From: a virus
DNA: 48,117 nucleotides
Virus record (IMG/VR): IMGVR_UViG_3300048589_001596
Span: 1 to 48,117 of that record
Reading direction: 5' to 3' (one strand)
Below, piece by piece: positions 1-48,117 of the stretch (position 1 is its first letter; every line of letters starts with the position of its first letter). Both the position numbers and the translations under genes were made by a program. The notes under the pieces were generated by a model. It saw nothing but the letters and a program-made list of their open reading frames with translations, ran no database searches and was not told the origin of the DNA.

Positions 1-1263
1 TCATATCGACAAACCTTTCTCCAAAGGCAATAAAAGTTCTTCAGCCTTGGCAATTTTTGAATCGAGTTCAAGATTAGCATCAACAGTCTTCGTAGACTGC
101 AGCACGAAACGACCTGGGACTGATAATTTAAGCTCGTTTTGGCAGTAGGAAATAAGCCGATCTTTTTGATCCTTCAAATTTGCCGGAATGGTCATGCCAT
201 TGATCTGAGAGGCCTTTGTATGAACAATTTTTGCACGAACAACGAGCAATCGCCGTTGACCTTCCATGGTATCGAGCTTTGCCAGTTTATACTCATCAGC
301 AACACGCTTTGAAGCTTCCTCAGCCTGCTGTTCGATTGCTTTTCTGGACTGCAGGGGGGCTGCTTCATTCTTTATGAAAGGCGAAGTCATGAGTCGAAGA
401 TCTTTCGAGAAAGCCGATGCCGTGCGCATGGAAAACTCCAGGCGCCCTTCGCGCAAAGCGTTAATGACTCTTCCTTCATAGCCTGTGAGAGTCCGTCGCA
501 AGTGAGTTTCCGCACGTTGAAAGTTCCTCTGAATTTCTATGTCCTTCAGGAATGCTGAAAGGCTCAGCTTTTCCAGCCCGGACGCAGCTTGGTCAGTTTC
601 AGCAGCGACCTGAGAAAGTACCAGAACAGTTTCGAGCGAGTTGAATGCAGAGCAGGGTTCGGGATACTTAAGAACACCCGAGTAATAGGTCACGACAGAT
701 TCCACGCCTTTCACAATTTCTGATACAGGCGGGATTGCTGCGGAAATTTTCTCATATAGTTCATTGAAATTTTCCGGTAGACGCCTGGACTGTGTCAGAT
801 CCACCAGCCGATTTTTTATGGAAGCAATGCCTGCACCCAAAATCGTTAATTGACGGAAGGACTCATAGGTACTTTCATTGCTGCAAGCATGATTGGTACG
901 CTTCAAGGCATCATAGGAATTGCGAATTTCTTTTATTCTCTCCAGAGCCAAATTTTGATTAAGCACCGCATCCATGGTCTGGGTGATGAAGCTGCTCAAT
1001 TGCTTGAAATCCTCTGACCGTGTGCTTAGGATTCTATCAAGCTTTTCTCGCTCCAATCCAAAACTTGCTACATCACTTTTGTATTTCGTGACCAGCCTTT
1101 CGTACTCAACGACGAGACGATTTGCCTCCAGATCCGTTTGGATAGTTTCATCCTTGAGTTTCTGCAGCCTCTGCAATTCAAGATTCAAACCCGTGATCTC
1201 TGGCTCAGAAAAAGCCAGTGTTGAAGTCGCAATGAAAAGTACCAGAGTGGCCATCCGAACCAT
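1..1263 (-). CDS. Exported coiled-coil protein of unknown function
   Basis: Encodes about 420 residues. The start chosen is the ATG at 1263, preceded by an AAGAGG ribosome site six bases upstream; a longer TTG start at 1311 has no such support. Residues 1-18 form a Sec signal peptide (MVRMATLVLFIATSTLAFS), followed by a charged, heptad-like region rich in Leu, Glu, Lys and Arg that suggests long coiled coils (about residues 20-120 and 220-350). Two Cys near the middle (within NHACSN and EPCSAF) could pair. It lies in the same direction as, and 60 bases after, another exported protein, so the two are probably cotranscribed. I recognise no family. Confidence 0.7.
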   Translation of the reverse strand: MVRMATLVLFIATSTLAFSEPEITGLNLELQRLQKLKDETIQTDLEANRLVVEYERLVTKYKSDVASFGLEREKLDRILSTRSEDFKQLSSFITQTMDAVLNQNLALERIKEIRNSYDALKRTNHACSNESTYESFRQLTILGAGIASIKNRLVDLTQSRRLPENFNELYEKISAAIPPVSEIVKGVESVVTYYSGVLKYPEPCSAFNSLETVLVLSQVAAETDQAASGLEKLSLSAFLKDIEIQRNFQRAETHLRRTLTGYEGRVINALREGRLEFSMRTASAFSKDLRLMTSPFIKNEAAPLQSRKAIEQQAEEASKRVADEYKLAKLDTMEGQRRLLVVRAKIVHTKASQINGMTIPANLKDQKDRLISYCQNELKLSVPGRFVLQSTKTVDANLELDSKIAKAEELLLPLEKGLSI

Positions 1264-1326
1264 GTTAAACCTCTTTTTTTCAGGAACGATTGCTTCTCCA
1301 ATGGAAGGCAACCGTCTTACTGGTTC

Positions 1327-2322
1327 TCATTCCGCAGACGTAGATACCTTTATCTTTTTCAGAGCATTGGATATTGATATTGAGATAGTTTTCAGCCTGA
1401 TAACCTCGGTATCGATGAATGAATTGAAGTTGTCGGCTACCTTGATTTTTTTATCAATTACCTTGTTAACTTTTTCGGTAAGACTCGTAACAGCCGGAAG
1501 GCAATAGGCATCGGGAATTGTTGATTCGCATTGGGTACCGATAGCCGTTACATCCTTAATATCCTTGATAAGAGCATTGAGGGTATCTATGTCAACGCTG
1601 AAACTCTCTATAAGGGAGGCAAGGACTTCCTTACGCTCGGCGATTTCGGACGCGCCAGAAGAATCAGAATTTAACTGGTCAAGCTCAGCTTGGTATTCGA
1701 CTCGCTCATTGGACAAGGTGGTAACTACGGTTGCGATACGGTTTGGCGATGACTTCAAAACTACCCATTTTGCAGGTAGTTCCACGCTACCGTCTACATC
1801 CCCTTGAAGAGAGACAAGATCGCTTATCGAGATTTCGATAAAGTTTGCGAACTCTTTCAACACATCACTGTTCGGGTAAGATACATTGGAGATGATGTTG
1901 ATGACGCATCCCGGCCATATAGGAGTTGAAGTCGAAGGCGGCTGAAAAATCAGTGAATAAGTTTTGCTATCTTGATCGCTCAACTTATAGGACGTTCGAA
2001 TTTCACCCGATTGATTCCAAAAAAATGCTTGTGACTGATCATCAAATTTCAGCCCCACGTTGAACTGCCTTGATGTCTTGCATTCAAACTTATAGTTTAC
2101 TTTGTTGGTGATCGGTGTCGAATTCAAGAATTCGACCATCGGCTTAGTGACCGCGTTTGGCTGGAAGGTAATCTGTTTCTCTTCAGGCATTCTCGCGCAG
2201 TCGTAGTAGAGGCCAAATTGTTGCGTCGGACAGATATTCGACGCATCGAGAAGAACCTCACCCTGCAAATGTTGACTAATAAAAAATAGCAAAAGTACTA
2301 TTGAGTGGTAAAATAATCTCAT
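1327..2322 (-). CDS. Exported protein of unknown function, C-terminal coiled coil
   Basis: 331 residues with an N-terminal signal peptide (MRLFYHSIVLLLFFISQHLQG) and an AAGAGGAA ribosome site eight bases before the ATG. The first half looks beta-rich with scattered Cys (NICPTQQ, YDCARM, KFECKT, PGCVI), which fits a disulfide-stabilised periplasmic or surface domain. From about residue 205 the sequence becomes helical and charged, like the coiled coil of the downstream neighbour. Two further Cys (TQCES, DAYCLP) sit in that part. The shared layout with the next gene suggests the two products act together, but no function can be named. Confidence 0.7.
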   Translation of the reverse strand: MRLFYHSIVLLLFFISQHLQGEVLLDASNICPTQQFGLYYDCARMPEEKQITFQPNAVTKPMVEFLNSTPITNKVNYKFECKTSRQFNVGLKFDDQSQAFFWNQSGEIRTSYKLSDQDSKTYSLIFQPPSTSTPIWPGCVINIISNVSYPNSDVLKEFANFIEISISDLVSLQGDVDGSVELPAKWVVLKSSPNRIATVVTTLSNERVEYQAELDQLNSDSSGASEIAERKEVLASLIESFSVDIDTLNALIKDIKDVTAIGTQCESTIPDAYCLPAVTSLTEKVNKVIDKKIKVADNFNSFIDTEVIRLKTISISISNALKKIKVSTSAE

Positions 2323-2375
2323 ATAGAGTTCCTCTTCTTGAAAAAGCGCGATTTATTCCAAAGAAAGAAGCTAAG

Positions 2376-3065
2376 TTATGGCCTTTCCTCAAGAACCATC
2401 AGCTCGATGTCCCCGTAAACTAGCTCTTGAACACGGTCGCTTCGAAAAACTGCGTAGAATTCGTTAGAAGGACATGTTTCTGGGGTAATCGGCCTAGAAA
2501 CAAGCAACTCTTTGACAGGACGCCAAGTACCAAATTCTTTGAACAATGCAAATTTATCAGAATAAGAGGCGGGATCGCCTATACGATCAGCGGCAGTATT
2601 ACCCTTGCAAGCCAGCTGCAGAAGGAATCCCGACGTGTCAGCCCCGAAGAAGCCATCAATTTCAGGTGTTTTGTATTCAAACCATTGCGTTACCTGGATC
2701 CGATATCTCACGTTTTCTTTTCTTCCAGCAATTCTAAAGGGAAGGTAACGGTGTATATGGCCTCCAGTTCCAAACTGATGGACATATTTATCGTTCGGAT
2801 CCCTGGTGCTTATGAAATGGTTCCCGTTGACGTTTTTCGCATAATAAAGTTGATATGCAAACGTGGGCCCCCAGTTGACAGTATCACCTTCATTTTTGAA
2901 CCAAAGATTAAACCTACCAGCCACTGGCGTAACCGGATGGGTATTGATATCGAAAGGCTCATTAAACCTGAGTGCCGATCCATCTACTGGAATAGAAATC
3001 GGCTCTGCTGCATACAATGAGGTTGTCGCAATGAAAGAGAGAGCGACTAACATTTTCCCGATCAT
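2376..3065 (-). CDS. Exported protein of unknown function
   Basis: About 229 residues. The ATG at 3065 is chosen because GGAG lies six bases upstream; an upstream in-frame start at 3089 lacks a site. The product begins with a signal peptide (MIGKMLVALSFIATTSLYAAE). The mature part is rich in aromatic residues and beta-prone stretches, with only two Cys (LACKG, ETCPS). It is the first gene of the leftward run of three exported-protein genes, 54 bases before the next. No domain is recognised. It could be a surface or secreted factor of the host or an accessory gene near the prophage border. Confidence 0.65.
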   Translation of the reverse strand: MIGKMLVALSFIATTSLYAAEPISIPVDGSALRFNEPFDINTHPVTPVAGRFNLWFKNEGDTVNWGPTFAYQLYYAKNVNGNHFISTRDPNDKYVHQFGTGGHIHRYLPFRIAGRKENVRYRIQVTQWFEYKTPEIDGFFGADTSGFLLQLACKGNTAADRIGDPASYSDKFALFKEFGTWRPVKELLVSRPITPETCPSNEFYAVFRSDRVQELVYGDIELMVLEERP

Positions 3066-3485
3066 GTTTGGCTCCGTAGTTATGATCAAAAATAAAATTG
3101 TGAGTAATGTGCACCTTCACTCTGAACAAACCGTTTTGGTTAATCGCTGGGATAGAAAATCGCGCAGCCCATGGCAATCGAATGCTTCGACCGATAATAA
3201 ATTGCTTCTTTGAAGAATCGTTTGACAGCGATTTACAGCAGCATCAAAGCTGTAACCTGTTGAATTACATGATCAGAGAGATAGGGAAATGAAGCAATTA
3301 TGCAAAATAAATGCTAATTTATGGCGTGCCTTGCTTCTTTTGAAAATAGCCGACATCGGTTAACTCCTGCTCTTATGGCATATTATTCCAAGAAATCTTT
3401 ACCCGCAGCGGTTCAAGAACACTTTGGTAGCTCTCCAAAGCCATGCTATGAAAGGACTGCAACTATTGAACTAGTGGGGGTCTGA
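3066..3485. other. Divergent intergenic region between exported-protein run and regulator gene
   Basis: No gene could be supported in these 420 bases on either strand; short ORFs present lack ribosome sites. It must carry promoters for the leftward run ending at 1 and the rightward regulator at 3486. The stretch around 3285-3340 is AT-rich, as expected for promoters, but I could not settle on clear -35/-10 boxes. Confidence 0.4.
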
Positions 3486-4202
3486 ATGACTCGTAAGGTG
3501 TGCGAGTATCTAAAGCCAAGGATTAATGAATACGTGGCCGAGAAAAAAGAAAGCCTCCGTTGGTTTTCACGGCAAACAAAAGTGGATTACACCACGATCT
3601 ATCGTTTATCCAACGGCGACCAAAAGTCGTTGTCTTTTTTGAATGCACACAAGATTCTTAAGGCTTTGGAGCCTACAAGCTTTCTAAATGTCCTGGGTGA
3701 ATGCTATCCAGGCGAAACGAAAGAATTCGTTGCAAAAGCAGATTTTGCTGAACCAATTGCCAGAAAACTCGCTAGTGATCGAGCAATTTATCGAGTATTC
3801 GTATACGCAGCCGAAACTCCCCATGCAAATCGAGAAAGTCTTGGGCAAAGGTTTGGCACCGAAGGTATTGGATACTTGAATAAATTGGTAGAAATTGGAG
3901 CAATCAGCGAAACAGAAAACGGCGCTTTCATCGACAATATTGCCGGAATAATCTTTCCTAGTGAGGAAGCGATAAAACAAGTTTCAATGCACCATTTTGA
4001 GATGGTTTCTCTCGACACTCCAGGTTCAGCTATTGAAAATATTCGAGGCGCACTGAGTGAGGAAGGCTTGGTAGACTGGTATCAGGCCAAGGAAGAATAT
4101 AAAGCCAAGCTCCACAGAATTTTGAACGAGAAAAAAGGTGAGATAGTTGTCGTTGCATCCCTGGTTCAGGGACCAACGGAATCCGAGGAGATCAAGAAAT
4201 GA
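3486..4202 (+). CDS. HTH-type transcriptional regulator coupled to an exported protein gene
   Basis: 238 residues. The N-terminus contains a helix-turn-helix-like segment (about residues 18-50, around WFSRQTKVDYTTIYRLSNG), followed by ILKALEP. The middle (about 115-150) reads like a winged helix (LGQRFGTEGIGYLNKLVEIG), and the C-terminus is helical. The layout resembles the TIGR02147/DUF4423 regulators of deltaproteobacteria and Fibrobacter, though I cannot confirm membership. GGGGGTC lies just before the ATG. The stop overlaps the start of the next gene (ATGA), so the exported protein is translationally coupled. The region after its HTH resembles that of the regulator at 4817-5563. Confidence 0.65.
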   Translation: MTRKVCEYLKPRINEYVAEKKESLRWFSRQTKVDYTTIYRLSNGDQKSLSFLNAHKILKALEPTSFLNVLGECYPGETKEFVAKADFAEPIARKLASDRAIYRVFVYAAETPHANRESLGQRFGTEGIGYLNKLVEIGAISETENGAFIDNIAGIIFPSEEAIKQVSMHHFEMVSLDTPGSAIENIRGALSEEGLVDWYQAKEEYKAKLHRILNEKKGEIVVVASLVQGPTESEEIKK

Positions 4203-4615
4203 AACAGGTTTTACCTTTGCTTACCATATTGCTTGCAACATCTGATTCCTTAGCTGGCAGTGGCATGAGCGGTGGCACCCCACCCGCACGCGAGCAGCTT
4301 GCAGAGTTGCTTATGTCTGCTGATCTCGGTCGAGGCGCACTCTTTGACAATGGTCTTGGAGATATTGGGCTGCTGACCAATCGACAGCTACAGCCGCAAA
4401 TGACGCTCACAAAAAGCCAGCTGCTGAGAGCTGACATTGAGGTACCGGAAACGGATTTCGACATGCTACGGGATCGCAAGCTGCCGATCGACTCTGTCGG
4501 CAGCTCTGGGGAAAACAAGTCATTTCAGATTTCGGCTGGCGATCAACTCGACAGCCTGATCCTCATCGATCGCCGAGCCTCAGCAAGGGCCGACGTCGCT
4601 CCTATACGTCCTTAG
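4199..4615 (+). CDS. Small exported protein, partner of the upstream regulator
   Basis: 138 residues with a signal peptide (MKQVLPLLTILLATSDSLAG) and a mature part that is Gly/Pro-rich at first, then acidic and mostly lacking Cys. No enzyme motif is visible. The ATG overlaps the regulator stop by four bases, so both come from one transcript, and a hairpin terminator follows at 4659. Pairing of a cytoplasmic DNA-binding protein with a co-translated exported protein suggests signalling or envelope-stress feedback, but that is inference only. Confidence 0.6.
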   Translation: MKQVLPLLTILLATSDSLAGSGMSGGTPPAREQLAELLMSADLGRGALFDNGLGDIGLLTNRQLQPQMTLTKSQLLRADIEVPETDFDMLRDRKLPIDSVGSSGENKSFQISAGDQLDSLILIDRRASARADVAPIRP

Positions 4616-4658
4616 AATCGGTCGACGATTACTCTTGCATTATTCTATTCGCAAAAAA

Positions 4659-4686
4659 CCGGTAGTAAAATACCGGGGCTTTTTTT
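4659..4686 (+). terminator. Rho-independent terminator after the regulator/exported-protein operon
   Basis: CCGGTA (4659-4664), loop GTAAAA, TACCGG (4671-4676), GGC, then a run of seven T (4680-4686). An A-run precedes the stem (4653-4658), so it could also stop transcripts coming leftward from the gene ending at 4817. Confidence 0.75.
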
Positions 4687-4816
4687 CCCGCACTCAGGCG
4701 GCATCTCCGGACCGAGTAATAATAGGTTTGAATCTGCAGCTCAGATTTATGGGAGTGTTTCGCGGGCTGAGGCAACCGGTGGACTGCTTCCAAATCAACG
4801 GCCATTCGATGAGTCT

Positions 4817-5563
4817 CTATTGTTCCGTTTGCGAATCTGGTTTTGCTTTTTTTCTCATTCGCGAAAGAACTTCCGACGAATAAACTACAACCAATCCATT
4901 TGTAGATTTTTCGAGAAAGACTGCAGTTTTCCATTCCGGGTCTGCAGCATGAAGTTTATATTCCAATCCCCCAACTTTTAGAAATGCCTCCTGCTTCGTG
5001 TCCAAAAGTTTTTGGAAAGTCGACCTGCCGACCATAACAATGGTGCCACTCACCTTTCCGCCGACCAAAATTGATCTCTCTGGCCCAGGATAAAGAAGGC
5101 CATTGTTGAAGACAATAGTCATCCCTTCCTTGACATTATTCAAGACATCCTGCAGAACATTTCCTTCGACATCCATTGCCTTTTCCGCGAACTCTGCAAA
5201 GTCTTGTACAGTCAATGCAGTCTTAGTTATGCCTTTGATGGCAAAATCCATGGACGCAGCTAATACGGGAAAAAATTTTGCGATGAACATCATGAATTCT
5301 TTTGGGGTTGCGATCACCTTCAGGATAGCAAGCGTGTTTTCTGTATTGGTTATCGTGCCCGGTTTGAAAGCATCCGAGATCGTTGTAGTGGCTACCTCGG
5401 CCCTATCGTGTAGCCTGGATTGCTTTCTGCCTTTACCGCCGGAAAGCCAACGATTCATGTAGCGCACCAGTTCCTTCTGTCTCTCGACTTCAAGAATATC
5501 TGGCTCTTTTTTCTTTCTGATCTTGCCTGCTTTCAGGTTTGGCTTCGGCAGTTTCATATCCAT
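4817..5563 (-). CDS. HTH-containing regulator, candidate prophage repressor
   Basis: About 248 residues. The ATG at 5563 is preferred: AGGGAGG sits nine bases upstream, whereas the GTG at 5572 is directly against that site. The basic N-terminus leads to a helix-turn-helix-like stretch (about residues 45-75, around RAEVATTTISDAFKPG), followed by LAILKVIATPKEF, which resembles the equivalent region of the regulator at 3486-4202. The C-terminal half has no recognisable Ser/Lys LexA-type peptidase. It points away from the early phage genes across a long control region, the usual place of a lysogeny repressor. A host regulator next to the prophage is the alternative. Confidence 0.5.
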   Translation of the reverse strand: MDMKLPKPNLKAGKIRKKKEPDILEVERQKELVRYMNRWLSGGKGRKQSRLHDRAEVATTTISDAFKPGTITNTENTLAILKVIATPKEFMMFIAKFFPVLAASMDFAIKGITKTALTVQDFAEFAEKAMDVEGNVLQDVLNNVKEGMTIVFNNGLLYPGPERSILVGGKVSGTIVMVGRSTFQKLLDTKQEAFLKVGGLEYKLHAADPEWKTAVFLEKSTNGLVVVYSSEVLSRMRKKAKPDSQTEQ

Positions 5564-5731
5564 TACGCTCACCCTCCCTACTCATACTGCGGGACCCGTC
5601 AATGCGACTCGGAACGAGAAGTCTTTGAGATGTAGTCACAAATAGTTAGAGATACTGGGATTGCTAAGATATTGCGGGTTGGGCGTAGAATTCCCGATGC
5701 TTTAACAGGAATCGGTGGATGCAATAATTTC

Positions 5732-5824
5732 ATGTCTTTACATGCAGCCTTCACGGTCAAGGAAGTCGCGAATCAGCTCCGGCTCACCCTGCGCCAAAAA
5801 AGTCCAGAATTTTTAATACAATAA
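5732..5824 (+). pseudogene. Remnant of a HTH_17/excisionase-like DNA-binding gene
   Basis: A 30-codon ORF reads FTVKEVANQLRLTLR near its start, which matches the opening of the MerR/excisionase-type HTH_17 domain, then runs into an unrelated tail and stops. The second helix and the rest of the domain are missing. It is probably a broken gene or a chance match; a real 30-residue peptide is unlikely. Confidence 0.3.
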
Positions 5825-6306
5825 TTTCAGTTAATTAGAATTACAGCAAGCGGCGCGTCAACATGCATTTTTTAAAATGTCGAATATTTTTCGCTAATTG
5901 AAAGCGTAGGAGCAGTTTTTTCGGAAAAAAACCCGAAAAAGGGAGAAGTTGGGGGGTGGGGCGCGGCCACTTCGTCAAGCCCTTCATGCGTTCGTCCGGA
6001 ATGAAGCGCTGCATTTCTGAGTAACCTTCGCGGAAAGCTGACGCACAGTCTGTGCCATCCGAACCGTCTCAAATCGCAGGTATTCATTACCTCAAAAAAG
6101 AGCCAATCAACCGAAACAAAAATCCGAATGTCAAGTGGCCACCAGCCCACTCGCCAGCGGGATAACCTCGCTGGTAGTCTCAGAAGCTGGGCAACATCCA
6201 AGCCAACAGGCTTAATGAAAACCCTTGAAAATCAGCAGCTTCATGATTCCACTCCGTTGAATCTTTTATATAAATATAAGAGAAGGAGAAGGAAGGGGAA
6301 GATATT

Positions 6307-6330
6307 ATTTAGATACTATCGTATCTAAAT
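6307..6330. promoter_or_regulatory. Operator-like palindrome before the early operon
   Basis: ATTTAGATAC (6307-6316), spacer TATC, GTATCTAAAT (6321-6330): perfect 10-bp arms, 65 bases before the primase start. The size and symmetry fit a dimeric repressor site. The AGATAC half-site recurs in the large inverted repeat at 8841-8886. The regulator that binds it is unknown; the protein at 4817-5563 is the obvious candidate. Confidence 0.5.
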
Positions 6331-6394
6331 CTCTCTGCTGCTGAAAAACGAGTCGATTGCAATAACTCTTTTTCCAAGACAGCAGAGGTGAAAT

Positions 6395-8791
6395 CTGAGT
6401 GATCATTCTTTTTCAACAGACATCGCAGAAATTGAAAACAGAATTACTCCTACCGGTCTTGCAAAATATCTTGGATTTCAGATCGAAAGAGGTCGGATAA
6501 GTTGTCCCTTTCATTCGGGCGACAGACGCACGATGAGATGCAATGACCCGGAAAGGTCTTTCACCTGTCAGACCACATCGTGTATTGCAAATCGCTCTGA
6601 GATCGACCTCGTTGAGTTCTACTGTCACGTCCGAAGCACCATTTTCAGCCAGGCAGTGGCGGAATTAAAGACCATCGAGGTCCTGGGTGAACCTCCCCGG
6701 CCTGAGACGAAAACGTCCAGAGGATTCGCAAGTGCTGCCGAGCTTCTGGACTTTCATCGAAAATCCCAGCCGGAATATGAATTTAAATCCGAACACGTCT
6801 GGCACAACTCTGAGCATCGGGCGCAAAGAATCGTTTGGAGATTCGAGCGCAAAGTCGGAAGTGGCACCGGCGCAGCGGGGTTGATTCTCCATGGCAATTT
6901 CTACCGCGGGAAGTGGTATCGAACCCGCCTTCAGACAGCCAAGGCCCCCATGCCCTACAACTGGCACCTTAACCAAACCAGCAGTTTCCTTCTGATCTGT
7001 CGGGACGAGCTCGAGGCGGATTTCGCTCAGAAGATGGGACAGCCGGCGGTGGCCATTTCTTCGCTCGGCGTCTGGGAAAGCGCTTATGCAGGGCTATTCG
7101 GTTCCCTCGACGTCGGGGTCCTCGTCGATCCCGGGGCCGGGGGGCTTGAGTATCGGAAGGATGCAAGTCGGGACCTGCTGGCAGTCGTCCGATCGCTGCG
7201 CCTTGTAGAGCTTCCTCGGCTGGGGCCTGAAATCGACCCCCTGCGCCTTCGCGAGATTGTGGCTTCTTCGGATGACGTCCTCAATCCTTGGGAGCGGCCA
7301 GAGCTGCCTTTGACCGCTTTTGAAGCGATTCCCAACTTTGACGCCGATGAGATGCTGCCCGAGTCGATCCGCTATCATCTCGTGAACCTCAGTGATGACC
7401 TTCAGTGCCCTGTGGATATGCTCGCAGCTCCGGCTATTGCTGGCCTTTCGGTGTTGATTGGCCGTAAGCTCACCGTCCAGCCCAAGCCGCAGTCGCCTGA
7501 ATTCAAGGTCGCGATCCCGCTTTGGTGCGTTCTGATTGCCGACCCCGGCCAGAAAAAGACGCAGATACTGAAATCAGCTCTGGCTCCAATCTTTGCAATC
7601 GAGGATGCATTTGCCCCTGAGAACACCACCCAGGCGGCTCAGAAAGCCTTCGACACGAAGGCCCTGATAATAAAAGAGCGTGATCTTGACGCAAGACTTT
7701 CTGAGGCAGTAAAGTCTGGCAACCAAACAGTTCAGCATCACCTTCGTGAAAGCCTCATCTCGGTGGAAGAGGAAAAGTCCGCACTCGCAGCTAAAGGTCC
7801 CCGCCAGTATATCCTGAGAGATGCAACTCCGGAGAAGATGCTCGAGATCCTCGTTCAGAACCAAAACGGTTGCATGCAATTTGCAGATGAGGTTCCCGGA
7901 TGGTGGCGATCGCTCAGTACAAGCCACCTTGATATGCGCAAATTGTTTCTGGAGGGATGGGGTGGACTCAAGATTCATGTTCAGAGAAAATCGTACAGCC
8001 TCCGTGGAGACTCGATCCTGTCTGTGGTTGGCGGGGCTCAGCCAGCTTGGATCGAGTCACTGGTGGAAAGCCTGCGGAAAGGAGGGCAGGAAAACGACGG
8101 CTTGATCAACCGTTTTTCTTTGCTCATAAACCACGAACCGATTCTTGGGAAATGGGAATACGTTGATCGAAAGCAGAGCCCGCAGGCCAAGGAATGGTAT
8201 GAAACCATTTTTGGCGCGTTCCACGGGCTGACGACTGACGAGATTCTTAAGGACAGGAAGACGGGGGACTCAAATTCGATCCGCTTTTCATGTGAAGCGC
8301 AGGAGGTATTCATCTCCTGGATCACAACCAAGGAAAACGCGATCAGGGAAGGGCTCTATCCGAGACTGCTCGCTTCCCATGCTTCAAAGTACACGACGCT
8401 TTTCGCTTCGTTGGCTCTCATATTCCATTTGATATTTTTCTTTGAAGGCAAGACAGAAGTCTCTGAAGAGATTTCCGTCCACGCCGCAAACCTTGCAAGA
8501 AAATGGTGCGACTACCTCTTCCATCATGCCCGCCGAACTCTCTCAGAGACCGAACCCTATCCCCTCGCAGTGAGGGCGCTGGCCTTGCTGATTTCAAACG
8601 GCGAACTTAAAGATGGCTCATCTTTGTCGGCCCTCCACGAAAGAAAGCACCTTCACCTTCGCGACGTGAAAGAGATCCGGAAAGCTCTCGATTTTCTTGC
8701 GGGCAAGAAGATCGTCCGTCTGGTCGGGAAAGGCAACGCCGAGTTGATTCGCATCAATCCTCATGCATCCACTTTCCAGTCCTCCCCCTGA
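6395..8791 (+). CDS. Phage primase with CHC2 zinc finger and DUF3987-type helicase-like domain
   Basis: About 798 residues. The reading frame opens after a TGA at 6389, and the only well-placed start is CTG at 6395, six bases after AGAGG; the first in-frame ATG (6533) would cut into the zinc finger. Residues about 35-70 carry a CPFH..C..FTCQTTSC pattern as in CHC2 primase fingers. Residues about 100-230 would be a TOPRIM-like part. From about residue 310 the sequence matches the DUF3987/YfjI type, with a phosphate-loop-like DPGQKKT near residue 385. Role: priming and opening of the phage origin. It leads the rightward early operon. Confidence 0.75.
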   Translation: MSDHSFSTDIAEIENRITPTGLAKYLGFQIERGRISCPFHSGDRRTMRCNDPERSFTCQTTSCIANRSEIDLVEFYCHVRSTIFSQAVAELKTIEVLGEPPRPETKTSRGFASAAELLDFHRKSQPEYEFKSEHVWHNSEHRAQRIVWRFERKVGSGTGAAGLILHGNFYRGKWYRTRLQTAKAPMPYNWHLNQTSSFLLICRDELEADFAQKMGQPAVAISSLGVWESAYAGLFGSLDVGVLVDPGAGGLEYRKDASRDLLAVVRSLRLVELPRLGPEIDPLRLREIVASSDDVLNPWERPELPLTAFEAIPNFDADEMLPESIRYHLVNLSDDLQCPVDMLAAPAIAGLSVLIGRKLTVQPKPQSPEFKVAIPLWCVLIADPGQKKTQILKSALAPIFAIEDAFAPENTTQAAQKAFDTKALIIKERDLDARLSEAVKSGNQTVQHHLRESLISVEEEKSALAAKGPRQYILRDATPEKMLEILVQNQNGCMQFADEVPGWWRSLSTSHLDMRKLFLEGWGGLKIHVQRKSYSLRGDSILSVVGGAQPAWIESLVESLRKGGQENDGLINRFSLLINHEPILGKWEYVDRKQSPQAKEWYETIFGAFHGLTTDEILKDRKTGDSNSIRFSCEAQEVFISWITTKENAIREGLYPRLLASHASKYTTLFASLALIFHLIFFFEGKTEVSEEISVHAANLARKWCDYLFHHARRTLSETEPYPLAVRALALLISNGELKDGSSLSALHERKHLHLRDVKEIRKALDFLAGKKIVRLVGKGNAELIRINPHASTFQSSP

Positions 8792-9394
8792 TGTCGTTCC
8801 AAGAACTCTCTTGTGTGAAAAAAGTTACAGCCAAATCGAGAGATATTAAAGTATCTGCATCTGACGAAGCAGATACTTTAATATCTGCCAGGGAACGCAC
8901 AACGCGTCTCGCAGCCAAAACACAGCGCGGTTGTCAAAGATATTTGAAGAGCGAATTTTTCGTACGTACATGAGCATCAAACACCTGATAATGCTGAGAT
9001 TGATCGTCAAGTTAAGTTTTAATTCCCTGTGTTTTCAAAAGCCTTTTTACAGAAAAAGAATTGCACGTGAGAACCAAATCTGTCCGCGAATGTTTCGTGA
9101 CGATTAACTTCATAATTTCTCGTCACTCCAGAAAACGGTGTGGGATTACGCCCATTTTTGATTTTTTCGTAGCGTTATTGATTTGAAAAATCCTTACGTT
9201 TCGCGGCTGTACCGAACAAGCATTTTTATCCAACTATCCTGAAACCGAATGGAATGTGCTGGTCCGCGACGGCAACCTACTTCACAAGCGATTTTGGTTA
9301 TTCTATTGTCGCTCTTGTCAGACAAACAAAACCGCCGGGCAGGGCGCAATCAAAGCTGACGATCCCCCTCGACCACTAACAGTGAGCTGATTTC
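8792..9394. other. Gene-poor region after the primase, candidate replication origin
   Basis: About 600 bases with no supportable gene. A 60-codon ORF begins at 8791 but lacks a ribosome site and runs through the large palindrome. The region contains the 18-bp inverted repeat at 8841-8886, a weaker repeat with arms GTGACGA (9097-9103) and TCGTCAC (9120-9126), and a TTATCCA near 9227 resembling part of a DnaA box. The position beside the primase and the palindromes suggest an origin, which is inference. Confidence 0.35.
8841..8886. repeat. Perfect 18-bp inverted repeat (large hairpin)
   Basis: AGATATTAAAGTATCTGC (8841-8858), ten-base loop ATCTGACGAA, then the exact reverse complement (8869-8886). 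No T-run follows, so it is not a standard terminator. It could be an origin hairpin, a double operator (AGATAC/GTATCT halves are shared with 6307-6330) or an RNA structure. Confidence 0.8.
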
Positions 9395-9967
9395 ATGATG
9401 AGTGCAGTTTATGTCGATGTTCTTCCCACGGATGCCAAGTTTCCCGAGAACCAGTCTGTGATGATCGTCATTGTCGATGGCGAGGACGGATTGATCATGA
9501 ACCAGGTTGAAAACCTCTTCGCCCTGTCGCAGTTCGACGTGCGCCGGGTACTCGCTGACAGTCACGTTTCTCATCGAAAGCTCACCGGAACATCCCTTCG
9601 CACCCTTCAGGAGGAAGGTCTCGTAAGTCATAAGGCGAAGCAGGTCACCTTCATTCCCCGCGAGTCGCTGCGTGTCCTCCTGGAGTTCATCGGCACCGTC
9701 GAGGGTCGTCAGTTTTTTCGCAAGATCTGGCCTGAACACCACAAGCCCAGAACGGAACCCAAAATGCCCCGCCAAAGCTTTCGGACTTCCGTCGTCCGGA
9801 CCATCAGAAAGCTCGTCGAGGAACGTCATCAGATGCGCCAGGAACTCGATGAGATGCGGAGGATCGTCGAAGACATCATGCGCACAGATATGTGCTCGAT
9901 GACGATGCTCATGGCGCAGGCCAAAGGCAAGGACAAGATTCCTGCCCTTGCGGAGAATCCTGAGTAA
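9395..9967 (+). CDS. Phage protein of unknown function, paralogue of 15203-15544
   Basis: 190 residues. Residues about 20-110 align with the protein at 15203-15544: both have an I-V-V/I-V-D-G segment, then GL, a helical stretch, a Leu-x-x-x-G-(I/L)-V turn and F-(I/L)-P. This looks like a small DNA-binding or antirepressor-type domain, but I cannot name it. The C-terminal part adds a helical, Arg/Met-rich region absent from the paralogue. It precedes the exonuclease by three bases, so it belongs to the recombination operon. The start (ATG ATG) has no strong ribosome site. Confidence 0.6.
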   Translation: MMSAVYVDVLPTDAKFPENQSVMIVIVDGEDGLIMNQVENLFALSQFDVRRVLADSHVSHRKLTGTSLRTLQEEGLVSHKAKQVTFIPRESLRVLLEFIGTVEGRQFFRKIWPEHHKPRTEPKMPRQSFRTSVVRTIRKLVEERHQMRQELDEMRRIVEDIMRTDMCSMTMLMAQAKGKDKIPALAENPE

Positions 9968-9970
9968 TCA

Positions 9971-10297
9971 ATGACTGACATCGCACCTTCGGCTGATGGG
10001 CCGCATTTTGCAGCCCCTAATAGCCTTGCGCCTGGAATTTACAGGGACCTTGACATCGATGATTACCATAACTGCGGTGGAATTTCAAAAACAGGTCTTT
10101 GCATCCTTGATGTCGCGCCGAAAGCGTATCTGGAATTCGTCAAAGGCAACCGACGTCCTGACACCAAGGCCCTCAGAATCGGGAAAGCATTCCACGCGAT
10201 GCTTGATGGCACCTTTGACGAAAAATACGCGATTGGTCCGGAAGTCAAATCTCGCAGCGAAAAGCCCTGGAAGGATTTTGAAGCAAAGTATGCGTAA
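9971..10297 (+). CDS. RecE/DUF3799-type PD-(D/E)XK exonuclease, N-terminal part
   Basis: 108 residues ending in TAA at 10295. The sequence (ISKTGLCILDVAPKAYLEF, then ALRIGKAFHAMLDG) matches the start of phage exonuclease VIII-like nucleases, which resect double-strand ends for recombination. The catalytic core is in the next ORF, in the +1 frame, overlapping by eight bases. Together they make one complete domain with nothing obviously missing between DFEAKY and RKTCLKPSEV. Either the enzyme is made from two chains, a +1 frameshift joins them, or the gene is broken by an indel. Confidence 0.7.
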   Translation: MTDIAPSADGPHFAAPNSLAPGIYRDLDIDDYHNCGGISKTGLCILDVAPKAYLEFVKGNRRPDTKALRIGKAFHAMLDGTFDEKYAIGPEVKSRSEKPWKDFEAKYA

Positions 10298-10868
10298 GAC
10301 CTGTTTAAAACCTTCTGAAGTCGCAGAAGCTCGCGCGATCGCCAGTGCAATTCAGGAGCTGTCCGCCTATAAGGAAATGGTGGCAGAGCCCACGATTGCT
10401 GAGGTCACCTTCTGCTGGAACGATTTGGAATTTGACCTTCCCTGTAAAGTGCGGCCTGATCTCACCACCCTGAGCTATCTTACGATCGGCGATTTCAAGA
10501 GCGCAGCGAACCCAACTCATGGCGCGTTCCAGGCAGCAGCCTATCGCTACCACTATTACGTATCAGCGGCTTTCACTTTCGATGGCGTTTACGCCGTCAC
10601 AGGTATTAAGCCCCGCCGTTACCTATATCTCGTTGGCCAATCCACTTCTCCACACTTGGCCGCTGCTTACGAAGTTACGGAGGACGAACTCGCGCTCGGT
10701 CGTGCGTTTGTCCGCCGTAATCTTCGGCGGCTGCGTGAGTGTCTGGACAGCGGACAGTGGCCAGGACTTCCCGACGCAATTACTCCCCTTGGCCTTCCGC
10801 CGTGGGTTGAAGTTGGTGATGACCCCGATGATTTCTCGAAGATCTCTGACGGCAATTGGTGGGAGTAA
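10290..10868 (+). CDS. RecE/DUF3799-type PD-(D/E)XK exonuclease, C-terminal catalytic part
   Basis: 192 residues from the ATG at 10290, inside the end of the previous ORF (ATGCGTAA overlap). It carries the nuclease residues: the Glu of AEVTF, the Asp of KVRPDL and the D-x-K of IGDFKSA, then a helix with Gln/Tyr (AAAYRYHYYVSAAF). Family members are usually single chains of about 280-330 residues, close to the sum of the two ORFs. The next gene (Sak4-like ATPase) starts two bases after the stop. Whether the product is active alone cannot be told. Confidence 0.7.
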   Translation: MRKTCLKPSEVAEARAIASAIQELSAYKEMVAEPTIAEVTFCWNDLEFDLPCKVRPDLTTLSYLTIGDFKSAANPTHGAFQAAAYRYHYYVSAAFTFDGVYAVTGIKPRRYLYLVGQSTSPHLAAAYEVTEDELALGRAFVRRNLRRLRECLDSGQWPGLPDAITPLGLPPWVEVGDDPDDFSKISDGNWWE

Positions 10869-10870
10869 GC

Positions 10871-11554
10871 ATGGAACGGATATTCGCGAAGGTTGCTATA
10901 GGTGGTGGGCAGGGCTGCGGCAAGACCTCAGCGGCATTGGTGTTGGCGAGCGCATTGACCCCGTCCTGGGACAAGGTGACTCTCATCGATGCCACGGGAC
11001 AAGGTCCAAAGCTTTTAGGGCACCCCTCGCTCGGCCCGTTTAAACTGGATTCGCTTGCGGGTGACGGTGACTTTGCCAATCCCGCGCAGTGGATCGCAGC
11101 ACTGAAACGTGCAGTCCAGTCTGGGGCCGAGATAGTGGTGATCGATACTGCCAGCGACGAGTGGGACTGGTGCCTGCAGCAAAAGGATAAACTCGGCGGC
11201 GGCTTTCCGGTTTGGAGACAGATTACACCGGAGCACAACCGTTTCGTGCGCGCAATCATGAGGTCCCCTCTCCACGTTATCAGCATTCTGCGTCGTAAGG
11301 AGAAATTCCGAATGTCCAACGATCCCAGCAAAAAATCCGAGATTGTCAGTCTTGGAATGCGATCGGAAATGCGCGGAGGCTTCGAGCGAGGAATGGACGT
11401 GGTAATTGGCCTGGATGCCAGCTTCGCAGCACGCATCGAGTTTGACAAGACCGGAAAGTTTGAAAGAAGCGGGGCTCCAATTCCCGTTCGAGAGATCGGA
11501 TCAAAAATATCGGACTGGACACAAGGAGCGAAGGTCGATGGCGAGCGTAAATAA
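10871..11554 (+). CDS. Sak4-like phage recombination ATPase (RecA-fold)
   Basis: 227 residues from the ATG at 10871, with GGGAG five bases upstream. A Walker A motif [10 protein letters not shown] lies at residues 9-18 and a Walker B-like [12 protein letters not shown] near residue 95. Length and layout fit the phage AAA/Sak4 family, which anneals or exchanges single-stranded DNA together with SSB. It lies between the exonuclease and ssb, and its 3' end overlaps the ssb start, so the three form a recombination set. Sak4 assignment is by motif and context. Confidence 0.75.
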
Positions 11555-11978
11555 AGTCATTCTGGTCGGCAACCTGGGCAAAGATCCAGAACTCCGCCAT
11601 ACGCAGAGCGGGATCGCAGTCTGCACTTTCAGTCTGGCTACCACGGATCACTGGACAGACCAGCAGGGTCAGCGGCATGAAAAAACCGAATGGCACCGTA
11701 TCCAGACCTGGAAAAAGCAGGCTGAGAACTGCGCAAAGTATCTACGCAAGGGAAGCTCTGCCTATGTCGAGGGACGGCTGCAGACACGCTCCTGGGATGA
11801 CCAGTCAGGGCAAAAGCGTTACTCCACAGACATCGTCGCTGAGAGCGTTAAATTCCTCAGCCAGGCGCAGGGTAGGGAAGGAAAAGCCTATCCACCGCAG
11901 AACGCAGCTCCACCTGTAGCTGACAATTCATATGACAACTACGGATCGTCTGGAAGCCTTGATGATGTGCCGTTCTGA
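11538..11978 (+). CDS. ssb: Single-stranded DNA-binding protein
   Basis: 146 residues from the ATG at 11538 (AAGGAGCGAAGG upstream). The OB-fold begins [20 protein letters not shown], contains the FSLATTDHW and EWHRIQTW segments, and ends at about residue 110; a flexible tail closes with the acidic tip DDVPF that recruits partner proteins. It binds single-stranded DNA in replication and recombination. It overlaps the Sak4-like gene by 17 bases, and its TGA provides part of the ribosome site for rusA. Confidence 0.95.
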
Positions 11979-11987
11979 GGCAGACAC

Positions 11988-12377
11988 CTGATTCTGAATT
12001 TTACGATACCAATCGAACCAAAGGGTAAGAAGGAAGCAAGGCGAAAGCGAAATGGCCACACCTACAAGGACCCCGAAACGCGGGAGTATATGGATGCTAT
12101 TGCCCAAATTGTTCGTGCGCAGTATCGAGGGCCGCCCCTGGATATCCCTCTCAAGGTGGAGTACCGCTGCTATCGATCCCGACCAAAGTCGGCTGGAAAA
12201 AGCATTTACGCAGCAACCAGACCAGACTGGGACAACTACGCCAAGGCCCTTGGCGATGCCCTCCAGGGAATCCTCTGGACTGAGGATTCTCGCATCGCGG
12301 ACGGACGTGTTCTGAAACTATATGCAGAGGATGATGTTCCTCGCATCGAAATAACGGTGTCCAGACTGGACCATTAA
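11988..12377 (+). CDS. rusA: RusA-type Holliday junction resolvase
   Basis: About 129 residues if started at the CTG at 11988, seven bases after GAGG; the frame is open from the ssb stop with no ATG/GTG/TTG until 12090. The extra N-terminus (LNFTIPIEPKGKKEARR) matches the beginning of RusA proteins, supporting the early start. The catalytic pattern is present: PDWDNYAKALGDAL followed by WTEDSRIAD. RusA cuts four-way junctions, here presumably to resolve phage recombination or replication intermediates before packaging. Confidence 0.85.
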   Translation: MILNFTIPIEPKGKKEARRKRNGHTYKDPETREYMDAIAQIVRAQYRGPPLDIPLKVEYRCYRSRPKSAGKSIYAATRPDWDNYAKALGDALQGILWTEDSRIADGRVLKLYAEDDVPRIEITVSRLDH

Positions 12378-12391
12378 TAGAGGATGACTCC

Positions 12392-12844
12392 ATGCAGTTC
12401 GATTCGATCTTTAACCAGATGCTAACCAAGGACCTGAATACCGAGGTCAGCGAAATGCTTTCAAAAGCTTTGGATAGTGCAATTGCACAATCGAAAGCAC
12501 AGCGCATGAAAGCGCGAGAATCTATCGAGCGCATTGTCAACTTGGATGATAAAAAAATTCCAATTGAGGAAGCCGCTTTGATGATGGGCGTTTCCGTTTA
12601 CGCTCTAAAGAATCTGATTGTCAATGAAGGCATTCCCTATGCTGACACATGTGGCTATTTGCGCAACCGTCCAGGCTCGCGTTTGAGCGAAAATCATCAC
12701 CCAAAGGCAAATCCTGCGGCGATTGGTCAGCGTGAAATGATGATCCTGACCTCTGCAATTAAAACCCCTGAGTGCCGGGAAATCATGGATGTAGTCCGTG
12801 AAATCAGCGCTTCGATTCTTTTGAGAAAATTTTTTGGCCTTTGA
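12392..12844 (+). CDS. Phage protein with a possible HTH segment, unknown function
   Basis: 150 residues, ATG with AGAGGA upstream. A segment at about residues 55-85 (IPIEEAALMMGVSVYALKNLI) reads as a helix-turn-helix, suggesting DNA binding. The N-terminal 50 residues are helical and charged. The gene lies between rusA and the putative lysis genes in the same operon. It could be a late-transcription antiterminator or regulator by position, but no family is recognised. Confidence 0.55.
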   Translation: MQFDSIFNQMLTKDLNTEVSEMLSKALDSAIAQSKAQRMKARESIERIVNLDDKKIPIEEAALMMGVSVYALKNLIVNEGIPYADTCGYLRNRPGSRLSENHHPKANPAAIGQREMMILTSAIKTPECREIMDVVREISASILLRKFFGL

Positions 12845-12845
12845 T

Positions 12846-13115
12846 ATGAATATTGATCTGCTCCAGTCACTTGCTGTCGGGGCTTCGGGCGGAATCCCGA
12901 CAACTGTTCTTCTCGTTCAGATAATGAAAGGCCTCGGAAAAAACCTGAACGATTTGAAGGACAAGCTGGATGCATTTTCGTCGCGACTGCAGAAACTCGA
13001 AGTCGCCTTTGAAGTTCATTTTCAAAGCGAAATCAAACGGCTTTCTGAGCAGCAGACGCGGTTGGAAGCAAAAATTCTTGCACTCGAAACAGTCGTCAAC
13101 CGACTGTCAGTATAA
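12846..13115 (+). CDS. Small membrane-anchored coiled-coil protein, candidate holin or spanin-like
   Basis: 89 residues from the ATG at 12846, one base after the preceding stop; a TTG at 12834 is an alternative. Residues 5-28 are hydrophobic with Gly (SLAVGASGGIPTTVLLVQIM) and could span the membrane once; the rest is a heptad-rich coiled coil. Its place three genes before the results of the endolysin operon suggests a lysis role, as a holin or spanin-like component. That is inference from topology and position only. Confidence 0.45.
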   Translation: MNIDLLQSLAVGASGGIPTTVLLVQIMKGLGKNLNDLKDKLDAFSSRLQKLEVAFEVHFQSEIKRLSEQQTRLEAKILALETVVNRLSV

Positions 13116-13145
13116 CAGCCCCAAGGGGCACATAAGGATTGGTTC

Positions 13146-13463
13146 ATGTTAAAGAACAAATTGGCAGGCAGTGAGTATTTCAAGATCGTCGGGCTCATCC
13201 GGACTCTGGTCAAGCAGAGCCTTCGGGAATTGACAGGCGACGGCCTTTCCTGGAGCGATGTCGTTAAATTTCTGAAGTCTCAGGAATTTCAAGTTCAGAT
13301 CCTGGAGATCCTGGGCGGCTTCCTTGCGGACAACGATTCAGAGCACCTCTCGCAATCTGCACCGCTCGACGTGGCTTCGGCATCCTTGCGGGCAGCCGAT
13401 CAAATCGTTCAGCGTTTCAAAGCCCAGCGGGCAAACGCACCACTGGAGCCTAACGCCGCTTGA
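13146..13463 (+). CDS. Small phage protein of unknown function in the lysis cluster
   Basis: 105 residues, with AAGGA seven bases before the ATG. The N-terminal half is basic and helical; there is no clear membrane span or known motif. Its stop overlaps the TTG start of the endolysin gene, so translation of the two is coupled. It may assist lysis, but nothing in the sequence proves it. Confidence 0.5.
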   Translation: MLKNKLAGSEYFKIVGLIRTLVKQSLRELTGDGLSWSDVVKFLKSQEFQVQILEILGGFLADNDSEHLSQSAPLDVASASLRAADQIVQRFKAQRANAPLEPNAA

Positions 13464-13954
13464 AGTTTGAAGATGCAGTCGAAGTGATTTTGGATATTGA
13501 GGGCGGACTTGTGAACCATCCGGACGATCCTGGGCTACTTACCAAGTGGGGAATCTCGCTTCGTTCGTTTCCTGAGCTTGGAATGGATGGAATCATCAAT
13601 CTTACGAGAGGTGATGCCGCTCGGATTTACCGGGAACATTACTGGTCCAAGGTCTGCTACAAGATGCCAGAATTTCTTCGACTCGCAGTCTTCGATGCCG
13701 CGGTGCATCACGGGCCGGTACAGGCAATCAGACTTCTGCAGAGGGGTTTAAATAAAGTCCAGGCAGGGCTCAAGGTTGATGGCATTGCCGGACCACGGAC
13801 ACTGCAGGCAATCAATCGCGGAAAGCCGCGGGAAGTTCTTGTTCAAATGCTCCGCGAAAGACAAAGGTTTCTGGCCGCCCTTTCAAACTATCGAGTTTTT
13901 CAGGAAGGCTGGGAAAAGCGAGTGCTCACAATTGCCATTCAATCTGCTGTTTAG
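13460..13954 (+). CDS. Phage endolysin, glycoside hydrolase family 108 with peptidoglycan-binding end
   Basis: 164 residues, TTG start overlapping the previous stop. The motif EGGLVNHPDDPG near residue 12 contains the catalytic Glu of GH108, and TKWGIS follows as in the family. The middle holds YREHYW and FDAAVHHG; the C-terminus (VDGIAGPRTLQAI) is a type-3 peptidoglycan-binding segment. It has no signal peptide, so release depends on a holin. It cuts peptidoglycan glycan strands at the end of infection. Its place among early genes, away from the tail, is unusual for lambda- or P2-like phages. Confidence 0.9.
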   Translation: MKFEDAVEVILDIEGGLVNHPDDPGLLTKWGISLRSFPELGMDGIINLTRGDAARIYREHYWSKVCYKMPEFLRLAVFDAAVHHGPVQAIRLLQRGLNKVQAGLKVDGIAGPRTLQAINRGKPREVLVQMLRERQRFLAALSNYRVFQEGWEKRVLTIAIQSAV

Positions 13955-13962
13955 GATGTATT

Positions 13963-14268
13963 ATGCTTGCTTTTCATGTTCTGCTGACAAAGACCCGTGA
14001 GGCTCATGGATTGAGCGTCCCCGAACTCGCACAAATTTCAGGATTCGATGGGAGTTCGATTTATGGGTATGAGATAGGTTACGGAAATTTTCGCAAAAAC
14101 AAGAAAGGGACCAAGCCACCTAATGGTGAAGATCTGAAAGCTTTGTGTAAGGCTATGGGCGCAACGCCCGTCGAAACGCAGCAGCTCCTTCAAGCAGCAT
14201 TCGACTTCCACAAAAAGCTGGTTCTCGACCGATACCAGAGCTGCGACGTGAAATGGTGGCATGAATAA
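13963..14268 (+). CDS. Xre-family HTH protein
   Basis: 101 residues, with AGGA six bases before the ATG. The N-terminal 70 residues fit a Cro/C1-type helix-turn-helix (LLTKTREAHGLSVPELAQIS followed by SSIYGYEIG and a variable loop, then LKALCKAMG). A short acidic/aromatic tail ends in KWWHE. It overlaps the next gene by eight bases. It could be a Cro-like or late regulator of the phage. Confidence 0.75.
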   Translation: MLAFHVLLTKTREAHGLSVPELAQISGFDGSSIYGYEIGYGNFRKNKKGTKPPNGEDLKALCKAMGATPVETQQLLQAAFDFHKKLVLDRYQSCDVKWWHE

Positions 14269-14794
14269 ATCGAAAACTATTGCGCCGGACCTCAAGGCGG
14301 TCAGGGATGCGACGGAATTTGAAATCCTCCGTGCTCTGACCAGGACTGCCCGGGACGCAGTTCAAAAGATCAAAGAGGATCTGCCGCGTAAGTTTGTTCT
14401 TCGCCGGCAGTGGGTGATCAAGGGGATTCGCTTTGATGCGGCAAGCAGAGCGAACCCCATCGCCCGCGTCTTCTCGATAGACCCATATATGCTCAAGCAG
14501 GAGGATGGGGAGGACTACTCGCCATCCGGTAAGCATGTTGCGATACCTGTGGATGCTCGGCCCAATGCCCGTGCTTCCATTCCTCGTGGGATGTTCCCAA
14601 GGAATCTGCTGAATCGCCGCGATGTTTTTAAAGACGAACTGCAGGGTACAGGGGAAGCCATCTTTCAGCGCCGGAAGACAGGGATCAAAATCCTCTATTT
14701 GCTTCGGCCCCGAAAGCATACCAAGCCCCGCTGGGAATTTGCTCAGACAGCCGAACAAATCGTCGAGAAGCGGTTTCCGCAAAACCTTCGATAG
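14261..14794 (+). CDS. Phage protein of unknown function, possibly structural
   Basis: 177 residues. The first 45 are helical; residues 45-100 show a pattern (FVLRRQWVIKGIRF, then FSIDPYMLKQEDG) also seen in small head-tail or neck-type phage proteins that have a R-x-W...I-R and Q-E-x-G core. This similarity is from memory of the pattern only. The C-terminus is basic. It lies between a Xre regulator and small unknown genes, outside the structural clusters, so a structural role is doubtful. Confidence 0.5.
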   Translation: MNKSKTIAPDLKAVRDATEFEILRALTRTARDAVQKIKEDLPRKFVLRRQWVIKGIRFDAASRANPIARVFSIDPYMLKQEDGEDYSPSGKHVAIPVDARPNARASIPRGMFPRNLLNRRDVFKDELQGTGEAIFQRRKTGIKILYLLRPRKHTKPRWEFAQTAEQIVEKRFPQNLR

Positions 14795-14852
14795 AGCCAG
14801 AGCCCAGTTTCGGAAGGCTGCCTCTGCATTATTATGCCATAAGGACACAATC

Positions 14853-15209
14853 ATGCAAACGACCAACCTTGACACCAAACTCAGGAACTCCCATCTTAGG
14901 CTTCGTGAAAGACTGGCGCGACGGAAGTTAAGAGAACAAGCGACTTGCCAGGAAGAGATAGAACGGGTTTCCGGGTGGTATACGACCAGGGCTGCCCAGG
15001 CACATTTCCAGCCTCTGCAAGGCATGAGCCTTAAAAGCCTTTCCAGCTACCTGAATCGGATGAGAAAGCTCATGGGTCACGAGAGGCGGCGAATGCCCTC
15101 CTCTGGACAGGGCCTCGGGATACTAACCTATCGACTCGAAGTTGTGGAAGCCGTCGTCAGGGAAGTTCTGACGCGAGCTTTACCGTCGAATGTGGAATCA
15201 ACATGGTAA
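14853..15209 (+). CDS. Small basic phage protein of unknown function
   Basis: 118 residues from the ATG at 14853, with AAGGA seven bases upstream; longer in-frame starts lack such a site. The product is strongly basic and helical (RLRERLARRKLREQA; RMRKLMGHERRRM), suggesting nucleic-acid contact. Its stop overlaps the start of the next gene by seven bases. No family recognised. Confidence 0.5.
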   Translation: MQTTNLDTKLRNSHLRLRERLARRKLREQATCQEEIERVSGWYTTRAAQAHFQPLQGMSLKSLSSYLNRMRKLMGHERRRMPSSGQGLGILTYRLEVVEAVVREVLTRALPSNVESTW

Positions 15210-15544
15210 CTGTTCTTGATAAGTCATTGGAAAATTCAGCAGGTTTGCGGACGCCTTTGATTGTCGTCGATGGTCGGGTTGGCCTTATGCAGACCCAATT
15301 CACAGCACTGGTTGAGATTACCCCGATCAGGATGTCCAATTTTCTGCGGGATCTTAACCTTGAACGTCAGTGCATTGGCAGATCAGACGCCAAAGTATTG
15401 AAAAAATTTGGTATTGTTAAGCTTCACGGAAAAGGAAATTTTCTTCCGCTCCAAACCATTCAAGCGATACTGCAGGAGCTGGATTCTGATGCCGCAAAAA
15501 AAGTTCGACATCAGATAGATAGCGAGACGGCACATTCAGCTTAG
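15203..15544 (+). CDS. Phage protein of unknown function, paralogue of 9395-9967
   Basis: 113 residues that cover the domain shared with the protein at 9395-9967: LIVVDGRVGL, a helical stretch with FLRDLNL, KKFGIVKL, then NFLPLQTIQAIL. The C-terminal extension of the larger copy is missing. It is the last rightward gene before the leftward cassette. Two copies flanking the early region suggest a duplicated regulator with two target sets. Confidence 0.55.
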   Translation: MVTVLDKSLENSAGLRTPLIVVDGRVGLMQTQFTALVEITPIRMSNFLRDLNLERQCIGRSDAKVLKKFGIVKLHGKGNFLPLQTIQAILQELDSDAAKKVRHQIDSETAHSA

Positions 15545-15547
15545 AAC

Positions 15548-15703
15548 TTAAACTTCAGCAAGCTCTTGACCTATTTGCTGCTCAATGTCAGCAATGCGAT
15601 TCCATTTATCCTGAATTTCTTCACTGGATAAGCCCTCTGGGCCTTTTTCCAGTTCCTTGAATATTCGATATGCTTCACCATAGAGTTCAAATCTTTGGTC
15701 CAT
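15548..15703 (-). CDS. Small acidic protein of unknown function
   Basis: 51 residues if started at the ATG at 15703 (MDQRFELYGEAYRIF); a GTG a few codons upstream is possible. The longer frame to 15772 runs through a hairpin (TGCTTCGC at 15750-15757 with GCGAAGCA at 15764-15771) and gives an implausible Cys/Arg-rich start. The product is helical and Glu-rich. It converges with the gene at 15203-15544, and is the last member of the leftward P63C cassette. Confidence 0.45.
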   Translation of the reverse strand: MDQRFELYGEAYRIFKELEKGPEGLSSEEIQDKWNRIADIEQQIGQELAEV

Positions 15704-15810
15704 TTCTGAAGTCACTTTAATTCTCTGTATTTGGGTTCGTCTGCAACAGTGCTTCGCACAACAGCGAAGCAATTAACGATTGCTATATGGTTATTCAATT
15801 TGAGACAAAA

Positions 15811-15826
15811 AGTATAGGTTTATACT
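15811..15826. promoter_or_regulatory. Short palindrome in the leftward cassette
   Basis: AGTATA, spacer GGTT, TATACT: perfect 6-bp arms, about 110 bases upstream of the small leftward gene at 15703. It may be an operator. The surrounding 15772-15967 has no other supported gene. Confidence 0.35.
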
Positions 15827-15967
15827 ATTCAGGATGGAAAATTCTCCGCCGTTGAAAATAAATTTCCGTATATTTTTCTCTGTCTATCTTCCTCTCAGAA
15901 GCCATTGAAAATACGCGGATATGTCTTGAAGGTCGATTCGACTATCGACCGGCGCGGGCTTCTGACA

Positions 15968-16135
15968 TCATAATTCAACGGGCTTGATGTATTCCCTGAT
16001 TTCGGAGAATTGCCGAAATCCTCCGGATGATGCCCGCGTGATATATCGGATAAGGCTCTGGAATTCTTCCTCGCCAAGCTGTTCCAACATCGCTTCAAGA
16101 TCGTCCAGAATTTTTTCTATGGCTTGTATGGTCAT
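15968..16135 (-). CDS. Small acidic protein (55 residues) of unknown function
   Basis: A 55-codon ORF preceded by a near-ideal ribosome site (AAGGAGG, six bases before the ATG at 16135), which makes it a real gene despite its size. The product begins MTIQAIEKILDDLEAML, is helical and acidic, and ends EYIKPVEL. It lies 89 bases after the P63C gene in the same direction. Its ribosome site falls at the base of a hairpin (16145-16187), suggesting regulated translation. Small acidic proteins next to larger partners can be inhibitors or antitoxins, but that is not shown here. Confidence 0.65.
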   Translation of the reverse strand: MTIQAIEKILDDLEAMLEQLGEEEFQSLIRYITRASSGGFRQFSEIREYIKPVEL

Positions 16136-16141
16136 TGTCTG

Positions 16142-16187
16142 CCTCCTTGGAGGGAACCTTAGCGGTTCGCTGAGTCGATTCCCAAGG
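16142..16187 (-). promoter_or_regulatory. Leader hairpin overlapping a ribosome site
   Basis: On the minus strand CCTTGGGAA pairs with TTCCCTCCAAGG with a small bulge, and an inner AGCG/CGCT stem closes the loop. The AAGGAGG ribosome site of the 55-residue gene begins within the 3' arm, so folding would partly hide it. Confidence 0.4.
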
Positions 16188-16223
16188 ACATGATCTGAAC
16201 ACCGATATCTGTGTCAAAATGAA

Positions 16224-17279
16224 TCAGAAGAAAGGCTGCTCATCAAGGCCCAGCGGGCGCATATAAACCAGCTTCGGAAACTTGTCCTGGGCCGTAAGGT
16301 CGGCGATACCGGGCTCATCATAGACCGGAAGCAGCTTATTCAAGGTCCGCATGAACTCATCCCATGATCTGCTCACTTCCAATATCGTAATGACTTTTTC
16401 GATCAGTCTTTGCAGACGTGAATCGCCAAAGTCCGGAGTTAGGTATCTGTGCATGTGCTGCGTGGGCCTTCCTTCCTTGTTTCTTTCCACTTTGGATCGA
16501 ATCTCTGCCCAAACGCCTGGAGCCATCCTGCGATAGATGATATCCCGCGTGATCTTCCCGAAGAACTGCGGTCTCTTCACAGATGACTTATCGTAAGGCA
16601 GATGGTGAAGCCTGAAGATGTGCTCGTAGAACTCAGGCGGAAATTTTGTCACGTATGGTTGCAATTCTTTCGCTATGAATGCGTCCAGGATCTTTGTGAG
16701 TGCATTATCGGGGCGATCTTTTTGATAGCCAGTGACTTCATCGACGAGCGCATTTATCCCGACGATGGCCAGACCACGGATCATGAGTTCGGCAGCCCTG
16801 GCGATGTGTTGCTGAGAAACGTGAAGTGCCCCTGCGTCACGGGCATTCAGATACACATTGCAAATCTGCGGCAGTAGATCAGCTCTATACCCCTTCGCCA
16901 GTTTGCCTGAAGTGGTCCTAAAAGTTAGCGGTTTGGTCGTCCAGATTAAATTCTGCGATATGAATGGTTTAAGGTTCAAAGGCATTAAAAAAGAGGGGTA
17001 TTCGTCGACCAGACTTTCTGACTCGCTTCTGGTCGTTTTCTTGGCTTTTGCCGTTCGACCCAAAGCTAGCATGAAGGCTTCTTGCGTGATAACCCTGGTC
17101 CCGTCCTCCAGGACATAGCAGACGAGTTTTGCTTCACCCACCTGGAGCGGCGCATCAGGTGATCCGTGAGTGGCACGAGGGATTGACTTTGTTTCGGTTT
17201 GTTTCTTGGCTTCTTGCATGTGAACTCGTAAATGAGAGGAAGGATGAGCACACTCAATGCGCTCGATATCGCCCATCAC
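16224..17279 (-). CDS. P63C-domain protein
   Basis: 351 residues with GTG/ATG start and GAGG eight bases before the GTG. The C-terminal third carries the P63C domain (FPPEFYEHIFRLHHLPYD, then KRPQFFGKITRDIIYRRMAPG), and the middle shows HVSQQHIARAAELMIRGLA as in family members. The domain occurs in phage and plasmid proteins; its biochemical role is not known to me, although homology to virus-type regulators has been suggested. It leads a leftward cassette of three genes set against the phage's rightward flow, the usual arrangement of accessory genes expressed in the lysogen. Function unknown. Confidence 0.8.
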   Translation of the reverse strand: MMGDIERIECAHPSSHLRVHMQEAKKQTETKSIPRATHGSPDAPLQVGEAKLVCYVLEDGTRVITQEAFMLALGRTAKAKKTTRSESESLVDEYPSFLMPLNLKPFISQNLIWTTKPLTFRTTSGKLAKGYRADLLPQICNVYLNARDAGALHVSQQHIARAAELMIRGLAIVGINALVDEVTGYQKDRPDNALTKILDAFIAKELQPYVTKFPPEFYEHIFRLHHLPYDKSSVKRPQFFGKITRDIIYRRMAPGVWAEIRSKVERNKEGRPTQHMHRYLTPDFGDSRLQRLIEKVITILEVSRSWDEFMRTLNKLLPVYDEPGIADLTAQDKFPKLVYMRPLGLDEQPFF

Positions 17280-17304
17280 ATGCTAAACCTCGGACGTTTG
17301 CAAG

Positions 17305-17318
17305 TGGGCACCTGCCCA
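17305..17318. promoter_or_regulatory. Palindromic operator, copy 1 (TGGGCA-CC-TGCCCA)
   Basis: Perfect 6-bp arms with two-base centre, in the divergent gap between the P63C gene and the zinc-ribbon gene. A near-identical site, including the flanking AAG and TTT, lies before the S49 protease gene (32160-32173). Such pairing suggests one regulator controlling both. Confidence 0.55.
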
Positions 17319-17373
17319 TTTTCCTTTTCCATGCGGATGTGCTTTTCTAGGTGCTGAACTATGGAGTTTGCTA

Positions 17374-17538
17374 ATGCAACGAGTATTCGCAGATATTGAA
17401 GATAGAGAGACAGACAGCTGGGCCTTCAATTGTCCATGCTGCAAATCATACCTGACAGAAGATCAACCACGAAAGGGTTCGATGGAAGCCCGCTGCGCGG
17501 ATTGTGATTCATCTTTCCTCGTGACCTTTTTCGATTAG
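17374..17538 (+). CDS. Small zinc-ribbon protein, Com/Ogr-like candidate regulator
   Basis: 54 residues from the ATG at 17374, seven bases after GGAG. It has two Cys pairs, CPCC (residues 20-23) and CADC (residues 41-44), spaced as in small zinc ribbons. Known relatives in shape are the Mu Com translation factor and the P2 Ogr late activator, both small Cys4 zinc proteins of phages. It starts the rightward packaging operon and lies just downstream of a palindrome that recurs before the capsid genes. A late-gene regulator is a fair hypothesis, not proven. Confidence 0.65.
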   Translation: MQRVFADIEDRETDSWAFNCPCCKSYLTEDQPRKGSMEARCADCDSSFLVTFFD

Positions 17539-17806
17539 AATTCTGGTTTTTGTTAGCACAAAATTTGAGCAAATTTTCCCGAAAAAAAACACAGTATAAA
17601 ACGCGTTGGGTCCTTTGGTCAGGATTTTTTCGTGGGTGACGATCAACTCCACCCTCCCGCTAAATTTTGAAAAAATTTTGCGCTACCAACACCAAAAACT
17701 GCAGAAAATCGATTCCCATTTGAACTTCTATTTTTACAGACACTTTCTGGACACCAGATTCCTGAGATCAACTGGTAACAGTGGTAAATCGGGGGCATGA
17801 CCTGAA
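17539..17806. other. Non-coding region before the terminase, possible cos/packaging site
   Basis: 268 bases without a supported gene. AT-rich direct and inverted repeats (AAATTTTG motifs near 17556 and 17661-17680) precede the small terminase gene. Lambda-type terminases recognise a site just upstream of their small-subunit gene, so this is where a packaging site would be expected. No cos core can be identified by eye. Confidence 0.3.
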
Positions 17807-18445
17807 GTGACAGAGGAGAAGGTCAGCGTTTCCATACGGGAATTCGCGCGGATCGTCGGGGTTTCTCATCCGGTAGTCCTCGCAGCGATCAAAGCTGGAA
17901 AGCGACTGCCGACCGCCGTGATCCAGGAAGATGGCAAACCGAAGATCCTGGTCTATCAGGGCTGCATCGAGTGGCATCAGAACAAGGATCATCGGAAAGA
18001 CAGGCGCCTCGGTGAGCCATCGATGACCTTGCCCCTGGACGGGCAGGAAATGGAAACCGCCGACTCGAACAAAATGCAGAGGCACTATGATGCGCTCCTG
18101 TCTAAAGTCGCTTTTTTGAAAGAAACCGGCACGCTGACCACCACTGACAAGTTCAAGACCGAAGCGTTCACCGTCGCCCGCACGGTACGTGACAGCCTTC
18201 TCTATATTCCCAATGAAAGTGGCGCCGAGTTGAAGAAACTCGTGTCAGATTTTCTGCGAAGGCGATTCGGCGAGGACAAGGCCCTGGATCTCGGTGGGGA
18301 TGTCGATGACCTCGCGCTCAGCTTTCGCGTCTTCCAGAAGCAGTCTATCAAAAAAGCCCTGCGGGAAATCTGCAGCGATCGCTTTGGTACTGCACAGCTC
18401 GTGGCACCGTCCGCAGATGAGGTAACTGAACCTGTCCCGTCCTGA
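17807..18445 (+). CDS. Terminase small subunit, lambda Nu1-like
   Basis: 212 residues, GTG start. The N-terminus has a winged-HTH Nu1-like segment (VSIREFARIVGVSHPVVLAA), as used for binding the packaging site. The middle carries FKTEAFTVARTVRDSLLYIP, typical of phage Nu1-like proteins. It is followed by a large subunit in a different frame, overlapping by 14 bases. Role: recognition of phage DNA for packaging. Confidence 0.85.
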   Translation: MTEEKVSVSIREFARIVGVSHPVVLAAIKAGKRLPTAVIQEDGKPKILVYQGCIEWHQNKDHRKDRRLGEPSMTLPLDGQEMETADSNKMQRHYDALLSKVAFLKETGTLTTTDKFKTEAFTVARTVRDSLLYIPNESGAELKKLVSDFLRRRFGEDKALDLGGDVDDLALSFRVFQKQSIKKALREICSDRFGTAQLVAPSADEVTEPVPS

Positions 18446-20279
18446 TTTTATCACCCACGCTCTCGGAACAACGCTTGACGATTTTCGCTTTGGCTTTCAA
18501 CCGAATCCAGACATTTCGATTGCGGAACACGCAGCGAAAAATCTCTATCTCATTTCCGGGAAGAATCCATTCCCGGGCATCGTCGATTGGAAGCGAACGC
18601 CATACCTTCTTGAAATTCTCGACAGTCTCATGCCCGACAACGGAACAGAAAGGGTCGTGCTAATGAAAGGTTGGCAGACGGGCGGCACTCTAACAATTCT
18701 CGCGTGGATGCTCTGGGTTATGGACGCAGCGCCGGCTGCCATGATGATAGTGCAGCCAGTCCAGGAGCTTCGGGACAAGTTTTCAAAGCACCGGATTAAC
18801 CCCATCGTGGCGAATTGCAAGTCGCTGCGGGACAAGGTCGAGCATCACGAGAAGACCCTGCCCAGTAAGAGCAAAGTCAAGGACACGCTGATATCCAAAA
18901 ATTTCCCAGGCGGGCACATTTCGCTTTCCTGTGCGACGAGCGAGCAATCGCTCAGATCTGAGAGCTGCCAGTATATAGGGTTTGATGAAGTGTCGGCATA
19001 CGAGGAGGATTGCCAGGGACACGGAGACCCATGCGGGCTTGCGCTTGGACGAACGTCTGCATACGACGGCAGAAAGAAGATTTTCTATAACTCAACGCCT
19101 ACCCTGAAGGGTCGCTGCCGAATCGAACGTGAATACCTCACGACCGACCAACGCAAATATTTTGTACCGTGCCTCAACTGCGGCGAGATGCAGATCCTTA
19201 TTTGGGAGCGGATCGACTGGAGCAAAGAAGTCCCGGTCTATCGCTGCATCCGATGCAGCTACGGACACCTGGAAGAGGACAAAACCGTTATGCTCGCAGG
19301 CGGCGAGTGGCGCCCTACTGCTGCCGCTCCAGCAGATAAGGCGCGCGGATATCACCTGCCGGCACTTTATGCCCCGGTTGGTATGTGGTCCTGGAAAAGT
19401 TCCGTCCTGCAGTACATTAAGGGCCTCGATAGCGCGGTCGAGATGAAAGTTTTCATCAACAATTGCCTTGGCGAACCGTATGAGGACGCATCGATCAAGA
19501 CGCTCGATCCCAACGACCTCAGGTCTCTCGTCGAGGATTACGACGCCCGAACAATGCTCCCCCGTGAAGTTTGCTACGTAACAGCTGGCATCGATACGCA
19601 TCCTTCGCACTTGGACCTTTGCGTGATGGGCTGGTCCAAAGATGACGAGCGCTGGGTGCTCCATCACGCTGTCATTCAGGGCGATTCCAATCAGGACGAA
19701 ACCTGGGCCGAGGCCTATCAGCACCTACAGGCCATCTACGCGCATCCAAGCGGAATTAGACTAAGAATTGCAGCTACTTGCATCGATACCGGCGGGCACA
19801 ATACTGACGCGGTATATCGCTTCTGCAAAGCGAAGGAGCATGAGTTTATCCTCCCCATCAAAGGTTCCTCGGATCGCTCGGCGCCGATAATCGGAAAGCC
19901 GTCGATCAAGAAGGAAGCCGAGATCGCACTTTTTCCAGTGGGCAAACTCGCGACTCACGGCAGGCTTTACTCGTCCCTTGCAAAGACCATTCAGAAGGCC
20001 ATCGAAGTCCACAATTTGAAAAAAGAGGGCATCGAGGCCCCATTCCGTGGACCTGGAATTACGCACTTTTATCGGGGACTTTCCGAAGCTTTCTTTAAAG
20101 AACTGACGGCACCCAAAGGCAAATGGGTCAAAAAAAGCAATAAGGCACAACTCATCTACGAAACTACCTCGGGTGTCGCGGATCATGCGCACGACTGCAT
20201 GCGATATGCGGATGCTGCCCGCGAATATATGAACCAAAATCTCGACGCGATAGCCGATGAACTGGAGCGAGCAGGATGA
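18432..20279 (+). CDS. Terminase large subunit, lambda GpA-like
   Basis: About 615 residues. The frame opens after a TAA at 18423; the best start is the CTG at 18432, nine bases after GATGAGG. No ATG/GTG/TTG occurs until the ATG at 18630, which would delete about 66 residues conserved in the family (FITHALGT... PGIVDWKRTPYL). An ATPase core has GWQTGGT (about residue 80) and the acidic box YIGFDEVSAYE (about residue 180). A Cys4 zinc knuckle (CLNCGEM, CIRCSYG) follows, then the nuclease part with GIDTHPSH and CIDTGGHNTD. It cuts and pumps DNA into the capsid. Confidence 0.9.
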   Translation: MSRPDFITHALGTTLDDFRFGFQPNPDISIAEHAAKNLYLISGKNPFPGIVDWKRTPYLLEILDSLMPDNGTERVVLMKGWQTGGTLTILAWMLWVMDAAPAAMMIVQPVQELRDKFSKHRINPIVANCKSLRDKVEHHEKTLPSKSKVKDTLISKNFPGGHISLSCATSEQSLRSESCQYIGFDEVSAYEEDCQGHGDPCGLALGRTSAYDGRKKIFYNSTPTLKGRCRIEREYLTTDQRKYFVPCLNCGEMQILIWERIDWSKEVPVYRCIRCSYGHLEEDKTVMLAGGEWRPTAAAPADKARGYHLPALYAPVGMWSWKSSVLQYIKGLDSAVEMKVFINNCLGEPYEDASIKTLDPNDLRSLVEDYDARTMLPREVCYVTAGIDTHPSHLDLCVMGWSKDDERWVLHHAVIQGDSNQDETWAEAYQHLQAIYAHPSGIRLRIAATCIDTGGHNTDAVYRFCKAKEHEFILPIKGSSDRSAPIIGKPSIKKEAEIALFPVGKLATHGRLYSSLAKTIQKAIEVHNLKKEGIEAPFRGPGITHFYRGLSEAFFKELTAPKGKWVKKSNKAQLIYETTSGVADHAHDCMRYADAAREYMNQNLDAIADELERAG

Positions 20280-20485
20280 AGACCTATGCCGAGCAACTGG
20301 CCGATGTCCAACGCGCGATCGAAGCAGTTGAAACCAACGGGGTCGAATACGAAATTGAAGTGAACGGGAACCGGCGCAGCATCAGGCGTGGAGACCTCGC
20401 CACCCTCTATAAGCGCGAAGCCTGGCTTAAGCAGATGATTCATCGCGAATGCGGGGGTGGTTATACCCCTGTGACTCCAATCTAA
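20276..20485 (+). CDS. Head-tail joining protein, lambda gpW-like
   Basis: 69 residues, ATG overlapping the large terminase stop (ATGA). The sequence (YAEQLADVQRAIEAVETNG, then RRGDLATLYKREAWL) matches the small gpW/gpFII-like connector that closes the filled head. The position between terminase and portal is exactly that in lambda. Confidence 0.85.
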   Translation: MKTYAEQLADVQRAIEAVETNGVEYEIEVNGNRRSIRRGDLATLYKREAWLKQMIHRECGGGYTPVTPI

Positions 20486-20496
20486 GGACCCATGGG

Positions 20497-21942
20497 TTGA
20501 ACGAATTTGTTTCCACGCCAGGGGGGATTCTTGTGCCTCCCGGACTTTCCGCCCAGTCCGCTGACAGCCCCTACCGAAGCACGTCCGCAATCAATCGGGC
20601 TATGGCCGAATGGTTTCCGTCGAGTGGCGATGCTGACGAGACTCTTCTTCCGACTCTCGGAAAGCTGCGGGCTCAATCAAGGGATCTCGACCGAAACGAG
20701 GCCGTGGCCAGAGGCGCGACCGAAAATATCGTTGGAAATGTGGTTGGGGATGGACTCAGACCGCAGGCGAAGCTGGAGCATGAGTTTCTGGGGATCTCTG
20801 AGGCTGCGGCGCGTCAATTTGAGAAGACCGCCGAGAAACTCTATGAGCTGCACGCGCAATCCACCGACTCAGACTTTCGGCGGCTGAATCCCTTTGGGAT
20901 TAACCAGGCAATCGTTTTGCGAGCCGTTCTGCTAGATGGGGACTGTCTCGTGGTCAGGCGCTACCGTCCGTTATCCGGGGCTCTCCTTGCAACGTGTATC
21001 CAGATCATCGAGGGTGGACGACTGGAGAACCCCATAACAGGCTCTGCAGAGACCGATATCCGGGAGGGGGTGGAACTCAACCAGGATGGGGTGCCAGTCG
21101 CCTACCACGTTCGCAATGGAAGTCAGTATCAAAGGCTTTCTGAGGAAGGCCGGGTCTTTCGGATACCGAGGTTCGACGAGACAGGGGCTGTCCAGGCGTT
21201 GCACCTTTTCAATGCCCGTCTCCCTGGACAGACCCGTGGCGAGCCCTTCCTTGCGCCTGTAGTTGAAAAATTTAAGCAGCTTGGACGGTACACGAACGCA
21301 GAATTAATGGCTGCTGTCATCAGTGCGTTCTTCAGTGTTTTCGTCACGTCCGAAGGCAGCGGGCCGTTCGGAAACAAAGCCGATGCCCATCTCGCGTCGA
21401 GAAAACCGGCAGATCGGGAGCGCTCGTCCGAGAAGTTCGGCAATGGCCTTATGGTGAACCTGCTTCCTGGTGAAAAAGTTGAATCGGTGGCACCAGGTCG
21501 CCCGAATTCCGGTTTTGATCCTTTCGTCCAGGCGATCTTGCGGCAGGTTGGGATCGCGCTCGGCCTTCCCTACGAAGTCCTGGTGCAGCACTTTCAGTCC
21601 TCCTATTCCGCCAGCCGCGCAGCCCTGCTTGAAGCGTGGAAGGTCTTCAAACTCAGACGTTTGTGGCTCGTGCGGATGCTTTGCCAGCCGGTTTACGAGT
21701 GGATCATCCAGGAAGCCATTGCCGTCGGGATGCTCGACGCCCCAGGTTTTGAAGACCCACTTAAGCGACGGATCTATCTATCCACAGAGTGGATCGGCGC
21801 ATCCATGCAAAGCATCGATCCATTGAAAGATGCGAAAGCAGATGAAGTTCGGCTCTTATCGGGTGTTGCGTCACGTCGGTCTATTGTCGAAGAACAAGGC
21901 AAGGACTATGAGAAACTTCGAAGAGAAATAGAAAACCAGTAA
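20497..21942 (+). CDS. Portal protein, lambda gpB family
   Basis: 481 residues from the TTG at 20497, with AAGGA eight bases upstream. Family hallmarks include RDLDRNEAVARGATENIVGN near residue 65, FLAPVVEKFKQLGRYTNAEL in the middle, and the closing LGLPYEVLVQHFQSSYSASR segment. It forms the dodecameric DNA gate of the head. In lambda the next gene is the capsid protease; here about 10 kb of bacterial-type genes intervene before that gene appears at 32225. Confidence 0.93.
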   Translation: MNEFVSTPGGILVPPGLSAQSADSPYRSTSAINRAMAEWFPSSGDADETLLPTLGKLRAQSRDLDRNEAVARGATENIVGNVVGDGLRPQAKLEHEFLGISEAAARQFEKTAEKLYELHAQSTDSDFRRLNPFGINQAIVLRAVLLDGDCLVVRRYRPLSGALLATCIQIIEGGRLENPITGSAETDIREGVELNQDGVPVAYHVRNGSQYQRLSEEGRVFRIPRFDETGAVQALHLFNARLPGQTRGEPFLAPVVEKFKQLGRYTNAELMAAVISAFFSVFVTSEGSGPFGNKADAHLASRKPADRERSSEKFGNGLMVNLLPGEKVESVAPGRPNSGFDPFVQAILRQVGIALGLPYEVLVQHFQSSYSASRAALLEAWKVFKLRRLWLVRMLCQPVYEWIIQEAIAVGMLDAPGFEDPLKRRIYLSTEWIGASMQSIDPLKDAKADEVRLLSGVASRRSIVEEQGKDYEKLRREIENQ

Positions 21943-22167
21943 TCTCTACCATCCTGACAGATGTTGAACGTGAAGGTAGCTGAAATTTTCTTGAGTTCTT
22001 CAGCAAATAGGGCATCATACGTTTGCCGTGGATTTGCCCAGAATCTGGTTTAGTGTATAGATAGAATCTGTACATAAGCCTTTCTCTGCTGGGCAAGTTC
22101 CGGCATCCAATATTTTTCATTCCCCAGTCAAGAACTTCAATGGTGGCTTGAGACTCGAAATTTTCAC

Positions 22168-22344
22168 CTAGGCTCCGTTGATTATCTTCCCGACTATAAT
22201 CGCGAAACCTATGAGGGCTATCACGAAAAAAGAAAGCCCGAACGGATTTCGAAGAGCATTCGAGCGTTTAAAATTGAAATCGATTTTATACCGATCATGA
22301 AGCAGTATTTTTTCAAAAATTCTTTGCTGTGCTCTGTCGTCCAT
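22168..22344 (-). CDS. Small inner-membrane protein (58 residues)
   Basis: A 58-codon ORF with AGGAG nine bases before its ATG. The N-terminal half is charged (MDDRAQQRIFEKILLHDRYK); residues about 36-52 (GLSFFVIALIGFAIIVG) form one membrane span. It starts the cargo island next to the portal gene but points the other way. Function unknown. Confidence 0.6.
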   Translation of the reverse strand: MDDRAQQRIFEKILLHDRYKIDFNFKRSNALRNPFGLSFFVIALIGFAIIVGKIINGA

Positions 22345-22485
22345 GGAAACTCACTCCTGATACGAAATTTATGAGAGCGTATCGTTCTGAATTCTGTGAA
22401 AATGCGTGAGGTTGGTATGTAATTGCATAGTTGGAACAATGGTCTAAGGCCTAAACAAGGAAATCGTAATACCTGTTTTAGATAT

Positions 22486-23130
22486 TTATGATTTGCTTCT
22501 TCCTAAGATTTCTTTCGTTTGACAAAACGCGGCAGCAAAAGCAATTACACCATAATCATCAAGGTATCCCACACCGAAGTTAAAATCTGGAATCATGTCC
22601 ACAGGAGTGAGAAAGTATAAAAGCGCACCGCAGGCGACAGTTTTGAGAACCTGAGGGATTCCTTTTGTTCGCACAACATAGAGCAAAACATTGAAGTCCG
22701 AACCAAATCGAGGATGATTCTTCTGAAATGATTCAAAAACATGCGCAGATTTCTGAATGGTTGGGAGCGCGTCAGAGTAGGCGCCTATTTGCTGCAAAAG
22801 ATCGCGCAGAAATGCTTCCTCACCTTCACTTTGAGGGCCTGGATGAGCTGAACACAGTGACTTAATGGTTTGGCTGACCGATTCAAAAAATTTCGACTGC
22901 TCAATTTGAGGCTGTTCGCCTGTATTCACGCAAGGCAATAGACCCTTCATACGCAGAATACTGATTGCTTCTCGAACACCGCGCTCGTGAAGAGTTGAAA
23001 TCTCATCATCTTTGTTTGAGCGTTTCATCCATCGCCGATAGGTCATGTTTGATATGCCAATAAGCGGGGCTAGTTGTTCCGGTGACAACTGAGCTTCCGC
23101 TAAAATTCCCAAGGCATCAGAATACTTCAA
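22486..23130 (-). CDS. HTH-like domain fused to DUF1232 membrane domain
   Basis: About 214 residues from a TTG at 23130 (AGGT seven bases upstream); a GTG at 23160 is the alternative start. The N-terminus (AEAQLSPEQLAPLIGISNMT) looks like a helix-turn-helix. The C-terminal 60 residues match the DUF1232/YkvA domain, with GALLYFLTPVDMIPDF and YLDDYGVIAFA. DUF1232 usually stands alone or with transport genes; joining it to a DNA-binding-like module is unusual. A palindrome lies immediately upstream, consistent with self-regulation. Physiological role unknown. Confidence 0.65.
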   Translation of the reverse strand: MKYSDALGILAEAQLSPEQLAPLIGISNMTYRRWMKRSNKDDEISTLHERGVREAISILRMKGLLPCVNTGEQPQIEQSKFFESVSQTIKSLCSAHPGPQSEGEEAFLRDLLQQIGAYSDALPTIQKSAHVFESFQKNHPRFGSDFNVLLYVVRTKGIPQVLKTVACGALLYFLTPVDMIPDFNFGVGYLDDYGVIAFAAAFCQTKEILGRSKS

Positions 23131-23168
23131 TAAATTTACCTGCCTGCTGAGTCGAAACACTAATCTGA

Positions 23169-23184
23169 CTTAACAAATGTTAAG
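23169..23184. promoter_or_regulatory. Palindrome upstream of the HTH-DUF1232 gene
   Basis: CTTAAC, spacer AAAT, GTTAAG: perfect 6-bp arms, 9 to 39 bases before the two possible starts of the gene. It is a likely operator, perhaps for the gene's own HTH domain. Confidence 0.45.
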
Positions 23185-23631
23185 CCAGAGGGTATGATGC
23201 TGTCAACATTGGAGGTTGGCCCGATCAAGTCCAGTTCCTGGAAAAAGCGACTTTTCAAGAATGGCATGACAATGAAGGTCATTTCAAAATACATCGTCAA
23301 CATGAGTTCCATCAAATGTTCTGCCTGAGTAAATCACAAACGTCCTTCTCAAAGTCCCTTGAATCATTGTATAGCGTCTCTAATTGTAGGAAGTGATTTA
23401 TCGATGGCTCTGCCTTGCTACAAGATGTTTTTGCCGAGTTGGAGTGGGACAATTTCTGTTTGTTCCATCCTGGATAGCGTCTTTCGATGGCCTCCCGATA
23501 TTATATTGTCTTCTTCCCTTTATGCTAAGGCATTCGACTCGAACACGGCGGCATTTGATGTCGCAAGTGTCGACGTGTTCACTTGGCATTCGATTTGATG
23601 ATCATTAATTTTCCAATGGAGAAATCGATTC
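23185..23631. other. Intergenic region, no gene recognised
   Basis: About 450 bases between divergent genes. Several short ORFs exist on the plus strand (for example 23359-23598), but none has a good ribosome site or a recognisable product. A second plus frame from about 23220 to 23396 is open without a start codon and could be a decayed gene. Promoters for the CNNM gene should lie near its end. Confidence 0.35.
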
Positions 23632-24957
23632 ATGGACCCGTTTGGACTCCTCTTCGAACTCGCAATCATTGTTGGGTTAGCGTTATTTAACGGCGTTCTG
23701 TCAATGTCAGAGATGGCAATGGTTTCCGCTAGAAAAATTCGCTTACAGCAACTTGCTAACCAAGGCAGCTCAGGTGCAAAAACTGCTTTAAAGCTTTTGG
23801 AAGAGCCATCCAGATTTCTTGCGGCGATTCAAATTGGAATTACACTGATCGGAGTTTTTGCCGGCGCATTTGGTGGCGCAAATATGGCTGAACAGCTTGC
23901 CAAAGCTCTTTCTCAGGTGCCTACACTCGCACCTTATGCTGACGCCATTGGGCTAGGGTGTGTCGTCTTTCTCGTAACAATACTTTCGTTGATACTTGGC
24001 GAACTTGTCCCGAAAAGACTGGCATTGGGCCACGCGGAAGGACTTGCTGTCCTGATGTCTAAGCCGATCAGCTTGCTGGCCCTTGTGTCCAGGCCCGCAG
24101 TGAAATTCTTAAGTGGGGCAACTGAAGGAATTCTCAAAATTTTTCAGTATAAGCAACCTGAAGATGCACCAATAACGGATGACGAAGTGCGAATTCTGGT
24201 CGAGCAAGGGACCCAGGCTGGAGTATTCGAACGCGAAGAAGAAACGATCATAAAGAGAACTTTAAAGCTCAGTGATAGATCGGTTTCCGAAGTCATGACA
24301 CAACGCCTTCAACTTGTGAGTCTTGATATAACAGATCCTACCGAAGTGAACCTGGATCGTATCAGAAAATCAATGCACTCCTATTTTCCCGTCTATAAAG
24401 GCAGTATAGACCATATTGTTGGTGTTGTTTCCGTGAAGGCTCTATTTGCGGCAATCAGCCAGAATCAACCATTGGACCTCAAAGTAGCGATGCAGGAACC
24501 TTTGTTTGTTGCTGAAAGCATGCCTGCGCTCAAGCTTTTGGAAATGTTCAAAAAATCAGGTAAACACTTTGCTGTAGTGGTTGACGAATATGGAGGGCTA
24601 TGTGGAATCGTTACAGTTCTCGACCTACTTGAGTCAATTGTTGGAGACCTTCCACAAGAGCATAGAAAGGGCGCTGACGGGGCCGTGGTAAGATCTGACG
24701 GCTCATGGCTTGTTGATGGAATTATGTCGCTTGCGAAAGTTTCAGACATCATTCCGGAGATAGATGAGAAATTCTTCCCAGAGGATTACCAAACGCTTGG
24801 CGGTTTTATGATGGGCGAGCTGGGCCACATTCCACGAGCTGGCGAGAAAATGCTTTGGCAAGGATGGTGGTTTGAAGTCATGGATATGGATGGCCACCGA
24901 GTGGACAAAGTCCTAGTGACACCGACAAAAATTGCAGTCGAACCATCAGCAGGATAG
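23632..24957 (+). CDS. CNNM/CorC-family membrane protein (hemolysin-like, DUF21-CBS-CorC)
   Basis: 441 residues. Domains in order: a DUF21/CNNM membrane domain with four hydrophobic stretches (about residues 1-200, including ALFNGVLSMSEMAMVSARK and the LGELVPKRLAL signature), a pair of CBS domains (about 215-340, with SVSEVMTQR and VVDEYGGLCGIVT), and a C-terminal CorC_HlyC domain (about 355-435, ending in EVMDMDGHRVDKV). Bacterial members are linked to Mg/Co homeostasis; the name hemolysin is historic. GGAG precedes the start. It fits the metal-ion theme of the island. Confidence 0.9.
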   Translation: MDPFGLLFELAIIVGLALFNGVLSMSEMAMVSARKIRLQQLANQGSSGAKTALKLLEEPSRFLAAIQIGITLIGVFAGAFGGANMAEQLAKALSQVPTLAPYADAIGLGCVVFLVTILSLILGELVPKRLALGHAEGLAVLMSKPISLLALVSRPAVKFLSGATEGILKIFQYKQPEDAPITDDEVRILVEQGTQAGVFEREEETIIKRTLKLSDRSVSEVMTQRLQLVSLDITDPTEVNLDRIRKSMHSYFPVYKGSIDHIVGVVSVKALFAAISQNQPLDLKVAMQEPLFVAESMPALKLLEMFKKSGKHFAVVVDEYGGLCGIVTVLDLLESIVGDLPQEHRKGADGAVVRSDGSWLVDGIMSLAKVSDIIPEIDEKFFPEDYQTLGGFMMGELGHIPRAGEKMLWQGWWFEVMDMDGHRVDKVLVTPTKIAVEPSAG

Positions 24958-25005
24958 GCTGCTGCTGGATTTTTTCGAAGCTCATCCTTCGAAGTAAATT
25001 GGCAA

Positions 25006-25029
25006 GGGGTCTGCGCTTTGGCAGACCCC
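25006..25029. terminator. Hairpin between convergent genes
   Basis: GGGGTCTGC (25006-25014), loop GCTTTG, GCAGACCCC (25021-25029). It lies between the CNNM gene and the leftward lipoprotein gene. It lacks a clean T-run, but the strong stem and convergent context support a shared terminator. A second small stem (TTCGAAG/CTTCGAA, 24974-24993) precedes it. Confidence 0.55.
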
Positions 25030-25061
25030 ACTTACAGAAGCATTGATGGTTTGCTGCTTTA

Positions 25062-25385
25062 CTAGGGCTGTATTTTCTTGGCAGCATCATTGCTGTCCAA
25101 GTCAAAATCAGAGTTTTTCACGACTATGAATTTCCTTTCTCCTAAACTTGACTTAACGACTCCCTCTCCGAGTGGCTCGTCTTTGCAATGAGACTTCTTG
25201 TTATGAACGTGGCAGTGTTCCCAGAAAAAAAGAATTCTATCTCCTTCCTTGATGCCTTCCTCGTTAAGTGAAACCACCACTTCTCTTCCAGATTTAATTT
25301 CCGAAATAGTCTTTGGGGAGCTGTGGCTGCATCCTGTGAATAGGCTGATCATGATTCCGGAGAAAATAGAGACTGATCTGAACAT
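25062..25385 (-). CDS. Small lipoprotein of the efflux region
   Basis: About 107 residues from the ATG at 25385, eight bases after GGAAGG. Residues 1-18 form a signal peptide ending in the lipobox LFTGC, so the mature protein is lipid-anchored in the envelope. A short mature part contains HCHVHNKKSHC, a His/Cys cluster that could bind metal. It is the last gene of the leftward efflux run, 43 bases after the TolC-like gene. No known family; a metal-binding accessory is plausible. Confidence 0.6.
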   Translation of the reverse strand: MFRSVSIFSGIMISLFTGCSHSSPKTISEIKSGREVVVSLNEEGIKEGDRILFFWEHCHVHNKKSHCKDEPLGEGVVKSSLGERKFIVVKNSDFDLDSNDAAKKIQP

Positions 25386-25427
25386 TGCCATACCCTTCCT
25401 GTTGATGAATAGCTGGTTGTTATCAAG

Positions 25428-26681
25428 TTAATTCAGAGTCAAACTGGAAATGCCGACCTCAGCCAAATAGTACTCAAAAAGAAGCGTGATATTCTCGATT
25501 TCGGTGTTGTAGAGAGTACGACTTGCCTCCAGAACATCAGGCCCATTTTTAACCCCACGCTCATATTCAATGCTTGTTTGGCTCAAGTATTTTTTAGCTT
25601 TCTGTAGCTGTGCTTCGGAATCGTGAATGAGTTCATGCAAGACAGTCATGTCATGAAGGTATTCTTCATAGGCTACTTCAACCTGCTGTTCGCTTTGTTG
25701 CTTCTGAAGTTCGTAGGCAGAGGCCTCAAGACGTTTTGCGGATGCCTCATTCTGCAGCGAGAGGTTGTCACCAATAGGAATGCTTAGCCGTACGCCGGTC
25801 GCAAAGTCTCTTCTTGGCAATGAGCCTGGCACGTCCTTATCGGCAGCAAGGTATTCTTCATAGCTGGCGAACAGATTGACTTCCGGACTCCATTTTGACG
25901 ACATTGATTGGGCAATTGCTTGAGCTTGATCGGCCTGCAAAGAAAGTTTGCGAACCTCAGGATGAACAGCTGCTGAAAACTTGAAATTTCCCTCTCCAGG
26001 TTCTGGCGGATGAGAAAATGATCTTTTGAGTATGATTTCGGAATCTTCTTTCAGACCAAGAAGGACGCGAAGTTTGTTCATAAGCTCATGCTCTTCCTTG
26101 TCGAGTTTTCTCTTTTCTCGTTTTAAAGAAGATTGATGAAGCTCAAACTCCAAAAGGTCAGTGTTGGTAGTCAATCCGGCTTTGAATTTGACTCGCGATG
26201 AGTTTTTCTTTTGCTCTGCGACCTTCACAGCTTCGGCCCAAGCACGTTTGAATTCTCGAATGGAAGCGAGCTTTACATAGAGTTCTCTTGCGACACTCAA
26301 TTGGTTTCGAAGAACCAATTGAGTGTCTACCATTCTGATCGCGGTTTCTTTTTCCTGAACGGCATCCTTAAGGGCATCACGGCCGCCTCGATAGAGGTTC
26401 ATGCTTCCTTCGACCTTCAGAAAAGGAGCATTATCTCCATTGCCGTTAAGTTCTCTGACTCCCCTCAACCCGGATTCAAAATCCAGCCTAGGATACTTTG
26501 CTCGGTCCTGAAACCCTTGTCTGGAAGATGATGCCTCCGCGAGAAACTCTGCTGCCTTGACGTCTCTACTGCTTTTTTTAATAAGCGTAGGGAGATCATC
26601 GTATTTGAGGACAACAAGTTCTCGTGCAGCGAGCTTTGCTGGGAGGATAGCCACTAGGAGGAATGATGCCCATGCCTTCAT
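25428..26681 (-). CDS. TolC-family outer-membrane efflux protein
   Basis: 417 residues with a signal peptide (MKAWASFLLVAILPAKLAA) and AAGGA before the ATG. The body is a duplicated helical outer-membrane efflux domain, with the typical mid-chain break (PEVRKLSLQADQAQAIAQ) and a beta-prone segment FASYEEYLAADKD. It would form the trimeric exit duct for the RND pump encoded upstream. A perfect 15-bp inverted repeat lies within its coding sequence (26292-26327). Confidence 0.85.
   Translation of the reverse strand: MKAWASFLLVAILPAKLAARELVVLKYDDLPTLIKKSSRDVKAAEFLAEASSSRQGFQDRAKYPRLDFESGLRGVRELNGNGDNAPFLKVEGSMNLYRGGRDALKDAVQEKETAIRMVDTQLVLRNQLSVARELYVKLASIREFKRAWAEAVKVAEQKKNSSRVKFKAGLTTNTDLLEFELHQSSLKREKRKLDKEEHELMNKLRVLLGLKEDSEIILKRSFSHPPEPGEGNFKFSAAVHPEVRKLSLQADQAQAIAQSMSSKWSPEVNLFASYEEYLAADKDVPGSLPRRDFATGVRLSIPIGDNLSLQNEASAKRLEASAYELQKQQSEQQVEVAYEEYLHDMTVLHELIHDSEAQLQKAKKYLSQTSIEYERGVKNGPDVLEASRTLYNTEIENITLLFEYYLAEVGISSLTLN
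26292..26327. repeat. Perfect 15-bp inverted repeat inside the TolC-like gene
   Basis: GACACTCAATTGGTT (26292-26306), loop TCGAAG, then the exact reverse complement (26313-26327). It encodes part of VDTQLVLRNQLSV. Such a long perfect stem inside a gene is not expected by chance and could affect mRNA stability or be a scar of rearrangement. Confidence 0.75.
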
Positions 26682-26702
26682 TGAAAGATCCTTGGTTACA
26701 GA

Positions 26703-27155
26703 TTAGTCGAGATTGTCGAATGCAGTTAAAAGTTCCTTGTCCTTATCTTTGAAGATAAAGTCGAGGTTGAACGGCTTGCCGATGACTTCTGGCATCTGAC
26801 CGGAGAAGGCTTTGCCGTCAAACGTGACTTCAAAGTCCTTGGACTGCATTTTGCCCTTCTTTTGTGTTGCCATTGTGACTTTGCCTTTTTTATCCCAGGT
26901 GCTGCCATCCACGGGTTTCATTGCAGAATCGTAAAGATAAACCTGTACTTTTCCGTCGGGTGATCGTACCAGCTCAGCTTTGTAGTGGAGTTCTGCTTTG
27001 GCTCCCAACAAAGCGTATTTCTTCTCAACAACAGCTGACACAAGTCCACCAAATTTTCCGGTGTCAGAAATTTTGGGGCCATGACCTTCATCGTGGGCGA
27101 AAGATGGGATGCTGCTTGCGAGACAGGCTACAACAAGAAATGCTCTCAATTTCAT
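26703..27155 (-). CDS. Periplasmic metal-efflux accessory protein
   Basis: 150 residues with signal peptide (MKLRAFLVVACLASSIPSFA); the mature N-terminus starts HDEGHG, a likely metal-binding His/Asp/Glu cluster. The rest is beta-rich with many Lys. The ATG overlaps the RND pump stop (ATGA), and AAGGAG precedes it, so both are made together. Its place between pump and TolC resembles that of CusF-like metallochaperones or a minimal adaptor, but sequence alone does not assign it. Confidence 0.65.
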   Translation of the reverse strand: MKLRAFLVVACLASSIPSFAHDEGHGPKISDTGKFGGLVSAVVEKKYALLGAKAELHYKAELVRSPDGKVQVYLYDSAMKPVDGSTWDKKGKVTMATQKKGKMQSKDFEVTFDGKAFSGQMPEVIGKPFNLDFIFKDKDKELLTAFDNLD

Positions 27156-30100
27156 ACAAGTTCTCCTTTGTTCGCGTGAAAGCGAAGATATTGCTCTGAA
27201 GCTTTTTTACCGAACAGGTAAAAGGCTGTCGGAGTTACGATCAGATCGAGGAAAGTGGAGGACACAAGTCCACCTACGATGACAACGGCTACGGGGTGCA
27301 GAATCTCCTTGCCTGGCTCTCCGGCTGCCATAAGCAGGGGAATTAAAGCAAGTGCAGCTGTGGATGCTGTCATCAGAACGGGGACGAGCCTTTCAAGGGT
27401 TCCTCTTAAAATCATTTCTTTGCTAAACGTTTCACCCTCTTCCTGCATGAGATGGAGGTAGTGACTGACCATCAGGATGCCGTTTCTCGAGGCGATCCCA
27501 CATAGGGTGATAAAGGCTATAAGGGTGGCGACTGAAAGTACTCGATCCGTCATATAAATAGCCACAATGCTTCCGATGAGGGCAAGGGGAACGTTCAGCA
27601 TGACCTGAAAGCTCAGGACCCATGATCGGAAGTGGAGATAAAGTACAGCAAATATTCCCAACATTGAAAGAAGACCCAGCACGGCGATTCTTTTGGAAGC
27701 CTGCTGTTGGCTTTCAAACTGACCTCCCAGCTTGATAAAATAACCTGCTGGTAGTTTGAGGCCATTCGCCAACTTTTCCTGAATTTCAAGAACGGTCGTT
27801 CCCAGGTCTCTTCCCTGGGTATTGGCAGACACTACAATCCGTCGCTGCATGTCCTCACGATTGATCATATTCGGTCCACTGCCTTGATAGACCTGAGCCA
27901 CGTCGCTGAGTCTGACTCCCTGCCCACTGGGCAGCACCTTGAGTAGAGTCGAGCCAATGGTTTCCGGGGTGGATCGCGAGTCGTCATCAAGTCGCATGAA
28001 TATGTCGTGGATTCTTTGACCTTCTATAAACTGCCCCGCAGTTTCACCATTCAGGGCAATTTCAAGGTCTTCTGCAAGTGCACCGGATTTAATTCCAAAC
28101 TTTCCAGCCTCCTCCCTATCCACTGCGATTTTCAACTGTGGAATAAGGACCAGAGGCTCGACTTGGAGATCAACGATACCGGGAATGGCTTCAAGTAGAC
28201 CATAAGCTTCGCCTCCAAGCCGCCTCAACTCGCTGAGTTCCGGCCCAAATATTTTAACGGCTATTTGAGCGCGGACGCCGGAGAGAAGATGGTCCAGACG
28301 ATGACCGATAGGTTGGCCGAGGTTCACATAAACGTCACCCGTCGCTTCGATTTTTTCACGGATTTCTTGAAGGACCACAGGCCGCGAACGTCCCTCTTGC
28401 TTGAAATCGACATCGATTTCGTGCCAATGAACGCCTTCCGCATGTTCATCCATTTCCGCCCGTCCTGTGCGCCTCACCGTCGAGACAACCTCAGGGACCG
28501 AAAGAATGGCCTCTTCAATTTTGATCCCAAGCTTGTCGGATGCAGCAAGGGATATTCCGGGTGCACCGGCAACGCCGATTGTAGCTGTGCCTTCATTGAA
28601 ACTTGGTAGAAAATTCCGGCCCATTTTGGGGAGAAGACTCAAAGCAAAGATCAAAAGACCTAGCGACAAGCCAAACACCAGCCAAGGCTTGGGCATCGTA
28701 AAGAGCACGACCCGACGAGCACCTTGCTTGAGCATCCGAACGAAAAATCCATCTTCTGCGTGGGCAATAGCTTTCGACTGAGGCAGGAAGTAGGAGCACA
28801 AAACCGGCGTAATTGTCAGAGAAATGACCAACGATGCAAGAATGGAAATGATGTAGGCAATCCCCAGCGGGACAAACAATCGACCTTCAATCCCTCCCAG
28901 GGCAAAGAGCGGAAGAAAAACCAGACAGACGATAACGGTTGAGATTACGATGGAATTCCTGACCTCGGATGAAGCCGCATAAATAACCCGGAGAGGGGGC
29001 TGGGGGTTAGGGGAAAGCCTATTCTCCCTTAGCCTTCGAAAGACGTTTTCCACGTCGACGATGGCATCGTCCACAAGCTCGCCGATGGCAACAGCCAAAC
29101 CGCCTAAAGTCATGGTGTTGACACCTAGACCAACCAGATGGAACACGATGGCAGTCATAAGCATCGAAACAGGAATGGCGACAAGGGTAATTGCAGTAGT
29201 ACGGACATTGAGAAGGAACAGGAAAAGGATGATAGCCACCATAATGATGCCGTCTCGAAGGGCTTCCTTCACATTATCGATAGCTGTTTCGATGAAGTGT
29301 GCCTGACGGAAAAGGTTCTTTTCCAGTTTCATTCCAGCTGGAATAGTCGGCGTCATCTCATCCAATTTTTTATCGATTGCCTTGGTTAGATCGATGGTGC
29401 TGGCATTCGGCTGCTTTTGAATCGTAAGTATGACCGAATGTTTCCCATTGATGCTGCCTTCCCCCCGCTTCTGCTTGGGACCGAGCTTGACCTCTGCGAC
29501 ATCCCTGACAAAAACGGGTTGCCCAAGATGCATACCAACTGCTGAATTTCTGATGTCATCCAGTGAGCCTACCCGTCCGAGAGGCCTGATAAGGTATTCT
29601 TTCTCGCCAATATCGAGGAAGCCGCCTGTGGTGTTTTCACTGATTTGGCGAATTGACTCTTTAAACTCTTCAAGAGATATGCCCCGCCTTTGCAGAGCCT
29701 GGCTGGAAACAAGTATTTGATACTGTTTGACCTGACCACCCATAACTACGACCTGGCTGATACCTGGAATAGTCATGAGCTGAGGGCGCAGGGTCCAGTC
29801 AGCATAGGAGCGCATGTCCATGGGTGACATGGTTTTGTCTGTCGCCGTGAGCCCGACAAATTGAATTTCACCCATAATGGATGTGACAGGGCCCATGACC
29901 GGCACGATACCGGGAGGAAGTCTTCCTTGGAGGAGTTGAAGCCTCTCCGCAATCAGCTGGCGGTTCTGGAAGACCTCAGTCCCCCAGTCAAACTCCACGT
30001 ATGAAATGGAAATGCCGATTCCACTGGAGGAGCGGACCCGGAGTACACCCGGGGCCCCATTCAAAACCGACTCGATGGGGACTGTTACGAGAGATTCAAC

Positions 30101-30280
30101 CTCTTCAGGGGCCAGACCATGCGCCTCGGCAAGAACCGACACCGTTGGCCGGTTCAGGTTGGGCAGGACATCAACCGGCAGTCTGCCGGCAACGATAAAC
30201 CCGTAGGTGCAGATAGCCAGGAGCAGCCCAAGAATCGTCAAACGATGATTCAGGGAATAACGAATAATAGCATTGAGCAT
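27152..30280 (-). CDS. Heavy-metal RND efflux pump, CusA/CzcA family
   Basis: 1042 residues from the ATG at 30280 (GGAG six bases upstream; a start at 30310 is less likely). It has the RND layout: a first membrane helix (TILGLLLAICTYGFIVAGRL), large periplasmic loops, a six-helix block around residues 330-530 and a second at 860-1020. The helix-4 signature AVAIGELVDDAIVDVEN, with its acidic proton-relay residues, marks the heavy-metal (HME) branch. Substrate (Cu/Ag against Zn/Co/Cd) cannot be fixed by eye. It pumps metal ions to the TolC-type duct. No adaptor (CusB-like) gene accompanies it. Confidence 0.9.
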   Translation of the reverse strand: MLNAIIRYSLNHRLTILGLLLAICTYGFIVAGRLPVDVLPNLNRPTVSVLAEAHGLAPEEVESLVTVPIESVLNGAPGVLRVRSSSGIGISISYVEFDWGTEVFQNRQLIAERLQLLQGRLPPGIVPVMGPVTSIMGEIQFVGLTATDKTMSPMDMRSYADWTLRPQLMTIPGISQVVVMGGQVKQYQILVSSQALQRRGISLEEFKESIRQISENTTGGFLDIGEKEYLIRPLGRVGSLDDIRNSAVGMHLGQPVFVRDVAEVKLGPKQKRGEGSINGKHSVILTIQKQPNASTIDLTKAIDKKLDEMTPTIPAGMKLEKNLFRQAHFIETAIDNVKEALRDGIIMVAIILFLFLLNVRTTAITLVAIPVSMLMTAIVFHLVGLGVNTMTLGGLAVAIGELVDDAIVDVENVFRRLRENRLSPNPQPPLRVIYAASSEVRNSIVISTVIVCLVFLPLFALGGIEGRLFVPLGIAYIISILASLVISLTITPVLCSYFLPQSKAIAHAEDGFFVRMLKQGARRVVLFTMPKPWLVFGLSLGLLIFALSLLPKMGRNFLPSFNEGTATIGVAGAPGISLAASDKLGIKIEEAILSVPEVVSTVRRTGRAEMDEHAEGVHWHEIDVDFKQEGRSRPVVLQEIREKIEATGDVYVNLGQPIGHRLDHLLSGVRAQIAVKIFGPELSELRRLGGEAYGLLEAIPGIVDLQVEPLVLIPQLKIAVDREEAGKFGIKSGALAEDLEIALNGETAGQFIEGQRIHDIFMRLDDDSRSTPETIGSTLLKVLPSGQGVRLSDVAQVYQGSGPNMINREDMQRRIVVSANTQGRDLGTTVLEIQEKLANGLKLPAGYFIKLGGQFESQQQASKRIAVLGLLSMLGIFAVLYLHFRSWVLSFQVMLNVPLALIGSIVAIYMTDRVLSVATLIAFITLCGIASRNGILMVSHYLHLMQEEGETFSKEMILRGTLERLVPVLMTASTAALALIPLLMAAGEPGKEILHPVAVVIVGGLVSSTFLDLIVTPTAFYLFGKKASEQYLRFHANKGELV

Positions 30281-30382
30281 CAACTTCTCCGAAAGTCTGG
30301 GAAGCAGCAAATAGCTTGCGCACGGGCATTTCGTCCGCTATCGCAGGTGGTTAATTTTCGCTTGAATTATACTGTTGCCGCT

Positions 30383-30790
30383 TTAAGCAATAGGAGGCCG
30401 TAAGAGGCTGCCGGAGAAAAGCTCGGAGATCGCTATATTCACTTCAAAAACTGGAGGGTCCAGGAATTTAAAAGCAGGCAAATTCATCAAAGATACACGC
30501 TGACTGACCCCGGGATTGGAGAATAGTCCCCAAATTTCCATATGATGACTATGAACGGGTTGATTCGGAGCATGCTGGTGACTGAGATCACTGTTCTCTT
30601 TTAAGGAGAGGCTGACCTCATCAGATTCGTGATCAATCGAATTATCATGACTGTGGTCACCATCTTCATTGTGGTCATCATGATGAGCGTGATCCTGATG
30701 CACAACATGTAGTACCGTTTTCACATAAGTTAATATGTGAAACGGCAATACAAGCAGCGCAGTGAAGATGTAGGCAAGTACCGTTTTCAT
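30383..30790 (-). CDS. His-rich membrane-anchored protein of the efflux operon
   Basis: 135 residues. A hydrophobic N-terminus (residues 2-28) serves as signal or anchor. It is followed by a striking His/Asp cluster (HQDHAHHDDHNEDGDHSHD, about residues 31-49) and a second His group (HQHAPNQPVHSHH). Such proteins often accompany metal efflux pumps and may buffer or sense ions in the periplasm. It is the first gene of the leftward efflux run, about 100 bases before the pump. Confidence 0.7.
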   Translation of the reverse strand: MKTVLAYIFTALLVLPFHILTYVKTVLHVVHQDHAHHDDHNEDGDHSHDNSIDHESDEVSLSLKENSDLSHQHAPNQPVHSHHMEIWGLFSNPGVSQRVSLMNLPAFKFLDPPVFEVNIAISELFSGSLLRPPIA

Positions 30791-30955
30791 ATTTCGACCA
30801 ACAGTTGACGACGCTATAAGGATAATAGCTTCTGAGACTGAGCGCTACAAGTCAAATCAACATAGAAAGTCTTCCGACCTTCAAGTCCTGATTCATGCAC
30901 TGGAATAAATACTTATGTCATCTTGGTATTTTGCAAGCCAACTTTTTGGGAAAGA

Positions 30956-31312
30956 ATGATGAGCGTTTTTTGGGTAGCAAAAATTCTGGTCTCTGCTTCG
31001 ATCATTGCTCTTGCGTCCGAGCTAGCTAAAAAATCTTCTTTCGTCGCAGGAATAACGCTGGCCTTGCCATTGACATCCATTCTTGCGCTAATTTGGGTGA
31101 ATTTTGAGACTGGCGATAAGGACAAGCTCGCCTCACTTGCCTGGAATGTTTTTTGGCTAGTTCCCCCATCTCTAGCCTTTTTTCCAGTCTTTGCAACCCT
31201 GGTCAGCCGGAACTTTTCTTTTTTGTTGTCGTTTCTGATCGCTGCAGTGCTTACTGGAATCACTTATATTCTTTACTCCAAAGTCCTTGGTCTTTTCGGG
31301 ATTCACGTTTAA
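30956..31312 (+). CDS. DUF3147-family membrane protein
   Basis: About 118 residues from one of two adjacent ATGs (30956/30959), preceded by GGGA. Four hydrophobic spans are visible. Signature stretches include ALASELAKKSSFVAGITLAL, LPLTSILALIW and the ETGD motif, as in DUF3147 proteins. Function of the family is unknown to me. It runs opposite to the efflux operon, sharing its upstream region. Confidence 0.75.
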   Translation: MMSVFWVAKILVSASIIALASELAKKSSFVAGITLALPLTSILALIWVNFETGDKDKLASLAWNVFWLVPPSLAFFPVFATLVSRNFSFLLSFLIAAVLTGITYILYSKVLGLFGIHV

Positions 31313-31378
31313 TAGCATAGCCAATCATCTTCCAAGACTTAGTATCAAATATAAAGAAAGGCAGCGAAAATAAAAATG

Positions 31379-31408
31379 AAAAAGGCCAGAAGCCTTAGCT
31401 CCTGGCCT
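31379..31408 (-). terminator. Terminator of the beta-barrel gene
   Basis: On the minus strand AGGCCAG (31408-31402), loop, CTGGCCT (31389-31383), then TTTTT. It lies 18 bases after the stop at 31426 and would stop leftward transcription. Confidence 0.7.
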
Positions 31409-31425
31409 GCCTTAAGGAAAATGAT

Positions 31426-32079
31426 TTAGAAAACGTGAGATAGTGAAGCAAGAATTTCGTTTGTACTAAGTTTAACTTTGGTCAATTCGGTTTTCATTGA
31501 TTCATCACCAGCGGAATACTTGACCTTGGTATGATCACTATCGAGGGGATTGGTAACCCGATACTCCAGCCCCAGGTTCACGTTTTCCGCCACCTTCATT
31601 CTGCCGCCCAGACCAGCATCGTAGTTCCAAACCTGGACATCACCCGGTTTCACCCACATACCTGCATGGCTCTCGCTATTGAGATCGATCATGTGATAAC
31701 TGGCACCGCCTGCAGCATAGGCGCTAAAATCCCCTGCCTTCAAAAAGTCATAGAAAACCTGAGCTTTCCCGAAGAGGTCGTTGAAGTTTGGCTGATTCTG
31801 GCCATGCTGCTGATTGTAGCTAAGATAGCCAAGACCTCCGCCGAGCCGCAAGCGATCAGACAGTTCGTATTCCAAGTTGAGCGCACCGCCATATCCTTTT
31901 ACAAACCGCGAATTACTGACTTCTTTCGACATTTCCCCGCCATCAGCTGTTGTCAGCTTCTCGTCACCAATCTTCAGTTGCGCCGTCGAATAAATAACCT
32001 CGGGCTTGATTGCGAAGGCGCCAGCAAATACTTTTGCGGAACAAATGGCAGCAAGAAGCACGAGCATTCTGTTTTTCAT
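31426..32079 (-). CDS. Outer-membrane beta-barrel protein
   Basis: 217 residues from the ATG at 32079, with AAGGA seven bases upstream; a TTG at 32097 is less likely. Signal peptide MKNRMLVLLAAICSAKVFAG. The mature part alternates short amphipathic strands (LNLEYELSDRLRLGGGLGYL, VNLGLEYRV) and ends in HVF, a typical barrel C-terminus with terminal Phe for BAM recognition. It resembles small OmpA/OmpW-type barrels. It has its own terminator and an operator-like palindrome upstream, so it is independently regulated. Confidence 0.75.
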   Translation of the reverse strand: MKNRMLVLLAAICSAKVFAGAFAIKPEVIYSTAQLKIGDEKLTTADGGEMSKEVSNSRFVKGYGGALNLEYELSDRLRLGGGLGYLSYNQQHGQNQPNFNDLFGKAQVFYDFLKAGDFSAYAAGGASYHMIDLNSESHAGMWVKPGDVQVWNYDAGLGGRMKVAENVNLGLEYRVTNPLDSDHTKVKYSAGDESMKTELTKVKLSTNEILASLSHVF

Positions 32080-32104
32080 CGAAAAATCCTTGAACAATAA
32101 TTTT

Positions 32105-32118
32105 GGGGATCATTCCCC
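32105..32118. promoter_or_regulatory. Palindrome upstream of the beta-barrel gene
   Basis: GGGGA, spacer TCAT, TCCCC, 25 bases before the start codon of the leftward gene. A possible operator; short, so chance is not excluded. Confidence 0.3.
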
Positions 32119-32159
32119 GACATGCAGATACCTAGCAGGCTTTGGTGGGGTTTGGAAAG

Positions 32160-32173
32160 TGGGCGGGTGCCCA
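32160..32173. promoter_or_regulatory. Palindromic operator, copy 2 (TGGGCG-GG-TGCCCA)
   Basis: Nearly the same as the site at 17305-17318, with AAAG before and TTT after it in both. It lies 51 bases before the S49 protease start, and a TTATAT that could be a -10 box follows at about 32193. It probably controls the capsid/tail operon that the cargo island separates from the terminase operon. Confidence 0.55.
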
Positions 32174-32224
32174 TTTCACATTCAGGCAAAAGCGTTATAT
32201 GTTGGGAACAGTCGCGGAGGACTT

Positions 32225-33373
32225 TTGAGTTTAGCTCTCTCTCTTATTGAACAATCGCTGTGGGCCATCACCGAGGAAGGTTTAAACACCCTTCTTTCCG
32301 TGGCGACCCGAACCAACGATTTAAATGCTCTGGAAAAAAGTCTGGGCCGAAAACCGTCTTATGCACACAGCTCCACTGTGCGGGAAGGCATCGGCATTGT
32401 CCCTGTGCAAGGGCCGACCTTCAAACGGGCCAACCTTTTTTCGGAGGTCTCCGGCGCTACAAGCTACGAGATTGTCCTCCGCGATATTCATGCGATGATA
32501 AAATCCCCTGAAGTCAAAGCCATACTCCTGAATATCGACAGCCCGGGTGGCGAGGCCAATGGTTGCGCAGAGCTTGCCGATCATATCTTCAGCGCTCGCA
32601 AGACAAAACCAATCTATGCATACGTCGGTGGCTTGGGTGCATCGGCAGCATATTGGATTGCGTCCGCCTGCTCCAAAATCTTCGCATCCGAAACCGCCCT
32701 CCTGGGAAGTATCGGGGTCCAGACTGTCGTCAGGTCCAAGGAAAAATCCGGTGAAGTCTCTTTCGTTAGCTCCGTGTCTCCCAACAAAAATCGGGATCCG
32801 GGGACGGAACAGGGAGCCCAGGAAGTCCAACGCACGGTGGATGACCTCGGAGCCATTTTCGTGCAAAAAGTCGCTCGAAATCGCGGCGTCTCTGCCGAAA
32901 CCGTTCTGGAAAAGTTCGGTCAGGGATCAATATTTATCGGAGAAAGGTCGCTTGAAAAAGGAATGATCGATGAAATCTCAAGTTTTGAAGGTGCAGTCAT
33001 GTCTATTGTGAACGAAATCTCAGATCCCCCATCTGAAAATCGCAATGCTGATATTGCGACGGATGCTGGCCGGTCCCCTGCGGAGATTGAAAACGCTCAA
33101 ATTGAGCGGATCCTGAAAATTCAACAAATTGCGAGTGGACGGGTATCCACAGACTTCGTAAATCAGCTCATCAAGGACAATGTCTCTGTCGGTGATGCCG
33201 CCCTGCGAATTCTGACCCATGAGCAGGAAAGCAAAGTCAAGAAAGTCGATCAAATGAAACGGGCAGACTCTGCGCTGTCCAATCTTGACGGAAAACCTGC
33301 GCAATCAAATGAGGATGACCTGGATGCCGACTTGCGATTTGCAGCCAGCATTGGCCTTGTGAACCTGAACTAA
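32225..33373 (+). CDS. S49-family capsid maturation protease, lambda gpC-like
   Basis: About 382 residues from the TTG at 32225 (GGAGG just upstream). The S49 core is clear: LLNIDSPGGEANG, then GGLGASAAYWIASAC with the nucleophilic Ser near residue 140, and LLGSIGV. The C-terminal 100 residues are charged and could act as scaffold (as lambda Nu3). It processes portal or scaffold during head assembly. It restarts the head operon after the cargo island. Confidence 0.9.
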   Translation: MSLALSLIEQSLWAITEEGLNTLLSVATRTNDLNALEKSLGRKPSYAHSSTVREGIGIVPVQGPTFKRANLFSEVSGATSYEIVLRDIHAMIKSPEVKAILLNIDSPGGEANGCAELADHIFSARKTKPIYAYVGGLGASAAYWIASACSKIFASETALLGSIGVQTVVRSKEKSGEVSFVSSVSPNKNRDPGTEQGAQEVQRTVDDLGAIFVQKVARNRGVSAETVLEKFGQGSIFIGERSLEKGMIDEISSFEGAVMSIVNEISDPPSENRNADIATDAGRSPAEIENAQIERILKIQQIASGRVSTDFVNQLIKDNVSVGDAALRILTHEQESKVKKVDQMKRADSALSNLDGKPAQSNEDDLDADLRFAASIGLVNLN

Positions 33374-33384
33374 GAGGAATTTAT

Positions 33385-33768
33385 ATGGGATATGAACCAG
33401 GCTTCGGCGAAATTGGCGAATATAGACCCCAGGATCTGATCGCGGGGGATTTTCCACTCCAATCGGAAACCATCGTCCTCGAATCAGGTCAGACACTGAA
33501 ACGAGGCACCCTGCTTGGAAAGAAGACGGCAGGCGGGAAATACGTCATCTCCGCTAAACTCACAGCTGACGACAAGCCCATCGCTGACGGAAGCGAGGCA
33601 CCTTATAGGATTCTGGCGGAAGACGTCGATGCCAACGCAAGCGATAAGCTAACAATTGCCTACCACACGGGAAGTTTTTACCAAGGCGGAATCACTCTTG
33701 GAAAGGGCCATACCATTGCAACAGTTAAACCCGTACTCGAACCAATTTCAATCTATATCAAAGGATAG
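33385..33768 (+). CDS. Head decoration protein, lambda gpD-like
   Basis: 127 residues, with AGAGGA upstream. Segments such as LIAGDFPLQSETIVLESGQT, KRGTLLGKKTAGGKYV and AEDVDANASDK match the lambda D family, a small trimeric protein that stabilises the expanded head. It lies between protease and major capsid genes as in lambda. Confidence 0.85.
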   Translation: MGYEPGFGEIGEYRPQDLIAGDFPLQSETIVLESGQTLKRGTLLGKKTAGGKYVISAKLTADDKPIADGSEAPYRILAEDVDANASDKLTIAYHTGSFYQGGITLGKGHTIATVKPVLEPISIYIKG

Positions 33769-33777
33769 TGTTTAAGT

Positions 33778-34803
33778 TTGTCTCCCTCTCTGTATTCGAC
33801 CTGGTATTTTGATCGCGTCGTCCGCCGTCTCCGTCAACAGCCCCGCTTTTTCTTGAACCGATACTTCCCCACGGAAGTCGTCCACGAGAGCGAAGAAATC
33901 CTATTCGATGTTGTGGAAAGCAGCGAAGGCATCTCGCCTTATGTTCATCCGCTGCATGAAGGGAAGATCCTTACTCACAAAGGCTATAAAACCAAAAGCT
34001 ATAAGCCGGCCTACGTCAAGGAAAAGGTCGTCCATGATCCGGAGCTTCCCCTGAAGCGAATGGCGGGCGAATCTCTTGGTGGATCGATGTCGGCTGAGCA
34101 GCGCATGCGCCTCCATGTCATCAACGATGTCAATCGGCTCCGCGAAAGGCTCAACAACCGCTTGGAGGTCATGGCCGCGGAGGTCGCTAAAACCGGCAAA
34201 GCAGTCATTAAAGGTGAAGGGTTCAATCACGTCGTCGATTTCGGTCGCGCTGCGGAGCTGACTGTTGATCTCCCGGAAGCGCAAAAGTGGTCGAATCCTG
34301 ACGTCAAGATCACGGAACTTCTGGAGGAAAAAAGCCAGCTTGTCAGGGATAAATCCAATAACTCGGCCCGTGCAACCGATCTGATCATGGGACCAGGCGC
34401 GTGGAACTATTTCCGGGGGAACAACGAGGTTAAAAAAGCTGCCGACCTCCTGCGGAATGTGGACACAACGCTTGTTTTAACCCCCACCCAGCAGTCCGAA
34501 GATGTTCAGTACAAGGGACGGTTTGGCGACTTCGATGTCTTTGTACACTATGGCCGCTATCTCGACGATGGAGTCGAAAAGCGGTTTCTTGAGCCGAACG
34601 AGGTGCTGCTCACCGGCCAATCCATTGAAGGCGTCAGGCACTACGGAGCGATCAAGGACCTCAAAATCGACAACGGCGCGCGTCCATTTTTTCTGAAGAG
34701 CTGGGAGACTGAAGATCCATCTCACCGCTATATCATGATTCAGTCGGCGCCACTACTGGTTCCCTACGATCCCAACGCAACCTGTCTTTTGAAGGTTGCA
34801 TAG
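33778..34803 (+). CDS. Major capsid protein, lambda gpE family
   Basis: 341 residues, TTG start. Typical features are FFLNRYFPTEVVHESEEILF near the start, the RMAGESLGG motif at about residue 93, LIMGPGAWNYF in the middle and a C-terminal AIKDLKIDNGARPFFLKSWE. It forms the icosahedral shell with an HK97-like fold. Confidence 0.92.
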   Translation: MSPSLYSTWYFDRVVRRLRQQPRFFLNRYFPTEVVHESEEILFDVVESSEGISPYVHPLHEGKILTHKGYKTKSYKPAYVKEKVVHDPELPLKRMAGESLGGSMSAEQRMRLHVINDVNRLRERLNNRLEVMAAEVAKTGKAVIKGEGFNHVVDFGRAAELTVDLPEAQKWSNPDVKITELLEEKSQLVRDKSNNSARATDLIMGPGAWNYFRGNNEVKKAADLLRNVDTTLVLTPTQQSEDVQYKGRFGDFDVFVHYGRYLDDGVEKRFLEPNEVLLTGQSIEGVRHYGAIKDLKIDNGARPFFLKSWETEDPSHRYIMIQSAPLLVPYDPNATCLLKVA

Positions 34804-34805
34804 AG

Positions 34806-35111
34806 CTGAGCTGGCCCCCTGTTGAATCGGTATTTCAGACTGAAGATGGCAGATTGTTTCAGGCAGATTTTTTCGAGTATTCGGACAAATCCTCCCCTGT
34901 GAAGCCTTCTGCCTTGAAACTTCATTCGGTGATCCTGGTTCAGCCGGAGGCAGCTTCTGGGCTGACGGAGAGAGTTGCAGTGACGAATGTTGCAACCGCG
35001 AGCCGATATCTGATCAAAGAAATATCACATTCGGGTGTCGGCGTTTTCGAAATAACTCTTGAAAGAGTGCAAAACGAATTGAATGAAGCGATCACACATG
35101 GGAAATTTTAG
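34806..35111 (+). CDS. Putative head-tail connector protein
   Basis: About 101 residues if begun at the CTG at 34806 (AAGG ten bases upstream); the next start is a TTG at 34854. The extra residues (LSWPPVESVFQTEDGR) fit well with the beta-rich body, so the early start is favoured. Position directly after the capsid gene suggests a gpFII-type or similar joining protein. The sequence itself is not clearly recognisable. Confidence 0.55.
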   Translation: MSWPPVESVFQTEDGRLFQADFFEYSDKSSPVKPSALKLHSVILVQPEAASGLTERVAVTNVATASRYLIKEISHSGVGVFEITLERVQNELNEAITHGKF

Positions 35112-35526
35112 AGTCATTCGTAGAAAAATTCGTCAGCGGATTCGCGAAGTCCTTCGGCAGCAGCTGGGGATAAACCGTTTCAGCTCACGCACCGCGGCCC
35201 TCTCTGCTGAGGACCTGCCAGCTGCACTCATTTATTTTCCAAGTGAAAGACTTCTGGACCTGCTCGGGGACAGCCAGGAGCGGGAACTGGAGCTAAGGGT
35301 CGAGCTCGCCCTGCAGCCGCGAGAGGACCCAGAGGATGAGATGTTCGATCTGGCGGATCAGGTTGAAGACATCCTTCTTTCCGATCCTGGGCTCGAAGCC
35401 CTGGTTTCGTCGGTGGACCTTGAGTCGGCGGATTTTATCGTCGACGGCGAAGGTGATCAGGTATTTGCCGCTGCCCAACAGACCTACAGGGTCAGGTATC
35501 TAAGCGAGGACCCCAGGCCCGTATGA
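35098..35526 (+). CDS. Putative tail terminator/completion protein
   Basis: 142 residues from the ATG at 35098, overlapping the previous gene. An Arg-rich start (RVIRRKIRQRIREVLRQQ) leads to FSSRTAALSAEDLPAALIYF and a long acidic helical part, a pattern of phage tail-terminator or minor tail proteins of the lambda U type. Its stop overlaps the start of gene V, linking the head and tail modules. Confidence 0.6.
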   Translation: MGNFRVIRRKIRQRIREVLRQQLGINRFSSRTAALSAEDLPAALIYFPSERLLDLLGDSQERELELRVELALQPREDPEDEMFDLADQVEDILLSDPGLEALVSSVDLESADFIVDGEGDQVFAAAQQTYRVRYLSEDPRPV

Positions 35527-36107
35527 TGCGCGAAATGTCTGAACTTAGCCGCAGAATGGCAAATATGATCCTCCCAGGCGTCATCCAGGAGATCGACCAT
35601 CAAACTGCACTCGTGCGGGTCGAATCAGGGGAAATCAGTACAAACTGGCTCCCATATTTTCAGCGGCGGGCGTGGAAAACCATCGACTGGGATCCTCCAG
35701 AAGTGGGGGAACCCTGCCTTGTGCTCTCGCCAGGCGGTGAGCTGGCTGCTGGCTTTGTGCTAACCGGGCTCTATTCTGAGGAGAAGCCAGCCCCGTCCAA
35801 AGACCCCAATCTCATATTGCGGAAATTTAGCGATGGTTTGACATATTCCTATGACCTTGGAACCCACACGCTGACCATGGCGAAGGAATCGGGCCTCACC
35901 CTCAAGATAAAAGCCGATCGGTTGGACATTGAAACCGCCAAGGCATCAATCAAAAACGAAAAGGGCGAGCTGATCTCGCTTCTGGCTGAAGTTCTTGGGG
36001 TAATCGCAACGTCGAAGACTCCAACCCTTTTTGGTCCGCAGCTCTCCACTGACAATGCCGAGAAGCTGCCGCCAATCAAAACAAAATTGGAAAGCTTCGG
36101 AGGATAG
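35523..36107 (+). CDS. V: Baseplate spike protein, P2 gpV-like
   Basis: 194 residues. An N-terminal OB-like part (LPGVIQEIDHQTALVRVESG, then WLPYFQRRA and GEPCLVLSPGGELAAGFVLT) is followed by a repeating beta segment (SYDLGTHTLTM, LKIKADRLDIETAKASI). This is the layout of P2 V, the membrane-piercing spike at the baseplate centre. ATG overlaps the preceding stop. Confidence 0.87.
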   Translation: MMREMSELSRRMANMILPGVIQEIDHQTALVRVESGEISTNWLPYFQRRAWKTIDWDPPEVGEPCLVLSPGGELAAGFVLTGLYSEEKPAPSKDPNLILRKFSDGLTYSYDLGTHTLTMAKESGLTLKIKADRLDIETAKASIKNEKGELISLLAEVLGVIATSKTPTLFGPQLSTDNAEKLPPIKTKLESFGG

Positions 36108-36110
36108 GCG

Positions 36111-36299
36111 ATGCCGCTAAAGGGTAGTGAAGAAGTATTGGCCAAGGCCCTCCAGTCTTCAATGAAAGCCGCGAAAACCTATGACGAAGCCTGGCAAAAG
36201 TTTGCAGAAATCGTCATAGACCACATTGCTGAAAATGCGATTGCCATTGGCACTGCCCCAAGTGGCGGCGGCCCGATCGTGGATGGGAAGATTCAATGA
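36111..36299 (+). CDS. Small baseplate-region protein of unknown function
   Basis: 62 residues. The ending (GTAPSGGGPIVDGKIQ) is seen in small conserved proteins between V and W in P2-type tail modules. It overlaps the next gene by four bases. Probably structural or an assembly factor. Confidence 0.6.
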   Translation: MPLKGSEEVLAKALQSSMKAAKTYDEAWQKFAEIVIDHIAENAIAIGTAPSGGGPIVDGKIQ

Positions 36300-36619
36300 T
36301 GGGAATGGATGAAAAGTCCGGGCTTATGATTTCTGGCGAAGAATATGCCCGACAGTGCATCAGACGACTGATGAAAACTCTGAAGCGGTCGATGATCATG
36401 TACCGGGAACTTGGGCCGGATTTTCAGCCTTACCTTGCCGCCCCCATGACCGATGTTTGGATGCTGAGTCTTAGCGGTGAACTGATTGACAGCGCAGAAA
36501 GCCTGCTCCCTGAACTAAAGGTGCTCATTGTTAACTCGTCTGTGGAAGATGGATCATTGACCACAACAGTGTCTGTGCAGTGGCAGGAATCAGTTTTTAC
36601 AGTGAGTGACGCTGCTTGA
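36296..36619 (+). CDS. W: Baseplate wedge protein, P2 gpW/T4 gp25-like
   Basis: 107 residues, ATG overlapping the previous stop. The pattern (MDEKSG near the start, REL/G in the middle, PELKVLIVNSSVEDG near the end) fits the gp25-like baseplate proteins. The stop overlaps the TTG start of gene J. Confidence 0.75.
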   Translation: MMGMDEKSGLMISGEEYARQCIRRLMKTLKRSMIMYRELGPDFQPYLAAPMTDVWMLSLSGELIDSAESLLPELKVLIVNSSVEDGSLTTTVSVQWQESVFTVSDAA

Positions 36620-37449
36620 CGACCGCTCCGAAAATTGAAGAAGAACTGAATTTTGAAGCCATCTTCGACGAGAAAATCAACCGCTTCACACAAAGTTATC
36701 AGACGCAGTTTCCTTCATTCAAAAGGCCTGCACCGGTTGACCCTATCTTTCGTGCCCTTTCTGAGCTGGCAATGTCGGAGCTTATGATTAGGGCTAGAAT
36801 AAACGCTGCGGGCATGGCTCAGCTTCTCCGATACTCGGAAGATCTGAATTTCCTTTTTTTCGGCATGAGACGTGATGGCGAATCACTCGAAGCGTTCCGG
36901 GAAAGAATGAGGCTCAATCTCCATAAGGCATCACCCGCAGGGCCGCTCGAAATGTACCGAAGCCTGGCTCTTGCTTCGGCCAATGAAGGTGCAAGGACCC
37001 CTGACGAGTTTTCGGTGCTGGATGCATATGCTGAGACCGTCGATGACAAGGTTGTGGTTCACCTTCAGCCAAACATAAAAATTGAACCGGATATGGCCAT
37101 CATCTTGAAAAAGGTGGTCGACTTCATTGGCCAGGATCATATCAAGCCGGCATTTGATTTATTCGATGTTGTGGCTGCCGAGTCGAGGATCGTCAATGTC
37201 CAGGCAAGAGCCAAACTTGCGCCGGGAAAGGGTCAGGCATTCCTCAACGACTTAAAGGAGGATTTTGCCAAAAAAGTCTGGGAGCGATCGAGGCTGGGCC
37301 TCAATCTTCCTCTTTCATGGATTTACTCACAGCTCCATGTCGAAGGCATCTCATCCATATCAATCTTAACGCCAGTCGATGATCTGGAAGCAAAGAAAAA
37401 TGAATTCATTGTCCTTAACACCATTGTTCTGACACCGGTTACCGCTTGA
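36616..37449 (+). CDS. J: Baseplate J-like protein
   Basis: 277 residues, TTG start overlapping the W stop. Family traits are seen: AMSELMIRARINAAGMAQLL near residue 50, LEAFRERMRLNLHKASPAGP near residue 96, and HLQPNIKIEPD further on. P2 J forms the baseplate wedge edge. The stop overlaps the TTG of the next gene. Confidence 0.87.
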   Translation: MTTAPKIEEELNFEAIFDEKINRFTQSYQTQFPSFKRPAPVDPIFRALSELAMSELMIRARINAAGMAQLLRYSEDLNFLFFGMRRDGESLEAFRERMRLNLHKASPAGPLEMYRSLALASANEGARTPDEFSVLDAYAETVDDKVVVHLQPNIKIEPDMAIILKKVVDFIGQDHIKPAFDLFDVVAAESRIVNVQARAKLAPGKGQAFLNDLKEDFAKKVWERSRLGLNLPLSWIYSQLHVEGISSISILTPVDDLEAKKNEFIVLNTIVLTPVTA

Positions 37450-37847
37450 TAGACATCCACTACAGAAAGTTTATTCCAGCCTATTCGCCTGAGGTATCCA
37501 TTCCAATTCGCGACGGGAAAAATTCCAGGTTTCACGAAGCTTTGCTTTGGGAGTTTGCTCTCGGTGAACTTGAACAATATATCGTTGACGTGGAATTAAT
37601 ATTTCCCGACATCATAAAATTTATGAAGTATCGCGGCACTCTTCACTCGATGAAGCTGGCGCTTTCCTGGGTAGGATTCTCAAATGCAAAAATAATTCGT
37701 CTTACCCGGAAAACCTATGAAGTGGATCCAGGCAAGTCATTCAATACCCTCCAGACCAAAGCCATCCAGAGCGCCTGCAGGCAGTCATCTCCTGCCATCA
37801 GCACTCTTAAGCGTATATTTCACAATGATTTTTCAGTGAGTTTTTGA
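37446..37847 (+). CDS. I: Tail protein I-like baseplate component
   Basis: 133 residues, TTG start overlapping the J stop. The middle (FMKYRGTLHSMKLALSWVGF) corresponds to the P2 I motif of a KGT-I-x-x-I-(R/K) helix and glycine. It is shorter than P2 I (about 176). In P2 the next genes are H and G (fibre and chaperone); here the sheath gene follows at once, so the fibre genes are missing from this place. Confidence 0.65.
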   Translation: MIDIHYRKFIPAYSPEVSIPIRDGKNSRFHEALLWEFALGELEQYIVDVELIFPDIIKFMKYRGTLHSMKLALSWVGFSNAKIIRLTRKTYEVDPGKSFNTLQTKAIQSACRQSSPAISTLKRIFHNDFSVSF

Positions 37848-38426
37848 TTGTCCGATCCAGATTATTTGAACGGAATACGAGTTGTTAAAGGGGGAGATGA
37901 GGTTCGCATCATCCTCACCCCTAACCAGGCAGTGGTGGGGGTTGTTGGTACAGCACCCAAGGCGAGCGACGTTCTTCTGCCAGCAGAGACGCCGGTCGTA
38001 TTTTTTAAAAAGAAGGATGCGCTTGATGCGATCCTGCCTGACCCCAAGCAAGCGACGAATGAAGAGGAAAAGGGTACTCTCCACGCGTCGGTTGAAGCGA
38101 TCTTCAACCAGCGTACCCGGACGGTTATTGTTGTTCGTTCCAAATCGGAATCGACTGATAACCTGCTCAAGGCAATTGAAAAGCTTTTGGAAGCTGAGGC
38201 TTTAACCAACTATAAACCAAAAATTCTTTGTGCTCCTGGGCATACTGCACAAATCCCGACTGACGCCCCGACGCCAACTCCCGTCCCAACACCAGCTCCG
38301 ACGCCGACCCCAACTCCTGAAAACGATCCGGTACCAACTCCTGAAAACGATCCGGTACCAACTCCGCTGCGCAGCGCCCGCAATGCCGGTATGCCATTGA
38401 ATATGAAAGCAAAAGTGAATGCCTGA
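37848..38426 (+). CDS. FI: Contractile tail sheath, N-terminal part (split FI)
   Basis: 192 residues, TTG start directly after the I stop. Residues 1-130 match the P2 FI sheath N-terminus (LNGIRVVKGGDEVR, VVGVVGTAPKA, PKILCAPGHT). The chain then enters a Pro/Thr-rich stretch (about residues 138-176, including a twofold TPENDPVP repeat) and ends at TGA 38424. The remaining sheath continues in the next ORF in the +1 frame with an 8-nt overlap. Sheaths are normally one chain of about 390 residues or more. Confidence 0.8.
   Translation: MSDPDYLNGIRVVKGGDEVRIILTPNQAVVGVVGTAPKASDVLLPAETPVVFFKKKDALDAILPDPKQATNEEEKGTLHASVEAIFNQRTRTVIVVRSKSESTDNLLKAIEKLLEAEALTNYKPKILCAPGHTAQIPTDAPTPTPVPTPAPTPTPTPENDPVPTPENDPVPTPLRSARNAGMPLNMKAKVNA
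38311..38358 (+). repeat. 24-bp tandem repeat in the sheath linker
   Basis: Two identical 24-base units (38311-38334 and 38335-38358) encode TPENDPVP twice. Being a multiple of three, copy-number changes would alter linker length without shifting the frame. Confidence 0.9.
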
Positions 38427-39162
38427 AGTAAACGCCGACCCAATCGCAGGAAAACTGGTTTCCGTAGCAAAGCGCCTCAATGCCATCGCAATTGCAGACG
38501 CTCCGGACTCGAAAGAGCAGGACTATCGAAATGCGAACGGCAGTGAACGTCTTTACATCATTAATCCCAAAGCGAAGCAAGCGTCAGATAAAACCTCCCG
38601 CTTCGTCCCAGCAAGCGCTCATGCAGCGGGTGTTTTCGGACGTATCAATTTTTGGGAATCTCCTTCAAACCAGGAGATCGAAGGGATTATTGGAACTTCC
38701 CGTACAATTTCTTTTGCTCTCGATGATCCAGAATCTGAAGCTCAAAAGCTGAATGCAATCCAGGTTGCAACCATCGTGCGCCTTAATGGTTTTAGATTGT
38801 GGGGTATTCGCGGAAGCGGAATCCAGACAGATCTCAAGACAAACCAGATTCAAAAGGTCAGGATTTCTGATGCCATCAAAGAGGCGTTGATATCGTCCCA
38901 CCTTTATGCGGTCGCGCGTAATTTAACACGGACATATTTCGAAACGGTTGTTGCAAGCGTGAACAAATATCTTGGCGATTTGCAAACTACTGGAGCAATT
39001 GCAGGTGGCACCTGTTACGCCAAGGCGGAAGCGAATACTCCCCAAAATCTCTTTGATGGAAAAGCCTGGTTTGTGTACGAGTTCACTCCATCGCCTGTGT
39101 CGGAAACACTGACTTTCGAGGAACAAATCACTGACAAATATCTTGCCAATCTCATCGCTTAA
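38419..39162 (+). CDS. FI: Contractile tail sheath, C-terminal part (split FI)
   Basis: 247 residues, ATG inside the end of the previous ORF (ATGCCTGA). It begins where the P2 sheath continues (DPIAGKLVSVAKRLNAIAI) and contains FVPASAHAAGVFGRINFWES, SPSNQEIEGIIGTS, VRLNGFRLWGIRG and the closing TLTFEEQITDKYLANL. The whole C-terminal sheath, including the inner-tube contact and polymerisation strands, is therefore present. Translation may restart at the overlap or a +1 shift may join both parts. Confidence 0.85.
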   Translation: MPEVNADPIAGKLVSVAKRLNAIAIADAPDSKEQDYRNANGSERLYIINPKAKQASDKTSRFVPASAHAAGVFGRINFWESPSNQEIEGIIGTSRTISFALDDPESEAQKLNAIQVATIVRLNGFRLWGIRGSGIQTDLKTNQIQKVRISDAIKEALISSHLYAVARNLTRTYFETVVASVNKYLGDLQTTGAIAGGTCYAKAEANTPQNLFDGKAWFVYEFTPSPVSETLTFEEQITDKYLANLIA

Positions 39163-39173
39163 GGTTCCATTTT

Positions 39174-39686
39174 TTGCCACTTCCCAAGTTTTTAAAGAAT
39201 TTTAATGTCCAGATTAACGGATTTGATTATAAGCTACGCGCCGAAGAAATCACTCTCCCGAAGATTAAAATCAAAACAGAAGAGTTTCAGGCTTCGACCA
39301 TGCATGGACCGGTGGAGGTAGGCGTCTCGCTGGAGAAGCTTGAGTCCACCATCAAGCTCCTGGAAATTCCGTCAGAAATCCTGCTTGCAACGGGATTTTC
39401 GGTCGGTGGAAACGTCACAACGCTCGTTACAGGCGCACGCCAGCGGCAGGGGTCGGAAGCTGAGCCCATGACCGCAATCATGCAGGGGTGGATCAAAGGG
39501 CTCGACTTCGGCACATGGAAGGCAGGGGATGTCAAAGCCGCAAACCTCACGATTGAGATGTCTGTTTATCGATACTCCTTCAAACTTGAAGATGTTCCGC
39601 TTATCAATATCGATTTGGAAAACGGGATTCAATTCATATCGGGCGTTGACTATGGTGATTCTGTTCGCAAAGCACTGAGAGTGTAA
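39174..39686 (+). CDS. FII: Major tail tube protein, P2 FII-like
   Basis: 170 residues, TTG start with AAGG upstream. MPLPKFLKNFNVQINGFDY and the following ITLPKIKIKTEEFQA match the tail-tube family, as do MHGPVEVGVSLEKLE and INIDLENGIQFISGVD near the end. It forms the inner tube inside the sheath. The stop overlaps the start of E by one base. Confidence 0.9.
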   Translation: MPLPKFLKNFNVQINGFDYKLRAEEITLPKIKIKTEEFQASTMHGPVEVGVSLEKLESTIKLLEIPSEILLATGFSVGGNVTTLVTGARQRQGSEAEPMTAIMQGWIKGLDFGTWKAGDVKAANLTIEMSVYRYSFKLEDVPLINIDLENGIQFISGVDYGDSVRKALRV

Positions 39687-39985
39687 TGGAAATAAAATTA
39701 AAATGGCCATTTGAATACGAAGGCATTCGCTACGAGTCAATTAAGGTACCTGACTACATTCAGGTTGGTCATCGGCGGATATACGCGAAAAGCAAGGATC
39801 TTGAGAAAGAGGACGCGGGCATTACGCTTTGCGCTACGCTGTGTGAAATTCCTGAGAAAGCGTTTGATCGCTTATCCCTTGATGACTTTGAAAAGGTGAC
39901 AGGCGCAGTCAGGGATCTATTTAATTCCGCAGGCCAAAAAAAACAGAAACCTCAGCCGAAGAAAGGAACCTCGCGCGCGTCGTGA
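39686..39985 (+). CDS. E: Tail assembly chaperone E (zero-frame product)
   Basis: 99 residues. The sequence (FEYEGIRYESIKVPDYIQVG, later FDRLSLDDFEKVTG) fits the P2 gpE tail-assembly proteins. It ends with a Lys-rich tail. A run of eight A (39936-39943) read as CAA AAA AAA CAG gives a -1 slippery heptamer; the -1 frame is open from there to 40131, producing an E-E' fusion as in P2 and lambda G/GT. Sits between tube and tape measure, as expected. Confidence 0.8.
   Translation: MEIKLKWPFEYEGIRYESIKVPDYIQVGHRRIYAKSKDLEKEDAGITLCATLCEIPEKAFDRLSLDDFEKVTGAVRDLFNSAGQKKQKPQPKKGTSRAS
39936..39943 (+). promoter_or_regulatory. Predicted -1 ribosomal frameshift site (A8)
   Basis: In the E frame the codons are CAA AAA AAA CAG, which gives the A-AAA-AAA heptamer. 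Slippage by one base backwards continues as ACA GAA ACC and on into E' without a stop until 40129. This arrangement is conserved between tube and tape-measure genes of tailed phages. Confidence 0.7.
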
Positions 39986-40131
39986 GGCTTCTTCATAAAG
40001 AATATGGATTTTCTGCGAGAGAGATTCTGTCGATGAGCGAGGATGATTGCCTATATTGGTTGTCATCTCTCGACCAATCAGGATCTGCATCCGCTTCTTC
40101 TGAAGACGACGTCTGGGTAAACGACGAGTGA
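39982..40131 (+). CDS. Tail assembly protein E' (frameshift extension)
   Basis: The -1 frame gives (from a possible GTG at 39982) VRLLHKEYGFSAREILSMSE and an acidic tail ending VWVNDE. The LLHKEYGFSAREILSMS part resembles P2-type E' segments (REYGW-x-P-x-E-(I/V)-L). It is most likely made only as the E-E' fusion, running from 39686 through the slip site to 40131. The stop overlaps the GTG start of the tape-measure gene. Confidence 0.65.
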   Translation: MRLLHKEYGFSAREILSMSEDDCLYWLSSLDQSGSASASSEDDVWVNDE

Positions 40132-43100
40132 ATTCCAAAAAACAGGTAATGATTGAGATCGCGGCGGGCTTTCAAGGCTCGTTCGATTCTGTCTTCGCGT
40201 CAGCCGGTGAACGAATTGGAAACCTTAAGAAAAAACTTTCCGAGCTTGATCTTGCGTCGAGAAGTGTTTCCAGCCTGAAAGAACTCCAGACTGCGACAGA
40301 GCAGTTCAAGTCCAAGATTGAGGACGCTCAAAAAGTTATTCCGGGACTCGAGGATTCCCTGACAGCTGCCGCTCAGACCCAGGAACTGCAGAAGAGAAAA
40401 ACTGCGGAACTCAGGACTGAAGTTGAAAAGCATCTTGGTGTCTTGAAAGATGCCAAAGCGAAAGAGGCTGCACTGAAGGATGAAGTCAGGCGCCTTTCAG
40501 CAGCCAAAGCGGAGCAAAAGACTCGATTCAAGGAAGCCAAAGCGGCAGTCAAGACGCTGGGTGACGCTTTTGAGCAATCGAAGGCGGCCTACTGGAATCA
40601 TGTGGAAGCCACAAAGCAGGCTGTACTCGCATCCAAGCTCAATTCAGAGCAGATGGCTGCGGAATCTGCCAGGTCCAGCAATCTTAAGATGGAGTTGAAC
40701 AAGAGCCTGCAGGCATACCTAACTGCCAAGGAAAAGCTTCCCGAATACAGAGCTGCCGTTGAAAGAACCACCACCGCTCTCATCGAACAAAAAGTTCTCG
40801 TTGCCAATGTTACGAGCGGAATCAAATCTCTAAGTCAGTCCTATGCCTCTTCCAAAACAGCGCTGGTGGGACATAAAGCAGCCGTGGAAGTGGACAATAA
40901 AGCTCTGGTTCAGAACGGTCAGCACGTCGACCAGCTCAAAGCCAAACTGGACAACGCTGAAGCTGAACTCAAAGAAAACACGGCAGCGTTCGAGAAGCAA
41001 ACGGCAGCTCTTAAAAGCTATGAGCATGCCTTGGAAGCGGCGGGTCATGAGGTCAAGGACCTTGCCAGACTTGAAAGCCATCTAGCCCAGGAAACCGCCA
41101 GGACTCAAAGGTCACATGATCTCGCAAGTCGCCGAAAGAAGGCCGCTGACCGGGGCAGTGAACTCCGGGGAGACATCGTTGGCGGTGCGTTTGAGTTGAC
41201 AGGCCTGGCATTAACTCTCGGAACGCCCATCAAAATTGCTGCTCAATTTGATCATGCGATGGCCAAAGTCGGGGCGCAGACAATGGCAACGGCAGAGGAA
41301 ATGAAGGTCCTTACCCAGGAAGCGAGGCGATTGGGTGACACCACTGTTTTCTCGTCTTCCGAGGCTGCTCTTGCGGAGTCCTATCTTGCCACGGCAGGCT
41401 TTGGTGTCCAGGACATCGTTGATTCTCTCAAAGGCGTGCTCGACCTGGCAGCCGCCGGGGAGGTTGGCCTGGGTGAAGCTGCAGAGATGGCGAGCAATAT
41501 GCTCGCAGGATTCAAACTGGATGCCACTGATATGGTACGGGTGGCCAACGTCATGACTGCGACATTTATTTCGACAAACACTAACCTGACCGGGTTGGCA
41601 GAAACCATGAAATATGTGGCACCCATAGCCAGCGCTCTTGGAGCCTCGATCGAGGAGGTGTCTGCGGCTTCTGGGCTTTTGGGAAATGTAGGTCTGCAAG
41701 GTTCCATGGCTGGCACGGCTCTGAGAGCCATGTATCAGCGCCTAGCATCACCTCCTGCCGCAGGCCGCGAGGCCTTGAAGCAATTGAATGTCACTCTTCG
41801 GGATGCGCACAAGAACCTCCTGCCTCTGCCGAATATTCTCGAGCAGCTCGACAAGCAGCTTGCGGGAAAAGGTACGGCAGAAAGGGCCAAGTACATCAAA
41901 GACATTTTCGGAGAGGAGGCTGCGGCAGGCGCCACTGAGCTGCTCGGCGCTGCAGGGTCTGGAAGTCTCAAGTTTGAGATCAAAAAGCTTGAGATGGCAC
42001 CGACCTTTCGCGCATCACTGAAGTATCTGCAGGACAGCATGACCTCGGCTGATTTGAAGGTTTTGGAAAATCGGTTTGGCATTGCATTCAAGGAAGGCAT
42101 GTCCAAATCAGCCAGGATCACAGAATTGTCAAAAGCTTTCACCGGGCTGAAAGGAAACGATTTTGAGAAGCGGTTTGCTGAGATTTTCCGTTTTACCCCG
42201 ACTCTTGACAAGATGGAATTGGATCTGGATACCAAGGCAGCTCAGGCGAAGCTCAAGGAACTAAAAATTGATCGTCGCGGCGGGGATAAAAAGGACAAAT
42301 CTTTCGATCAGTTGACGAAGGAAGTCGAAGTGGCTCTGGCTGCCCTTCCCGAACCGAAGCGACTGGAAGCCATGTCTGTGCTGTTCTCAAGATCCAAAAA
42401 TGAAATGCGAGCCTTGATGCAGGAGGCAGCGCAGGGCGAACCTAAATTCAGGCAGCTTACGGACGCTCTTGAGAAGACAAACTCAGCTCAAGAGATATCA
42501 GAGAGGCTGAATAATACTGCTATTGGCTCCTGGAAAAACCTACAGTCCTCGGTCGAAGCCGTTGCAATTTCTGCCGGAACAATCTTTTTACCAAAACTTG
42601 CTGAAATGATGAAGGTGCTGGCAGATGGCGCACTTAAGGTTTCTGGTATGGTGACGGAGCATGAAAACCTTGTGGCAGTAATCGGATACTTTGGTGCTGC
42701 TCTCGCTATGAGCAAAGCTGCCATGATCAGCTATAAGGCTGTACTATGGGCGCTCAGCGGTGCGCTTGAAATTATAACGTTCGCGCAAACAGCTCTAAAT
42801 GTTGTTATGAATATGAACCCGGTGGTTGCGACGATTACAGGAATGGTTCTCCTCATTACTGCAATGTGGGCGGCTATCAAAAACTGGGATTCAATCATGC
42901 AATGGCTAAAAGATGCAAAGAAATGGATTGCTCTTTTCTGGGAGGAAGATCTCAAACCAATCATGAAGTCCATTGGTGAGTTTCTTTCTTTTGGAGAAAC
43001 CCGTGACCTGAAGTTTTCCAGGAAAATAGAGCTTGAGGAAAGCGGGCAGGCATTCCAAAGCCGCATCCCTGAGATTTCTCAAAGAACGCTTCAGGACGAC

Positions 43101-43256
43101 AGAAATCGAAACCAGACTTTTAACCTGCAGCAAAAATTTGACATCTCTGTGCAGGGTGAAGATGCGCCCCAGCAGACGGTAGCCAGAATAAAAGATGAAA
43201 TGAAAACCGGATTCAAAAGTTCGGTGTTCAGCTATGCAGATCCCTTGAGTTTCTAA
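40128..43256 (+). CDS. T: Tape-measure protein, P2 gpT-like (TP901-type)
   Basis: 1042 residues, GTG start overlapping the E' stop. Residues about 15-340 form long coiled coils; 345-620 match the TP901-type tape-measure core (GGAFELTGLALTLGTPIKIA, FDHAMAKVGAQTMATAEEMK, GNVGLQGSMAGTALRAM). Residues about 860-940 contain hydrophobic segments (ALEIITFAQTALNVVMNMNP, VVATITGMVLLITAMWAAI) able to enter the host membrane. It sets tail length and probably helps DNA ejection. Confidence 0.92.
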   Translation: MNSKKQVMIEIAAGFQGSFDSVFASAGERIGNLKKKLSELDLASRSVSSLKELQTATEQFKSKIEDAQKVIPGLEDSLTAAAQTQELQKRKTAELRTEVEKHLGVLKDAKAKEAALKDEVRRLSAAKAEQKTRFKEAKAAVKTLGDAFEQSKAAYWNHVEATKQAVLASKLNSEQMAAESARSSNLKMELNKSLQAYLTAKEKLPEYRAAVERTTTALIEQKVLVANVTSGIKSLSQSYASSKTALVGHKAAVEVDNKALVQNGQHVDQLKAKLDNAEAELKENTAAFEKQTAALKSYEHALEAAGHEVKDLARLESHLAQETARTQRSHDLASRRKKAADRGSELRGDIVGGAFELTGLALTLGTPIKIAAQFDHAMAKVGAQTMATAEEMKVLTQEARRLGDTTVFSSSEAALAESYLATAGFGVQDIVDSLKGVLDLAAAGEVGLGEAAEMASNMLAGFKLDATDMVRVANVMTATFISTNTNLTGLAETMKYVAPIASALGASIEEVSAASGLLGNVGLQGSMAGTALRAMYQRLASPPAAGREALKQLNVTLRDAHKNLLPLPNILEQLDKQLAGKGTAERAKYIKDIFGEEAAAGATELLGAAGSGSLKFEIKKLEMAPTFRASLKYLQDSMTSADLKVLENRFGIAFKEGMSKSARITELSKAFTGLKGNDFEKRFAEIFRFTPTLDKMELDLDTKAAQAKLKELKIDRRGGDKKDKSFDQLTKEVEVALAALPEPKRLEAMSVLFSRSKNEMRALMQEAAQGEPKFRQLTDALEKTNSAQEISERLNNTAIGSWKNLQSSVEAVAISAGTIFLPKLAEMMKVLADGALKVSGMVTEHENLVAVIGYFGAALAMSKAAMISYKAVLWALSGALEIITFAQTALNVVMNMNPVVATITGMVLLITAMWAAIKNWDSIMQWLKDAKKWIALFWEEDLKPIMKSIGEFLSFGETRDLKFSRKIELEESGQAFQSRIPEISQRTLQDDRNRNQTFNLQQKFDISVQGEDAPQQTVARIKDEMKTGFKSSVFSYADPLSF

Positions 43257-43258
43257 CC

Positions 43259-43678
43259 CTGGATATCAACCTGATACAAACCGGCTTCCTTGCGAAGCTT
43301 GGGGACTTCGTCTTCGAGCCCAAAGGGATTGCATTTCAAAAATTTGATTGGGAGTCCACTTACAACTGGGCTGAAATAAAAATGGTTGGCTCGCATCCGC
43401 TAAGGCAGTTTCTTGGTGTCAATGGCGAGAGAATTTCCATTTCTGGCATCTTCTATCCGCACTACCGCGGCAAGCTCAGTCATATGTCAGATCTCAGAGC
43501 AATGGGCGCAGCAGGAATCCCTTACCGGTTCATCGCCGCTGACAGTGACAGCGCCCAGAACCTTGGCCGGAAGATCATTAAATCTGTGAAGGATGGAAGG
43601 ACAATCTTCACGAGCGACGGCAGACCTTTGAGGGTGGATTTTACAATCGAATTGGAAAGTTATGTCCAGGATTTATGA
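43259..43678 (+). CDS. U: Tail protein U-like (P2 gpU)
   Basis: About 139 residues. Homology extends upstream of the first ATG (43382): LAKLGDFVFEPKGIAFQKFD and STYNWAEIK match the P2 U N-terminus. In that stretch only CTG codons (43259, 43271) are available as near-usual starts, so a CTG start is proposed, probably coupled to the tape-measure stop two bases before. The rest (QFLGVNGERISISGIFYPHY, IFTSDGRPLRVDFTIEL) is clearly U-like. It acts at the tail tip or in tail completion. Confidence 0.75.
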   Translation: MDINLIQTGFLAKLGDFVFEPKGIAFQKFDWESTYNWAEIKMVGSHPLRQFLGVNGERISISGIFYPHYRGKLSHMSDLRAMGAAGIPYRFIAADSDSAQNLGRKIIKSVKDGRTIFTSDGRPLRVDFTIELESYVQDL

Positions 43679-43892
43679 ACTCAGGGATGGCGACGAACTC
43701 GACCTTATTTGCTTTGAACACTACGGCTTTTCCAGAGGCTCGGTCGAGGCAGTTCTCAAAGCTAACCCCGACAAATTGAGCCTATTTGATGATTTTGGAC
43801 GGGTGCAGACGCTCGACAAGCCTGAATCGATCCTTCTGCCAGATGTGCCCGAGCCAGTTCGAATCGATACACCCAGAAGGCTATTCAACTGA
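43662..43892 (+). CDS. X: Tail protein X (LysM-like)
   Basis: 76 residues, ATG overlapping the U end. YELRDGDELDLICFEHYG and VEAVLKANPDKLS are the LysM-like pattern of P2 gpX, a small tail protein thought to bind peptidoglycan or help baseplate assembly. In P2 the X gene lies elsewhere; here it sits between U and D as in many related phages. Confidence 0.85.
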   Translation: MSRIYELRDGDELDLICFEHYGFSRGSVEAVLKANPDKLSLFDDFGRVQTLDKPESILLPDVPEPVRIDTPRRLFN

Positions 43893-43900
43893 CTACCCCC

Positions 43901-44847
43901 ATGTTTCGCATTACTGCGGATGGCAAGGATCTGACTGATAGGATTCGGCAGAGGCTGGTCAGCCTCACTGTTAAGGACGGATCTGGCCTTGAAAGCGACT
44001 GCATTCAGCTTCATCTATTTGACGACCCACCGCTCGATCCTCCGAAGGAGGGAACCCGAATTGAGATGGCCCTGGGTTACAATGGGCAGCTCTTTGATGT
44101 TGGACGCTATGCCAGTCGCCCAATTTCCCTTAAAGGACCGCCGGCAATAGTCACGGTGGAGGCAAGTGTCCTCGACTGCTTCCCGACGCTTCTGGAACCG
44201 AAAAAGCGATCCTGGCGGCCTGACACCCTCACCAGCGTCGTCTCCAAGCTGGCGAAGGAGAATGGTCTTATCGCGTCTGTCGATAAGAGCTGCGACCTTA
44301 TCCAAGTCCCACACGAGGACCAGACTGAAAGCGATTCGGCTTTTTTAGCCAGAATCGCCGACCACTATGAATGCATCTTTAAGGTCCAGCGCGATCATCT
44401 CATCTTCTATGACCGGGATTCCAAGGTCACACCCTCTGGCAGCTCTATCAGACCCGAAAAAATCAAGGGCATTGTCGACTACGAATTCAAATATTCGAGA
44501 GAGCAAATTTACTCCGGTGTCAAGGCTTCCTGGTGGGGGCATGGGGCCACAAAGCATCGAACGGTTTTGGCTGGCAAAGAAGGAAAGGTATTTGTATTAA
44601 AGTTCTTGTTGAAGGATGAGGCATCGGCGCGGGATGCTGCAGAAGCAAAGCTCAGAAAATTAAAGCGGCTCTCGACGAACCTCACCTTTTCCATTCCTGG
44701 CAATCCGCTGCTTTTCTCAGGCGGACGATGTTTAATCGAGAAAGTTCACCCCCTGCTGAACCGCGAATGGGTGATAGCTTCCGTCGAGCACACACTCGAC
44801 AATAACGGTTTCATTTCAAAAGTAACTGCAGAAGGAAACGCTTCTTT

Positions 44848-44851
<4 letters not shown>
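43901..44851 (+). CDS. D: Baseplate hub protein, P2 gpD-like
   Basis: 316 residues. Start: ITADGKDLTDRIRQRLVSLT; then DDPPLDPPKEGTRIEMALGY and HEDQTESDSAFLARIADHY, the signature of gpD (late control protein D, hub homologue of T4 gp27). The C-terminus includes a LysM-like closing part. The stop overlaps the ATG of the collagen-like gene (ATGA), tying that unusual gene to the tail operon. Confidence 0.88.
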
Positions 44852-45945
<1,094 letters not shown>

Positions 45946-45965
45946 AGAAAAAAGATGGTTAAATC

Positions 45966-46706
45966 ATGAACAAACATTTTGGGTGGATTCCTGACTCGAA
46001 GGATGAGCGGGATCGAAAATACAGCTTAAAGCGTTCAGTGAATCTTCTCTCGAAAGTGGATTTTCGGGATCGTTTCCCTCGGGTTTGGAATCAGGAAACT
46101 CTCGGTTCATGCACCGCCCACGCAGTAGGTGCAGCCTGTCTTTACCAGGATATTTACGATGAAGACAGTTCTATCACGGTGCCGTCTTTGCTTTATATCT
46201 ACTATATGACCCGTGCTCTTGAAGGGTCTATAGGTATCGATGCCGGAGCAACGATCAGGAATACCGTGAAAGCCGTGGTGAAATTCGGTTATCCACTCGA
46301 CGACCTCTGGCCATATAAGATCAGCGATTTCAGCAAAAGACCGGACGAGAATGTCATCAGATCCGCTGCCCGTGAAAAGGTTTCCTACTATGAACGCATT
46401 GATAGGGATCTTTCCCATATCCAGGAAGTTCTGAGCCGCAGTGATCCGATTGTGTTGGGTTTCACTGTCTACGATTCCATTTACGGGCAGGATGTTGAAA
46501 AAACCGGAGTTATCCCAATTCCGAAGAAAAAAGAAAAAGTTCTTGGCGGCCATGCTGTGCTTGCTTGCGGATATGATAATGAACGACAAGCGCTCATCAT
46601 CAGGAACAGCTGGGGCGAGGACTGGGGTGAAAAAGGATACGGATACCTCCCCTTCGACTACATTTCCGATCCAAAACTGTCTGCTGATTTTTGGACTATA
46701 CATTAA
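45966..46706 (+). CDS. Papain-like (C1A) cysteine protease
   Basis: 246 residues with no signal peptide. The catalytic set is complete: Gln and Cys in NQETLGSCTAH (Cys about residue 49), His in GGHAVLACGYD (about 196) and Asn in IIRNSWGEDWG (about 214). There is no long propeptide; about 35 residues precede the domain, so it may be active at once or need another trigger. It lies 20 bases after the collagen-like gene and before a terminator, so it is probably a late gene. Possible roles: fibre processing, entry, lysis, or host-protein cleavage. Confidence 0.87.
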   Translation: MNKHFGWIPDSKDERDRKYSLKRSVNLLSKVDFRDRFPRVWNQETLGSCTAHAVGAACLYQDIYDEDSSITVPSLLYIYYMTRALEGSIGIDAGATIRNTVKAVVKFGYPLDDLWPYKISDFSKRPDENVIRSAAREKVSYYERIDRDLSHIQEVLSRSDPIVLGFTVYDSIYGQDVEKTGVIPIPKKKEKVLGGHAVLACGYDNERQALIIRNSWGEDWGEKGYGYLPFDYISDPKLSADFWTIH

Positions 46707-46714
46707 ACTTCACC

Positions 46715-46737
46715 GCCCTCACTAGTGAGGGCTTTTT
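46715..46737 (+). terminator. Terminator of the late operon
   Basis: An 18-base perfect palindrome GCCCTCACTAGTGAGGGC (46715-46732) followed by TTTTT. It closes the long tail operon just after the protease gene. Confidence 0.85.
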
Positions 46738-46758
46738 GTTGCCGAGGTTGATAAATAC

Positions 46759-47037
46759 ATGAGTTTGCGCAAAACATTTCAGCGACAAGTTTCCCGTTCT
46801 GATGGTAAAAAAAAGAATGAGGGAGTAACTTCGCCTCTGCCGATCTTTGACAATTTAGAGAACGAACAACTCTTAACTGCAGAGCAGCTTGCCGAACGAC
46901 TGAATATTGCAGTTAAGACTGTACAAAAATGGAGATATGAGAAAGTCCTGCCTGCAGAAGCGATGGTGAAGTTGCGCCATCAGGTTCGCTATCGGTGGGG
47001 AATGGTTTTGCGATGGCTTAATTCAAAGGAGAATTGA
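46759..47037 (+). CDS. Excisionase-like HTH_17 DNA-binding protein
   Basis: 92 residues. The C-terminal half has the MerR/excisionase-type helix-turn-helix (LLTAEQLAERLNIAVKTVQK, then VRYRWGMVLRWL). The basic N-terminus may contact DNA. It is directly followed by the integrase gene. Likely role: directionality factor or regulator of integration. Confidence 0.75.
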   Translation: MSLRKTFQRQVSRSDGKKKNEGVTSPLPIFDNLENEQLLTAEQLAERLNIAVKTVQKWRYEKVLPAEAMVKLRHQVRYRWGMVLRWLNSKEN

Positions 47038-48117
47038 ATGAGCATCCAAAAGACCATATATGGAACGTATCAAGTTCGTTGGCGTGAAGGCGGGAGACAT
47101 CTTGCCGAAACATTCGGCTCAAAAATTGAGGCTGTTCAATTCGAGGCCGAAAAGAAATTAAAAGCCAGAAACCCGGCCTTGTTCGCAGTATCGAGCCTAG
47201 CCGAAGCTGTGTCTTTCAGCGAATTTGCAGCAATTTGGCTTCGAGATTACGGAGCAGTTTACAAAAAAGAGCGCTCCCTGATTCTCGATCGCCAGCATAT
47301 CAGGGACTACCTAGGTCCTCGCTGGGGAAGTCAATCGATTGACTCAATTTCGAAACGCGATATAGCAAAATTGCAAGGCGATCTTGTAGAGGAAGGTCGG
47401 TTAAGCGCGAAATCGGTAAATATTATCGTTGGACTCGCTCAAAAGATCTTTCGTACCGCCGTTCAATGGGACTATATCCGAGCAAATCCAGCTCAAGACG
47501 TCCTTCCAATTAAGGTCCCTGAAAATGACTACGATTGGTGGACCTTTGCAGCTCGGGATAGGTTTCTAAGTTGGGCGAAAGCGAATGATCCTGAGCTGCA
47601 TGCAATCATTGCATTCGCAATAAACACAGGACTTAGGAGAGGCGAGATAGAGGGCCTTTTGCGTGATTCTATAGACTTTGAAAGAAGGTTCATAATTGTC
47701 AAACGCAACTACTGCTCCAAAACCAAAACCTTATACGAGCATACCAAAGGTAAAAAAATCCGGCGTGTTCCAATGAACGATCTTGTCTTCTCAATACTGA
47801 AGGAAAGGTCAATGCTGCCAAGTCTTGGTCAGCTATTTCCTGCTGACTACGATCATCTGGTAGAAAGATGGTTCAAACCAGCACAGCTTGAGGCATTCGT
47901 GGACATAATTACGTTTCATGATCTTAGACATTCCTTTGCTTCACACTTGGCAATGTCTGGGGTAAGCGTTTTCGATATCCAGAAACTCCTTGGGCACGCA
48001 GACATCAAGACCACGATGCGCTACATGCACCTAGCTCCCGATCACTTGAGCGGCATTACTGACTTGCTTTTGCCTAAGGATAACTTATTAAAAAATTCTA
48101 AACAGAGAGTTTTATGA
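47038..48117 (+). CDS. int: Tyrosine-family site-specific integrase
   Basis: 359 residues, AAGGAG before the ATG. It has an N-terminal Arm-type DNA-binding part (YGTYQVRWREGG), a SAM-like core-binding domain (about 60-160) and the catalytic domain with Arg in NTGLRRGEIEG (about residue 199), Lys in KGKKIRRVP, H-x-x-R in FHDLRHSFAS (about 293), His in LLGHADIKT (about 319) and Tyr in MRYMHL (about 328). It integrates and excises the prophage. It ends at the window edge, so the att site is expected just beyond. Confidence 0.93.
   Translation: MSIQKTIYGTYQVRWREGGRHLAETFGSKIEAVQFEAEKKLKARNPALFAVSSLAEAVSFSEFAAIWLRDYGAVYKKERSLILDRQHIRDYLGPRWGSQSIDSISKRDIAKLQGDLVEEGRLSAKSVNIIVGLAQKIFRTAVQWDYIRANPAQDVLPIKVPENDYDWWTFAARDRFLSWAKANDPELHAIIAFAINTGLRRGEIEGLLRDSIDFERRFIIVKRNYCSKTKTLYEHTKGKKIRRVPMNDLVFSILKERSMLPSLGQLFPADYDHLVERWFKPAQLEAFVDIITFHDLRHSFASHLAMSGVSVFDIQKLLGHADIKTTMRYMHLAPDHLSGITDLLLPKDNLLKNSKQRVL

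Follow-up and report, generated by a model that had tools for sequence, protein, structure and literature searches.

A phage tail sheath gene divided into two maintained open reading frames at a loop of the sheath core

The tail sheath gene in the window (the whole stretch of DNA analysed, a 48,117-bp virus record) is present as two open reading frames, ORF1 (sheath-N) and ORF2 (sheath-C), with ORF2 in the +1 frame relative to ORF1 (Table 1). The TTG start of ORF1 lies directly 3' of the stop codon of the preceding gene, and an 8-nt overlap similar to that between ORF1 and ORF2, ATGGCTGA, is found in the relatives L005, L065, L066, L069 and L070. The phrog_23 (tail sheath) profile matched ORF1 over profile positions 22–172 (E = 9.5e-11) and ORF2 over positions 209–471 (E = 2.3e-62), and a Pfam scan placed both PF04984 and PF17482 on ORF2 above the cut-off. 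In comparisons with the R2-pyocin sheath (3j9q) using alignment profiles, ORF1 matched residues 3–141 (profile A4; E = 1.3e-8) and ORF2 matched residues 137–382 (E = 3e-62). Together the two ORFs span residues 3–382 of 386, and thus no conserved piece of the sheath is missing. We found no further sheath gene, either in the window or among the seven larger related records that we checked. These results bear out the original prediction that the sheath is encoded by two ORFs in different frames, overlapping by eight bases and lacking nothing conserved. The pair meets the test for the phage sheath family, a sequence match over the core and C-terminal domain, and ORF1 and ORF2 cover the whole sheath; it does not have the single-chain form that is usual in the family, although not formally defining, as there are two ORFs in the window and in 24 relatives. 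At the level of the ORFs, the pair is therefore a phage sheath family member that departs from the usual one-chain form. That it assembles into a contractile sheath and is made as separate chains is inferred, as there are no protein data.

Table 1 Features of the split sheath locus and adjoining tail genes (window coordinates)
Feature	Position	Strand	Description or basis
Upstream baseplate gene (gpI-like)	37446..37847	+	Weak PHROG tail-protein matches; directly upstream of sheath-N in relatives
Sheath ORF1 (sheath-N)	37848..38426	+	192 aa, TTG start; N-terminal arm and first part of sheath core
Disordered Pro/Thr/Asn-rich C-terminal tail of ORF1, 61 aa	38241..38423	+	Composition, length, faster evolution than core
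24-bp perfect in-frame tandem duplication, TPENDPVP coded twice	38313..38360	+	Sequence
ORF2 start/ORF1 stop overlap, exactly 8 nt	38419..38426	+	Sequence is ATGCCTGA
Sheath ORF2 (sheath-C)	38419..39162	+	247 aa, ATG start; remaining core and C-terminal arm
Tail tube protein (FII)	39174..39686	+	PF04985, E = 5.6e-34
Tape-measure-like gene	40128..43256	+	Homologues at same place in relatives; function inferred from position and length

The same break is present in other phages. Searching IMG/VR first with ORF2 and later with ORF1 as the query identified 24 further contigs with the sheath broken at the identical place; they come from nine metagenomes and one isolate-derived record (2667527381, L013). 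With the window included, these 25 contigs carry 18 distinct sheaths, with identities as low as 51% for ORF2 and about 32% for ORF1. Separate assemblies of identical or near-identical phages agree on the break (L002 with the window; L066, L067 and L068; and L070, L071 and L072). The metagenomes behind nearly all the split members have closely spaced numbers and probably belong to one sampling project. No member of the split clade turned up in the bacterial genome contigs that we searched or in 427 Bdellovibrionota/Oligoflexia-type genomes, which contain a few distant sheaths, the family-like ones being single ORFs. Finding the split in 24 related contigs satisfies one check that had been proposed for the original prediction, and the result that would have refuted it, close homologues that are all uninterrupted, was not obtained; every close homologue is split except L060, a relative that we interpret below as re-fused. 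The open-access literature that we searched contains no report of a split or two-protein phage sheath; this is weak evidence, as subscription papers were outside the scope. In the sections bearing on the question, a survey of sheath evolution mentions two-protein sheaths solely for the type VI secretion system (T6SS) (PMC9230969).

The break always falls after the strand ending in 'KP(K)I..APG', with an IAT variant in L013 and L053. Beyond it, the ORF1 tail is variable in the split sheaths, ranging from 27 to 62 aa and mostly rich in Pro, Thr, Asn, Ala and Ser; the equivalent segment in L060 was modelled with pLDDT < 50. The Pro/Thr-rich end with a tandem TPENDPVP repeat noticed at the outset proved to be a perfect 24-bp duplication, which was not found in the close relatives compared. 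The accompanying idea of a linker tolerant of a break is supported by the relatives, which share the break site and have variable tails. Other repeats at the same site are several copies of a GGNPS-type repeat in L012 and NPTDPV in L013. The tail seems to vary through repeat expansion.

A first objection is that the break is an error of sequencing or assembly, or lies in a prophage gene undergoing decay. In its favour, the data are metagenome contigs, and old prophages often carry broken phage genes. We considered selection on the two pieces. Because dS was saturated in all window pairs except window–L003 in ORF2 (2.06), omega was taken from unsaturated, closer pairs elsewhere in the clade. 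In these codon comparisons, omega was 0.06–0.22 for the ORF1 core and 0.016–0.084 for ORF2, and mostly 0.16–0.70 for the ORF1 tail. In a pseudogene, selection should be relaxed on one or both fragments, and this was not seen for the ORF1 core or ORF2. Strong purifying selection on both pieces indicates a maintained gene pair and not decay. The break is also common to 25 contigs, with agreement between separate assemblies, and homologous tail genes surround the sheath in conserved order. The recurrent break and low omega refute error or decay for the clade, and this explanation is almost completely ruled out.

The tape-measure-like gene, assigned by position and length, would indicate a complete tail module. 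A collagen-like (Gly-X-Y) tail gene with a signal-peptide-like N terminus follows a gpD-like gene (window 44848–45945), and a homologue lies between sheath-C and tube in several relatives (loci L040, L043, L046, L068 and L071). Near the integrase end is a peptidase-like gene (phrog_16701; window 45966–46706), with homologues in L044 and L049. Between the portal gene (20449–21942) and the S49 protease gene (from 32006) lies a block, 22486–31312, that is absent from the related phages examined; in relatives spanning this site, the portal adjoins the protease. The block contains regulator-like, TlyC/CorC-like, TolC-like and small periplasmic genes together with a CzcA-type RND efflux pump, names that rest on inspection and on relatives, not on a family scan. 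The CzcA efflux gene is 80% identical to that of an Oligoflexus MAG and 68–73% identical to those of Bdellovibrionales and related MAGs. This similarity suggests an Oligoflexia/Bdellovibrionota host for the window phage; such a host is possible and is pointed to, not proven.

A second objection is recoding: ORF1 and ORF2 may be joined by a ribosomal frameshift or by stop readthrough into a single sheath protein that has a long exposed linker, either fully or as a minor form; the original prediction had offered a +1 shift of this kind as its alternative. Two observations are in keeping with recoding: the single fused ORF of L060 shows that a fused protein is tolerated, and 6 of the 18 distinct sheaths have ORF1 and ORF2 in a common frame, separated by a single stop codon. 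By contrast, the phase of ORF2 relative to ORF1 is 0 in those 6/18, +1 in 9/18 and +2 in 3/18, so that no one type of recoding fits, and the distance between the ORFs ranges from an 8-nt overlap (−8) to a 9-nt gap (+9). Inspection of the junctions by eye revealed no shared slippery motif; the hallmarks of programmed frameshifting, a conserved phase and a slippery or pause signal, were not met. Moreover, ORF2 has kept a start codon and usually a strong Shine–Dalgarno sequence, which recoding would not need. Pairing with the anti-Shine–Dalgarno sequence upstream of ORF2 averaged −8.0 kcal/mol, compared with −3.6 kcal/mol at random positions (p = 1e-5), and was as strong as that upstream of ORF1 (mean −7.4 kcal/mol). 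The occurrence of all three phases, the ORF2 Shine–Dalgarno sequence and purifying selection exclude a single programmed frameshift, readthrough or decay as the common explanation. We therefore consider recoding unlikely and the +1 alternative unsupported, although a minor recoded product in the window cannot be excluded and remains possible.

Separate initiation of ORF2, probably coupled to termination of ORF1, is the simplest account and, as an inference, the one that we favour. In the window, L003, L004 and L005, the Shine–Dalgarno sequence before ORF2 is weak or absent, and ORF2 translation there would thus depend on coupling to ORF1; the ORF2 start codon in L003 and L004 is TTG. Three consecutive tail genes have seemingly non-standard starts in L013 (5408, 5932 and ~6748) and L053 (2450, 3001 and ~3816): sheath-N starts with ACG and sheath-C with ATA, both behind strong Shine–Dalgarno sequences, and the collagen-like gene starts with ATA. 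Several other L013 phage genes start with ATG.

In a maximum-likelihood tree of 41 sheaths, all split sheaths fell into one clade (support 100/100) with single-ORF sheaths outside it, the nearest being L014 and L015. The sheath is a single ORF in all the cultured phages that we compared (Wolbachia WO, ECO1230-10, FoX2 and AcaML1). Three members of the same family, FoX2 (a Xanthomonas phage), ECO1230-10 (an Escherichia phage) and L016, carry an extra ~75–90 aa at the exact split loop. These inserts look folded and lie within one continuous chain without a break, indicating that the loop tolerates additions.

L060 (IMGVR_UViG_3300048588_000877) is nested in the split clade but has one 472-aa sheath ORF with a long Lys/Glu/Pro-rich linker. 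It is sister to L065/L066/L069/L070 (support 100/98), and a tree grouping the split sheaths without it was rejected (AU p = 0.0004). Where L065 has GAGGTGATCAATGGCTGAAG, the L060 linker holds GAGGTGGTCAGGGACGCCAAGGCTGAGG (GAGGTGGTCA...AAGGCTGAGG). A relic of the ribosome site and start codon of ORF2 is thus preserved in the linker, now read as coding sequence. The shortest history, and probably the true one, has two events, one fission and one natural re-fusion in L060. A long-linker fused ancestor with repeated fissions would take about five events instead of two, and the relic start in L060 favours re-fusion; we rejected this history, although it is not fully excluded.

An AlphaFold2 model of L060 (pLDDT 82.6, pTM 0.80) has pLDDT mostly >90 in both halves and <50 in linker residues 156–202, which are disordered. 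Among PDB structures, the R2 pyocin sheath matched this model best (E = 2.9e-23). The model thus predicts, for this natural fusion only, that both halves fold into one sheath around a disordered linker. ORF1 modelled alone gave a pLDDT of 47; this poor prediction is in keeping with dependence on ORF2, but it came from a shallower alignment and is thus only weak evidence, not a clean test. The split sheath is like P2 gpFI and the R2-pyocin sheath in sequence, in the predicted fold of the combined halves and in its place between baseplate and tube genes; the compared members of that group are one chain, whereas the split clade has two ORFs with a disordered tail at the break.

A third possibility is that ORF2 alone forms the sheath, ORF1 having become an assembly factor or decoration. 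ORF2 does evolve more slowly than ORF1, and ORF1 has a free disordered tail. However, ORF1 retains the N-terminal arm and core strands, matching precisely that part of the pyocin sheath which ORF2 does not cover; the two parts fold together with confidence when modelled as the fused L060 protein; and the corresponding strands of TssBC are integral to its sheet and handshake (PMC5807055). An ORF2-only sheath is thus very unlikely.

In the TssB1C1 sheath of the T6SS, strands from both chains form a shared sheet, and the arms are on different chains (PMC5807055). The gene layout of the split sheath is like that of TssB/TssC (VipA/VipB), in which the small chain bears the N-terminal arm and the large chain the C-terminal arm (PMC5807055). 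We rejected ORF1 as a TssB member: a Pfam scan of ORF1 returned no hits at all, and thus none to TssB (PF05591), and hhalign with nine TssB sequences gave a probability of 0.1%. The likeness to the T6SS is therefore one of layout without a detectable sequence relation, and two chains on the phage side are inferred. Other differences are that the third core strand appears to follow the break in the T6SS but to precede it in the phage split, as inferred from the published strand order; that the N-terminal extension before the core is much longer in TssC, the large chain on which the T6SS has a ClpV-binding N-terminal helix, than in ORF2; and that the split-sheath genes, unlike TssB/TssC, are encoded in a phage tail module.

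We propose that fission of a one-chain sheath gene of the P2/R-pyocin type occurred in a surface loop lying between the 'KP(K)I..APG' strand and the next helix, where other phages insert a whole domain. The two cistrons, which lie next to or overlap each other and are probably coupled, would yield separate ORF1 and ORF2 proteins, and these would co-fold as a 1:1 non-covalent protomer. ORF1 would supply the N-terminal arm and first core strands, with the remaining core and the C-terminal arm coming from ORF2; the two arms, which link each subunit to its neighbours in the sheath mesh, would thereby be on different chains, as in TssB/TssC. The free C terminus of ORF1, a disordered tail that evolves fast, may project from the loop, its outward position being inferred. 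The descendant L060 would have rejoined the chains via its long linker, and both forms thus appear viable. The separate ORFs, their conservation, the selection on them and their phylogeny are shown, as is the modelled fold of the fused form. Gene fission at a surface loop leading to a two-chain protomer is very likely, whereas two-chain translation, stoichiometry, co-assembly and the outward tail are inferred without protein data. The main reading of the original prediction, a two-chain sheath broken at a tolerant surface linker, is in this sense strongly supported by the relatives. A bolder reading, which we consider likely, is that this lineage independently evolved a working two-chain contractile sheath, in parallel with TssB/TssC, through fission at a surface loop tolerant of insertions, and that the change was reversed in at least one descendant.

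Phage sheaths are regarded as repeats of one chain, with the two chains of the T6SS sheath seen as exceptional. A natural split clade with one re-fusion shows a route by which a two-chain sheath can arise, and its matched split and fused variants provide material for testing which links of the mesh carry the force of contraction. The break loop is a natural site for extra sequence on the sheath surface. If the two-chain reading is true, the covalent link at this loop would be dispensable for a sheath that transmits contraction force, and the terminus freed there would bear a variable tail.
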